A stretch of 43,885 bases of DNA, taken from the NCBI GenBank assembly GCA_913774715.1, contig CAJYHS010000152.1, forward strand, positions 1 to 43,885, given 5' to 3'. Below, one piece after another: positions 1 to 43,885 of the stretch. Position 1 is the first letter of the stretch, and the number at the start of each line of letters is the position of its first letter. The DNA is from an uncultured Siphonobacter sp. GTDB lineage: Bacteria > Bacteroidota > Bacteroidia > Cytophagales > Spirosomataceae. Under the pieces are notes generated by a model. The model did no database searches, had not been told where the DNA came from, and saw nothing but the letters and a program-made list of their open reading frames with translations. The position numbers and the translations under genes were made by a program.

Positions 1-650
1 GGGACAAACGCAACCGGGAGCAGGCCTTTTCCATCCAATGGAAAGCTAGTCTCAAACGCGTGAATTATGATTTGCATAACGTGCTGGGGTTTTACTGCCT
101 CGTAGTAGCTTTACTGATGACGCTGACGGGACTGGTCATGGGCTTTCCCTTCATTAGAACCCAGGTTTATCAAATGCTCGGCGGTACTACGGCCAAACGC
201 CAGGAGCTGACTTTTACCACCAAGGCCTCGGACATTCCAGCTCATGAATGGGATGCAAAAATGGATGCCATCTGGCGGAAAACGATCCGCGAAATTGGCG
301 AGAAAGATCCCTATCAAATCAGCCTTCATTACCCTAAACCCGAAGCCACGTTCATTTATGCCTGCACGGATATGATGAATGGCAACTGGCGGGAGTTATA
401 CTTCGACATGAATACGCTGGCGTTACTTCCGACGACTCCCCCCAAAGTTTCTGAGGACACGGCAGCCAAATGGATGATGCGTTCCAATTACGGCATTCAT
501 GTCGGATCTATTGGAGGTACTCTTACTAAAGTAATCTACTTTCTATCCAGCTTTATTTGTGCGACTTTGCCCATTACTGGCTTTTATGTCTGGTGGGGAA
601 AACGTAAAAAGAAACCCGTCAAACGGACTATTCGCGTTAGTAGGGTGTGA
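1..650 (+). CDS. PepSY-associated membrane protein, 5' end outside the window
   Basis: The reading frame is open from base 3, upstream of the first possible GTG at 60, so this is the C-terminal 215 residues of a longer protein. A hydrophobic segment follows the NYDLHNVLGFY motif, typical of PepSY-TM proteins, in which a His near a membrane helix precedes a periplasmic PepSY region. A second transmembrane helix near the end (FICATLPITGFYVWWGKRKK) is followed by a basic cytoplasmic tail. In Bacteroidota these proteins often lie beside TonB-dependent siderophore receptors and are thought to act in iron-reductase or uptake chemistry; the partner would be left of the window. Family assignment is firm, substrate is unknown. 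Confidence 0.85.
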   Translation, partial: DKRNREQAFSIQWKASLKRVNYDLHNVLGFYCLVVALLMTLTGLVMGFPFIRTQVYQMLGGTTAKRQELTFTTKASDIPAHEWDAKMDAIWRKTIREIGEKDPYQISLHYPKPEATFIYACTDMMNGNWRELYFDMNTLALLPTTPPKVSEDTAAKWMMRSNYGIHVGSIGGTLTKVIYFLSSFICATLPITGFYVWWGKRKKKPVKRTIRVSRV

Positions 651-790
651 GGTTTGTAAGTAATTGATTCATAATTGTTTGTGTAGAAGTAGTTGCAATT
701 TTGTAATTTTTTTAAACGTTCTTCCTTCTTCTTTTCCTTTCTTTACGGCCCTTCAAACGCATGTTTGAAGCTAAGCCTACGTGAAAATTT

Positions 791-2116
791 ATGACAGAAG
801 AGCAGGTCCTACAACTGGCTCCTGATGCCGCCTCGCTAAAAGCGGGAAAGGCTTTAGCCGTCGAAAACAAATGGGTTACCCTAGCCTATAACTCCCGGGT
901 GCTTTGGGGAGAAGTGCAGGGAAGTGGCAAGGATCCCTATCGAACGCAAGTTGACTTACAACAGACGGCTTTCAAATGTAGCTGTCCAAGTCGAAAATTT
1001 CCCTGCAAGCACGGACTCGGTTTATTGATTCTCTTTGCCAAATCCGCTCCCGCTTTTCAAAACTCGGAAAATGAACCCACCTGGGTGAGTGAATGGGTGG
1101 ATAAACGCCAGACCAAAGCCGAAAAAGCCGCTGAGCCCGCCAAAGAAGTAAATCCCGAACAAAAGGAAAAAGATCGCCTCAAACGCCAGCAGCAGCGTTA
1201 TCAGAAAGTAGAGGCCGGGGTAGGAGAATTGAGCCAATGGCTGCGGGATCTGGTACGGACGGGTACTTTGAACGTCCCCGAAAAAGGATACCGCTATTTT
1301 GAGCAAACGGCTGCCCGCATGGTTGATGCTCAGGCTACGGGCCTGGCTAATGGGGTAAAAGCCTTTAACGCCATCGCTTATACAAGTCCGGATTGGCAAA
1401 GTCAGGTACTCAAACAGTGCAGTCAATTATACCTTTGGACTGAAGCCTTTAGAAACCTGCCGGAATTATCGCCTGAGCTTCAGGAAGACGTAAAAAACGC
1501 CATCGGCTGGGGACGATCGGCCAAGGACTTAGGCCCGCAAGCCGAATGCATTACCGACGACTGGCTGGTACTGGGCCGCATGAGTCGGGAAGAAGACCGC
1601 ATTACCGTGCAGCAAAACTGGCTGTATGGCTATAGCTCGGGCCGCATAGCTCTGGTTCTCAACTTTTCCTATCAGAATGCGGGCGTTGAAACTCCGCTAG
1701 TGCCAGGCCGTATCTCTAAGGCTACGCTACAGTTTTACCCTTCCGCCTTTCCTTTCCGAGCCCTTGTTAAGGAGCATACGGGCTATGAGAATAGGTATCC
1801 CGAAGCCAAGGCTTTTCAGGATTTCACTCAGGCTGATACGTTTCTGCGACAAATTTGGCAGCAGCAGCCCTGGGCTGATGAACTTCCTTTGTGGGTGGAG
1901 CAGCTCGTGTTAATCAAAGCTGAAAGGGAGTGGTTGCTTTGCGATAATCAACGTCAGGTGATGCCCCTTGATCCGGCTTTTGGAGAAATGCAAGTCTTTG
2001 AGTTGCTAGCCTTGAGTGGCGGTCAGCCCATGCAGGTATGCATCCTTCACCGGGAAGGTTACGTATATCCCCTAGGACTTCAACTTGGTAATAGCTATCA
2101 ACTATTAGCCGTTTAA
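791..2116 (+). CDS. SWIM zinc-finger protein
   Basis: A 441-residue protein with a SWIM zinc finger near the N-terminus: CxCx6CxH with C63, C65, C72 and H74 (KCSCPSRKFPCKHGLGLL). SWIM domains bind zinc and mediate DNA or protein contacts. Residues about 110-150 are Lys/Glu/Gln-rich and probably a charged helical linker. The rest has no motif I recognise. It is the first gene of a same-strand cluster and its stop lies 4 bases before the DUF5691 gene, so the two are probably co-transcribed. E. coli YehQ is a SWIM protein in a comparable AAA/VWA neighbourhood. The molecular role is unknown. Confidence 0.88.
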   Translation: MTEEQVLQLAPDAASLKAGKALAVENKWVTLAYNSRVLWGEVQGSGKDPYRTQVDLQQTAFKCSCPSRKFPCKHGLGLLILFAKSAPAFQNSENEPTWVSEWVDKRQTKAEKAAEPAKEVNPEQKEKDRLKRQQQRYQKVEAGVGELSQWLRDLVRTGTLNVPEKGYRYFEQTAARMVDAQATGLANGVKAFNAIAYTSPDWQSQVLKQCSQLYLWTEAFRNLPELSPELQEDVKNAIGWGRSAKDLGPQAECITDDWLVLGRMSREEDRITVQQNWLYGYSSGRIALVLNFSYQNAGVETPLVPGRISKATLQFYPSAFPFRALVKEHTGYENRYPEAKAFQDFTQADTFLRQIWQQQPWADELPLWVEQLVLIKAEREWLLCDNQRQVMPLDPAFGEMQVFELLALSGGQPMQVCILHREGYVYPLGLQLGNSYQLLAV

Positions 2117-2120
2117 ACCT

Positions 2121-3632
2121 ATGAATACCTGGAATGAATTAGTGCAGGTAGCGTTGCTGGGAACGGAAAAAAGTAATTTTTCTCCCGAGAGTTTACCTCA
2201 GCCCGTTCAAACGTTATTGGCCAAGGCCGACCGGCAGGATCGGGAAGGCTTTTTTCTGACGGCAGCAGCTCTGACGTATCAATACGAGCGGTCGGGGAAA
2301 AAGCGGGCGGTGATTGACTTACCAGCCCTAACCCCAGCAGAACAGGAAAGCCGATCCGAAGCTCCGCAAGAGGCCATTAAGTTACTGAAAACACTTCTGG
2401 ATCAGCTGCCCTTGAACGCTACGTTACTGAGCCTTTATTTACAAAAGCTTCAGGAAAAAGGCTGGATTATTCCTAGTGCTTATTTAGTGCGGCTACTTAA
2501 TGTCAATGATGCTCAGGTTCAACAATTCCTGCTTCCCGTTTTAGGCAAGCGGGGCGATTGGTTACGCTCGTTCCATTTCCCCTGGCAACGGGACGCCGAA
2601 ACAGACTGGGAAAAAAGCTGGCAGGAGGGAAAAGTAGCCGAGCGAAAGAAGGCTCTGTATGCTTTTAGAGAGCAAAATCCCACTCTGGCTCGCCAGCGAC
2701 TGGAAGAAAGCTGGAGTGAACTCTCGGCCCGCGAAAGAAAAGAGTTACTGGAAGTGTTATTGCTGAATCTTTCCAACGATGACGAGGCCTTCTTAAGAGC
2801 TGCTCAGCAGGAATTAAAAGGTCATAAACCTTTAACTCAGGAAATTCGACAGCTTATTTTTCGCTTGTTAACCCTTTTACCCACCGGGGACGAGCAGCTT
2901 TTTTTGCAGCAAAATCTCCCCACGTACATTATTCGGGAAAAGAAACTACTGGGATTGATTTCTACGCCTAAACTGGTTCTGCCCGAAGGCGAAGACACCT
3001 TTTTCTCCCTGCCACGCTTTGCTCAGGACTGGGGCTTTTATGGCCAAAATCCAGACTCTTACCAATACCAGAGCTTAAGTGACTACTGGTTCTGGGAAGC
3101 GGTAGCTTTGACTAATCCCCAAATCTGGCGTGAAGCCTTAAAAACAGACTGGGCGGGCGTGGTGAAATTCTTTACCATCGAAAACGCCAAAGCCGACCGC
3201 TCGGCGGCTCGCTACAAAGCTTTATTGCTGGCTTCAGTCCGTTTCAATATACCTGAACTCTTCGTAGAAGCCTATCAGAAAGGCGTTTCTTTTACCGGAG
3301 CTACTACCTTTTCACTGCAGGATTACCAATTGATTTTTCAACGTATCCCTTTCCGGCAGTTATATCTCCAAAAAAATGAGCTGTTGCAGGGCTATTGGTC
3401 GGCGGAGCTGAGTCGACACATTTTTCAGGAACTACTTGAACTCGTGAAAAGCTCGCATGTCTATGTAGATTTTGCCCGGCAGGCCAGTGAGTACTGGTAC
3501 GAGTTTTCGGAGGCAGAAATAGATAGCTTATTACCTGCCGATACTCCTTCGTATTACCGGTCCGGTGAAGAAAAACTAGCCGCTCAACTCAAAGAAATCC
3601 TAAGCCTTCGCCGCTGGATTCGGGCTTTATAA
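2121..3632 (+). CDS. DUF5691 family protein
   Basis: A 503-residue soluble protein. The N-terminal sequence (WNELVQVALLGTEKS) matches my memory of DUF5691. No catalytic motif is visible. The composition, rich in Leu, Glu, Gln and Arg with repeated amphipathic stretches, suggests an all-helical, possibly HEAT-like scaffold; that is inference. It follows the SWIM gene by 4 bases and precedes the AAA+ gene by 103 bases. DUF5691 genes recur beside SWIM, AAA+, DUF5682 and VWA genes in several phyla, which suggests a shared complex. Function unknown. Confidence 0.8.
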   Translation: MNTWNELVQVALLGTEKSNFSPESLPQPVQTLLAKADRQDREGFFLTAAALTYQYERSGKKRAVIDLPALTPAEQESRSEAPQEAIKLLKTLLDQLPLNATLLSLYLQKLQEKGWIIPSAYLVRLLNVNDAQVQQFLLPVLGKRGDWLRSFHFPWQRDAETDWEKSWQEGKVAERKKALYAFREQNPTLARQRLEESWSELSARERKELLEVLLLNLSNDDEAFLRAAQQELKGHKPLTQEIRQLIFRLLTLLPTGDEQLFLQQNLPTYIIREKKLLGLISTPKLVLPEGEDTFFSLPRFAQDWGFYGQNPDSYQYQSLSDYWFWEAVALTNPQIWREALKTDWAGVVKFFTIENAKADRSAARYKALLLASVRFNIPELFVEAYQKGVSFTGATTFSLQDYQLIFQRIPFRQLYLQKNELLQGYWSAELSRHIFQELLELVKSSHVYVDFARQASEYWYEFSEAEIDSLLPADTPSYYRSGEEKLAAQLKEILSLRRWIRAL

Positions 3633-3735
3633 GGAGTTTTTAGTTGTTGGTTGATAGTAAACGCTTTACGATCCAGCAATGGATTATCTAATCATTACAA
3701 GAACGTAATTCATTCTAACCTACTAATATTTTACC

Positions 3736-4815
3736 ATGAACGCTTTACGCCAACACGCCGAAGAGCAATTTGCCCAGGAATTAGAAGAACTTCAAAAGCA
3801 GGATAATGGTCAACGCCCCCCCAACTGGATTCTTACGCCTCAGTCGGTGGTAACTTACTTAATGGGAGGTACGCTGAAAAATGGATTTGAGGTAAGCCCC
3901 AAATACATTGGCAGTCGTCGGCTGATGGAAATTGCCGTGGCAACCCTGACTACTGACCGGGCTTTATTACTCTACGGGTTACCGGGAACGGCCAAGTCCT
4001 GGGTTGCTGAACATTTGGCCGCTGCCGTTTCGGGGAACTCCACTTTACTCATTCAGGGAACTGCTGGAACGGGCGAAGAGGCCATTCGCTACGGCTGGAA
4101 TTACGCCCGCCTGCTTTCCGAAGGTCCTTCCGAAAACGCTTTAGTGGTTACGCCGATGATGCGGGCGATGAAAGACGGAAAAATTGCCCGGATTGAGGAG
4201 TTAACCCGGATTTCCGCCGATGTTCAGGATACGCTCATTACCATTCTGTCTGAGAAAACGCTTCCCGTTCCCGAGCTTAATACCGAAGTGCAGGCCACGA
4301 AAGGCTTTAACGTCATTGCTACGGCCAACAACCGCGATAAAGGGGTTAACGAGTTATCCAGTGCCTTAAAACGCCGTTTTAATACCGTGATTCTGCCCGT
4401 GCCCGAAAGCATGAATGAAGAGGTCGACATTGTGCAACGCCGGGTAAGTAGCCTTTCAAAAGCCTTAGAGTTACCCGCAGAACTACCCAAGCTAACCGAA
4501 GTGCAGCGACTGGTTACCATCTTCCGCGAGCTGCGTTCGGGGGTGAGTGAAGATGGAAAAACTAAACTGAAAAGTCCGTCGGGGACGATGAGTACCGCCG
4601 AAGCCATTTCGGTGATGAACAACGGCATGGCTCTGGCCGCTCACTTTGGCGATGGTCGGGTCACGGCTGAAGATATGGCGGCGGGTTTGATTGGAGCCGT
4701 CGTAAAAGATCCCGTTCAGGATAAAGTCGTCTGGAACGAATACCTGGAAACGGTCCTCAAAACCCGCGAAAATTACCGTGACATTTACCGGGCCTGTAAG
4801 GAATTAAGCCTATGA
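3736..4815 (+). CDS. MoxR-type AAA+ ATPase of the SWIM/DUF5682/VWA cluster
   Basis: A 359-residue AAA+ ATPase. Walker A is GLPGTAKS at 81-88. The Walker B region reads IARIEELTR (150-158), with Glu-Glu where most MoxR proteins have Asp-Glu. Sensor 1 is in IATANNRD (about 194-201) and the arginine finger is probably in LKRRFN (211-216). MoxR ATPases remodel proteins or insert metals together with a VWA partner (RavA/ViaA, NorQ/NorD, CoxD/CoxE); the partner here is probably the protein at 7035-8213. The stop codon overlaps the start of the next gene (ATGA, 4812-4815), so translation is likely coupled. It is comparable in context to E. coli YehL. Substrate unknown. Confidence 0.93.
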   Translation: MNALRQHAEEQFAQELEELQKQDNGQRPPNWILTPQSVVTYLMGGTLKNGFEVSPKYIGSRRLMEIAVATLTTDRALLLYGLPGTAKSWVAEHLAAAVSGNSTLLIQGTAGTGEEAIRYGWNYARLLSEGPSENALVVTPMMRAMKDGKIARIEELTRISADVQDTLITILSEKTLPVPELNTEVQATKGFNVIATANNRDKGVNELSSALKRRFNTVILPVPESMNEEVDIVQRRVSSLSKALELPAELPKLTEVQRLVTIFRELRSGVSEDGKTKLKSPSGTMSTAEAISVMNNGMALAAHFGDGRVTAEDMAAGLIGAVVKDPVQDKVVWNEYLETVLKTRENYRDIYRACKELSL

Positions 4816-7031
4816 GGATTCATTTGCTTGGCATTCGCCACCACGGGGTGGGTTCGGCCCGGCAGGTGCAGCAGCGGCTGGCCGAGCTACAGCCCGATCT
4901 GATTCTGGTGGAAGGTCCGCCGGAACTCACCGAACTTTTACACTGGATGGCTCATAAGGAGCTAAGGCCTCCCGTGGCTATTCTGGCTTACGATGCGGAC
5001 GATCCGCAGAAAGCCGTTTTTTATCCCTTTGCCGAATTCTCACCCGAGTGGGTAGCCGTTCGGTATGCTCAGGAGCAGTCCATCGAAGTTCGCATGACGG
5101 ATATGCCTTTAATGCATTCGCTAGCTACCAAAGCGGTTGAAAAGCTTGATAAACTCGAAAATGCCGAACAGCCCCAGCGGCGGGTTTTTCCTCTGGAAGA
5201 GATCGCCCGGCTTGCAGGCTATGAAAATTACCACGACTGGTGGGAAGAACGCTTTGAGCAGGACACGAGCCAGGGGGAGAGCGAAGCGTATTTTCAGGCC
5301 GTCGGGTTAACCATGCAGGCCAGCCGTGAAGCGGAAGAAGGCATCGACCGAACCAACGATGAAATTCGTGAGGCATTCATGCGGCAATCGCTTCGCGAAG
5401 CTCAGAAAGAGGGCTTCGTTAATATCGCTGTTATCTGCGGAGCTTGGCACGTACCAGCGTTGGGCGATCTGAAGACGACGAAAAAAGAAGATGCTCAGCA
5501 GATCAAAGGTCTGGCTAAAACCAAAGTCCGGTTGACCTGGATTCCCTGGACGAATTCCCGCATGAGTTGGTGGAGCGGTTATGGAGCCGGGATTCACTCG
5601 CCGGGCTGGTACGAACACCGCTGGAAAAACCCGGATGATCTTGGCGAGTGGTGGTTAACCCAAGTGGCCCGTTTGCTTCGAAAGCAAAAAGTAGACGTTT
5701 CTACGGCTCATGTGATTGAAGCGTACCGACTGGCCGAGTCACTGGCCATTCTTCGCAATTTACCCAGAGCGGGGCTACGCGAATTAAATGAAGCCACGCA
5801 GTCGGTCATGTGCATGGGTGAAGGTATCCTGATGCGACTCGTGCAGGAGGAGCTTATTATGGCTCACCGCATGGGAAGTGTGCCCCAGGAGTTACCTAAA
5901 CTGCCGATTCAAACCGACTTTGAAACCAAAGCAAAGAAGCTTCGGCTCGACATTCGAGAGGATCGCAAATACCTGGAGCTGGACCTTCGCAAAGAACTCG
6001 ATCTGAGTCGAAGTATTTTCCTGCACCGGTTACGGGTATTAGACATTACCTGGGCAGATTTGCTTCGAACGTCCAGCAAGGGAACCTTTAAGGAAGGCTG
6101 GCAACTGAGCTGGCGACCCGAGTCGATTCTCGAATTGATTGAAAAAGCCATTTGGGGCAATCGGATTGAAGACGCCGCTACGCAGTTTTTGCTCGATCAA
6201 AGCAAGAAAAGCACCTCCATTACTGAATTAGCTGCCAAACTTGAAGCGGCCATCCCCGCCGAGTTATTCGGAGTATTAGACGGATTAATTACCCGCATCA
6301 GTGATTTGGCTACGGTTTCCGCCGATATGCAGGAGCTGATGGCGGCCTTAACGCCCCTGGTGAGTGTAAGTCGGTACGGGAACGTTCGTAAAACGGATTT
6401 CTCGGCCTTGATGCAGGTCGTTGAAAGTTTATTAACCCGCATCTGTATCGGCCTGCCTACGGCCTGTTACGGGCTGGACGATGACAATGCCCGAAAAATG
6501 TTTACGCTGATTCGTCAGGTAGATGAATCGGTGTTGTTACTCGAGATCGAGCCGCTTCTACTGGAATGGCAAAATACGCTGAAAGTATTAGCTGATAAAG
6601 AGCAGATGCCGCCGCTGTTAAAGGGCGGTAGCACCCGTTTACTATTTGATCGCCGCCTGCTTTCGGAAGAAACCATGGCTCAGCTCTTTCAGCAGGCGTT
6701 GTCCAAAGGCTATGAACCCGCTTATTCGGCGGCCTGGCTGGAAGGTTTCTTAAAAGGAAGTGGACTCATCTTGCTTTACGATCCTATTCTCTGGAAGTTA
6801 CTCTACAGCTGGGTAGCTGACTTGGATAGCGAGGTCTTCATCGAGCAACTTCCCGTCTTACGGCGAACCTTTGCCGAATTTGAAGCCGCTGAACGCCGAA
6901 AGCTCGGAGAGAAAGCTCGGAGCTTACCTTCATTACCCACTCACAGGGTAAGCCCGACGACGGACGATTTTGACTTTGAACAAGCCGAAGCGAGTCTACC
7001 CACGATGGCGGCACTTTTAGGACTTACGTAA
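4812..7031 (+). CDS. DUF5682 protein with TraB/TIKI-like N-terminal motifs
   Basis: A 739-residue protein. The first ~220 residues contain two GX2H motifs, GIRH (7-10) and GAWH (210-213), and a conserved-looking Glu in LILVEGPPE (E34), with an Arg-containing helix before the second motif. This arrangement is the hallmark of the TraB/TIKI/EreA/GumN-like superfamily, some of which are metal-dependent hydrolases. The rest is helical and of unknown role. I recognise the whole as DUF5682, the family I associate with E. coli YehM. It overlaps the AAA+ gene by 4 bases and is followed after 3 bases by the VWA gene. Family fairly sure; catalytic activity is inference. Confidence 0.85.
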   Translation: MRIHLLGIRHHGVGSARQVQQRLAELQPDLILVEGPPELTELLHWMAHKELRPPVAILAYDADDPQKAVFYPFAEFSPEWVAVRYAQEQSIEVRMTDMPLMHSLATKAVEKLDKLENAEQPQRRVFPLEEIARLAGYENYHDWWEERFEQDTSQGESEAYFQAVGLTMQASREAEEGIDRTNDEIREAFMRQSLREAQKEGFVNIAVICGAWHVPALGDLKTTKKEDAQQIKGLAKTKVRLTWIPWTNSRMSWWSGYGAGIHSPGWYEHRWKNPDDLGEWWLTQVARLLRKQKVDVSTAHVIEAYRLAESLAILRNLPRAGLRELNEATQSVMCMGEGILMRLVQEELIMAHRMGSVPQELPKLPIQTDFETKAKKLRLDIREDRKYLELDLRKELDLSRSIFLHRLRVLDITWADLLRTSSKGTFKEGWQLSWRPESILELIEKAIWGNRIEDAATQFLLDQSKKSTSITELAAKLEAAIPAELFGVLDGLITRISDLATVSADMQELMAALTPLVSVSRYGNVRKTDFSALMQVVESLLTRICIGLPTACYGLDDDNARKMFTLIRQVDESVLLLEIEPLLLEWQNTLKVLADKEQMPPLLKGGSTRLLFDRRLLSEETMAQLFQQALSKGYEPAYSAAWLEGFLKGSGLILLYDPILWKLLYSWVADLDSEVFIEQLPVLRRTFAEFEAAERRKLGEKARSLPSLPTHRVSPTTDDFDFEQAEASLPTMAALLGLT

Positions 7032-7034
7032 GCC

Positions 7035-8213
7035 ATGGAAAAACAAGAAGAAACGCTCAAACGCTGGCGGCTCTTACTCGGAGGCCAGAACGCGGACGGA
7101 ACGGGCGTTAGCCTAAACGACCAGGAAAAGCAGATTGATGAAGCTTTATCGGCTTTGTATGACTTTGAGCAGCGAGGTAAATTTGAATACGGTCCGAATC
7201 AGAAGGGAGGTTCGGGGGCTTCTCAGCCTAACGTAGCCCGCTGGCTGGGGGATATTCGCCAGTATTTTCCTGCTTCCGTGGTGCAGGTCATGCAGCAGGA
7301 TGCTCTCCAAAAGCCGGAACTACAGAAAAAACTGTTGTTCGAACCCGAGATTCTCGAGCAGGCCACGCCCGATGTGCATCTGGTGGCTACCTTGATGGAA
7401 CTGGGAAAACTCATTCCTTCCAAAACCAAAGACACGGCCCGGCGGGTAGTGCAGAAAGTAGTGGACGAATTACTGGAAAAGCTTTCCCAGAATACCATTC
7501 AGGCCATTTCTGGAGCCCTAAACCGGGGCGTACGTAACCGTCGTCCCCGGCTCAATGAAATGGACTGGTCTTCGACGATTCGTAAAAACCTTCGTCATTA
7601 TCAGGCCGATTATAAAACCATTATTCCCGAAGAGCTCATTGGTTTTGGACGCAAAACCCGTCGCAGTTTAAAAGATGTGGTATTGTGTCTCGATCAATCG
7701 GGCTCGATGGGAAGTTCAGTGGTATACTCGGGCATTTTTGGCTCGGTTATGGCCTCCATTCCTTCGGTAAAAACGCGAATGGTGGTTTTTGATACCGAAG
7801 TCGTGGATTTAACGGAAGACTTGAATGATCCGGTGGATTTACTCTTCGGGGTACAATTGGGAGGAGGAACCGATATTGACCGGGCTCTGGGCTATTGCCA
7901 GACGGTTATTCAAAAGCCTAACGATACGATTCTGGTATTGATTACCGATTTATACGAAGGCGGCAATCAGCAGCAAATGCGGCAACGCATGCAGGAGATT
8001 GTAGCTTCGGGCGTACAGTTGATTTGTTTGCTAGCTTTGAACGATGAAGGAGCTCCGTATTATGACGCGAAAAACGCGAAGTTTTTAGGAGATTTGGGCG
8101 TTCCGGTGTTTGCCTGCACCCCCGATCTTTTTCCCGAAGTAATGGCTGCCGCTATTAACAAGCAGGATTTAAAGCAGTGGGCGGGCGATCGGGACATTGC
8201 GCTGAAGGGATAA
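7035..8213 (+). CDS. VWA domain protein, probable partner of the MoxR ATPase
   Basis: A 392-residue protein with a C-terminal von Willebrand A domain and a complete metal-ion-dependent adhesion site: DxSxS at D220, S222 and S224 (LDQSGSMGSS), Thr279 in GGGTD, and Asp305 in ITDLYEGG. The N-terminal ~200 residues are helical and charged, as in CoxE/ViaA-like partners of MoxR ATPases. It starts 3 bases after the DUF5682 stop. E. coli YehP is the likely counterpart. Such proteins usually present a substrate or target to the ATPase ring. No signal peptide is visible, so it is probably cytoplasmic. Confidence 0.93.
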   Translation: MEKQEETLKRWRLLLGGQNADGTGVSLNDQEKQIDEALSALYDFEQRGKFEYGPNQKGGSGASQPNVARWLGDIRQYFPASVVQVMQQDALQKPELQKKLLFEPEILEQATPDVHLVATLMELGKLIPSKTKDTARRVVQKVVDELLEKLSQNTIQAISGALNRGVRNRRPRLNEMDWSSTIRKNLRHYQADYKTIIPEELIGFGRKTRRSLKDVVLCLDQSGSMGSSVVYSGIFGSVMASIPSVKTRMVVFDTEVVDLTEDLNDPVDLLFGVQLGGGTDIDRALGYCQTVIQKPNDTILVLITDLYEGGNQQQMRQRMQEIVASGVQLICLLALNDEGAPYYDAKNAKFLGDLGVPVFACTPDLFPEVMAAAINKQDLKQWAGDRDIALKG

Positions 8214-8231
8214 TTACGAAAGACAAAAGAC

Positions 8232-9080
8232 ATGCAACTCATTGCTGATAGTGGTTCCACCAAAACCGACTGGCGGATGCTGGCCGGTGACGAAAGTGTG
8301 GGACAAGCCCGTACAGTTGGATTTAATCCTTTTTACCAAAGCTCCGAGCAAATCGCTCATGAATTAAAGCTGAGTTTGAAGCCCAAAGTAAAGGAGCCGG
8401 TAAGGGCTATTTATTTCTACGGAGCGGGCGTAACGGGAGCCGAGAAGGCTCAGGTAATTATCGACGGCTTAAAGGACGTTTTCCCGGAGGCTGAACACAT
8501 CGAAGCTCATTCTGATATGCTGGGGGCGGCCCGGGCCTTGTGTGGAAGGGAAAAGGGCATTGCCTGCATTTTAGGAACCGGCTCGAATACCTGTCAGGTG
8601 GATAACGGTGAAATCACTCACAAGGTAGATACGTTGGGCTTTTGGCTGGGGGACGAAGGAAGCGGTGGCTATCTGGGAAAAACGCTTGTACAGGCCTATC
8701 TCCATAAGGAGTTACCCGTAGCCTTACGCGAAAAATTTGAAAAGCGTTACCCCAACCTAAACCGGGATGTGGTGCTGGAAAATGCCTATCAAAAGCCCTT
8801 TCCCAATCGCTATTTTGCTGGATTTTCGAAGTTTCTCTTCGATAATAGAACCGATGGAACAGCCTACCAGATTGCCGCAAATGCGTTTAGTTTATTTTTT
8901 GAAAAGTACGTCGAGAAATACCCTGATTATCTAAACTACCGGGTGAGTCTGACGGGCTCAGTGGCGTTTTACTACTCAGATATTATTCGAAGAGTGGCCC
9001 GGGAAAAAGGCGTTACAATCGGGGTTATCATGGAAACCCCCATTGCGGGCTTAACCCTCTACCATCAGGGTAAATCATAA
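8232..9080 (+). CDS. N-acetylglucosamine kinase-like BadF/BadG-family ATPase
   Basis: A 282-residue member of the BadF/BadG/BcrA/BcrD ATPase family (ASKHA fold). The phosphate-1 motif is ADSGSTKTDW (5-14); a second phosphate-binding motif is ILGTGSNTC (about residue 117), followed by GFWLGDEGSGGYLG, typical of the GlcNAc-kinase branch. Expected reaction: ATP-dependent phosphorylation of an amino sugar, probably in cell-wall or chitin sugar salvage. It starts 18 bases after the VWA gene and may be the last gene of that operon, though a functional link is not evident. A strong terminator follows directly. Confidence 0.88.
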   Translation: MQLIADSGSTKTDWRMLAGDESVGQARTVGFNPFYQSSEQIAHELKLSLKPKVKEPVRAIYFYGAGVTGAEKAQVIIDGLKDVFPEAEHIEAHSDMLGAARALCGREKGIACILGTGSNTCQVDNGEITHKVDTLGFWLGDEGSGGYLGKTLVQAYLHKELPVALREKFEKRYPNLNRDVVLENAYQKPFPNRYFAGFSKFLFDNRTDGTAYQIAANAFSLFFEKYVEKYPDYLNYRVSLTGSVAFYYSDIIRRVAREKGVTIGVIMETPIAGLTLYHQGKS

Positions 9081-9085
9081 TAAAA

Positions 9086-9117
9086 AAGGCTGTTGAATCA
9101 TCAACAGCCTTTTTTTA
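9086..9117. terminator. Bidirectional terminator between the GlcNAc kinase and Rrf2 genes
   Basis: A 9-bp perfect stem (GGCTGTTGA 9088-9096 with 9101-9109) and 4-base loop, flanked by A-rich sequence on the left and a T run on the right. It can serve both convergent genes. The stop codon of the rrf2-like gene (9115-9117) lies inside the T run. Confidence 0.9.
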
Positions 9118-9573
9118 TGAAAGATCGGTAGTGGCTTGCGTGGGTTCCAGCGTTACCTTGTTTTCGAGTAAATCCGCTACGGTGTTTTGCTCCAATACGT
9201 GCAGGTTAGCATCACGCCAGTTTCGCATCACGTTTCGCAGCGTGCAAGAATGTTCATCAGCACAGTCATCGCACTTGCCGTAGAAATAAAGCGATACGCA
9301 CAGGGTAGGGGAGATGGGGCCATCAATGATGCGTAAGACCTTGGCAAAACTTACTTCCTCGGGTGGAATTCGGAGCATGTATCCTCCTCCTTTGCCTTTC
9401 TGGCTTTGAAGTATGCCGTGATTGCGTAGGTCCAGCAGGATGGCTTCGAGGAATTTCTTAGGAATTTTTTCCTGTTCAGCAATGTAGGAAATCAAGACGG
9501 GCTTTTGGTTTCCAAACTCCTGACCCAACACTTTCAGGGCTTTGAGAGCATATTTGGCTTTTTTAGAAATCAT
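9115..9573 (-). CDS. Rrf2-family transcriptional regulator
   Basis: A 152-residue winged-helix regulator. The N-terminus (MISKKAKYALKAL) and the KGKGGGYML wing around residues 60-66 are typical of Rrf2/IscR. Four cysteines lie in the effector region: C92, C101, C104 and C110. IscR-type members hold an Fe-S cluster with three cysteines of similar position, so redox or iron sensing is plausible but not shown; spacing differs from E. coli IscR. No isc or suf gene is adjacent, so the target is unknown. It converges on the GlcNAc-kinase gene. Confidence 0.92.
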   Translation of the reverse strand: MISKKAKYALKALKVLGQEFGNQKPVLISYIAEQEKIPKKFLEAILLDLRNHGILQSQKGKGGGYMLRIPPEEVSFAKVLRIIDGPISPTLCVSLYFYGKCDDCADEHSCTLRNVMRNWRDANLHVLEQNTVADLLENKVTLEPTQATTDLS

Positions 9574-9849
9574 AATGATGAAGTAACCTATAAGAGCGGT
9601 TCTTTGTCAATTTTGGTTTGAATCTACGAAAAGTTTACCATATCTATCATTTCCCTAGGATAGAAAGGCTTTCTTCATGGACGAAAGTATATAATTCTTA
9701 TTAACTAACTTTGACTTCAGGGTAAGCTTTTTACCGTTCTGGACCTTTATTTGGTTAATTTATTTTATACAAAATAGATATCCTAGTAGAGTAATCGGTA
9801 TGAATAACGGTTTTTGAAAGAAAAAATCCATTTTTTTCAAGCCTACGCC
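9574..9849. other. Intergenic region between divergent rrf2-like gene and rpmH
   Basis: An AT-rich stretch holding the upstream regions of two divergent genes. I see no coding sequence; an open frame of 77 codons on the minus strand (9755-9988) runs across the rpmH promoter and has no family resemblance. No repeat or strong hairpin was seen. Confidence 0.5.
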
Positions 9850-9879
9850 TTGGGAAACAGAAATTTCTGGCTAATTTTG
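9850..9879 (+). promoter_or_regulatory. Bacteroidota-type promoter of rpmH
   Basis: TTG at 9850-9852 and TAATTTTG at 9872-9879, spaced by 19 bases, match the phylum's -33 (TTG/TTTG) and -7 (TAnnTTTG) elements. Transcription should begin at about 9884, giving a leader of roughly 85 bases before rpmH. Confidence 0.7.
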
Positions 9880-9970
9880 CCGCTCGATTCTGAAAAAATG
9901 AGTTATCCGTTGTCTGTTTCGTAACAACGGCTCGGACGGATAACAGGTAACCAAATAAATAGATAAGGCA

Positions 9971-10129
9971 ATGAAAAGAACTTTCCAACCATCAAATCGC
10001 AAGCGTCGCAACAAGCACGGCTTCCGCGAGCGGATGAGCACTCCTAATGGTCGTCGTGTATTGGCAGCTCGCCGTGCTCGTGGCCGTTGGAAATTGACCG
10101 TTTCTGACGAAAAACGTCACAAACAATAG
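9971..10129 (+). CDS. rpmH: 50S ribosomal protein L34 (bL34)
   Basis: A 52-residue highly basic protein starting [20 protein letters not shown] and containing [19 protein letters not shown], the signature of bL34, a component of the large ribosomal subunit. Length is normal, with a short C-terminal extension (SDEKRHKQ) common in Bacteroidota. A clear promoter lies about 90 bases upstream and a terminator directly downstream, so it is a single-gene unit. The usual partners rnpA, yidC and dnaA are not adjacent. Confidence 0.97.
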
Positions 10130-10146
10130 TCAATTGAAGATCCCAT

Positions 10147-10185
10147 AAAAAAGGACGCTTGCCGAGGGTAAGCGTCCTTTTTCTT
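10147..10185 (+). terminator. rpmH terminator
   Basis: An 8-bp GC-rich stem (GGACGCTT 10153-10160 with 10170-10177) followed by TTTTTCTTT; A run on the left side. It lies 24 bases after the rpmH stop. Confidence 0.88.
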
Positions 10186-10321
10186 TAGGTAAGCCAACCA
10201 GAATCCTGCTGGGAAATTAAGTCTGGAATGTGGTTTTTCGCTTTGTTCAGAATGAGAGAACGGGGTGTTCCTAATTTCAATGACAGCTTTGTTACCTTTA
10301 AATGGATTCCATCCCCCGGCC

Positions 10322-10369
10322 AGACGCGATGAAGTCGCGTCTCTACAGGAAGGGGGCTTCATCGCATCT
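10322..10369. repeat. Nested inverted repeat (possible dispersed palindromic element)
   Basis: AGACGCGA (10322-10329) and TCGCGTCT (10335-10342) form a perfect 8-bp hairpin with a TGAAG loop. The 13 bases at 10322-10334 can instead pair with 10357-10369 with one mismatch. Similar GTAGAGACGCGA-type palindromes are abundant intergenic repeats in some bacteria; copy number cannot be judged from one window. Confidence 0.55.
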
Positions 10370-10415
10370 GATTTCTCCCGCAAGCAGGATCGTAAGTACT
10401 TAACGGCCTAACAGA

Positions 10416-12248
10416 CTAATTCTTTTGCTGACCATTTTCAAAGCGGGCGGCACCGAGTTTGTTGCCTTTGGCATCAAAGAATTCCCCTTCACCCGTCAGG
10501 CTAATCATTCGTCCATCGGTGAAGGTGCCTATGAGTTTGCGTCCATCGCCAAAGCGGTATTCTCCTTTTCCAGCCGGCATGCCTTTGGCATTATACTCAC
10601 CGTGCCAGCCAAATTCGGGGTGGAAACGGCAGAGGAAGGTATCGGGATTCTGAAGTTGAACCACAATCTCAAACTGATCGGGATTCGCCTGCACGTAAGG
10701 CACTAAATAACGAGGCGTGGAGGAATACCCCAAAGCATCGATAACGACAAAATCAGCCTTTCGCTTGAGTAAGTAATCGTGAAAATCTTTTTGATTTTCG
10801 GTGAAAGGATAATTAGTAACGTAGCTATCCGAAAAGACAATGAACAAGCTGGGCTTACGGCAAATTACCATTGAATGGGCAGGGGCATACTCCCGAATCC
10901 AGGCAGCTGTTTGAAAGTAATTATCGTGAGCCGGGTCATAATTAGGAACCCGGGCGAATTGCCGAAGATACTTAAGTCCGGAGCCTTCCCGGGTTTCGGT
11001 AGCCGTTTGCCCCACAAAACTGGGAACCAATAGTAAAAAAAGCAGCGGTACAAGCGTTTGAGTCACCACCCGATTGGTAATCTTTACTTTTGCAAGCGCT
11101 GAAACGATCAGGTAGTAAAGGCCATAGAGGCCGCAGAAGACGAAAAAGGGTACAATGTGAATCATGAGCCGGTTACCCGTCCATACTTCCGGGTAGATCA
11201 GTAATAGAGCAAAGGTAGCCAGTCCATAGCCCGCAATCAGTAAGCGATACTGCTTGAGGTGATACCAACCCAGAGCCATTAAGGCTAACAGCAGCAAACT
11301 TCCAATCCATTCTTCATAGGAAACGGGTATTGAATAATCCTCTACATTGGTGCTCAGGGTGGCCGTGGGAATTTCACGGGTCAAATAACGCTCCGTGTTA
11401 TGATAGAATCGCTGAGTCCAGCCGCTAAAGCCCTGTACGATGCCTTCTTCGGGCCTGAGAGGATTAATCATCTGCATGTCGCGAAGGTGACTATCACCGC
11501 CGAGTCGAGAGGCCCGGATTTGCCAGGGGAGAATACCCAGAAAAAAGACCAAGGCCATTAGCCCCATATGCAGCCACTTTTTTCGAATAAGCAAGTAGAG
11601 TCCGGCCCCGGCCAGAATCATCAGACCCGTTTGCCGCACGTAATACGAGGCAACCACACCGATCATAAACCCCCAGAAATAGGGATCTTTCCAGGCTGGG
11701 CGATGAAGATTAGTCCTTACAAAAAACCAGATAGCCAGTAGCGAGACGAAGAAATACGTCAGTTCGCTCATCATCATGGTTGCGTATTGGAGGATGTGAA
11801 AATTCAAAAGTACCAGCAATGCCCCCACAAAAGCCAGGTGGATATTACGACTCATGCGGCGGAATAAATCGAAGAGAAGCAGAATGGAACCGATGAGAAA
11901 AATACCGTTAAAGCCCTGAATGGTAGTGGTTTTGCTGGAGAAAAACTTCATGATCATCGCGATAACGAAAGGATATCCCGGCGGAAAGTGATTGGCCGGT
12001 ACTTTCTCGGGTCCCGTAATGCCTACGTACCCATCCCCCTGAGCGATGGCTTTGCCCAGAATGTAGTAATCGGTAGCGTCACCAGTTAAGGAGATTTTCT
12101 TGTCAAAAATGTACTGGAAGACAAACCAGCCAATGACCATTAGTAGAACGGCATAGATGACGAGTAAAAGTTTTTCCGAAGAAAACCTGCTCTCAGCAGC
12201 AGGGGCAGGAGTTGGGGAAGAAGGAGGTGTAGTGGCTTTATTTTTCAT
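10416..12248 (-). CDS. GT-C/GT39-like membrane glycosyltransferase with MORN-like tail
   Basis: A 610-residue polytopic membrane protein. After a Pro/Ala-rich cytoplasmic N-terminus, the first helix (about 27-49) leads to an extracytoplasmic loop with GDATDYY (56-62) and HFPPGYPF (87-94). Acidic residues after helix 1 and a PP-Y-P motif are typical of dolichyl-phosphate-mannose-type transferases of the GT39/ArnT (PMT_2) group, which use lipid-linked sugars outside the membrane. About ten more helices follow to residue ~410, then a soluble domain. The last ~60 residues hold Gly-rich units such as GKGEYRFGDGRKLIG and GEGEFFDAKGNKLG, resembling MORN repeats. Acceptor and donor are unknown. It is a single gene, divergent from the transporter at 12496. 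Confidence 0.8.
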   Translation of the reverse strand: MKNKATTPPSSPTPAPAAESRFSSEKLLLVIYAVLLMVIGWFVFQYIFDKKISLTGDATDYYILGKAIAQGDGYVGITGPEKVPANHFPPGYPFVIAMIMKFFSSKTTTIQGFNGIFLIGSILLLFDLFRRMSRNIHLAFVGALLVLLNFHILQYATMMMSELTYFFVSLLAIWFFVRTNLHRPAWKDPYFWGFMIGVVASYYVRQTGLMILAGAGLYLLIRKKWLHMGLMALVFFLGILPWQIRASRLGGDSHLRDMQMINPLRPEEGIVQGFSGWTQRFYHNTERYLTREIPTATLSTNVEDYSIPVSYEEWIGSLLLLALMALGWYHLKQYRLLIAGYGLATFALLLIYPEVWTGNRLMIHIVPFFVFCGLYGLYYLIVSALAKVKITNRVVTQTLVPLLFLLLVPSFVGQTATETREGSGLKYLRQFARVPNYDPAHDNYFQTAAWIREYAPAHSMVICRKPSLFIVFSDSYVTNYPFTENQKDFHDYLLKRKADFVVIDALGYSSTPRYLVPYVQANPDQFEIVVQLQNPDTFLCRFHPEFGWHGEYNAKGMPAGKGEYRFGDGRKLIGTFTDGRMISLTGEGEFFDAKGNKLGAARFENGQQKN

Positions 12249-12495
12249 TCAGTAACCAGCTTTCGATCCGCCCAAAGATACAATTGAATTTCAGACAACT
12301 CGAAAGAAGTAAGAATGGCCTTTGGTGAAGTAAAGAGGAACTTTTGCCGATTTGATTCTTAAACTCGTCTACGGAGTCAACAATTTTCCCTAAAAACTAC
12401 TAAACTCGCAGTTGGGTTGAAAAAATGAGCCTCTCTAAACCGCAGTGCTTGAGTGGCCACTTCTTGGCTTATACTCTAAATTAAACATTTCAAAA

Positions 12496-13689
12496 ATGAA
12501 GTCTTCCGTACGGATTCAATTGATGATCATGATGTTTCTCCAGTTTTTTACCTGGGGATCCTGGTATGGTCAAGTAACCAAGTACCTGGGTACAACGCTG
12601 GGAGCCACGGGTGAGCAGCAGGGAGCGGCCTTTTCAACCTTCTCGATTGCCATGCTCATCGCTCCTTTTTTCGTGGGCATGATTGCCGACCGTTATTTCT
12701 CGGCTCAAAAAGTAATGGGTGTGCTGAATTTGCTGGGGGCAGGGGTGTTATACTTTCTAACCCAGGCCGATAATCCTGATACGTTCTTTTGGCTGATTCT
12801 GGCCTATTGTTTAACCTTTACGCCTACGCTGGCTCTGGCTACTACCATTGCGATGAATCAGATGGCGAGTCCTGAAAAAGAATTTCCTAACATCCGGGTA
12901 GCGGGTACGGTAGCCTGGATTGTGGTGGTTAATATCATTGGTTCACTCGGCGTAGGGGATCAGGTAACGATATTCCAGTTTGCTGCACTTACTTCCTTAT
13001 TGCTGGGAGTTTTCTCATTCTTTCTACCTGATACGCCTCCTAAAGCTACGGGTCCGGCTAAGTTTTCTCAGATTTTGGGGACGGATGCCTTCGTATTGTT
13101 TAAAGACCGCTCATTTGCCATATTCTTTTTGTCTTCGATTCTCATCTGTATTCCGCTTTCGTTTTATTACGCGATGGCCAACCCTTCTCTAACGGATTCG
13201 GGCATGGCCAATGTCGAGAATAAGATGTCTCTGGGGCAGGCTTCCGAAGTGATCTTCATGCTTTTGTTACCCTTGTCCTACAGCCGTCTGGGGGTAAAGT
13301 GGACGTTTATCGTAGCCCTGATTGCCTGGATTCTGCGTTTTCTTTGCTTTGGTTTTGGCGATGCAGGTTCGGGAGAATGGATTTTATATCTGGCTATTAT
13401 TTTACACGGCGTTTGCTACGACTTCTTCTTTGTAACGGGTCAAATTTATACCGATAATAAAGCCGGAGAACGCATTAAAACCCAGGCTCAGAGTCTGATT
13501 ACCTTCGCTACGTACGGCGTAGGTATGGGGATTGGCTCTTATATGGCCGGGATTTTGAAAGATACGTTTACTACCTCTGCGGGTATGAACTGGAGCGGTT
13601 ATTGGATGGTGCCTGCGGGTATTGCCGCCGTTATCTTAGTCTTGTTTATTGCCGTTTTCCGTGAAAAGAAAACTGAGCTTCCGGCGTAG
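12496..13689 (+). CDS. Nucleoside permease-like MFS transporter (NupG family)
   Basis: A 397-residue transporter with about 12 membrane helices. The N-terminus (QLMIMMFLQFFTWGSWYGQV) is characteristic of the nucleoside:H+ symporter (NupG/XapB) branch of the major facilitator superfamily, which imports nucleosides using the proton gradient. I chose ATG 12496 because the open frame back to 12445 has no good start and adds 17 residues not typical of the family. Cytoplasmic-membrane location. It stands alone, followed by a strong hairpin. Substrate specificity is inferred from family only. Confidence 0.85.
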   Translation: MKSSVRIQLMIMMFLQFFTWGSWYGQVTKYLGTTLGATGEQQGAAFSTFSIAMLIAPFFVGMIADRYFSAQKVMGVLNLLGAGVLYFLTQADNPDTFFWLILAYCLTFTPTLALATTIAMNQMASPEKEFPNIRVAGTVAWIVVVNIIGSLGVGDQVTIFQFAALTSLLLGVFSFFLPDTPPKATGPAKFSQILGTDAFVLFKDRSFAIFFLSSILICIPLSFYYAMANPSLTDSGMANVENKMSLGQASEVIFMLLLPLSYSRLGVKWTFIVALIAWILRFLCFGFGDAGSGEWILYLAIILHGVCYDFFFVTGQIYTDNKAGERIKTQAQSLITFATYGVGMGIGSYMAGILKDTFTTSAGMNWSGYWMVPAGIAAVILVLFIAVFREKKTELPA

Positions 13690-13707
13690 AGCATCGTTGC
13701 TTTTATC

Positions 13708-13749
13708 AGCAAAGAGTCCGTCTAGTGTTTTCTAGACGGACTCTTTGCT
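13708..13749. terminator. Bidirectional terminator, 18-bp perfect stem
   Basis: Arms 13708-13725 and 13732-13749 are perfectly complementary, with a 6-base loop (TGTTTT). It lies between the convergent transporter and doxX-like genes and ends one base before the doxX-like stop codon. AAAG/CTTT ends give partial U runs in both directions. Confidence 0.85.
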
Positions 13750-13750
13750 A

Positions 13751-14146
13751 TTAAACCCTATCAGGGGTTGCTATAAAAGGCTCAGTCTGCTTTTGACGTT
13801 TGTGATAGGTAATGTAAGAGGTAAGCAATACGATCAGAATAATAATGGGCATCATTCCCGCTGAAGTTGGATCGCCTGAGGCCAGGTGAGCGATACTGGC
13901 AGAAATAAAATTGATCGTAAAACCTGCGTATACCCATTCTTTGAGTCGCCCCGTAAATGGAATCATTAATAAAGTAACGCCGATGAACTTAGATAGAGCC
14001 AATTCCACCCGGAAGTAATCAGGAAAGCCCAAATGATGAAATGCCTGAGTCATGTCAGAATTAGTAAGGTAAGCGTAAGCCGAGAAGGCCATCATAAGGG
14101 CCACAAGCGTGGTGGTTACCCAGTAGATAATGTTTATGGTTTTCAT
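13751..14146 (-). CDS. DoxX-like membrane protein
   Basis: A 131-residue protein with four predicted membrane helices, starting MKTINIIYWVTTTLVALMM. The pattern of helix 2 (ELALSKFIGVTLLMIPF) and the following short loop is that of the DoxX-like family. DoxX relatives have been linked to thiol or quinone redox balance. It is divergently transcribed from an HxlR regulator across a long palindrome, an arrangement that strongly suggests it is that regulator's target. The true function is unknown. Confidence 0.85.
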   Translation of the reverse strand: MKTINIIYWVTTTLVALMMAFSAYAYLTNSDMTQAFHHLGFPDYFRVELALSKFIGVTLLMIPFTGRLKEWVYAGFTINFISASIAHLASGDPTSAGMMPIIILIVLLTSYITYHKRQKQTEPFIATPDRV

Positions 14147-14178
14147 TGGTTCTTTTTGAGCAAAACTAGGTAGCTTTG
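14146..14178. promoter_or_regulatory. Divergent promoter pair for doxX-like and hxlR-like genes
   Basis: Plus strand: TAGCTTTG at 14171-14178 with TTG at 14146-14148 (22-base spacer). Minus strand: TAGTTTTG read from 14168 to 14161. Both match the TAnnTTTG -7 element, so the two transcripts would start about 14183 (rightward) and 14157 (leftward). The -33 element for the leftward promoter is unclear. Confidence 0.5.
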
Positions 14179-14189
14179 GTTACAAAAAG

Positions 14190-14235
14190 TTAGTACTATA
14201 CCAAAGGTTAGTGCTAACCTTTGGTATAGTACTAA
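14190..14235. promoter_or_regulatory. 46-bp palindromic operator, probably for the HxlR regulator
   Basis: Arms 14190-14211 and 14214-14235 (22 bases each) are perfect inverted repeats around a TG centre. Each arm itself contains the palindrome TAGTACTA, so the site holds several two-fold symmetric half-sites. It lies just downstream of the predicted hxlR start point and upstream of the doxX-like promoter, where a dimeric regulator could block or control both genes. It is too far from any gene end to be a terminator. Confidence 0.75.
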
Positions 14236-14256
14236 TGAATCAGGAGAGATCTAATC

Positions 14257-14619
14257 ATGTCAGAATTAACTACAATCCGTCTTTCCGAGCAGCAATGCCG
14301 GAATAAGCTGGGAGCCGTCGGAGATGCGCTTTACGTCATTGGTGGGAAGTGGAAACTTCGCATCATTATTGCCTTGGAGCAGGGCCATAAACGCTTTAAT
14401 GAAATTCAGCGGGCGGTAACGGGGATTTCAGCCCGGGTGTTGTCACATGAGCTGAAAGAACTCGAAATCAATGGTTTTGTACAAAGGAAAGTCTTTGCCG
14501 ACACACCCGTAGTGATTGAGTACGAGTTAACTCAGTATAGTTCCACGCTGGAAGAAGTGCTTGATGCACTCAGCCGCTGGGGAGAGATGCACCAGCGGAG
14601 AATTCGCAGTCAGCCCTAA
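14257..14619 (+). CDS. HxlR-family transcriptional regulator
   Basis: A 120-residue winged-helix protein with the HxlR signature ALYVIGGKWKLRIII (about 27-41) and a recognition helix around GISARVLSHELKELE. One Cys (C14) sits just before the domain, the position used for redox or electrophile sensing in several HxlR proteins (YodB/HypR type). It is divergent from the doxX-like gene and preceded by a 46-bp palindrome, so autoregulation and control of doxX are likely. A second large palindrome follows the stop codon. Confidence 0.93.
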   Translation: MSELTTIRLSEQQCRNKLGAVGDALYVIGGKWKLRIIIALEQGHKRFNEIQRAVTGISARVLSHELKELEINGFVQRKVFADTPVVIEYELTQYSSTLEEVLDALSRWGEMHQRRIRSQP

Positions 14620-14662
14620 CAAAGAAAGCCCTCGCTGTCATGACAGCGAGGGCTTTCTTTGT
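14619..14662. terminator. Bidirectional terminator, 44-bp perfect palindrome
   Basis: Bases 14619-14640 are the exact reverse complement of 14641-14662 with no spacer. It starts on the last base of the hxlR stop codon and ends 13 bases before the stop of the minus-strand kinase. The central bases must open to form a loop. CTTTCTTTG supplies a weak U run in each direction. Confidence 0.85.
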
Positions 14663-14675
14663 CAAACGTACAATC

Positions 14676-16127
14676 TTAAAAAGCTTCGACTTCTGTTCCT
14701 GCCAAAGGAATGGTAATCGTAAAACTCGTTCCCCGGCCCACTTCCGATTCTACGTCGATGCGGGCTTTGTGCGATTGGATGATGCTCAGCGTGGCGGCCA
14801 GACCTAAACCAATGCCATTGTTTTTAGAAGTGAAGTAAGGTTCAAACAACCGGCCCAGATTTTCAGCGGGAATGCCTGAGCCATTATCTTCTACGGTAAT
14901 ATAACAATATTCGCCCGCCACGTGATTGTTTACATGCAGGATCCCTTCTTCGGGCTGCATGGCTTCAATGGCGTTAACGATGATATTGAGAACGGCAATT
15001 TTGACTTTTTCTTTATCTACCTTAATAAAGCAGTCTTCACCGTAATCTTTTTGAAGCGTAATGTTTTTAAGTTGAATCCGGTCGAGTGCTAATGCCAGGG
15101 TTTCATCCAAAAGCTGATGTACGGAAACTTCAGATAAGTTAATCTCAGCCTGACGGGAGGAATTCAATAACTCTGAAATCAAATCATTAATACGCTGAGA
15201 GTTGCGTTTAATAATTTGAGGATACATGAGCAAATCCTCTTCCTGCATACCCGTTAAAAGTTCATCGGCCGACAAATTTATATTCGTCAGAGGATTACGA
15301 ACTTCATGAGCCAGGGTGCGAACGAGTCGGGCAGTCGCGGCTAATTTTTCAGTTAATAACGTATCGCGTTCGGCTTTTTTGCGAGCGGTGATGTCGTGAA
15401 CAATGCCCTGAATTTGCTTGTTGCCAAAGCCGTCGATTTGTAAGCTGGCATAAATGGTGCAGTAGCGTTTGTCACCCTGACGGGTTTGCAGAGCTACTTC
15501 AAAATCCTCGATCTCACCAAACTGCTCAAGCATCGTAATAAAGAGGGCATAGCGTTCGGTGCTTTCAAAGATTTCTGCTACCCGCTTCTGAGTGAATTCT
15601 TCGGGTGTGTAGCCTAAGAGTTCGCTTCCATTCGGATTGACGTAAAGAAATTCTCCAGAGGTATTGGCCAGGAAAATCATTTCCCGGAGTTGATTGAACA
15701 AACTACGGTATTGGCGTTCACTGTCACGAAGTTTGTTCAGCGTTAGGGTTCTCTCGAGCGTATAACGAATGCAGCGTTCGAGTTTTTCTGCATTCAAATC
15801 GCTCTTGACTAAATAATCTACCGCTCCACGACGCGTAGCTTCTTCATCTACTTTTCGATCACCCCGCCCCGTAAGTAAGACCATAGGAGTCCGCAGGCCA
15901 ATGGCGTTGGCTTCTTCGATAAGGTCTAGCCCCGTTTTCGCTCCTAAAAAGAAATCGACAAAAGCGATGTCGGGCTGTTGTTCTTTAAGCTTAGCCAAAG
16001 CCGTAGAGTAACCATTGGCCCAGTCCAGGGTAAATTGATTTCCCGGAATATCCCGCAGCGAGTCGCTGGTGAGCAGATAATCATCCTCATCGTCATCTAC
16101 AATGAGAATCTTGGTAAAGTTATTCAT
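14676..16127 (-). CDS. Receiver-PAS hybrid histidine kinase
   Basis: A 483-residue cytoplasmic protein. Order: N-terminal receiver domain (ILIVDDDEDDYLL acidic patch, phosphoacceptor in DIAFVDFFLG), PAS domain (LREMIFLANTSGEFLYVN onward), HisKA with the H-box LAHEVRNPLTNINL, then HATPase_c with N-box NAIEAMQPE, G1 VEDNGSGIP and G2 GIGLGLAAT. No membrane helix. The receiver-first order means an upstream phosphodonor may control the kinase. I chose ATG 16127 because GGGAGGA lies just before it; an in-frame ATG at 16154 would add nine residues. The Rcp1-like regulator gene lies upstream on the same strand with a 43-base gap. Confidence 0.9.
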   Translation of the reverse strand: MNNFTKILIVDDDEDDYLLTSDSLRDIPGNQFTLDWANGYSTALAKLKEQQPDIAFVDFFLGAKTGLDLIEEANAIGLRTPMVLLTGRGDRKVDEEATRRGAVDYLVKSDLNAEKLERCIRYTLERTLTLNKLRDSERQYRSLFNQLREMIFLANTSGEFLYVNPNGSELLGYTPEEFTQKRVAEIFESTERYALFITMLEQFGEIEDFEVALQTRQGDKRYCTIYASLQIDGFGNKQIQGIVHDITARKKAERDTLLTEKLAATARLVRTLAHEVRNPLTNINLSADELLTGMQEEDLLMYPQIIKRNSQRINDLISELLNSSRQAEINLSEVSVHQLLDETLALALDRIQLKNITLQKDYGEDCFIKVDKEKVKIAVLNIIVNAIEAMQPEEGILHVNNHVAGEYCYITVEDNGSGIPAENLGRLFEPYFTSKNNGIGLGLAATLSIIQSHKARIDVESEVGRGTSFTITIPLAGTEVEAF

Positions 16128-16170
16128 ACGTCCTCCCTGCTCGCCAGAGAGCATTTAATGGTGAAATATA

Positions 16171-16632
16171 TTATTCAGGAAGCACGGGAATCTGAACAAT
16201 TTCAAACCAGTACTGTCCTAAAGACTTGGTTACTTCGATAAAATCCCGGAAGGTAACGGGCTTGGTAATAAAGCAATTAACTCCCAAGTCATAACTTCTT
16301 AAAATATCTTCTTCTGCGTGTGAAGTAGTAAGAATGATCACGGGTATGTTGCAAAGCTCTGGATGCGATTTGATTTGCTCCAAGGCCTCACGTCCATCCA
16401 TTCGGGGCATGTTTAAATCCAGCAAAATCAGCCCAGGTTTGGGGCTTAGCTTGGGATCTTCGTATGTTCCTCGTCGCAACAGGTAATCAAGCAATTCAAC
16501 GCCGTCTTCTACGAAATGAATTTCATTGAGTATAAAATTTTCCTGAAGGGCCTGCTGAGTCATTTCCCGGTCTTCTTCATCGTCATCGGCGATGAGTAGT
16601 ACGACGGGTTTTTTCTTACTAATCGTTTCCAT
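16171..16632 (-). CDS. Single-domain response regulator (Rcp1/CheY-like)
   Basis: A 153-residue stand-alone receiver with no output domain. Acidic pocket D16-D18 (IADDDEED), phosphoacceptor D72 (LILLDLNMPRMDG), Thr in VIILTTSH and Lys in CFITKPV. The extended loop between beta-3 and alpha-3 (GTYEDPKLSPKPG) is typical of the Rcp1 group, which act as phosphorelay shuttles for phytochrome-like and PAS kinases. It lies between two kinases of the same strand and probably connects them. Confidence 0.92.
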   Translation of the reverse strand: METISKKKPVVLLIADDDEEDREMTQQALQENFILNEIHFVEDGVELLDYLLRRGTYEDPKLSPKPGLILLDLNMPRMDGREALEQIKSHPELCNIPVIILTTSHAEEDILRSYDLGVNCFITKPVTFRDFIEVTKSLGQYWFEIVQIPVLPE

Positions 16633-16680
16633 AACACTTTTATTCTAAAGAAGAATACGTGTCGTCACACTATGATCTTC

Positions 16681-17838
16681 CTATGAAACAAGATTCTGTT
16701 GCTGCTCGGGAAGTAAGAGTACGAAGGTAGTGCCCTGCCCGCTCTCGCTGGTGGCGTAAATCGTTCCACCGTGATTTTCTACGATGCGTTTGCAAATCGC
16801 CAAACCCATTCCTGCCCCTTCGTATTCTGAGCGGCCATGTAATCGCTTGAAAAGTGTAAAAATCTGTTCCGAATACTTGGCTTCGAAGCCTATGCCGTTA
16901 TCAGCAATAGTAATCTTGTGGAAACTTTGACCCATTGGTAATCGGGCTTCCATGATTTCCTGCCGTGAAGCAGTAGTGGCGTTAATGCTAATAGCTAAGG
17001 GACGCTCTGGGCTATTAAATTTCAGGGCATTACCAATCAGATTTTGCAGGAGCTGGTGCATCTGGGTGGGTAAAGCCATAATAGTGGGCAGGGAGCCAAT
17101 AGTTACGGTGGCCTGAGCTTCAGAAATGCGAAGTTCAAAATCGCTCAACACGTTTTTTATTACTTCCTGAAGCGAAACAGGAGTAAAGGGCTCTTCGGGA
17201 CGTGAAGCTCTGGAGTAACTCAGAAGGCTGTCAATGAGCAATTTCATGCGTTGAGTAGCTCCCAGCATTCGAGTCAGGTAATGAGCTCCCTCTTCTCCTA
17301 AATTCTCCTTGTATTTACTATGGATTCGCTCCCCGAAAGAAGTAATCTTGCGAAGAGGTTCCTGTAAGTCATGTGAAGCGATATAGGCAAATTGTTCCAG
17401 CTCAAAATTGGACTGGTCGAGTGCCTGCATTTTATTTTCCAGTTCTTGCTGATACTGAACTTTGGACGTTAAATCAGCAGTGATGCCTACCAAATGCAAA
17501 GCTCCCGTCAAGGGATCAGTCTTTACTTGTCCCTGAGAAAGTAATACCAGTTCTTTGCCGTTATAGTCCGTTACCCGGTATTGGGCAGTAAAGGAAGATT
17601 TACCTCGAATCGCTTGATCAATTTGATCAAAGGTAGCCTGGCGATCCGGTTCTAGAATTTGCTGAGTGTACCAATTAAAACTTAGTACATCTACCGCATG
17701 AGGGGGGATGTTAAATACATCATACAAGCCTTTAGACCATTGGATAGCCTGTTGACCTATTTCCCAATCGAACGTACCAAATTGTAATAAAGATTCAGCT
17801 TCCCGAAGGTAAGAAGTACTATCATAAAGCTGAGACAT
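16681..17838 (-). CDS. PAS histidine kinase
   Basis: A 385-residue cytoplasmic kinase. One PAS/PAC domain (about 10-130), a short coiled coil, HisKA with His156 in AYIASHDLQEPLRKI, and HATPase_c with GNALKF, ADNGIGFE and GAGMGLAICKR. The ASHDLQEPLRKI type is common to bacteriophytochrome-like kinases that pair with Rcp1 regulators such as the one 48 bases downstream. The frame stays open to 17889, but that part overlaps a hairpin upstream, so I chose ATG 17838 (MSQLYDST). The ligand of the PAS domain is unknown. Confidence 0.9.
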   Translation of the reverse strand: MSQLYDSTSYLREAESLLQFGTFDWEIGQQAIQWSKGLYDVFNIPPHAVDVLSFNWYTQQILEPDRQATFDQIDQAIRGKSSFTAQYRVTDYNGKELVLLSQGQVKTDPLTGALHLVGITADLTSKVQYQQELENKMQALDQSNFELEQFAYIASHDLQEPLRKITSFGERIHSKYKENLGEEGAHYLTRMLGATQRMKLLIDSLLSYSRASRPEEPFTPVSLQEVIKNVLSDFELRISEAQATVTIGSLPTIMALPTQMHQLLQNLIGNALKFNSPERPLAISINATTASRQEIMEARLPMGQSFHKITIADNGIGFEAKYSEQIFTLFKRLHGRSEYEGAGMGLAICKRIVENHGGTIYATSESGQGTTFVLLLPEQQQNLVS

Positions 17839-17867
17839 AATGAAAAGGGTAGAAGTTAAAAAATAGG

Positions 17868-17910
17868 TTACGGCCCAGCTTAGCCTCAAAAAAACTAGAC
17901 TGGGCCGTAA
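17868..17910 (-). terminator. Weak terminator-like hairpin between sigma-54 activator and PAS kinase
   Basis: Arms 17868-17878 and 17900-17910 (11 bp, perfect, TTACGGCCCAG) with a 21-base loop. On the minus strand it is followed by TATTTTTTAA. It could partly separate the kinase from the upstream activator gene; the long loop makes it uncertain. Confidence 0.5.
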
Positions 17911-17914
17911 ACAC

Positions 17915-19417
17915 TTAAGATAAATGGTAATTCTTCATTTTGTTATAAAGCGTTTTCCGGTCAATACCCAGTAATTGAGCGGCCTTGCTTTTATTGAAGT
18001 TTACCTGTTTAAGCGTCTTTAAAATCATATCGTACTCCGCCTCGAGTGCCGCCGAACGCAGGTTAGGCTTTTCACCTTTGTTTGCATCGGGAGTAGCAAT
18101 GGCGATGGGAGGTTCCGTATAGTAAGGCTGAGCGGGAATCACCGGCATTACCTGAGGCTGCTCGGGAATATACGATGGCATAGGAGCCGCGTTATCCATG
18201 GATTGCAGCTTATTAAAGTGAACGATTTCAAAGGGTAGGTCGCGGGCCTGAATGGCCTCACTATCCGTCAAAAGCGTGGCCCGCTTAATAACATTTCGCA
18301 TTTCGCGTAAGTTACCCGGCCATTCGTAACGCATGAATAAATCCACAACGTCCTCGGCAAAACCACGAACCTGTTTGCCAAGCTCGCCATTGGTAGCCTG
18401 AAGGAAATAATCAGCAAAAGTCATGACATCAGCAGGCCGTTCACGCAAGGGGGGGACGTCAATACTGAACTCATTAAAACGATAGTAAAGGTCTTCGCGG
18501 AATTTTCCTTTTTTAGCGGATTCGATGAGTCGTTCGTTGGACGCTACAATGATGCGAACATCAATCGGAGTTTCTTTGGTACCTCCTAAACGGCGAAGCT
18601 TTCGCTCCTGAACTACCCGAAGCAGTGAAACCTGAACGTCATAGGGGAGGTTACCTACTTCATCAAGAAATAACGTTCCTCCGTGCGCCTGTTCAAAATG
18701 ACCAATCTTCTGGTTCAGAGCACCCGTAAAAGCTCCTTTTTCGTGCCCAAAGAGTTCTGAACCGGCTAGTTCCTTAGAAATAGCACCGCAGTCCATGGCC
18801 ACAAAGGGACCCGTTGCTCGCTTGCTACGTTTATGGATTTCCTGAGCAACGGCTTCTTTTCCTGAGCCGCTTTCTCCGTAAATAATGACACTGTAATTGG
18901 TGGGAGCCACTAAATCTACCTGACGATAGAGGTACTTGGATTCGGCTCCGTTACCGAAAATGTATTGTTCAGAACCAGAGGAGCGTTTAGGCGTTGCTAC
19001 CGCTGGAACGTTGGAATCGCCACTGGCCGTAGAAGGCGGAGCTAGGGTGCCCGCCGCACTTTGCTCAAGAGCCTTGCGGATGGTTACTAAAATTTCATCG
19101 GGAAACAGGGGTTTGGTTACGTAATCGTAGGCCCCTTGTTTCATGACATTAACGGCAATTTTAATGTCTGAGTAACCCGTGATGATAATCACCGGAACTC
19201 TGGGAAACTGTTCTTTAATCCGAACTAATAATTCCCCCCCATCCATATCGCCGAGGCGAAAGTCAGTCATGACCAGATCGGGTTTAAAATCAGTCAGGGT
19301 TTCCAGACCAGAGGTTCCATTATGAGCAATGGCGACCTCGAAGCCGTTACGCCCCAAGAATCGCCGTAGAAGCAGACAAATGTCTGTATCGTCGTCAATT
19401 ACTAATATTCTCTGCAT
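17915..19417 (-). CDS. NtrC-type sigma-54-dependent response regulator
   Basis: A 500-residue activator. Receiver domain 1-120 with D8-D10 and phosphoacceptor D52; AAA+ domain (about 150-390) with Walker A GESGSGKE, the sigma-54 contact loop GAFTGA and Walker B TLFLDEVGNL; Fis-type HTH at the C-terminus (KSKAAQLLGIDRKTLYNKMK). All the parts needed to open sigma-54 promoters are present. A Pro-rich linker of ~50 residues (PSYIPEQPQVMPVIPAQP) precedes the HTH. It lies directly downstream of rpoN on the same strand, an informative pairing. Target promoters unknown; see the motif before the ytxH-like gene. Confidence 0.95.
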   Translation of the reverse strand: MQRILVIDDDTDICLLLRRFLGRNGFEVAIAHNGTSGLETLTDFKPDLVMTDFRLGDMDGGELLVRIKEQFPRVPVIIITGYSDIKIAVNVMKQGAYDYVTKPLFPDEILVTIRKALEQSAAGTLAPPSTASGDSNVPAVATPKRSSGSEQYIFGNGAESKYLYRQVDLVAPTNYSVIIYGESGSGKEAVAQEIHKRSKRATGPFVAMDCGAISKELAGSELFGHEKGAFTGALNQKIGHFEQAHGGTLFLDEVGNLPYDVQVSLLRVVQERKLRRLGGTKETPIDVRIIVASNERLIESAKKGKFREDLYYRFNEFSIDVPPLRERPADVMTFADYFLQATNGELGKQVRGFAEDVVDLFMRYEWPGNLREMRNVIKRATLLTDSEAIQARDLPFEIVHFNKLQSMDNAAPMPSYIPEQPQVMPVIPAQPYYTEPPIAIATPDANKGEKPNLRSAALEAEYDMILKTLKQVNFNKSKAAQLLGIDRKTLYNKMKNYHLS

Positions 19418-19441
19418 AAAAACCTGCCATTGCCCTCACTT

Positions 19442-19475
19442 AAAAAGAAGTCCTCCGTTACGTAAAGAAGGACTT
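19442..19475 (-). terminator. Terminator or attenuator between rpoN and the sigma-54 activator
   Basis: Arms 19448-19454 and 19469-19475 (AAGTCCT/AGGACTT, 7 bp) followed on the minus strand by CTTTTTAAG. It lies in the 101-base gap downstream of rpoN, so read-through may set the level of the activator. Confidence 0.6.
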
Positions 19476-19518
19476 ATGTGTTTATCGATAATGTTGTTGC
19501 TTCTTTAAAATCAGTTAC

Positions 19519-20982
19519 TTATACGCCGCGTCTAAACTGAGCGGACTGAATACCAAGTTGATCACGGTACTTAGCCACGGTACGTCGTGAGATCAGGTAA
19601 CCTTGAGTTGCCAGTAAACGCATCAAATCAAAGTCATTGAAAGGATTACGTTTGTCCTCGCAGGAAATGTGTTCAACCAGCGCCTGCTGAATGGCTTTAT
19701 TGGATACTTCCGTGCCGTTCTCGGTACGAATGCCTTCCGTAAATAGGTCTTTCAGGTGAATTAATCCGAAAGGCGTTTGTGCGTATTTACCGGAAGTTAC
19801 CCGTGAAATGGTAGAAATATCCATACCAATGCAGTCAGCTACATCCTTAAGAATCATGGGTTTGAGTAAACGTACATCACCTGATTCGAAGTAGGGGCGT
19901 TGGAGTTGTACTAAAACCCGCATCGCCCGGTGCATGGTGTTTTCCCGCTGGCGAATAGCATCTACTAACCACTGAGCCGACTGTAACTTATTTTTAAGAT
20001 AAGTGGCAGCACCACGTTCGCGGCTTGTATCCACTAACCCAATAATCGAACTATTGACGCGAATATCGGGCCAGTTGCCGCGATTTAATGCTACTTCAAT
20101 GCGACCATAATCATCATAATGAAGTACGTAATCGGGTATAATGTTTCGTTTAATGACCATCGAGTCATTGTTGCCACCAACGATAGGCTTAGGATTGAGT
20201 TTACTAATCTCAGTTAGTGCTGAGCGTAATTCCTCCTCATCCATTTCCAGATTTTTGCAGATCTTTTCAAAGTTACGATTGGAAAGTTCTGTAAAACAGT
20301 TGGTAACGATTTCAACGGCTCGAAGTGAAGCAGGAGTGGCCCGGCGGCTCTCTAACTGGAGCAGTAAACATTCGCGTAAATCCCGGGCTGCCAAACCAGC
20401 CGGTTCTAATTCATCATGAATGGCCAAGATGACTTCTTCTACTTCCGAACCATCCACAAAAATTCCATGCCCGAACGAATAATCGTCGGCTAATGAATCT
20501 GCATCGCTGCGAAGAAAACCGTCATCATCAAGCGAGTCAATCAGAAATTCGGCAATGCCCCGCTGACGATCTTTTAGGTTCATCCATCGAACCTGCTCTT
20601 TAATGGCTTCTCGCCAGGTTTCCTGCTCAACGATGGGGGTTGAATAGAGATCGTCCTCAGCGTTTGGATCCTGACTTAAACGTGTTTTGTATTCAGGAAT
20701 ATCGTCATTTGAAAATTCGTCCCAATCCCGATAGTCTTCAACATTAGCGGGCGTTTCGTAATCACTGGCAGAATCGTCGCGGCTATCAGCGGCTTCCATC
20801 TCCTCCGAAGAATCGTTTTCATTCACTCCTTCTTCCAAAAGAGGATTCTCTTCCAGCTCGTTACGAAGGTGTTGCTCGAGCTCAAGGGTTGAAAGCTGGA
20901 GGAAATTTAAGAACTGTATTTGCTGAGGGGCAACCCGTAGCGTTTGTTTCTGACTTTGCGATAAGTTAACGGAAGTGCTCAT
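19519..20982 (-). CDS. rpoN: RNA polymerase sigma-54 factor
   Basis: A 487-residue sigma-54. Region I is a Gln/Leu-rich activator-interacting domain (SQSQKQTLRVAPQQIQFLNF, then LQLSTLELEQHL), region II is acidic (about 55-110), followed by the core-binding domain and the HTH. The RpoN box is intact near the C-terminus (SRRTVAKYRDQLGI, from about residue 465), which reads the -24 element. Length is normal. It is the first gene of a probable minus-strand series rpoN, activator, PAS kinase, receiver, receiver-PAS kinase. Confidence 0.97.
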   Translation of the reverse strand: MSTSVNLSQSQKQTLRVAPQQIQFLNFLQLSTLELEQHLRNELEENPLLEEGVNENDSSEEMEAADSRDDSASDYETPANVEDYRDWDEFSNDDIPEYKTRLSQDPNAEDDLYSTPIVEQETWREAIKEQVRWMNLKDRQRGIAEFLIDSLDDDGFLRSDADSLADDYSFGHGIFVDGSEVEEVILAIHDELEPAGLAARDLRECLLLQLESRRATPASLRAVEIVTNCFTELSNRNFEKICKNLEMDEEELRSALTEISKLNPKPIVGGNNDSMVIKRNIIPDYVLHYDDYGRIEVALNRGNWPDIRVNSSIIGLVDTSRERGAATYLKNKLQSAQWLVDAIRQRENTMHRAMRVLVQLQRPYFESGDVRLLKPMILKDVADCIGMDISTISRVTSGKYAQTPFGLIHLKDLFTEGIRTENGTEVSNKAIQQALVEHISCEDKRNPFNDFDLMRLLATQGYLISRRTVAKYRDQLGIQSAQFRRGV

Positions 20983-21265
20983 ATGTGGCTTGGATCATTA
21001 AGGCGGTAACTGAAGTACTTTACCTTATCATAAAGTCAAGCCATGTGCTTCATTTTAAAAGTTATGTTGCATATTCGGCCGGGAATTAGGAGCCTTAGCA
21101 TACTTTTTTTGTTGATAATCAATGAGTTTGTTTAAGGATTTAAATTTGGTGATGCACTAAACTTTCCAAATGCGGCTTTTTTCTAAAAGCTGGTGGCTTC
21201 AATGCTCCTCCTCCTATTTCCCCATGTTGTAGAAAATTTACCACTAGCTTTTGTATTTTTAATGG
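20983..21265. other. Divergent intergenic region rpoN / CHASE3 kinase
   Basis: About 280 bases between two divergent genes. I see no coding sequence or strong hairpin. TAGCTTTTG at 21245-21253 resembles a -7 element with one extra T and might serve the kinase gene. Confidence 0.4.
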
Positions 21266-22690
21266 ATGAAGTCCTCTAGCATCTGGTTACTTAACATTTC
21301 CGCTGCCGCTGCGATTGCCATTTTAGTTCTGTTGACGTATTTGGGACTAGATCAGGTGAAGTCCACGGCCTGGTTTAGCGAGCGGGTGGAGCATACCTAT
21401 CGTAGTATTAATGAAAGTGAACAGTTACTGGCTCACGTGAAAGAGGCTGAATCCAGTAATCGGGGGTACATGATCACGGCTAATGAAACCTTTCTTAAAA
21501 CGTATAAGAAGACCCGGCGGGAGTTTTATAGTTCCCTGGAGCAATTGAAAGCCTTAGTCATAGATAATGTGCATCAGACCCGTCGCCTAGCCATTTTTGA
21601 AAATCTGGCACGAGATAAGTGGCTAACGATGGATGAAAATATCCGTTTGCAGAGCCAGTTGAAAAAGCAAAATCTTGAAGCCAATGTATTAAAAGGTAAA
21701 GCCATCATGGATGCGATGCAAAAGGTGGTTCTAGAAATGCAGCAGGAGGAAAGTAAGCTTTTGCAGAGCCGGTTGAAAGCTCGCCAGCGGGAATTTAGCT
21801 TAGCCCCAGCTTATTTATTGATACTAGCCCTGCTGGCGGTATTGCTGCTCATTATCTCAGCGGCCATGCTCAATATCGAGTTAAGACGCCGCCGGGAAAC
21901 GCAGAAGGACCTGGAAAAGAAAATAGAAGCATTGAATCGTTCCAACGCTGAATTAGAAGAGTTTGCCTACGTAGCTTCGCACGATTTGCAGGAACCCTTA
22001 CGGAAAATCAGAGCCTTTGCCGATCGCCTGCTCATGCGGCAAAGGGATAGTTTATCAGAAGATGGGCAGGCCATGCTGGATAAAATTTCCAATGCGGCTG
22101 AACGCATGCAAGGCCTCATTAATGACTTGCTAACGTATTCCAGAATGGTAAGCAAAGCCGACAAGGCTCAGGCTGTTAATCTCAGTACCTTACTTGAGGA
22201 TGTACAGTCTGATTTGTCCTTGACGATTTCGGAAAAAAACGCTCAGATTGACTCTGATCCCCTGCCAACTATGATGGTGTATGCAACGCAGATCCGACAG
22301 CTGTTTCTTAACTTATTAAGTAACGCTCTGAAATTCCAAAAGGCCGGGGTTTTCCCGCAGGTAAAAGTAGAGTATAAAGAAGTACGGGGTGAGGATATTC
22401 CTAACCTGGATAGTCATCTAAAGAAAGAACAGGCCTACCACCGCATTCGCATTAGGGATAACGGGATTGGTTTTGAGCCCGAGTACGCAGAAAAGATTTT
22501 TGTCATTTTTCAGCGACTTCATGCCAAAACGGCTTACGGCGGCACTGGAATTGGGTTAGCCATTTGTCGCCGTGTGGTGACTAATCATGGCGGGTATATC
22601 TTTGCGGAGGGAAAACCGGGAGAAGGTGCTATCTTTACTATTTACTTCCCCTTGGAAACTGCCAATCAGGAGATGGTAGGAGCTTTTTAA
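21266..22690 (+). CDS. Membrane histidine kinase with CHASE3 sensor
   Basis: A 474-residue kinase. Two membrane helices (about 8-26 and 181-203) flank a ~150-residue helical extracytoplasmic domain with ESEQLLAHVKEAESSNRGY, the CHASE3 pattern. A coiled coil leads to HisKA with His239 (AYVASHDLQEPLRKI) and HATPase_c with SNALKF, RDNGIGFE and GTGIGLAICRR. The catalytic half closely resembles the PAS kinase at 16681-17838, suggesting duplication with a changed sensor. An Rcp1-like regulator follows 60 bases downstream and is its probable partner. The signal is unknown. Confidence 0.92.
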   Translation: MKSSSIWLLNISAAAAIAILVLLTYLGLDQVKSTAWFSERVEHTYRSINESEQLLAHVKEAESSNRGYMITANETFLKTYKKTRREFYSSLEQLKALVIDNVHQTRRLAIFENLARDKWLTMDENIRLQSQLKKQNLEANVLKGKAIMDAMQKVVLEMQQEESKLLQSRLKARQREFSLAPAYLLILALLAVLLLIISAAMLNIELRRRRETQKDLEKKIEALNRSNAELEEFAYVASHDLQEPLRKIRAFADRLLMRQRDSLSEDGQAMLDKISNAAERMQGLINDLLTYSRMVSKADKAQAVNLSTLLEDVQSDLSLTISEKNAQIDSDPLPTMMVYATQIRQLFLNLLSNALKFQKAGVFPQVKVEYKEVRGEDIPNLDSHLKKEQAYHRIRIRDNGIGFEPEYAEKIFVIFQRLHAKTAYGGTGIGLAICRRVVTNHGGYIFAEGKPGEGAIFTIYFPLETANQEMVGAF

Positions 22691-22750
22691 GGAAGCAAAC
22701 CGTTGAACCCATCCATGGAGCGTAAGAAGAGACGTTTTTTGTGTTAATCT

Positions 22751-23191
22751 ATGAATAATCAGATTCCTATATTAGTAGCTGACGATGACGAAGATGATCG
22801 TTTTCTGATCCGAACGGCCTTTCGAGACAGTTTGCTTGTCAATGATATCTTTTTCGTAGCCGATGGTGTAGAGCTCATGCAGTATCTTCACCAGGAGGGA
22901 CCTTATGAAGATACGGCCAAGTTTCCCCGTCCCGGAATTATTTTTCTGGACTTGAATATGCCGAGAAAAGATGGCTGGGAGGCTCTGAGTGAGATTAAAC
23001 AAGATCCCAACTTTAAAGCAATCCCGGTGGTAGTCTTGACCACCTCTAATTCAGAGCGTGATATTCTTAAAACCTACGAATCCGGAGCGAACTGCTACAT
23101 CACCAAGCCCATCTCTTTTGATCAGTTACTTCAGATTGTAAAAAGCTTCGGGCAGTTCTGGTTAAATATTGCTTCCGTTCCGGGCAAATAA
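22751..23191 (+). CDS. Single-domain response regulator (Rcp1-like)
   Basis: A 146-residue stand-alone receiver. Acidic pocket D11-D13, phosphoacceptor D67 (IIFLDLNMPRKDG), Thr in VVVLTTSN and Lys in CYITKPISF. It is closely similar to the regulator at 16171-16632 (same HQEGPYED/RRGTYEDP-type loop), so the two kinase-regulator pairs look like paralogues. It is co-oriented with the CHASE3 kinase and followed by a strong terminator. Confidence 0.93.
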   Translation: MNNQIPILVADDDEDDRFLIRTAFRDSLLVNDIFFVADGVELMQYLHQEGPYEDTAKFPRPGIIFLDLNMPRKDGWEALSEIKQDPNFKAIPVVVLTTSNSERDILKTYESGANCYITKPISFDQLLQIVKSFGQFWLNIASVPGK

Positions 23192-23226
23192 AAAAGCCCA
23201 TTCGCTACGAGCGAGTGGGCTTTTTT
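23191..23226. terminator. Terminator between the Rcp1-like regulator and a hypothetical gene
   Basis: Arms 23196-23205 and 23211-23220 (10 bp with one G-T pair) with loop TACGA, A run before and T run after. It can serve both convergent genes; the regulator's stop codon ends on the first A of the run. Confidence 0.9.
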
Positions 23227-23228
23227 AT

Positions 23229-23771
23229 TTATAAAGGCGTACGAATCGTAGTCTCCGTCTCCGTATAGGTTAAAGGGAGCGTTTCGATGACTTCTGCTGG
23301 TTGAGGATCATGATCTTCAGTGGCATTCTTAAGCCAGCTGAAAAACTTTTCCTTTAAACTCTTTTCTGGTTTAATGGAAAGAGTAGCGGGTAGGGCTGGA
23401 CGCTCATCCGTTACATTTTTTACCCAGATGAGTGATTTTTCCAACACCTGAGGTCCATTTGAATTTAGAAAATTCGTAGTCACGCGTTTAACGACAAAGG
23501 GCATCAGCATTCGGATGGGCCAGGCAGCTCTTCCCAGCGGCGTGAATTGTAAGGCCAGATCTATACTGCGGCCTACGCCATTGCTAAACAAATTGTTCTG
23601 GGGTTTAGCCATTAAGCCAGAAACGGTGTTGATAACCTGCCGGGCAGGATTTATATCTTCTTTAATTCCATCGAATTGTTGCTTGATCTGGACTTTAGAT
23701 ACCTCCAGCTGATTTTTCAGTCGGGCTCTTTCGGCCTGCAGATCCGATAGATTTTCAATTTTTCTTTCCAT
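23229..23771 (-). CDS. Hypothetical protein with N-terminal coiled coil
   Basis: A 180-residue protein I do not recognise. The first ~45 residues (MERKIENLSDLQAERARLKN onward) form a likely coiled coil, followed by a moderately hydrophobic region (LFSNGVGRSIDLALQFTPLG, then AAWPIRMLMPFVVKRV) that could be membrane-associated, and a charged tail. It lies 42 bases downstream of the holin-like gene on the same strand and probably forms an operon with it. The pairing of holin-like and coiled-coil membrane proteins is common in Bacteroidota envelope-stress gene groups; function unknown. Confidence 0.65.
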   Translation of the reverse strand: MERKIENLSDLQAERARLKNQLEVSKVQIKQQFDGIKEDINPARQVINTVSGLMAKPQNNLFSNGVGRSIDLALQFTPLGRAAWPIRMLMPFVVKRVTTNFLNSNGPQVLEKSLIWVKNVTDERPALPATLSIKPEKSLKEKFFSWLKNATEDHDPQPAEVIETLPLTYTETETTIRTPL

Positions 23772-23813
23772 GATAGATGGCGTAATTAATATCGTTATGT
23801 ATAACTCACCTAG

Positions 23814-24179
23814 CTATTTCTCTTCTGGTTTATAATAGAAACGTTTAATAAACGTGTTAAGAATGGGTATCTTAATGAACTTATCCCGCACCAGGAATAA
23901 AAGTAAAGTGATTAAGGCATAGCCTAAGGCTACCAGCCCAAAACCAGCGGCCACGCTTCCCGTACTTTCACCAATCCACCAGGCTAAAGCAATACTCCCA
24001 AAGAGAACAACCATTCCTCCAAAGACGGCTACAATCAGTACCGCAACAATGGAAGATACAATATCGGCCGTTTTATCAGCCGTTTGAAGCACAGCCATGT
24101 TCCAGCGGGCTTCAATATGTTCGGTAATACGTTCAAATAAATCCTCGGCTGATTCCCGTAAATCTTTTAAAGAGTCCAT
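23814..24179 (-). CDS. Holin-X-like (DUF1469-type) membrane protein
   Basis: A 121-residue protein with an amphipathic N-terminal helix (SLKDLRESAEDLFERITEHI), then two membrane helices (about 40-66 and 76-97) with AGFGLVALGYALITLLLFLV. This resembles the Act-Holin-X/YqjE group named phage holin family proteins. There is no phage gene nearby, so a lytic role is unlikely; these genes usually sit with ytxH and csbD-like stress genes. It lies between the ytxH-like gene and a coiled-coil gene on the same strand. Confidence 0.75.
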   Translation of the reverse strand: MDSLKDLRESAEDLFERITEHIEARWNMAVLQTADKTADIVSSIVAVLIVAVFGGMVVLFGSIALAWWIGESTGSVAAGFGLVALGYALITLLLFLVRDKFIKIPILNTFIKRFYYKPEEK

Positions 24180-24265
24180 AAATTTAATACAGGTGAAGTA
24201 GATAATTTTTTTTCAAAAGTATCGCTTTGAATATAGTGAGGAGAGTAGTCTTCAATAAAAGCACA

Positions 24266-24297
24266 AACGGGAAACCCAAGCCTGAGTTCCCCGTTGA
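24266..24297 (-). terminator. Possible terminator after the ytxH-like gene
   Basis: AACGGG-type arms (AACGGGAA near 24266-24273 and TTCCCCGTT near 24289-24297) form an imperfect stem with one bulge; on the minus strand GTGCTTTTA follows. It would separate ytxH from the holin-like gene. Weak evidence. Confidence 0.4.
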
Positions 24298-24321
24298 TGC
24301 CTAGACGAATCAATTGGGATA

Positions 24322-24636
24322 TTAGCTCAATTGTTCGTTTACTTTTTTCTTCGCTACATCAGCAACGTCTTCAGCTTTGCCCTGTAGTTCGTCGAATTTA
24401 GAGCGAGCTTTATCTTTCAGATCGTCAGCTTTAGTGGTCGCTTGAGATTTCAGGTCGTCGAGAGAAATTTTGCCTTTCTGGATTGCTTTCAGAAGTTCAT
24501 CGGCAATATCGTTCACTTGTTTCTTTACTTTTCCACGTGTATCAGTTCCTTTGTCGGGAGCGAATAACAGACCAATAACAGCACCAGCTGCCGCTGCAGT
24601 TACAATTCCCAAAAAGATTTTTCCATTATTTGACAT
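24322..24636 (-). CDS. YtxH-like protein
   Basis: A 104-residue protein with one N-terminal membrane helix rich in Gly/Ala (KIFLGIVTAAAAGAVIGLLF) followed by the APDKGTDTRGKVKKQ motif of the YtxH family and a long charged helical tail with Lys/Asp/Ala repeats. YtxH proteins are general-stress proteins in Bacillus and are widespread in Bacteroidota; the biochemical role is not known. An AGGAGGA stretch precedes the start, unusual for this window. A sigma-54-like motif lies about 50-65 bases upstream. Confidence 0.9.
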   Translation of the reverse strand: MSNNGKIFLGIVTAAAAGAVIGLLFAPDKGTDTRGKVKKQVNDIADELLKAIQKGKISLDDLKSQATTKADDLKDKARSKFDELQGKAEDVADVAKKKVNEQLS

Positions 24637-24683
24637 GATATCCTCCTGTTTATTTAGTGAAACTTTTGATTCGTATAGATCCT

Positions 24684-24699
24684 TGAAACACCCGTGCCA
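24684..24699 (-). promoter_or_regulatory. Candidate sigma-54 promoter of the ytxH-like gene
   Basis: Read on the minus strand, TGGCACG-N4-TTTCA (24699 to 24684) matches the sigma-54 consensus TGGCACG-N4-TTGCA at all but one fixed position (G of the -12 GC). Spacing is exact. Transcription would start near 24672, about 35 bases before the gene. Confidence 0.45.
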
Positions 24700-24924
24700 C
24701 CAAAACTTGCAGTAAGCAAAAAAGGCAAAAAAATAAGTATTTAATTGTTTTTGTTGATAAATGATTAGTTTATTTTAGCTGATTGAGAGAACGCCTTTCT
24801 AAGGCCTCCGCAGTACTTTATGAACAAAATGAACCAGATTGGGGAATTTCTCACACAAAACCGCTTTGGTATATTATTTTAAAATAGAATCCCGGATACC
24901 GCACCGTACAGGTGTTTTAGGTTA
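24700..24924. other. Non-coding stretch upstream of the orphan terminator
   Basis: No coding sequence. A small hairpin (CACC-GTACA-GGTG, 24903-24915) lies just before the attenuator-like element, so bases from roughly 24870 may be transcribed rightward. I do not recognise the RNA; it does not show SRP RNA or tmRNA hallmarks. Confidence 0.4.
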
Positions 24925-24977
24925 GGTGGAAGATCGGCATTGGGCAAGTCCACCGGATTTGCCCAATCTTTTTTTAA
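24925..24977 (+). promoter_or_regulatory. Orphan terminator with competing hairpin (attenuator or small-RNA end)
   Basis: A 13-bp stem (24939-24951 with 24955-24967, one G-T pair, 3-base loop) followed by CTTTTTTTAA is a strong plus-strand terminator, yet no plus-strand gene ends here. GGTGGA at 24925-24930 can pair with TCCACC at 24949-24954, which would break the terminator. The receiver gene begins 122 bases downstream. No U run exists for minus-strand use. It may be a conditional leader of that gene or the end of a small RNA. Confidence 0.6.
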
Positions 24978-25098
24978 TCACACTCCGATAATGCATAATT
25001 GATAACTAACGAGTAACACGGATGACTTAGGATCAGCTCCTATGTTTTTAACTAATAGAGATATGCCCACGTATCTTCAGAGTATATATGGTGATAAT

Positions 25099-25434
25099 AT
25101 GAAGGTTTTAATCGTTGATGATGAAGAAGATCTGTGTATGTTATTAGGCAGCTTTCTTCAGAGAAAAAAAGCCGACGTAAGTTATGCTAACAACCTTCGT
25201 AGTGGATATGAACAATTGATGAGTGTGAACCCAGACGTTGTTTTTCTTGATAATAATTTACCTGACGGAACGGGTTTGGATGCATTGCCTAACTGGCGAA
25301 GACTATATCCTTCCAGCAGAATCGTGATGATTAGTGCCATGAGTAATCTGCGTGAGAAGGCATTAGCCTCCGGAGCGGACGCTTTTTTAGAGAAACCACT
25401 TAGTTTCAGATTGGTGGAATCGGTATTAGATTAA
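25099..25434 (+). CDS. Short receiver-domain response regulator
   Basis: A 111-residue stand-alone receiver from ATG 25099 (MKVLIVDDEEDLC). D7/D8 acidic pocket, phosphoacceptor D51 in VVFLDNNLPDGTG, Ser in VMISAMS and Lys in FLEKPLSF. The frame is open to 25042, but the extra 19 residues are not receiver-like. It ends soon after the fifth helix, so it has no output domain and is slightly short. It is preceded by an orphan terminator/anti-terminator element and followed by a 64-bp palindrome. The partner kinase is not adjacent. Confidence 0.85.
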   Translation: MKVLIVDDEEDLCMLLGSFLQRKKADVSYANNLRSGYEQLMSVNPDVVFLDNNLPDGTGLDALPNWRRLYPSSRIVMISAMSNLREKALASGADAFLEKPLSFRLVESVLD

Positions 25435-25528
25435 TGCAACCTGTCAACTAATATATAGATGCTAAGCTCGGGCTATTGGTCTGAGCTTTATTTTTTGTTA
25501 ATAAATAGCTACGTAACTAAGTAAATCA

Positions 25529-25592
25529 GCTAGTTTATAAAAGAAGAGATCACGCGTAGCCCTACGCGTGATCTCTTCTTTTATAAACTAGC
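25529..25592. terminator. Bidirectional terminator with 31-bp perfect arms
   Basis: Arms 25529-25559 and 25562-25592 are exact reverse complements separated by CC, containing ACGCGT near the tip and TTCTTTTATAA on the outgoing side. It lies between the convergent receiver and lipoprotein genes. The stem is much longer than termination requires. Confidence 0.7.
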
Positions 25593-25657
25593 CTCTATTT
25601 CTAATCGATTTTCCCCATCTTGAAAGAATCGGGAGAATTTTTCCACAGTAAGTAAAA

Positions 25658-26149
25658 TTACTTATTATTAATACTCGCCTTGGTTTCTTCAATTGTACGA
25701 TTCGTTTCCCGTTTGAATTGCTTCCAGTCTGATTCAACTTTCAGTTTCAATTCCTTTAATGAAACATCGAGTTTATCACGTTCGATTTCCAGTTTAGCTT
25801 TACGTTCTTGCCAGCGGTCTTTTTCCTTAGCCTTGGCGACTTTTATCTTTCCATCGATCCGGTCGATTTCATTTTGCAAAGCCGTTTTCTGATCCTGTAT
25901 TTTTACCTGCAGTTCGGTACGCTCTACTTCGAGATCTGCCTTACTTTCCTTGCTTTCCTGCCGGACATCAGAAGCAATATCATCGTAGGCTTCCTTGGTT
26001 TTCTCAGCGGCTTTATCGGCTGCCTGTTCAATTTTATCCTGAGCCTGTTGGGCGTCATCGGCGACTTTATGCTTGTCTTCCTGCGTGCAGGCGTTCAGAG
26101 AAGCCGTTAGTAAGAAAAGTGAGCTTAGGTAAATGAGTGGTTTTTTCAT
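25658..26149 (-). CDS. Coiled-coil lipoprotein
   Basis: A 163-residue protein with a lipoprotein signal peptide: basic start, hydrophobic core and lipobox SLNAC (Cys21). The mature part is almost entirely charged heptad-type coiled coil (AEKTKEAYDDIASDVRQESK and VERTELQVKIQDQKTAL onward), with few aromatic residues. Expected to be a rod-like protein anchored in a membrane facing the periplasm or the outer membrane, comparable to other Bacteroidota stress lipoproteins. No catalytic motif. It is transcribed alone toward a 64-bp palindrome. Confidence 0.75.
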   Translation of the reverse strand: MKKPLIYLSSLFLLTASLNACTQEDKHKVADDAQQAQDKIEQAADKAAEKTKEAYDDIASDVRQESKESKADLEVERTELQVKIQDQKTALQNEIDRIDGKIKVAKAKEKDRWQERKAKLEIERDKLDVSLKELKLKVESDWKQFKRETNRTIEETKASINNK

Positions 26150-26305
26150 GGTAAATCAAGTAAGTACTTTAAAAGGGAGATATAGTTACTTGCTTACGCA
26201 TTAAAAAAAAGTATACAGCCAAGTATTCATTCTCTGCTAGAGTTGAATACTACCTAAAATTAGGGGTTAGTAGAGATAATGTGTAATTATTTCTACAGTA
26301 TTTCA

Positions 26306-27115
26306 TCAATTGGATTCATGAGATAGCGTAGAGGGCTGCACCGCTTGCACCTGTACTTGCAGGCTTTTAAAATTCACAGCTCCGAAATAAGAGGCGAAGG
26401 CTACATCGGCAGCGTCACGGCCGTAAGCTACCGCGAGTCGATTGCCCTTAGGCTCGGATTGAGTGGCATCGAATGTGTACCAGCGATCGCCCACATAAGC
26501 TTCAAACCAGGCGTGTAAATCCATAGGATCTAGTTCATAAAGATAGCCTACGACCATGCGGGCAGGAATATTCAGACTCCGACACAAGGCAATGCCTAAA
26601 TGAGCGAAATCCCGGCAAACTCCTACGTGCGTTTGAGTAATATCGACAGCGGAAGTGGAAGCATTAGTGACTCCGTATTCATAGCGAATATTCTGATGGA
26701 TCCACTGCCGGATGGCTTCTACTTGAGCATAGCCCAGGGAGTATCCTTTCGTAATGTCAGCTGCCAGCCTGCCTAATTTATCAGCCTCGCAGTAGCGACT
26801 TTGCAGGAGAAACTGCATAACATCATCGGGAACATTGGATACGGGTACCCAATCAGCATTCATGTGAATGTCAATGTGGTCAGCACAGTCGGCGGTTACT
26901 TTGGACTCCAGCCGAAAGGGACCCGGCGGTATCATCAGGCGTTGGCACAGATTGCCATACGTATCGGTATACTCGGTAATGGGAACCAGCGGATCTACGA
27001 TGTATTCTTCTTTTAAAACAAACTGCCCTACACCACTGCGGGGGCGTAGCATAAAGACAGCCGGAACTAGATACAAGGCTTCTAATTCAATCTGGCAACG
27101 AGCTTCAATGAGCAT
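26306..27115 (-). CDS. Transglutaminase-like cysteine protease family protein
   Basis: A 269-residue protein with an N-terminal beta-rich domain (Bact_transglu_N-like) and a transglutaminase core. Catalytic triad: C167 in GVCRDFAHL, H201 in DLHAWFEAY and D216 in WYTFDAT. The YGRDAADVAF segment after it is also typical. No signal peptide is visible, so it is probably cytoplasmic, as for many members of this family, which cleave or remodel peptide bonds. Substrate unknown. It is divergent from the DUF2383-like gene. Confidence 0.92.
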   Translation of the reverse strand: MLIEARCQIELEALYLVPAVFMLRPRSGVGQFVLKEEYIVDPLVPITEYTDTYGNLCQRLMIPPGPFRLESKVTADCADHIDIHMNADWVPVSNVPDDVMQFLLQSRYCEADKLGRLAADITKGYSLGYAQVEAIRQWIHQNIRYEYGVTNASTSAVDITQTHVGVCRDFAHLGIALCRSLNIPARMVVGYLYELDPMDLHAWFEAYVGDRWYTFDATQSEPKGNRLAVAYGRDAADVAFASYFGAVNFKSLQVQVQAVQPSTLSHESN

Positions 27116-27300
27116 AAGGGGTGGAATTAAACAACAGGAGCTAAACGGGAAAAAGATGAGCCAGTTTTACTTACATGTACGTGGGTAAAAATAAGCAATA
27201 GGTGGCACTAAATTTTAAAAATAGCCTAGACATCTTACTCAAAATCATCAATTAAGAACCGGTAGTAGATAGACTTGATACATTTTAACTTCCCGCCCAA

Positions 27301-27771
27301 ATGGATTCAAACGAAGAGAAACAAGTACTTAATTTTTTATATGCCGTTTGCAGTGATCGCTTGGAGCAGTACCGAAATGCTCAGGATGAAATAAAAGAGC
27401 CGCATTTCAAAGAACTGCTTTCCCATTGTGAGCAGGAGTCAGCAGAAATGCTGAGCGATATTCATGCTTTATTAGGGGAACTAGGCCTGGAATGGGAGGA
27501 AGAAAGCACGCTTTCGGGCGATTTACATAACCTTTGGATTGATTTTCGCTCCAAACTCTCCGGTCACAATACCCAAGTGATTTTGTCGGCTTTGTTGTGT
27601 GCTGAAGAGGCTAATCTAGATAAATATGCTCAGGAATGTAAAAGTCCCGCTTTACAAGAAGAACGGATTCAAAATTTGGTTTCAAAACAACACGCGGCTT
27701 TGCAAAGCTCCGTGGAACGACTGAAAAGCTTTATCAAGCACGAAGAAAAAGAGGCGTCAATGAATTCTTAA
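27301..27771 (+). CDS. DUF2383-like four-helix protein (PA2169 type)
   Basis: A 156-residue helical protein. The pattern of Glu/His/Asp-containing helices, FRSKLSGHNTQVILSALLCAEE and a C-terminal QHAALQSSVERLK resembles PA2169/DUF2383 proteins, a ferritin-like four-helix family of unknown role often induced by stress. Similarity is moderate and judged by eye. It is a single gene with its own terminator, in a neighbourhood rich in stress-type small proteins. Confidence 0.65.
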   Translation: MDSNEEKQVLNFLYAVCSDRLEQYRNAQDEIKEPHFKELLSHCEQESAEMLSDIHALLGELGLEWEEESTLSGDLHNLWIDFRSKLSGHNTQVILSALLCAEEANLDKYAQECKSPALQEERIQNLVSKQHAALQSSVERLKSFIKHEEKEASMNS

Positions 27772-27785
27772 AAGCAGGTATTCCT

Positions 27786-27830
27786 AAAAAAAAGACACGT
27801 CCTGGGATAAGACGTGTCTTTTTTTTTAGC
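27786..27830 (+). terminator. Terminator after the DUF2383-like gene
   Basis: GACACGTC (27794-27801) pairs perfectly with GACGTGTC (27811-27818), 9-base loop, followed by a run of about nine T and preceded by A8. It can also work in reverse for the MFS gene. Confidence 0.92.
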
Positions 27831-27896
27831 TGAGTTGTAGGTAAAACGACGAAGCATGTAGTAAAGTTTCAGCTTTGAAAAATAGTCTTATTATTT

Positions 27897-29087
27897 TCAA
27901 GAAAGTTTTTCTCTTTTTTTAGTTTGGTAATGAATCGCCCAAAATCCGATGGCCGCCCCTACGCAGAGGACTACCATTAACCACCAGACCATTGAAAATC
28001 CTAATCGGCTAATGAACTGCGTTCCGATGAGGGGAGCTGATATCTGAGCAATGGACCAGGAGGCCGTATAGATAGCCGTGTATTGCCCGCGATTATGCGC
28101 TTTAGCCCGCTGTAGTGCGTACGTGTTCATAAAGGGCATGGCCAGCATTTCGGCAAACGTAGCTGTAATCATGGCCATAACTAACCACCAAAGCCCAAAG
28201 AATACATTGAAAATAAGGTAAGAGCAGGCCACTAGCAAACTTCCAAAAGCCATTAAATGAAGCGATGGATAACGATTTTCGAGCTTGTGGACCAGAATCA
28301 TTTCAATGAAGACAATCAAGATTCCATTCAGAGCCATGAGCGTACCGATCTGATCTTCGGGTAAATGATAGACCTGTTTGTAATACAGGGGAACGGTAGA
28401 AAATAATTGAAAGAAACTGATGGCAAAAAGCGTGACAAAAATCATGAAAACCAGATATCGGTAGTCCCGGAAGGCCGAGTCTGAAGGGGTGCTTTGCGGG
28501 GTTACTTCTTCCGAGGAAACGGATGTTTTTGGTAAAATCAACCGTAATAATACGGCCGCGGCGATACAGCTACAGCCATCCACCCAAAACAAAAGAGAAT
28601 AATCAACGGAAGCTAACCATCCTCCGATAGCCGGACCGATGCTCCAGCCTAAATTAAGAGCCAGTCGATTGAGTGAATAAGAGCGGGTCCGGTTTTCTAC
28701 AGTACTGTATAAAGCTACGGAGGCCGTAACGGCAGGCCGAAAAGCTTCGGCTACGCTACCCAGTATAAAGGTACCCACGCAGAGGGATTCAAAACTTTGC
28801 AGCTGACCTACGACCATGAACATGAGTCCACCCAATGCTAAACTCATCCACATGACGTTGTAAGCACCCAGCCGGTCCGTTAACCGCCCACCCACCAGGG
28901 TGCCCACAATGGAGCCTACCCCAAAAAGGGCCATCACCAGACCAGATTTATCAATGCTTAAATGCAGGGATTCGGTCAAATAAACGCCCAGAAAGGGAAT
29001 GACCATCGTGCCGCAGCGGTTAATAAACATGACCACTGCCAGCAGCCATATGGATTTCGAAAGCCCGCTGTAGGCGGAACGATACAT
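27897..29087 (-). CDS. MFS transporter (drug-efflux type)
   Basis: A 396-residue protein from ATG 29087 with about 12 membrane helices. The loop between helices 2 and 3 carries GGRLTDRLGAYNVMW, the MFS motif A. Helix 1 (FINRCGTMVIPFLGVYL) and the overall length fit 12-helix drug:H+ antiporters. The frame extends six codons to 29105. Substrate cannot be told. Divergent from recX with a short gap; no regulator adjoining. Confidence 0.85.
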   Translation of the reverse strand: MYRSAYSGLSKSIWLLAVVMFINRCGTMVIPFLGVYLTESLHLSIDKSGLVMALFGVGSIVGTLVGGRLTDRLGAYNVMWMSLALGGLMFMVVGQLQSFESLCVGTFILGSVAEAFRPAVTASVALYSTVENRTRSYSLNRLALNLGWSIGPAIGGWLASVDYSLLFWVDGCSCIAAAVLLRLILPKTSVSSEEVTPQSTPSDSAFRDYRYLVFMIFVTLFAISFFQLFSTVPLYYKQVYHLPEDQIGTLMALNGILIVFIEMILVHKLENRYPSLHLMAFGSLLVACSYLIFNVFFGLWWLVMAMITATFAEMLAMPFMNTYALQRAKAHNRGQYTAIYTASWSIAQISAPLIGTQFISRLGFSMVWWLMVVLCVGAAIGFWAIHYQTKKREKLS

Positions 29088-29161
29088 TGCAAGAACCATA
29101 ACCAAAGGGGGAAAGAGGAATAAAGGTAATGATTCCCTAAGGTCTGCTGCTGCTTAGAAGT

Positions 29162-29169
29162 TATTTTTG
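29162..29169 (+). promoter_or_regulatory. Possible -7 element of recX
   Basis: TATTTTTG matches TAnnTTTG 35 bases before the recX start; no clear -33 element. Transcription would start near 29174. Confidence 0.35.
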
Positions 29170-29203
29170 ACAAATGAAGCCATAACCCTAACAAGTGATA
29201 CGA

Positions 29204-29656
29204 ATGAATAAGGATGCATTATTACAGGCGGCTCACTTTTGTGCCTATCAGGAACGTACGATACAGGATGTGAAAAAGAAGCTTCATAGCTGGGATGTAT
29301 CCCCGGAAGACACGGAAGCAATTATTCAAAGACTCATCGAAGATGGATATTTGAGTGACCAGCGTTATGCTCAGTCTTTTGCCCGGGGTAAATTTAGAAC
29401 CCGGCAATGGGGACGTTTGAAAATTGAGCAGGAGATGCGTCGCAAAGGCCTAGAGAGTGAAGATCGCAAAACGGGACTTGAGGAAATTGATGAAAACCAG
29501 TATCTGCAATCTTTGAAGAGTTTACTATCTAAAAAAGCCGCCTCTTTAAAAGATACAGATCCTCGGGTGCGAAAGCAGAAGCTGGTTCGCTTTGCTCTTG
29601 GAAAAGGATATGAGTCGGGTTTAGTCTGGAAAATACTCGGTGAGGATTGGTCATAA
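29204..29656 (+). CDS. recX: RecX regulatory protein
   Basis: A 150-residue RecX-family protein from ATG 29204; GTG 29195 would add three residues. Three-helix repeats are visible: AHFCAYQERTIQDVKKKL, IIQRLIEDGYLSDQRYAQSF, ARGKFRTRQWGRLKIEQEM and the third RFALGKGYESGLVWKIL. RecX binds RecA filaments and limits recombination and SOS activity. RecA is not in the window, as usual for this phylum. It is followed after 48 bases by the DUF72 gene. Confidence 0.9.
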   Translation: MNKDALLQAAHFCAYQERTIQDVKKKLHSWDVSPEDTEAIIQRLIEDGYLSDQRYAQSFARGKFRTRQWGRLKIEQEMRRKGLESEDRKTGLEEIDENQYLQSLKSLLSKKAASLKDTDPRVRKQKLVRFALGKGYESGLVWKILGEDWS

Positions 29657-29704
29657 CGTGGATCGGAGTTTTTAATTCCATTAGCCAGCAAATGCACGTA
29701 GAAG

Positions 29705-30616
29705 ATGGACTTTGGTAAAGTTGCACCCACAGAAATCAATAAAATAGACTTTCGTCTGCCGCCAGACGATCCAGCTAATGAGCAAATTTTAAGAGGAAAA
29801 CCTGCTGAGGAATTCAAGGCGTACGTGGGTTGCCCGGTCTGGCATGAAAAGAGCTGGTTTGGAAAAATTTATCCCTTTGGGTTAAAAGAAAAAGAAGCCC
29901 TGACGCACTATACCGAGCAGTTTAATACCATTGAACTCAACACCACGCATTACCAGATTCCCAGTGACGAAACCATCCAGCGCTGGAAGCAGGCGGCCAC
30001 GCCGGGATTTACCTTTTGTCCCAAATTTCCGCAGGTGATTAGTCACGACAAAGAGTTATTAAATGCTGAAGAAGTTACTGCTTATTTTTGCCAGCAGATT
30101 CTAAAGCTGGAAGAGTATCTGGGCATTCCTTTTCTTCAAATGGGGCCGGGCTATACGCCTCAAAAGGGAAAAGGATTAGTTGAATTTTTCAAGTATTTGC
30201 CCAGTAACCTTCCCATTGCGGTTGAACTTCGACATGCCGACTGGTTTAATCAACCCCGGATTTGGGCTCGCACCTGCCAGGTGATTGCTGAGGCCGGGCA
30301 CGCGCTGGTAATAACGGATGTGTCGGGCCGCCGGGATGTGCTGCATCAAAGTCTGACGATCCCTAAAGCCGTTCTTCGCTTTGTCGGTAATGAATTACAT
30401 CCCAGCGATTACAGCCGGACGGATGCCTGGATTCAACGCTTAAAAGATTGGAAAGAGAGGGGCCTTGAAGAATTATACGCCTTTATTCACTGCGGACAAA
30501 GCGAATGTGCTCCCGAACTGGCGGCTTACTGGGTTGAACAGCTTAATGAACATTTACAACTAGAGTTAAAGCCACCTAAGTTTCTGCCCAAAATTGATCA
30601 AATGGAATTGTTTTAA
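29705..30616 (+). CDS. DUF72 family protein
   Basis: A 303-residue TIM-barrel protein. Signature segments include VGCPVWHEKSWFGKIYP, FNTIELNTTHYQIPS, FCPKFPQVISHDKEL, LPIAVELRHADWF and a C-terminal IHCGQSECAPEL. These match DUF72 (YecE-like). The barrel resembles endonuclease IV-like folds, but activity is not established. Same strand as recX and probably co-transcribed. An N-terminal extension of ~35 residues precedes the usual start of the domain. Confidence 0.9.
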   Translation: MDFGKVAPTEINKIDFRLPPDDPANEQILRGKPAEEFKAYVGCPVWHEKSWFGKIYPFGLKEKEALTHYTEQFNTIELNTTHYQIPSDETIQRWKQAATPGFTFCPKFPQVISHDKELLNAEEVTAYFCQQILKLEEYLGIPFLQMGPGYTPQKGKGLVEFFKYLPSNLPIAVELRHADWFNQPRIWARTCQVIAEAGHALVITDVSGRRDVLHQSLTIPKAVLRFVGNELHPSDYSRTDAWIQRLKDWKERGLEELYAFIHCGQSECAPELAAYWVEQLNEHLQLELKPPKFLPKIDQMELF

Positions 30617-30727
30617 AACCAAACCCGAACCGGACCAGGAATCCAACGACTGTCCATAAAATGTTTGCAGTGGACTAGCTTGGCTAGAATTATCTGCGTT
30701 GGTTACCTACTTCTTAAAAAAATAGTC

Positions 30728-30735
30728 TACTTTTG
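30728..30735 (+). promoter_or_regulatory. -7 element of the his operon
   Basis: TACTTTTG matches TAnnTTTG. A TTG at 30699-30701 is upstream but spaced 26 bases, longer than usual. Transcription would start around 30739-30742, essentially at the leader-peptide ATG (30740). Confidence 0.55.
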
Positions 30736-30739
30736 CTCT

Positions 30740-30802
30740 ATGAATTGCACCGTATTTCATCATCATCCTCATGCATTAATCCGCTCGAACAGGCTGATGT
30801 GA
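30740..30802 (+). CDS. hisL: Histidine operon leader peptide
   Basis: A 20-codon open frame, MNCTVFHHHPHALIRSNRLM, with four His codons in five positions (30758-30766 and 30770-30772). It lies just before a terminator and the hisH-A-F-I-E genes. His codon runs stall ribosomes when charged tRNA-His is short, which is the sensor step of classic his attenuation. The stop codon (30800-30802) lies within the antiterminator's left arm, as expected if a ribosome that reaches the stop favours termination. The match of peptide, position and downstream genes makes chance unlikely. Confidence 0.88.
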   Translation: MNCTVFHHHPHALIRSNRLM

Positions 30803-30875
30803 TTCCGGTTTTACCTGTACTGACACTACCGAATAACAGATACTCACGCCTGATTCAATGAATCGGGCGTTTTTT
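30790..30875 (+). promoter_or_regulatory. his attenuator (terminator and antiterminator)
   Basis: Terminator: CGCCTGATTC (30847-30856) pairs with GAATCGGGCG (30860-30869, one G-T pair), loop AAT, followed by T6. Antiterminator: CAGGC (30790-30794) with GCCTG (30848-30852) plus GTGA (30799-30802) with TCAC (30844-30847), leaving a 4-base bulge. The two share 30847-30852 and cannot coexist. A ribosome stalled at the His codons leaves 30790 onward free; one at the stop covers it. Confidence 0.82.
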
Positions 30876-30896
30876 ATTCATTCCCTTTCAAACGAA

Positions 30897-31484
30897 ATGA
30901 AAACCGTCATTATCAAATACAACGCCGGCAACGTACAGAGTGTACGTTACGCTTTGGAGCGAATCGGGGCGTCTTACCTCTGGACGGATGACGAGCAGGA
31001 AATTCGTACGGCCGATAAAGTCATTTTTCCCGGCGTAGGAGAGGCTTCCACGGCCATGGCGTACTTGCGGGAAAAAGGACTCGATAAAGTCATTCCTACC
31101 TTAACTCAGCCCGTGCTGGGAACCTGTGTGGGGATGCAGCTGATGTGCCGTTTTTCGGAAGAGAATAATACGCAGGCTCTGGGCATTTTCCCCGTCGATG
31201 TTAAACGGTTTCCCAGTGGATCGTTGAAAGTGCCGCACGTGGGCTGGAATAATCTCTATGATTTGAAATCACCCTTAACTAAGGGGCTGACGGAAAATCC
31301 ATTTGTATACTTTGTGCATAGCTATGCCGCTCCCGTTAATGAGTACACGGTAGCGAGTTGTGACTATGTTGTACCCTTTTCGGCCATGCTCCACAAAGAC
31401 AACTTTTATGCGGCTCAGTTTCACGCCGAAATCAGTGGGAAAGAAGGACAGACGATTCTGGAAAACTTCCTGGCTTTATCCTAA
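30897..31484 (+). CDS. hisH: Imidazole glycerol phosphate synthase, glutaminase subunit
   Basis: A 195-residue class I glutamine amidotransferase that supplies ammonia to HisF. Nucleophile C77 in LGTCVGMQLM, H176 and E178 in QFHAEISG, oxyanion and interface pieces PGVGEAS and PHVGWN. Most HisH have Pro in QFHPE; here it is Ala177, a mild change outside the triad. I chose ATG 30897 because the frame upstream to 30858 runs through the attenuator hairpin. First structural gene after the leader. Confidence 0.96.
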   Translation: MKTVIIKYNAGNVQSVRYALERIGASYLWTDDEQEIRTADKVIFPGVGEASTAMAYLREKGLDKVIPTLTQPVLGTCVGMQLMCRFSEENNTQALGIFPVDVKRFPSGSLKVPHVGWNNLYDLKSPLTKGLTENPFVYFVHSYAAPVNEYTVASCDYVVPFSAMLHKDNFYAAQFHAEISGKEGQTILENFLALS

Positions 31485-31492
31485 TAAGAATC

Positions 31493-31512
31493 AGACGTGA
31501 AGCCTCACGTCT
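31493..31512. other. Hairpin between hisH and hisA
   Basis: AGACGTGA (31493-31500) and TCACGTCT (31505-31512) form a perfect 8-bp stem with AGCC loop, then TTATAAAA. It lies in the 45-base gap between the genes. It could protect or process the messenger, or cause partial termination; the U run is poor. Confidence 0.55.
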
Positions 31513-31529
31513 TTATAAAAGAGAACGGA

Positions 31530-32246
31530 ATGCATATTATTCCCGCAATTGATTTAATCGAAGGCAAGGCCGTGCGGTTAACTCAGGGCGATTATTCCCA
31601 GAAGACCATTTACAATGCCAATCCCCTGGAGGTGGCCAAAGAATTTGAAGGAGCCGGGCTGACGCGTCTGCATTTGGTGGATCTGGACGGAGCCAAGGCT
31701 AAAAAGGTCATTAACTATAAAGTATTAGAACGCATTGCCAGTCAGACTTCGCTGCACGTAGACTTTGGCGGCGGGGTTCAATCCGATGAAGATTTAAAGG
31801 TAGTCTTTGAAAGCGGAGCCAAGCAGGTCACAGGCGGCAGTATTGCCGTCAAGAATCCTGATCTGTTTGAAAGCTGGCTGAGCCGCTTTGGTGGCGAAAA
31901 AATGATTCTGGGAGCCGATGCCAAAAACGAACGCATTGCGGTGAGTGGCTGGCAGGAAGGTACCGAGTTATGGGTCTATGATTTTGTGAAAAAATGGGAA
32001 GAAAAAGGCGTGAAGTCTATTATTTCTACCGATGTAGCCAAAGATGGACTTTTGCAGGGACCCAGTTTTGATCTCTACAAAAAACTCCAGGAGCAGTCGC
32101 CTGAGCTCAACGTTATTGCTTCGGGTGGCGTGAGTAACATGGCCGATTTAACCCAATTGGCGGAAATGAATGTTTATGGAGTCATCGTGGGCAAAGCCAT
32201 TTACGAAGGCAGAGTGTCCTTAAGTGATTTACGCAGCTTTGTTTAA
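31530..32246 (+). CDS. hisA: ProFAR isomerase (HisA)
   Basis: A 238-residue TIM barrel that isomerises ProFAR to PRFAR, the fourth step of histidine synthesis. Begins MHIIPAIDLIEGKAVRL with the N-terminal catalytic Asp (D8), then VDFGGGVQS, GADAKNERIAVSGWQEG, and the phosphate sites VIASGGVSNM and GVIVGKAIYEG. ATG 31530 is the family start; the frame is open to GTG 31497 but that part is hairpin sequence. 12 bases separate it from hisF. Confidence 0.96.
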   Translation: MHIIPAIDLIEGKAVRLTQGDYSQKTIYNANPLEVAKEFEGAGLTRLHLVDLDGAKAKKVINYKVLERIASQTSLHVDFGGGVQSDEDLKVVFESGAKQVTGGSIAVKNPDLFESWLSRFGGEKMILGADAKNERIAVSGWQEGTELWVYDFVKKWEEKGVKSIISTDVAKDGLLQGPSFDLYKKLQEQSPELNVIASGGVSNMADLTQLAEMNVYGVIVGKAIYEGRVSLSDLRSFV

Positions 32247-32258
32247 AGAAAATCAGGT

Positions 32259-33101
32259 ATGTTAACCAAACGCATTATACCCTGTTTAGATATCAAGGAT
32301 GGCCGCACGGTAAAGGGCACCAACTTTGTTAATCTCCGTGACGCGGGTGATCCCGTTGAGCTGGGGGCTCTCTACGCCGAGCAAGGGGCCGATGAGCTCG
32401 TCTTTTTAGACATTACCGCCACGGTTGATAATCGCAAAACGCTTATTGATCTGGTTCGTAACGTAGCTCAGCACGTCAATATTCCTTTTACCGTTGGTGG
32501 AGGCATTAGCTCGATTGAAGATGTGTCCGCTTTGCTTAATGCCGGAGCCGATAAGATTTCCATCAATTCATCGGCCGTTCGCCGGCCGGAGCTGATTGAT
32601 GAACTGGCGTTAAACTTTGGTTCCCAGTGTATTATCGTCGCCATTGATACCCGCGAGATCTCCGTACCGATTGAGACCATCAGTCATCAGGAAAATGTAA
32701 CGGGCCGCTTTGGAACCGAACGAATCAGTACGCACGATCAAAAGCTCATGACCGAGCACATCGTTCATACCCACGGAGGTAGAAAGCCCACCGAGCTTCG
32801 TACCCTTGCCTGGGCCCAAGAAGCCCAGGAGCGGGGAGCGGGAGAGATTCTACTCACCTCTATGGATGCTGACGGCACGAAAGCCGGCTTTGCGCTGGAT
32901 TTAACTTCTACGGTATCTGGAGCCTTGAGTATTCCCGTCATTGCTTCGGGCGGAGCGGGATCTATGGAACATTTTCAGCAGGTTTTTACCACGGGTAAAG
33001 CCGATGCAGGACTGGCCGCCAGCATTTTTCACTTCCGTGAAATCGGGATTCCGAATTTAAAAAATTACCTCAAAGATCAAGGACTTCCTATTCGCATCTA
33101 A
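32259..33101 (+). CDS. hisF: Imidazole glycerol phosphate synthase, cyclase subunit
   Basis: A 280-residue TIM barrel that combines PRFAR with ammonia from HisH to give imidazole glycerol phosphate and AICAR. Catalytic D11 ([10 protein letters not shown]) and D130 (IIVAIDTRE), phosphate sites FTVGGGISS and [10 protein letters not shown]. It is longer than the usual 250-258 residues: about 25 extra residues (roughly 135-165) lie between D130 and THGGRKPTE. Otherwise normal. Three bases precede hisI. Confidence 0.96.
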
Positions 33102-33104
33102 GTC

Positions 33105-33422
33105 ATGGAATCATTGGATTTTGCCAAGGCGGGGGGGCTTATTCCCGCCATTATTCAGGATGTTCTAACTAATAAAGTCCTCATGCTGGGCTTTATGAAT
33201 GAGCAGGCTTACGAAAAGACTCAGGCCGAACAAGTCGTTACCTTTTTTAGCCGGACTAAAAATAGACTCTGGACTAAAGGCGAAACCTCAGGAAATTTCC
33301 TCAACGTGAAAGAAATCCGGGTGGATTGTGATCAGGACACATTACTTATTAAAGTAGAACCCGTGGGACCGGTTTGCCATACGGGAGCTGATACCTGTTT
33401 TTCTGAAGAAAATCCCCGTTAA
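33105..33422 (+). CDS. hisI: Phosphoribosyl-AMP cyclohydrolase
   Basis: A 105-residue enzyme opening the purine ring of phosphoribosyl-AMP (third step). Metal-binding motif VDCDQD with nearby CHTGADTCF supplies the zinc ligands; [18 protein letters not shown] is the family signature. In many Bacteroidota HisI is fused to HisE; here they are separate genes 30 bases apart. No frameshift is evident: the gap has a stop codon and the hisE start has its own ATG. Confidence 0.95.
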
Positions 33423-33452
33423 TATACCTCACTAGTATTAATCAAATCTGCT

Positions 33453-33746
33453 ATGTCAGTTGAGTTCTTAAATACCCTTAAAGCCATCATTCGCGAGCGA
33501 AAACTATCGCCTTCGGAAAGTTCGTATACGACCAAACTTTTCGCTAGAGGCACGCACAAAATCGCTCAGAAAGTGGGTGAAGAAGCCGTTGAATTAGTCA
33601 TTGAAGCCATGTCTGATAATGATGAGCTCTTCAAAAACGAAGCGGCCGATTTACTCTTCCATTATTTAATTCTTTTGGAAGATCGCAACGTAGACCTCGA
33701 TGAAATCATTGCGGTGTTAGAAGAACGGCATCAGCAGCGGAAGTAA
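33453..33746 (+). CDS. hisE: Phosphoribosyl-ATP pyrophosphohydrolase
   Basis: A 97-residue MazG-like helical enzyme removing pyrophosphate from phosphoribosyl-ATP (second step). Signatures: SSYTTKLFARGTHKIAQKVG, GEEAVELVIEA (metal-binding Glu residues) and EAADLLFHYLILL. Last gene of the local his operon; no strong terminator follows, and the holin-like gene begins 79 bases on. Confidence 0.94.
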   Translation: MSVEFLNTLKAIIRERKLSPSESSYTTKLFARGTHKIAQKVGEEAVELVIEAMSDNDELFKNEAADLLFHYLILLEDRNVDLDEIIAVLEERHQQRK

Positions 33747-33825
33747 AATCAGCGATTCTGAGTTAAAGGAAGGGATTTTGGTACGAAATTTTTTTAGTAT
33801 TGCTTAAACTTTAATCCTTCTCCTT

Positions 33826-34164
33826 ATGGGTCTCATTGTCCGATTATTAATTAATGCCGTCGTGGTATACCTGGTGGCAAGTTTTCTGCCGGGCGTGTCC
33901 GTGGCTGGTCTTGGCACGGCTTTAATCGTTGCCATCGTATTAGCACTGCTCAACACCTTTGTTAAGCCCGTTTTACAGATTCTTAGTTTACCCATTACCA
34001 TCCTAACGCTGGGTCTTTTTTTACTGGTGATCAATGTGATCATTATCAAGTTAGCCGCCGCCCTGGTCGATGGCTTCCACGTAGATAACTGGCTCATTGC
34101 CCTCATATTTAGTTTTATAGTCTCGCTGGTTTCGAGTGCTTTAGGAGCGGCCGCTGAAGATTAA
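33826..34164 (+). CDS. Phage holin superfamily IV-type membrane protein
   Basis: A 112-residue protein with four membrane helices and the conserved LALLNTFVKPVLQILSLPIT segment of PF04020 (mycobacterial-type phage holin family IV, YvlD-like). No phage genes are near, so it is a normal membrane protein of unknown role, perhaps envelope stress. It has its own terminator. Could be read through from hisE, but a separate promoter in the AT-rich 33780-33815 stretch is equally possible. Confidence 0.85.
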   Translation: MGLIVRLLINAVVVYLVASFLPGVSVAGLGTALIVAIVLALLNTFVKPVLQILSLPITILTLGLFLLVINVIIIKLAAALVDGFHVDNWLIALIFSFIVSLVSSALGAAAED

Positions 34165-34182
34165 GGTAAGAAGATTAGAACC

Positions 34183-34230
34183 ATAAAAAACCTCCCGAAA
34201 ACAGTAATGCCGTTTCGGGAGGTTTTTCTT
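34183..34230. terminator. Terminator after the holin-like gene
   Basis: Perfect 10-bp stem (34191-34200 with 34213-34222) extended by A5/T5, 12-base loop, then TTTTTCTTTT. Strong in the plus direction and usable in the minus direction. Confidence 0.9.
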
Positions 34231-34369
34231 TTAGGCAGCAAAGGTACTTTTATTGAATGTATTATTGAAAGTCGGGTAAGATTATAAAGACGCCTGCCCT
34301 CACGTCTATCTTGATCGTAGCTAATAGAAACAATTCTATTTACAATCTTCTGCTTATAGTTAGAGGGAA
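34231..34369. other. Gap bounded by two terminators
   Basis: About 140 bases between two strong hairpins, with no coding frame of note. AGACG-N10-CGTCT near 34288-34308 can form a small hairpin. It may be the 3' end of a cold-shock transcript or hold a short RNA; nothing further is visible. Confidence 0.35.
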
Positions 34370-34408
34370 AAGAAAACCCTCTTGAAATCATTTCAAGAGG
34401 GTTTTCTT
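34370..34408. terminator. Terminator, 18-bp perfect stem, for the cold-shock gene
   Basis: Arms 34370-34387 and 34391-34408, loop TCA. On the minus strand TTTTCTTTTCCC follows. It lies about 120 bases beyond the csp stop, so the messenger would carry a long 3' tail. Confidence 0.8.
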
Positions 34409-34529
34409 AATAAGTATATCCTAGTTTTATAAAAAGCTAGTCATACCAACTTTGTAAAGTATAAGAAATAATATCAAACAATAGTGGGCAGGTCAACACC
34501 TTACAAGTGAAGATGGTAACCCTACCAAA

Positions 34530-34721
34530 CTATACTCGTTTAACATTAACGGCATTAAGTCCTCTCTTACCTTCCTGAACGTCGAAAGTTACGCGATCAT
34601 TTTCGCGAATGTCATCATTGAGGCCTGTGATGTGTACGAAAATATCTTCGCCACCTTCAGCAGGAGTAATAAAGCCAAAACCTTTCGTTTCGTTAAAGAA
34701 TTTTACTGTTCCTTCTTGCAT
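34530..34721 (-). CDS. Cold-shock domain protein (CspA family)
   Basis: A 63-residue OB-fold RNA/DNA-binding protein. RNP1 KGFGFI (13-18) and RNP2 DIFVHI (26-31) are intact. Full length for the family; slightly short at the C-terminus. CspA-type proteins melt RNA structure at low temperature. Just upstream on the same strand lies a DEAD-box helicase, a functional partner in cold RNA metabolism. It has its own promoter-like element and a structured leader of about 110 bases. Confidence 0.96.
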   Translation of the reverse strand: MQEGTVKFFNETKGFGFITPAEGGEDIFVHITGLNDDIRENDRVTFDVQEGKRGLNAVNVKRV

Positions 34722-34769
34722 GGTACTTGTTGATTAAATTAAAAATTGATTGTTATTTTTTTAAGAGGG

Positions 34770-34793
34770 TTTCCAAGGCTAAAGACTTGGAAA
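34770..34793 (-). promoter_or_regulatory. Hairpin in the csp 5' leader
   Basis: TTTCCAAG and CTTGGAAA (34770-34777 and 34786-34793) form a perfect 8-bp stem with an 8-base loop, about 50 bases before the start codon. Cold-shock leaders often hold temperature-responsive structure; whether this one does is inference. Confidence 0.5.
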
Positions 34794-34835
34794 GTTTTGA
34801 AGAGGTTTGTATCGCTTCAAGATCTCTAATGACTG

Positions 34836-34843
34836 CAAAGATA
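34836..34843 (-). promoter_or_regulatory. -7 element of the cold-shock gene
   Basis: TATCTTTG on the minus strand (34843 to 34836) matches TAnnTTTG. It lies just beyond the helicase stop, so csp can be transcribed independently, with a leader of about 110 bases. No clear -33 element. Confidence 0.5.
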
Positions 34844-34855
34844 GCCGAAGTTAGC

Positions 34856-35965
34856 TTACTGTAGAACGGGCATGCGAAAACCAATGAGTTTTTGAATGTT
34901 AATGAAATCTGCCTTCTCTTCCTGATCACAGAAGGAAATGGCAATCCCACTCATTCCAGCCCGGCCCGTGCGGCCAATGCGGTGTACATACGTTTCGGGC
35001 ACATTAGGAATTTCATAATTCACTACGTGCGGAAGCTCTTCAATGTCAATGCCCCGGGCCGCTACATCCGTAGCGACTAATACCCGGATACGGCTATCGC
35101 GGAAATCACTCAGGGCCCGTTGCCGGGCGTTTTGTGATTTGTTACCATGAATGGCTGCCGCATGAATGCCCATTTTACTCAACTGTTTGACTAATTTATC
35201 GGCTCCGTGTTTGGTACGGGTAAAGACCAGACTACGGGGAATGGACGTATCTTTAAGTAACTGCCCTAACAGGCGAGTTTTCTCGTTTTTATTAATAAAA
35301 TAGACGCCCTGCTTCACCGTTTTTGCGGTAGATGAAACGGGGGTAACATTGATCTCAACGGGTTGCCGCACCATTGTATTGGCGAACTTCCGAATACTAG
35401 CAGGCATGGTCGCCGAGAAAAACAGCGTCTGTTTTTTCGAGGGAACCTGGGTAAGAATTTTCTTGACATCGTTCACGAAGCCCATATCCAGCATTCGATC
35501 AGCTTCGTCTAACACCAGAATCTGGAGTTGAGCAAGGCTAATCAATTTTTGCTGAAGTAAATCCAGTAACCGGCCTGGCGTAGCGATAAGAATATGCACC
35601 CCTTTTTTGAGAGCAGCGACTTGTTTACCCTGCGGCACTCCGCCAAAAATAGCTAAATGTTTAACCGGCATATACTTGCCATACATTTTGAAATTATCAT
35701 CAATCTGAATGGCTAGCTCCCGCGTTGGCGTTAAGATCAAGGCTTTGATAGCAGCCTTGGGTTGAGCGTTCGTATGAAGTAATTGCAGAATAGGGATGGC
35801 AAAGGCCGCTGTTTTACCCGTTCCCGTCTGGGCACATCCAATGAGGTCACTACCTTTTAAAATGTTAGGAATGGCATTGGATTGTATGTCGGTAGCCTTC
35901 GTGTATCCTATTTCCTCGAGAGCCTTATGAAGGGGTGGTATTAAATTAAATTCCTGAAAGTTCAT
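34856..35965 (-). CDS. DEAD-box RNA helicase (RhlE/CsdA-like)
   Basis: A 369-residue helicase core. Q motif (F8 and Q28), motif I AQTGTGKT (45-52), Ia PTRELA, motif II LDEADRMLD, motif III FSATMP, motif V TDVAARGIDIE and motif VI HRIGRTGRAG are all present. It lacks the basic C-terminal tail of many RhlE/CsdA proteins, being only the two RecA-like domains. Acts on RNA in ribosome assembly or decay, and pairs functionally with the csp gene 134 bases downstream. Confidence 0.96.
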   Translation of the reverse strand: MNFQEFNLIPPLHKALEEIGYTKATDIQSNAIPNILKGSDLIGCAQTGTGKTAAFAIPILQLLHTNAQPKAAIKALILTPTRELAIQIDDNFKMYGKYMPVKHLAIFGGVPQGKQVAALKKGVHILIATPGRLLDLLQQKLISLAQLQILVLDEADRMLDMGFVNDVKKILTQVPSKKQTLFFSATMPASIRKFANTMVRQPVEINVTPVSSTAKTVKQGVYFINKNEKTRLLGQLLKDTSIPRSLVFTRTKHGADKLVKQLSKMGIHAAAIHGNKSQNARQRALSDFRDSRIRVLVATDVAARGIDIEELPHVVNYEIPNVPETYVHRIGRTGRAGMSGIAISFCDQEEKADFINIQKLIGFRMPVLQ

Positions 35966-36553
35966 TAGTGGTGTACCGGAATACCGGTTCGTTATTTTGC
36001 TTGATTTATCAGCCTGTAAGCCAATGTTATACTAGGAAACCTGCTTGCCAAAACCATCCTTTGCTATTGATAGTCTCATTACGTATCCTCATAGCATGAA
36101 GCGCTGGTTCAACTTAATGGTGTGAAAGCAACTTATTTTATATGATCCCTGATAATCAGCAAAATACACCAGTAAACAATGAGCTATCGTGTTACTTATA
36201 CAATATTTACGTGAATCGACTATCAAATCATTACATGTAGCCTATTACCCGGACGATAGAACCTACCTTTTTAGGTAACCTACACTCACATAACAGGGAA
36301 AAATGCGTATTAAAAGTTTTAAATAGGCAGGGTAGTGATGGGGCAACTGAGAAAGCGAAAACTGCGTAGAGGGAAGAAAAATATTCCAAACTAAACCAGA
36401 AGTAGCAAAGGCAGAGACCTTTAGACAGTAAAATTAAACCTAATTATTGAGATCACAACCTGTGCCTATTATTTATAGTTCCATTTTACGTGTTATTTAC
36501 CGCTCAGGGGGCTGGATACAGGAATGAGATCAGAGATTTTTCTTTGACAAACA
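35966..36553. other. 588-base intergenic region between pbpC-like and helicase genes
   Basis: AT-rich and apparently non-coding. It holds the helicase promoter region (right of 35965) and the end of the PBP1C transcript. An 18-codon basic frame (36338-36394, MGQLRKRKLRRGKKNIPN) is visible but has no recognisable start signal or homology. No tRNA, no long repeat. Confidence 0.45.
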
Positions 36554-38845
36554 TTATTCATAGCGAACCTCGATTACAATCGTTTGAACCCGGCCCTGAT
36601 CGTCTACGCAGGAGATTTTTACCTGGCCCGCTGTGGGCTGACAAAAAAAGGATTGGTCAGGAGCTACCGAGCCCACCAAGGCATCATTCACGTACCAGTA
36701 AAGCGTCTTGGTATCACTGAGAGTCTGAGCCGTTAAGGCTAGTTTCGTCTGGTCTTTCCGGCTGAGCCGGTACGTAGAACCGGCTACGGGATACGTAATT
36801 TTCAGCGGAGACGCATTGCCAACTACCCGGGTACAGGCCGGATTATGGGGCGGAATCTTTTCGTAGGAAATGTGTCTGCTTTCGTAGTACTGGGTTAGTT
36901 GCGGAGGATCATTGGCAAGAAAAACCGACTCCACGCCCGTTTCGGGCAGGCAGTAAGGACAGTAACTCAAACGGCGTCTGATATCAACCCAGACTCGTTT
37001 TTTATGCTCGCAGGCTTTGGTATTGGATACGCCCGGTAGGTAATAATCTTCGATTTGATGCCTACAAAAAGAGCTGGGAACCTGTCCTGTTTCCTGACAT
37101 ACCATTCGGTGCGAAAGTCCTGAGGGCTGAGAAAACCACCCAGCCGTGGAGTTATAATCGATACTGTTAAAAATCTCGAATAAAAGCGGAGTCGCAATAT
37201 TGGCTCCGTTGAGTTCGGGAACGCCTTCGCCCGAAAAATTGCCTACCCAAACACCAACGGTATAATGGGCATTATACCCAATGCTCCAGGCATCTTTTTT
37301 TCCGAACGAAGTACCCGTTTTCCAGGCAATGCGGGGCAGACGGTAGGTATAAGCATAGTTGTGGGGTAAGTCAGGACGAGTGGGCTGGGTGAGAATCTGG
37401 TTAATGAGAAAAGTAGCTTCTTGACTAATCAGCGAAGTTGGATTATGAAATTCGGGTTTTTGCAGGTAGTAGGCTTTACTAAACTGTCCCTGATTGGCAA
37501 AGCTGGCAAACAACGTCGTTAGCTCTTCCAAGGTAACCCCGCAGCCGCCTAAAATCATGGAAAGTCCCAGTTTGGACGCCTGCTTTTGAATGGTTTTGAA
37601 TTCGGCTTTTTTGAGTTTTTCAACGAAAGGCGAGGTGCCTACTTGGCTTAACAACTCAACCGCAGGTACATTAAGGGAATTCGCCAGAGCAAACTCTACG
37701 CTTACTTTTCCGTGAAACTGCTGATCAAAGTTTTCGGGTTCAAAGCCCTGAAAATTAGTGGGTACGTCATAGAGAACGGACTTGGGTGTAATTAGTCCCG
37801 CATCAAAAGCCGTTGCGTATAGCAAGGGCTTAAGCGTGCTACCGGGAGAGCGAATGGCCCGAATGCCGTCGACCTGCCCTGCATCCGTGTTATCGTTAAA
37901 ATTGGCGGACCCCACATACGCTTCTACGGCCATGGTGCGGTTATTGATCACCAGTACGGCCGCATTACGAATGTTCAGAGCCCTTAGGCGGCCGGCGTAG
38001 TTATAGGTTAGTTTTTCAAGCGTAGACTGCTTGGACCGCTCAAGGGTTGTTTTGAGAATAGGCGTATTGGGAAATTCGTTCTTCAGCCGTATGGCCAGGT
38101 GAGGAGCCGATTGAGGAGCCGCTACCCGTCTGGCGGTTAAGGGTTCAGCAAGGGCATCCGTAATCGTTTGAGAATCAAATAAATTTTCCTGCTTAAAGCG
38201 TTCCAGCCAGCGGTTGCGTTCACTTAGTAAATAGGTATTACTCTTGCCGGGCCGAAGGCTGCTGGGCCGGTTGGGGATGATGGTCAGAGCCATGACTTCG
38301 GCCAGACTCAATACTTCGGGTGGCTTTTGAAAATAGAGCAGAGAAGCCGCCTTTATTCCTTCAATATTAGAGCCATAGGGCACCAGATTGACGTAAAGCT
38401 GAAGAATTTCGTCTTTGCTATGATGAGCTTCCAGTTGAAGAGCCCGCAGCACTTCAATGGCCTTACTGAGATAGGTACGAGGTCGAGGCTCCAAAAGCCG
38501 TACCACCTGCATGGTAATGGTTGAAGCTCCCGAACTTCGTTTATGACGACTAAGGTTGGTAAACAAAGCCCGGCCCAGAGCCAGTGGGTTTACGCCAGGG
38601 TGGTAATAAAACCAGCGGTCTTCCTTGTGAATAAGCGTGGTTCGAAGCGTAGGACTGATTTCTTGTAGCTCGGTATAGAGTCGCCATTTATCCTCCTGAT
38701 TTAAAAAGGCATGAACAACCGAGCCGTCAGCGGCCTCCACCAGGGTAGAGTACTGGGGCTCTATCCGGAATGGAAACGCTAGATCCAGCAGTAACAAACT
38801 CACCGCTGCACTCAAGCCGATCCACACTGCTTTTTTTAACCGCAT
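36554..38845 (-). CDS. pbpC: Penicillin-binding protein 1C
   Basis: A 763-residue bifunctional peptidoglycan synthase. N-terminal membrane anchor (about 7-25), GT51 transglycosylase with E75 in EDRWFYYHPG and GASTITMQ (106-113), transpeptidase with the active Ser in SPGSTLKP (about 332-339), SxN in ANSLN and KTGTS, and a C-terminal BiPBP_C domain with Cys pairs (CYPCYCLP-like region around YCPYCLP). The whole is typical PBP1C. In many Bacteroidota it follows an alpha-2-macroglobulin gene, but none lies next to it here. It shares strand with the RDD gene 12 bases upstream. Confidence 0.94.
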   Translation of the reverse strand: MRLKKAVWIGLSAAVSLLLLDLAFPFRIEPQYSTLVEAADGSVVHAFLNQEDKWRLYTELQEISPTLRTTLIHKEDRWFYYHPGVNPLALGRALFTNLSRHKRSSGASTITMQVVRLLEPRPRTYLSKAIEVLRALQLEAHHSKDEILQLYVNLVPYGSNIEGIKAASLLYFQKPPEVLSLAEVMALTIIPNRPSSLRPGKSNTYLLSERNRWLERFKQENLFDSQTITDALAEPLTARRVAAPQSAPHLAIRLKNEFPNTPILKTTLERSKQSTLEKLTYNYAGRLRALNIRNAAVLVINNRTMAVEAYVGSANFNDNTDAGQVDGIRAIRSPGSTLKPLLYATAFDAGLITPKSVLYDVPTNFQGFEPENFDQQFHGKVSVEFALANSLNVPAVELLSQVGTSPFVEKLKKAEFKTIQKQASKLGLSMILGGCGVTLEELTTLFASFANQGQFSKAYYLQKPEFHNPTSLISQEATFLINQILTQPTRPDLPHNYAYTYRLPRIAWKTGTSFGKKDAWSIGYNAHYTVGVWVGNFSGEGVPELNGANIATPLLFEIFNSIDYNSTAGWFSQPSGLSHRMVCQETGQVPSSFCRHQIEDYYLPGVSNTKACEHKKRVWVDIRRRLSYCPYCLPETGVESVFLANDPPQLTQYYESRHISYEKIPPHNPACTRVVGNASPLKITYPVAGSTYRLSRKDQTKLALTAQTLSDTKTLYWYVNDALVGSVAPDQSFFCQPTAGQVKISCVDDQGRVQTIVIEVRYE

Positions 38846-38857
38846 GGAAACCAGAGG

Positions 38858-39322
38858 CTATACGTTATCTACTACATACGTTTTGGCTACCAAATCGTGC
38901 AAGCACTGATGCAATGGATTGAAAAGGCCAAAGGAAAAAACCATGAGAAAGGAATCACTGAGTTCTTTGGCCGCATTGCGAATAAACGAGTCTTTAAACT
39001 CAAGGGCATTTCCGTTGGTTTTTACCACGCGGAGTTTGAGAATTTTCTTGCCCAGGGTAGCCTGCCAGGAAGAGCTTTCCAGCAGGAAACGGTAAAAAAA
39101 GCGGATCGGAGTGATGATGAGCATCAGCGTGCTGGAAACCTCCGCTAAAAGCTCTTGATTTTCGTAAAGCTTCTCTACACTTTCGGGATCAAATAGGGGA
39201 AGACCTACAAAATAGGCAGTAATATAGGTAAGGGTAAAAACGATAATAAAGTCAATTCCATAGGCAAGGAAACGATTTCCTACACTTGCCAACACCAAAT
39301 CTTCGGGATTCTGCATACTCAA
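38858..39322 (-). CDS. RDD family membrane protein
   Basis: A 154-residue protein. GNRFLAYGIDFIIVF gives the Arg and Asp-Asp type residues at the start of helix 1, and QATLGKKILKLRVVKTNG is the second RDD signature. Three or four membrane helices. Role unknown; some relatives are linked to ion transport. It precedes pbpC by 12 bases on the same strand and is probably co-transcribed. ATG 39316 (MQNPED) is an alternative start. Confidence 0.88.
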   Translation of the reverse strand: MSMQNPEDLVLASVGNRFLAYGIDFIIVFTLTYITAYFVGLPLFDPESVEKLYENQELLAEVSSTLMLIITPIRFFYRFLLESSSWQATLGKKILKLRVVKTNGNALEFKDSFIRNAAKELSDSFLMVFSFGLFNPLHQCLHDLVAKTYVVDNV

Positions 39323-39716
39323 AACTAATAGTTAGTCCACAAATGTAAAGGCTTTTAGCGGCCAGCAAAGGGCTTTTTATGCTTGTTTTCCAGAAAATGT
39401 GAAGGAATGTATTGACATTACCAGTTTCAAGTATTCTCTTTGCATACGAATAGTTGCTTTGCTAATTATTCGCTTATACTTCATCAACAGCGGTTCTACA
39501 ACACCCTTTGCCTGAATCTCCCAAGTATTTGGGCATAGGGCTTGTAGGACTTTCTCTCTCAACTTACCGGATTCTTCCTACTAAAAAAGCTTACCTGTAG
39601 GGCTTTCTCTGATAACGACGTAGGTCGGAATATCTATTTTTAATTTTCAAATCCTACATTTGAAGTTAAATCACTGGGCAGGTACCCCTAACTGCTTCAT
39701 CAACGAAAAGATTATT
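39323..39716. other. Divergent intergenic region RDD / MarR with a direct repeat
   Basis: Holds the two promoters. TGTAGGACTTTCTCT (39543-39557) recurs as TGTAGGGCTTTCTCT (39596-39610), 14 of 15 identical, 53 bases apart, upstream of the marR-like gene. A minus-strand frame of 61 codons (39377-39562) has no family resemblance and is probably chance. Confidence 0.45.
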
Positions 39717-40151
39717 ATGACAGCTTCCGATCAACGAGCCTACTTTTTTAAGATTGATACGACTATTAAAAAAGTCCGTTACGTTTTTCAGAAGCGATTA
39801 GATGAGGCCGGGATGGGACTTACGGTAGATCAATGGGTATTACTCGATCATATTCAGCACTATCCAGGTATTAGCCAGAATGCTTTGGCTGAAAAAACGG
39901 CCAAGGACAATCCCACCGTTACCCGTATTCTGGATATTCTGGTTAAAAAAGGACTCATTGAGCGGCGAATGGCCGAAGCCGATCGCCGCAAGTTCAATCT
40001 GCATTTAACGCCGGCGGGAACTGACAAATTTCACGCGGCTTTCCCCGTAGTGGCCGAAGTAAGAAAAATCGGCTGGGCTAATCTTTCCGATCAGGATTTT
40101 GATGATCTTGTTCGTATTCTCGATACCATCTACCTCAATATTACGGGCTGA
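39717..40151 (+). CDS. MarR-family transcriptional regulator
   Basis: A 144-residue winged-helix dimer-type regulator from ATG 39717; the frame is open to TTG 39660, but those residues are not family-like. HTH in ISQNALAEKTAKDNPTVTRIL, wing in IERRMAEADRRKFNLHLTPAG (D/R wing residues intact). Ligand and targets unknown; neighbours are divergent RDD and convergent glycosidase genes. A near-identical pair of 15-base repeats lies upstream and may be its site. Confidence 0.92.
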   Translation: MTASDQRAYFFKIDTTIKKVRYVFQKRLDEAGMGLTVDQWVLLDHIQHYPGISQNALAEKTAKDNPTVTRILDILVKKGLIERRMAEADRRKFNLHLTPAGTDKFHAAFPVVAEVRKIGWANLSDQDFDDLVRILDTIYLNITG

Positions 40152-40223
40152 TGGGGTTCTAAAAAAACCTAAAGGATAAAAACAGCGTAAGCAACCCGCG
40201 GCGTTTACTTCCTTACAATGCAC

Positions 40224-41735
40224 TCATTGTAACTCCACGTCCGTCATTACCCCATAGCTTTCGTTTTGCAGACGATCTAGAGACGTAACCACGTAGCGGT
40301 AATTTCCCCGGGCCGGTGGAATATCCGTGTACGAGAGCTGGGAGGCTTTGACAATCGATAGAATCTTAGCCGGGTTACTCAGGGCAATCGGTTCATTTTC
40401 CTTGAATCGGTAAACGATGAATTGCCGAGGGCGTTCGCCGTCTACGGCGGCGGGAGGCATTTGCCAGCTTAAAACTATCTGATTTTCCTGCCGTTTGATT
40501 TCAAATTCCTGCGGGGGCAAAGGCGGGGTCTTATCTTTCCAGGGCATGGTAGGAACCAGCGCGGGTAAGCGGTAGAGATTCTGGCGAAGGGTATCCTGAA
40601 AGCCCTGATAGTTATTAATGAGGGAACGGGAGCTAAAGTAAATACTTCCCTGAATTTCAGGGTGCATACGGTTAAAGCGAATCTGAATGGGCATTTCATC
40701 GGCTTTTTCCCAGCCGTTTTCTCCGTTCATGCGGTAGGCTCCCTGACCAATGTAGAGATGCCTGCCAAAGCAGTTTTTTCGCCACCATTCCACCAAAGGC
40801 TTATACGGAACCAACCGATGATCCCGGTGAAAATACACCTGGGGAGCAATGTAGTCGATCCAGCCCATTTGCAGCCATTTTCTCGTATCAGCGTATAAAT
40901 CATCGTACGAACTTAGCCCCCGGGTTTCTGAGCCGTCGGGAGCCAGGGAACTGCGGTTGCGCCAAATGGCAAAGGGACTAATGCCAAACTTAACGTAAGG
41001 TTTATGAACCTTGATGGAATCGGAAATTTGATGAATGAGCTGGTCAATGTTATTGCGTCGCCAGTCGTGAATGCTGGCAAAGCCCGCTCCGTATTTATAA
41101 AAACTGACCTGATCGTTTAATACCTGTCCTACCACGCGATAGGGATAAAAATAATCATCGAAGTGAATGCCGTCCAGATCATAGTTTTTAACCAGATTAA
41201 CCACGATCTGGGTAATGTAATTGCGCACTTCGGGAATGCCTACATTAAAGAGTTTCATGCCGTCATAACTCAGCATCCAGTCGGGATGCTGACGGCTGAT
41301 GTGATCGGAGGTAACATTGGCATGACCCTTGAAAACGGCCCGGTTGAGATTGAGCCAGGCGTGAAACTCCAGGCCGCGGTTATGGGATTCCTCAATCATA
41401 AAATCGAGGGGATCGTAAAAGGGCTCCGGCGCTTTTCCCTGTTGACCCGTAAGCCATTTGGACCAGGGTTCAGTGGCCCCCTTGGCGTAATAGGAATCAG
41501 CGGCATCGCGAACCTGCACAAACAAAGCGTTCATGCCCGATTTTTGGTGCTGATCAAGGATTTGTCGATACGATTGTTGCTGAGAAGCCGGATTATAATC
41601 GCCTGGTTTGGGCCAGTCAATGTTATTAACCGTGGCAATCCACACGGCCCGTAATTCCCGCTTGGGAGAACTCTGCTGAGCACTAACCTGCCCACACACA
41701 CATAACCAGAAAAAGAAAAGTAGGCGTACGCTCAT
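40224..41735 (-). CDS. GHL10-type glycoside hydrolase (family 10-like, DUF187)
   Basis: A 503-residue secreted protein with a signal peptide (MSVRLLFFFWLCVCGQVSA, cleavage before QQ). The catalytic TIM barrel (about 25-380) shows ELRAVWIATVNNIDWP, GMNALFVQVRDAADSYY, LEFHAWLNLNRA, GIHFDDYFYPY and GWIDYIAPQVYF, all typical of GHL10. A C-terminal FN3-like domain (about 410-503) follows. The family cleaves glycans of the cell envelope or polysaccharides; the substrate here is unknown. I chose ATG 41735 because the upstream in-frame ATG adds 14 residues before the signal peptide. Confidence 0.92.
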   Translation of the reverse strand: MSVRLLFFFWLCVCGQVSAQQSSPKRELRAVWIATVNNIDWPKPGDYNPASQQQSYRQILDQHQKSGMNALFVQVRDAADSYYAKGATEPWSKWLTGQQGKAPEPFYDPLDFMIEESHNRGLEFHAWLNLNRAVFKGHANVTSDHISRQHPDWMLSYDGMKLFNVGIPEVRNYITQIVVNLVKNYDLDGIHFDDYFYPYRVVGQVLNDQVSFYKYGAGFASIHDWRRNNIDQLIHQISDSIKVHKPYVKFGISPFAIWRNRSSLAPDGSETRGLSSYDDLYADTRKWLQMGWIDYIAPQVYFHRDHRLVPYKPLVEWWRKNCFGRHLYIGQGAYRMNGENGWEKADEMPIQIRFNRMHPEIQGSIYFSSRSLINNYQGFQDTLRQNLYRLPALVPTMPWKDKTPPLPPQEFEIKRQENQIVLSWQMPPAAVDGERPRQFIVYRFKENEPIALSNPAKILSIVKASQLSYTDIPPARGNYRYVVTSLDRLQNESYGVMTDVELQ

Positions 41736-41833
41736 GTAAACCAGAAAGGATCGGATTGAATAACAAAATAAGAGCATTCAAGACGTTTTCTCATCATGAA
41801 TGCTAAAATCTGTACGGATGCTACAGTATCCAA

Positions 41834-41880
41834 AACAACCGCTACTCCCCTAAAAAGGTTATCAGTAGCGGTTGTTCTTT
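41834..41880. terminator. Terminator after the RND pump gene
   Basis: Arms 41834-41846 and 41864-41876 (13 bp, perfect) with a 17-base loop. On the minus strand GTTGTTTTGG follows; on the plus strand CTTTTTTCT follows. It begins only a few bases beyond the pump stop codon. Confidence 0.72.
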
Positions 41881-41883
41881 TTT

Positions 41884-43885
41884 CTATTCGAGTTCTGTTT
41901 TGGGGCTAATCACCGCCGGACGACGCCTGGCCCGGCGTTCCAATACCAAAAATAAAGGCGGAATTAATAAGGGAGCAAACAAAAGCGTAGAGGTAAGCCC
42001 ACCAATGATTACCGTAGCCAGGGGTCGCTGTACATCAGAGCCGATGCCTGAAGAAGTGGCGGCGGGCACTAAGCCAATAATGGCTACTACCATGATGGCC
42101 ATGATGGCCCGAAGCTGTTCTTTGGAGACTTCATAGACGGTCTCGACTAACTCACCTCCCGAAGCTTTCGCCCGGTTAAGGGCCGAAACCAGCAGGACGC
42201 CCGCCATAACCGAAATGCCAAAAATGGATACAAATCCAACCCCGGCCGATACATTGAAGTTATAGCCTCTCATCAAGAGAGCGGTAATGCCGCCGCCCAA
42301 GGCAAAGAGAATGCAGGTTAGAGTTAGGAAGGTATCCTGGAAATTTTTAAAGAGCAGGTACAAAAACAAACTCACCACCACTACCGTCAGAGGAATGGTC
42401 AATAGTAGCTGTCCTCCGGCCCGCTCCAGGTTTTCATACTGCCCACCGTAGATGACTTCATAGCCTTCAGGAACATGAACCTGAGTTTGAATTTTACGCT
42501 GTACTTCTTCTACGAAACCGCCCTGATCCCGGCCGCGAATATTGGTGCGGACGGTAGCCATGCGTTTGCTATTGATGCGGTAAATATTGGTTTGTCCCTG
42601 TACGTATTTAATATCGGCCAGTTCGCTCATGGGTATCAACGCACCCGAAGCGGCCGGTACCTGTAATTCACGAATGACATCAATGGAATTTCGCGTTTCC
42701 GGGGTAAAGCGAATCACTAAATCATACCGACGGTCTTCATCGTAAATTTTACCGACATCCTTGCCCCCGATGGCCGCTTCCACCATGGTTTCTACGTCGG
42801 AAACGTTTACGCCGTAGCGGGCGGCTGCCTGCCGATTAACCTGAATCGAGAGCTGATCCTGGGGACCTTCCTGTTCGATGTTAACGGCCACGGCTCCTTT
42901 GGTCTGCTTGACGATAGCGGCAATGCTATCGGCTTTGGTGCGTAGTAGATCCAGATCACTACCCACCACGGAAATGGCTAAATCGGCGGCTGATCCCGTG
43001 ACAATTTCCATGACTTGGTCAATAATGGGTTGTCCCGAAGAAAAGAAGGAACCGGGGAAGGTATTCTGAAGCTCCGTCTGAATCCGGGCAACTAAATCTT
43101 TTTTTCTCAGACTATCCGTCCAGGTGGAATAATCCTTCAGACCCACCAGAATTTCGGTCCGGTTGGGCGGGAATGGATCCGTACCCGTATCGTTTCGGCC
43201 CGTTTGGGTAATAACAAAGTCGACGGGATAATTCTTGGCAATGATCTGCCGGATTTTAGGAGCGATTTTAGCGTTTTCCTGAATGGTTACGCCCGAAGGC
43301 ATAAATGAACGCAGGAAAATGGATCCTTCATCAAGCTCGGGAAGAAATTCAGTGCCTAGTTTCACCCCCAGACCAATCATGGTAAAAACGATGGCAAACC
43401 CAAGGCTTAAGACCAGTTTGGGCCCTTTTAGTAAGTGCGTGAGCAAACGGGCGTAGGCTTTTTCAAAGGGATTGAGCAGGAAATTTTTGTGCTCCTTTTC
43501 GGGCTTAGCCGAAGGCTGCAGCGACTTTTTAAAAGCAAAAGAAACCAGCACCGGAATAAAGGTAAGAGCGGCCAGCATGGAGCCTACTACGGCAAAAGCC
43601 AAGGTTAAGGCCATGGGTCTGAATAACTTTCCTTCGACCCGCTGCATGAGCAGAATCGGCAGATAGGCCAGAATAATGATGGTTACGGAGAAGAAAATTT
43701 CCCGTCCTACTTCCTGAGCCGCCGATAAGGTAAGGGGGACAATGCCGCGTTGTTTTTCTTCCTGCGTTGCCGAGCGATACCTTCGAATCAAGTGCTCAAC
43801 CATCACGCATGCCCCATCGACAATAATGCCAAAGTCAATGGCTCCCAGGGAGAGAAGGTTGGCCGGAATTCCGGCAATCTTCATG
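41884..43885 (-). CDS. CzcA/CusA-like heavy-metal RND efflux pump, N-terminus outside the window
   Basis: 667 codons visible and the frame stays open at the right edge; the family is about 1,030-1,050 residues, so roughly the N-terminal third is missing. The visible part opens in helix 4 with AIDFGIIVDGACVMVEHL, which carries the two Asp and the Glu of the heavy-metal RND proton relay. Then periplasmic porter segments, helices 7-12 (FQDTFLTLTCILFALGGGIT, AGVGFVSIFGISVMAG) and a short basic tail. Expels divalent or monovalent metal ions from the periplasm or cytoplasm with CusB/CzcB and CusC/CzcC partners, which would be upstream beyond the window. Metal not assignable. Confidence 0.93.
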   Translation of the reverse strand, partial: MKIAGIPANLLSLGAIDFGIIVDGACVMVEHLIRRYRSATQEEKQRGIVPLTLSAAQEVGREIFFSVTIIILAYLPILLMQRVEGKLFRPMALTLAFAVVGSMLAALTFIPVLVSFAFKKSLQPSAKPEKEHKNFLLNPFEKAYARLLTHLLKGPKLVLSLGFAIVFTMIGLGVKLGTEFLPELDEGSIFLRSFMPSGVTIQENAKIAPKIRQIIAKNYPVDFVITQTGRNDTGTDPFPPNRTEILVGLKDYSTWTDSLRKKDLVARIQTELQNTFPGSFFSSGQPIIDQVMEIVTGSAADLAISVVGSDLDLLRTKADSIAAIVKQTKGAVAVNIEQEGPQDQLSIQVNRQAAARYGVNVSDVETMVEAAIGGKDVGKIYDEDRRYDLVIRFTPETRNSIDVIRELQVPAASGALIPMSELADIKYVQGQTNIYRINSKRMATVRTNIRGRDQGGFVEEVQRKIQTQVHVPEGYEVIYGGQYENLERAGGQLLLTIPLTVVVVSLFLYLLFKNFQDTFLTLTCILFALGGGITALLMRGYNFNVSAGVGFVSIFGISVMAGVLLVSALNRAKASGGELVETVYEVSKEQLRAIMAIMVVAIIGLVPAATSSGIGSDVQRPLATVIIGGLTSTLLFAPLLIPPLFLVLERRARRRPAVISPKTELE

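Follow-up and report, generated by a model that had tools for sequence, protein, structure and literature searches.

Do five adjoining genes of an uncultured Siphonobacter sp., coding for a SWIM zinc-finger protein, a DUF5691 protein, a MoxR ATPase, a DUF5682 protein and a VWA protein, work as one unit, and what could such a unit do? They lie in the window, that is the whole stretch of 43,885 nucleotides analysed here (positions 1-43,885 of the forward strand of contig CAJYHS010000152.1, assembly GCA_913774715.1). A first, sequence-only reading had argued for a single unit from the order, shared strand and tight spacing of the genes, all of which are exact to the base in the ORF listing and Pfam matches: the five ORFs have ATG starts; 4 and then 103 bases separate the first three, the third and fourth overlap by 4 bases, and 3 bases lie between the fourth and fifth (Table 1). 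An Rfam search of the window returned no match.

Table 1. Position of the five genes, of their conserved motifs and of the upstream stretch in the window
Feature	Position	Strand	Details
Intergenic stretch before SWIM gene	651..790	+	presumed promoter region; free of ORFs of at least 90 aa
SWIM zinc-finger protein	791..2116	+	441 aa; Pfam SWIM PF04434, 22.3 bits (cut-off 19.6)
SWIM zinc-binding stretch CSCPSRKFPCKH	977..1012	+	residues 63-74
DUF5691 protein	2121..3632	+	503 aa; Pfam PF18944, 169 bits
MoxR AAA+ ATPase, YehL type	3736..4815	+	359 aa; AAA_5, 126 bits
Walker A GLPGTAKS of MoxR	3976..3999	+	G81, P83, G84, T85, K87 invariant in MoxR alignment
DUF5682 protein	4812..7031	+	739 aa; Pfam PF18934, 812 bits
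GIRHH motif of DUF5682	4830..4844	+	residues 7-11, just after strand 1
E34 of DUF5682	4911..4913	+	end of strand 2; invariant in 29 N-domains
GAWH motif of DUF5682	5439..5450	+	residues 210-213; G210, H213 invariant in 29 N-domains
VWA (CoxE-like) protein	7035..8213	+	392 aa; VWA_CoxE PF05762, 163 bits
MIDAS start DQSGS of VWA domain	7692..7706	+	residues 220-224

The gene-neighbourhood survey suggested by that reading was carried out on DUF5682 loci, of which the best 80 of at least 576 were kept, a sample hence biased to close relatives, and 25 of the 80 were excluded from the count for having too little flanking sequence. All five genes are present in 50 of the 55 loci that remain; the opposite outcome, genes usually found apart from those for MoxR and VWA proteins, did not arise. 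Members are missing from view in the other five, and for two of these (L071 and L059) DUF5691 was not found anywhere in the genome. Gene order is identical in 65 of 65 complete loci (59 from the DUF5682 scan along with the window, L003, L004, L021, L022 and L027), which span 11 phylum-level groups and all carry the same five families. As most loci are complete and the complete ones share a single order, the arrangement is not a product of chance.

The set is also inherited together where the genes are not linked. Among 146 cyanobacterial genomes, the SWIM, MoxR, DUF5691 and DUF5682 genes each occur in the same 8 genomes (the last two with matches over the cut-off) and the VWA gene in 7 of those 8; the survey of MoxR and VWA was confined to cyanobacteria and used self-set thresholds of E 1e-30 and 1e-20. 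The genes are scattered in two of these carriers, both one-contig genomes of about 5 Mb. In the Bacteroidota (198 genomes), DUF5682, SWIM and DUF5691 occur in the same 7, one of them (G162) counted on a DUF5691 match that is under the cut-off but beside MoxR. The survey centres, G000 and G201, carry the set by choice, and the counts without them are 6/197 and 7/145; two further carriers, G214 and G278, seem closely related and are best treated as a single lineage. Sub-cut-off matches to DUF5691 were obtained in seven more cyanobacterial genomes and in one of the Bacteroidota (G014), where none of the five profiles matches within the 15 kb around it, and a sub-cut-off match to DUF5682 in G266. 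Two gene fusions join members of the set: SWIM with DUF5691 in an Isosphaeraceae MAG (locus L061) and DUF5682 with VWA on a Streptomyces plasmid (locus L006). Since the five genes adjoin one another in many groups of bacteria, and genomes in which they have drifted far apart still carry the full set, they very probably form one functional unit, as had been argued from order, spacing and strand. Conservation of order across this many groups, along with co-inheritance despite separation, suggests that the parts depend on one another.

The closest known counterpart is the uncharacterised yehL-yehM-yehP-yehQ set of E. coli, already named in the sequence-only reading. Those four genes are indeed present, whereas DUF5691 has no match there, E. 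coli being among the control genomes. The MoxR (YehL, 223 bits, 38% identity), DUF5682 (YehM, 25% identity) and VWA (YehP, 34% identity, E 1e-73) proteins are homologous between the two sets, and the yeh set also contains a SWIM protein, YehQ, which matches that of the window at the level of the zinc finger only (E 0.17). The yeh genes differ in their order, MoxR-DUF5682-VWA-SWIM, and in having a DUF4132 gene (yehI) upstream instead of a DUF5691 gene; the window has DUF5691 and no match to DUF4132. The set yehLMPQ is a sister version of the five-gene set, and in the tree of DUF5682 proteins the yeh type branches separately (100/100). By sequence comparison, the window MoxR is closer to YehL than to RavA, the other E. 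coli MoxR (21.6 bits, E 0.039). YehL is among the MoxR subfamilies listed in the available part of PMC3893208, where the subfamily is defined partly by gene context; the MoxR gene of the window has DUF5682, VWA and SWIM neighbours, as yehL has in E. coli. In the searched literature the set is undescribed, as first supposed, and no paper there names DUF5682 or DUF5691, but its MoxR subfamily is in print. Since the sister set belongs to E. coli K-12, in which deletions and biochemistry are easy, the role of YehL, the second MoxR of that strain, is directly testable.

The MoxR and VWA proteins, proposed earlier as a chaperone pair, are likely to be a motor pair. Both the Walker A motif of the former and the MIDAS start of the latter are intact, with D220, S222 and S224 invariant in 22 VWA proteins, in keeping with the DxSxS-T-D motif described in the available text of PMC9976466. 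In this they resemble NorQ/NorD, CbbQ/CbbO and RavA/ViaA, each a MoxR AAA+ protein with a VWA partner carrying the MIDAS start; the window set differs from these in its MoxR subfamily and in its three additional co-inherited proteins. Our tentative reading, to which we give a probability of roughly 0.4, is that the five proteins constitute one obligate machine in which a YehL-type MoxR ring and a CoxE-like VWA adaptor act on DUF5682. The VWA protein would dock on the MoxR ring and contact DUF5682, a contact favoured because of the DUF5682-VWA fusion, and ATP-driven movement would load, remodel or switch on DUF5682. The motor step could be metal insertion into the H/E/H site of DUF5682, by analogy with NorQD, a MoxR/VWA pair that remodels its target and inserts metal according to the available parts of PMC13036017 and PMC9976466.

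The same analogy can be read differently, all five proteins being a maturation chaperone for an outside metalloenzyme (e.g. a molybdenum or iron enzyme), as NorQD is for nitric oxide reductase. The VWA protein is indeed CoxE-like, metal insertion is known for MoxR/VWA pairs (PMC13036017, in part), and the yeh-type version adjoins DUF4132 and WGR genes, proteins of which kind are linked in the available text of PMC8533742 to MolR, a molybdate-related gene. The nor operon, however, unites the genes for client and chaperone (PMC9976466, in part), whereas no specific family stands at a fixed place across unrelated hosts among the ORFs flanking clustered loci, only generic ones at scattered distances, and each Pfam family accounts for at most 4 of the 103 nearest flanking proteins. 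With no client metalloenzyme or client operon recurring next to the set, a chaperone for an outside enzyme seems rather doubtful. The MoxR/VWA pairs of the papers cited here help other enzymes to mature; here the set appears self-contained.

In the obligate machine that we prefer, the acted-upon component would be DUF5682, read as a probable cytosolic two-domain enzyme. Its AlphaFold2 model (mean pLDDT 89.4) has an N-terminal alpha/beta domain (about residues 1-250) and, C-terminal to it, about 490 residues that are mostly helical; Foldseek found nothing at E <= 0.001 for this model. In the N-domain, the set H10-H11/E34/E79/D97/R186-E187/H213 is invariant (R9, H10 and H11 in 29 N-domains including 3 of the yeh type) and resembles, in a way that is not statistically proven, the TraB/PrgY/GumN family (PF01963). 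The GxxH, E, R and GAxH motifs come in the same order in both, E34 being aligned to the conserved E and GAWH to GAGH of TraB/GumN, while DUF5682 differs by its added helical part. The best Pfam match to TraB/GumN, at E 0.038, came from a single member out of 56; hhalign gave P 0.1, and in hmmsearch reversed sequences outscored real ones. The alignment score was reached by 1/60 and 13/239 column permutations; the number of identical conserved columns was reached by 0/239, but an unrelated VWA control gave the same raw count, 9. That DUF5682 binds metal is conjecture, based on its residue types. A speculative and on balance unlikely elaboration is that DUF5682 represents a new enzyme class, cytosolic and TraB/Tiki-like, and stays inactive until the MoxR/VWA motor loads metal or opens it, while SWIM and DUF5691 select the target; the whole would then be an ATP-gated five-part hydrolase machine.

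SWIM and DUF5691, the two remaining proteins, might form a second sub-assembly recruiting the substrate or scaffolding the complex. DUF5691 is predicted to be an all-helical solenoid with one beta hairpin (AlphaFold2 model, mean pLDDT 84.8, nearly all helix), and the top Foldseek matches of the model are mostly armadillo/importin-alpha proteins, none at E <= 0.001. A relationship to DUF4132 was considered and rejected: hhalign gave P 8.9e-4 over 131 columns (0.08-0.41 for five other profiles), which may reflect only shared helical repeats, and BLASTP of DUF5691 against YehI found nothing. In the SWIM protein, C63, C65, C72 and H74 are invariant in an alignment of 38 relatives. Four genomes (G214, G278, G330 and G162), however, have a SWIM-family protein of only 315-321 residues without the finger region, an absence checked by alignment for G214 and G278; the finger region is therefore not indispensable, and the earlier idea that SWIM provides specificity is weakened.

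A role in biological conflict (anti-phage or self-sacrifice), with SWIM and DUF5691 as sensors, MoxR and VWA setting the threshold and DUF5682 as effector, would fit the patchy distribution of the set (7/198 Bacteroidota, 8/59 relatives). MoxR-vWA ternary systems (VMAP, beta-propeller), which likewise combine MoxR and VWA with further components, are predicted conflict systems (PMC7159879, in part), and the bpMoxR domain is weakly matched, at 25.2 bits against a curated cut-off of 27. Unlike those systems, the five-gene set keeps constant families in place of variable effectors, and the words SWIM, YehL, TraB and WGR are absent from the available text of that main paper. Some nearest neighbours do match models for Hhe, mads_2, mads_3, MkoA/MkoC, HEC-06 and a type IV restriction enzyme, and with PADLOC (E <= 1e-15) 34 defence models were matched by the 103 nearest flanking proteins as against 14 by 103 control proteins from carrier genomes, counted per model rather than per protein, with controls from fewer taxa. 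A single protein can match a dozen related models, and this excess is largely redundant: 11 distinct names are found among the 25 of the 34 flank models listed, versus 9 among the 14 of the control. The flanks thus have no clear excess of defence models, although a small one is possible, and a defence island was rejected. The five proteins have no strong PADLOC match themselves (the best, E 8.9e-5, covers only a 33-residue stretch of IetA), carriage by phages was rejected after a scan of viral contigs with 30 pattern stretches found no relative, and the DUF5682 tree mostly follows phyla. A defence role is thus only weakly supported, and we consider it improbable.

Involvement in DNA damage or stress seems equally remote, if not slightly more so. 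Nucleic acid would be touched by the SWIM domain, joined by WGR domains in the sister type, and the motor would clear or remodel protein on DNA. In the available text of PMC8533742, depletion of DdrO strongly raises expression of the DUF4132 and WGR genes of Deinococcus, and LexA regulation is ascribed to MolR; in E. coli, a LexA-like CTGGATAAAATTACAG also starts 25 bases upstream of the yehF start. That site lies at yehF and not at yehLMPQ, however, and the pattern that revealed it (CTG-N10-CAG) is loose, having 12 matches in the 21-kb stretch, in which the strict CTGT-N8-ACAG has none; DUF4132 is present in only 9 of the 65 complete loci. Six simple SOS-type patterns, scanned over the region reaching 350 bases upstream and 200 downstream of the SWIM start, gave matches in only 7 of 66 loci and no site in common, and LexA/SOS control was rejected. 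In the window itself, positions 651-790 contain no LexA-like site and no sigma-70-like site is listed for them. An inverted repeat at 751-770, considered as an operator, was discarded, being altered or absent in own-genus relatives; TTTCTTTAC and ACGTGAA words in the same upstream stretch are common to the window and four own-genus relatives.

That the five genes of the window act as one functional unit, as the sequence-only reading had argued, is well supported by a conserved gene order, two fusions, and co-occurrence of the members even where they are unlinked. MoxR proteins act together with VWA partners, and the five-gene set is a member of this kind. The claimed order, strand and spacing stand: all five genes start with ATG on the + strand, the first two gaps measure 4 and 103 bases, MoxR and DUF5682 overlap by 4 bases, and 3 bases separate DUF5682 from VWA. 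Each protein scores above the curated cut-off of its Pfam family (SWIM, DUF5691, AAA_5 (MoxR-like), DUF5682 and VWA_CoxE), while scans of the five gave nothing near any curated cut-off in NCBIfam and weak matches only in PADLOC. In alignments, the Walker A of the MoxR protein is intact and its ATPase residues are conserved; the DxSxS start of the MIDAS is likewise intact in the VWA protein.

A gene-neighbourhood survey had been proposed as a check. A profile built from nine DUF5682 proteins and run on GTDB species genomes found at least 576 relatives, the best 80 loci being retained; these, the window and 14 other sequences (including plasmids and E. coli), 95 in total, were searched in all frames with iterated profiles of the five cluster proteins and of E. 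coli DUF4132. Of these best 80 loci, 55 had enough flank, meaning 5.5 kb or more ahead of DUF5682 and 1.5 kb or more behind it; in 50 of the 55, DUF5682 is accompanied by all four partners. The order SWIM-DUF5691-MoxR-DUF5682-VWA is found in all 65 complete loci (59 of the 80 and six others), and median gaps between successive genes are 2, 11, 10 and -1 bases (n = 49-68). DUF4132 is added in 9 of the 65, after VWA in seven and between DUF5682 and VWA in two. Judging from titles and tree labels, the hosts of complete loci are Bacteroidota, Cyanobacteriota, Pseudomonadota, Chloroflexota, Thermomicrobiota, Planctomycetota, Actinomycetota, Acidobacteriota, Melainabacteria, Verrucomicrobiota and Deinococcota. 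The exceptions among the 55 are loci L051, L059, L071, L078 and L104. Whole-genome searches located DUF5691 elsewhere in the genomes of L051 and L078 and did not find it for L059 and L071; in L104, SWIM is the sole member missing from the stretch in view. Across the genomes of incomplete-looking loci, such searches found DUF5691 in 10 of 15.

Some loci depart in detail. In a Thermomicrobiales MAG (L086:6905-10001), about 3.1 kb of extra sequence separates MoxR from DUF5682, as do 0.5-1.2 kb in five further loci. Two genomes of the window's own genus carry split genes, DUF5691 in two overlapping frames (G359, L237:6639-8149) and DUF5682 in two frames (G406, L242:3719-6095), which is a matter of frameshift or assembly error.

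Co-inheritance without linkage is the strongest result of the analysis. DUF5682 occurs in 7 of 198 Bacteroidota genomes, and DUF5691 and the SWIM protein occur in the same seven (DUF5691 over its cut-off in six; the match in G162 is below it and adjoins MoxR); one other genome, G014, has a weak DUF5691 match without DUF5682. In two of the seven (G037 and G178), the DUF5682, DUF5691 and SWIM genes lie on three separate contigs. A second survey covered 146 genomes from the phylum to which a Nostocaceae genome (G201) belongs. Eight of them have DUF5682 over cut-off, and DUF5691 (over cut-off), SWIM and this type of MoxR (E <= 1e-30) are all found in the same eight; the VWA protein (E <= 1e-20) is in seven of these, G250 being the exception. 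All five genes are dispersed along single contigs in G214 (5.00 Mb) and G278 (4.87 Mb), and spread over five contigs in G330. Order alone could persist through block transfer; members retained after separation are best explained by shared function. The set is patchy, being found in 8 of 59 relatives of the window genome and 5 of 6 in its own genus (window counted). The DUF5682 tree mostly tracks phyla (14 label changes, against a mean of 34.3 when shuffled), with a few transfers possible, including two proteobacterial long branches inside Bacteroidota.

SWIM and DUF5691 share a single frame in an Isosphaeraceae MAG, and DUF5682 and VWA form one 1257-residue protein on a Streptomyces plasmid; these fusions offer the best clues that the members of each pair may touch directly. 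A sister type with DUF4132 is found in E. coli K-12, Allorhizobium and Streptomyces, in whose stretches a profile search found no DUF5691. The similar E. coli set named in the sequence-only reading is confirmed, with yehL (MoxR), yehM (DUF5682), yehP (VWA) and yehQ (SWIM), and yehI (DUF4132) upstream. The window proteins match YehL (38%, 223 bits, against only 21.6 bits to RavA), YehM (25%, E 1e-30) and YehP (34%, E 1e-73); with YehQ, the SWIM protein has at most the zinc-finger stretch in common (E 0.17). A LexA-like CTGGATAAAATTACAG (450-465 of the E. coli stretch L002) starts 25 bases 5' of the start of yehF (WGR), upstream of DUF4132 and yehLMPQ; the loose pattern used matched 12 times in 21 kb, and the site may be taken as a lead, no more, to the SOS response.

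For DUF5682, the predicted structure (pLDDT 89.4, good confidence) shows an N-terminal alpha/beta domain and, after it, a region that is mostly helical. Invariant in 29 N-terminal domains (three of yeh type) are R9-H10-H11, E34, S77-P78-E79, D97, R186-E187 and G210-x-x-H213, reminiscent of the TraB/PrgY/GumN family, where G-T-x-H, E, R-N and G-x-x-H are among the residues invariant across 15 relatives; the motifs are in register in a profile alignment. Nine of 12 column pairs conserved in both are identical, a count reached by none of 239 column permutations; an unrelated VWA profile likewise gave nine, but of 22. The hhalign P was 0.1 (score reached by 1 of 60 and 13 of 239 permutations), reversed sequences outscored real ones in HMMER with the TraB model, and neither family matched the sequence of a solved structure at E <= 0.1. 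An enzymatic role for DUF5682, suggested by these motifs, is plausible but unproven.

DUF5691 is predicted to be a helical solenoid (pLDDT 84.8), its top structural matches being mostly armadillo proteins, none significant. The SWIM-family match begins only at model position 122-140 in G214, G278, G330 and G162 (open frames of 315-321 residues), and in an alignment the G214 and G278 proteins lack the finger region. With such fingerless proteins in four genomes, the zinc finger cannot be essential everywhere.

In NorQD, the VWA domain reaches with a finger into the pore of the ring formed by MoxR; according to the proposed mechanism, the motor twists and stretches a linker, which lets metal into the target (PMC13036017). 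Binding of the target is presumably the task of the MIDAS (PMC9976466). By analogy, the MoxR ring with VWA as adaptor would be the motor. Given the fusion of DUF5682 with VWA, DUF5682 is the closest candidate for the target of this motor, and it might be an enzyme that binds metal and is loaded by the motor; the SWIM-DUF5691 fusion suggests a second sub-assembly, for recognition or as a scaffold.

The open literature searched does not mention DUF5682, DUF5691 or their Pfam numbers, and at least two of yehL, yehM, yehP and yehQ appear together there only in a genome-reduction announcement and a Shigella strain resource. A YehL subfamily of MoxR has been named, its definition resting on sequence together with local gene structure (PMC3893208), so that earlier work may already have noted parts of the neighbourhood.

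The families most often found near the set are generic ones (12, 10 and 7 loci), and their distances from it are scattered. Families that keep a fixed position are shared only by sister species. Both observations speak against a dedicated client operon. A large protein directly follows VWA on the opposite strand in three Chitinophaga-type loci (L049:13396-18042, L066:13388-18052 and L077:13388-18052); two of the copies were scanned and presumably account for the two members matching the PADLOC models Hhe and PDC-S37.

Features of the window
Feature	Position	Strand	Remarks
Upstream frame	60-650		196 residues; PepSY_TM match to final part only (profile 177-295 of 295)
Inverted repeat	751-770		CTTCAAAC-GCAT-GTTTGAAG, perfect; 20 bases 5' of first start codon
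SWIM	791-2116	+	
DUF5691	2121-3632	+	
MoxR	3736-4815	+	
DUF5682	4812-7031	+	
VWA	7035-8213	+	
Downstream gene	8232-9080	same as VWA	BadF/BcrA-type ATPase match below cut-off; start 18 bases past VWA stop
Rrf2 regulator	after 8232-9080 frame	opposite	
Signalling block	14676-22690		three histidine kinases (two with PAS), sigma-54 activator with receiver domain, sigma-54

The BadF/BcrA-type family was not seen among the recurring neighbour clusters listed for the compared loci. The inverted repeat is changed or missing in own-genus relatives. The G+C content of the cluster (791-8213) is 50.4%, against 45.3% downstream of it in the window, which could reflect acquisition or stronger codon constraint.
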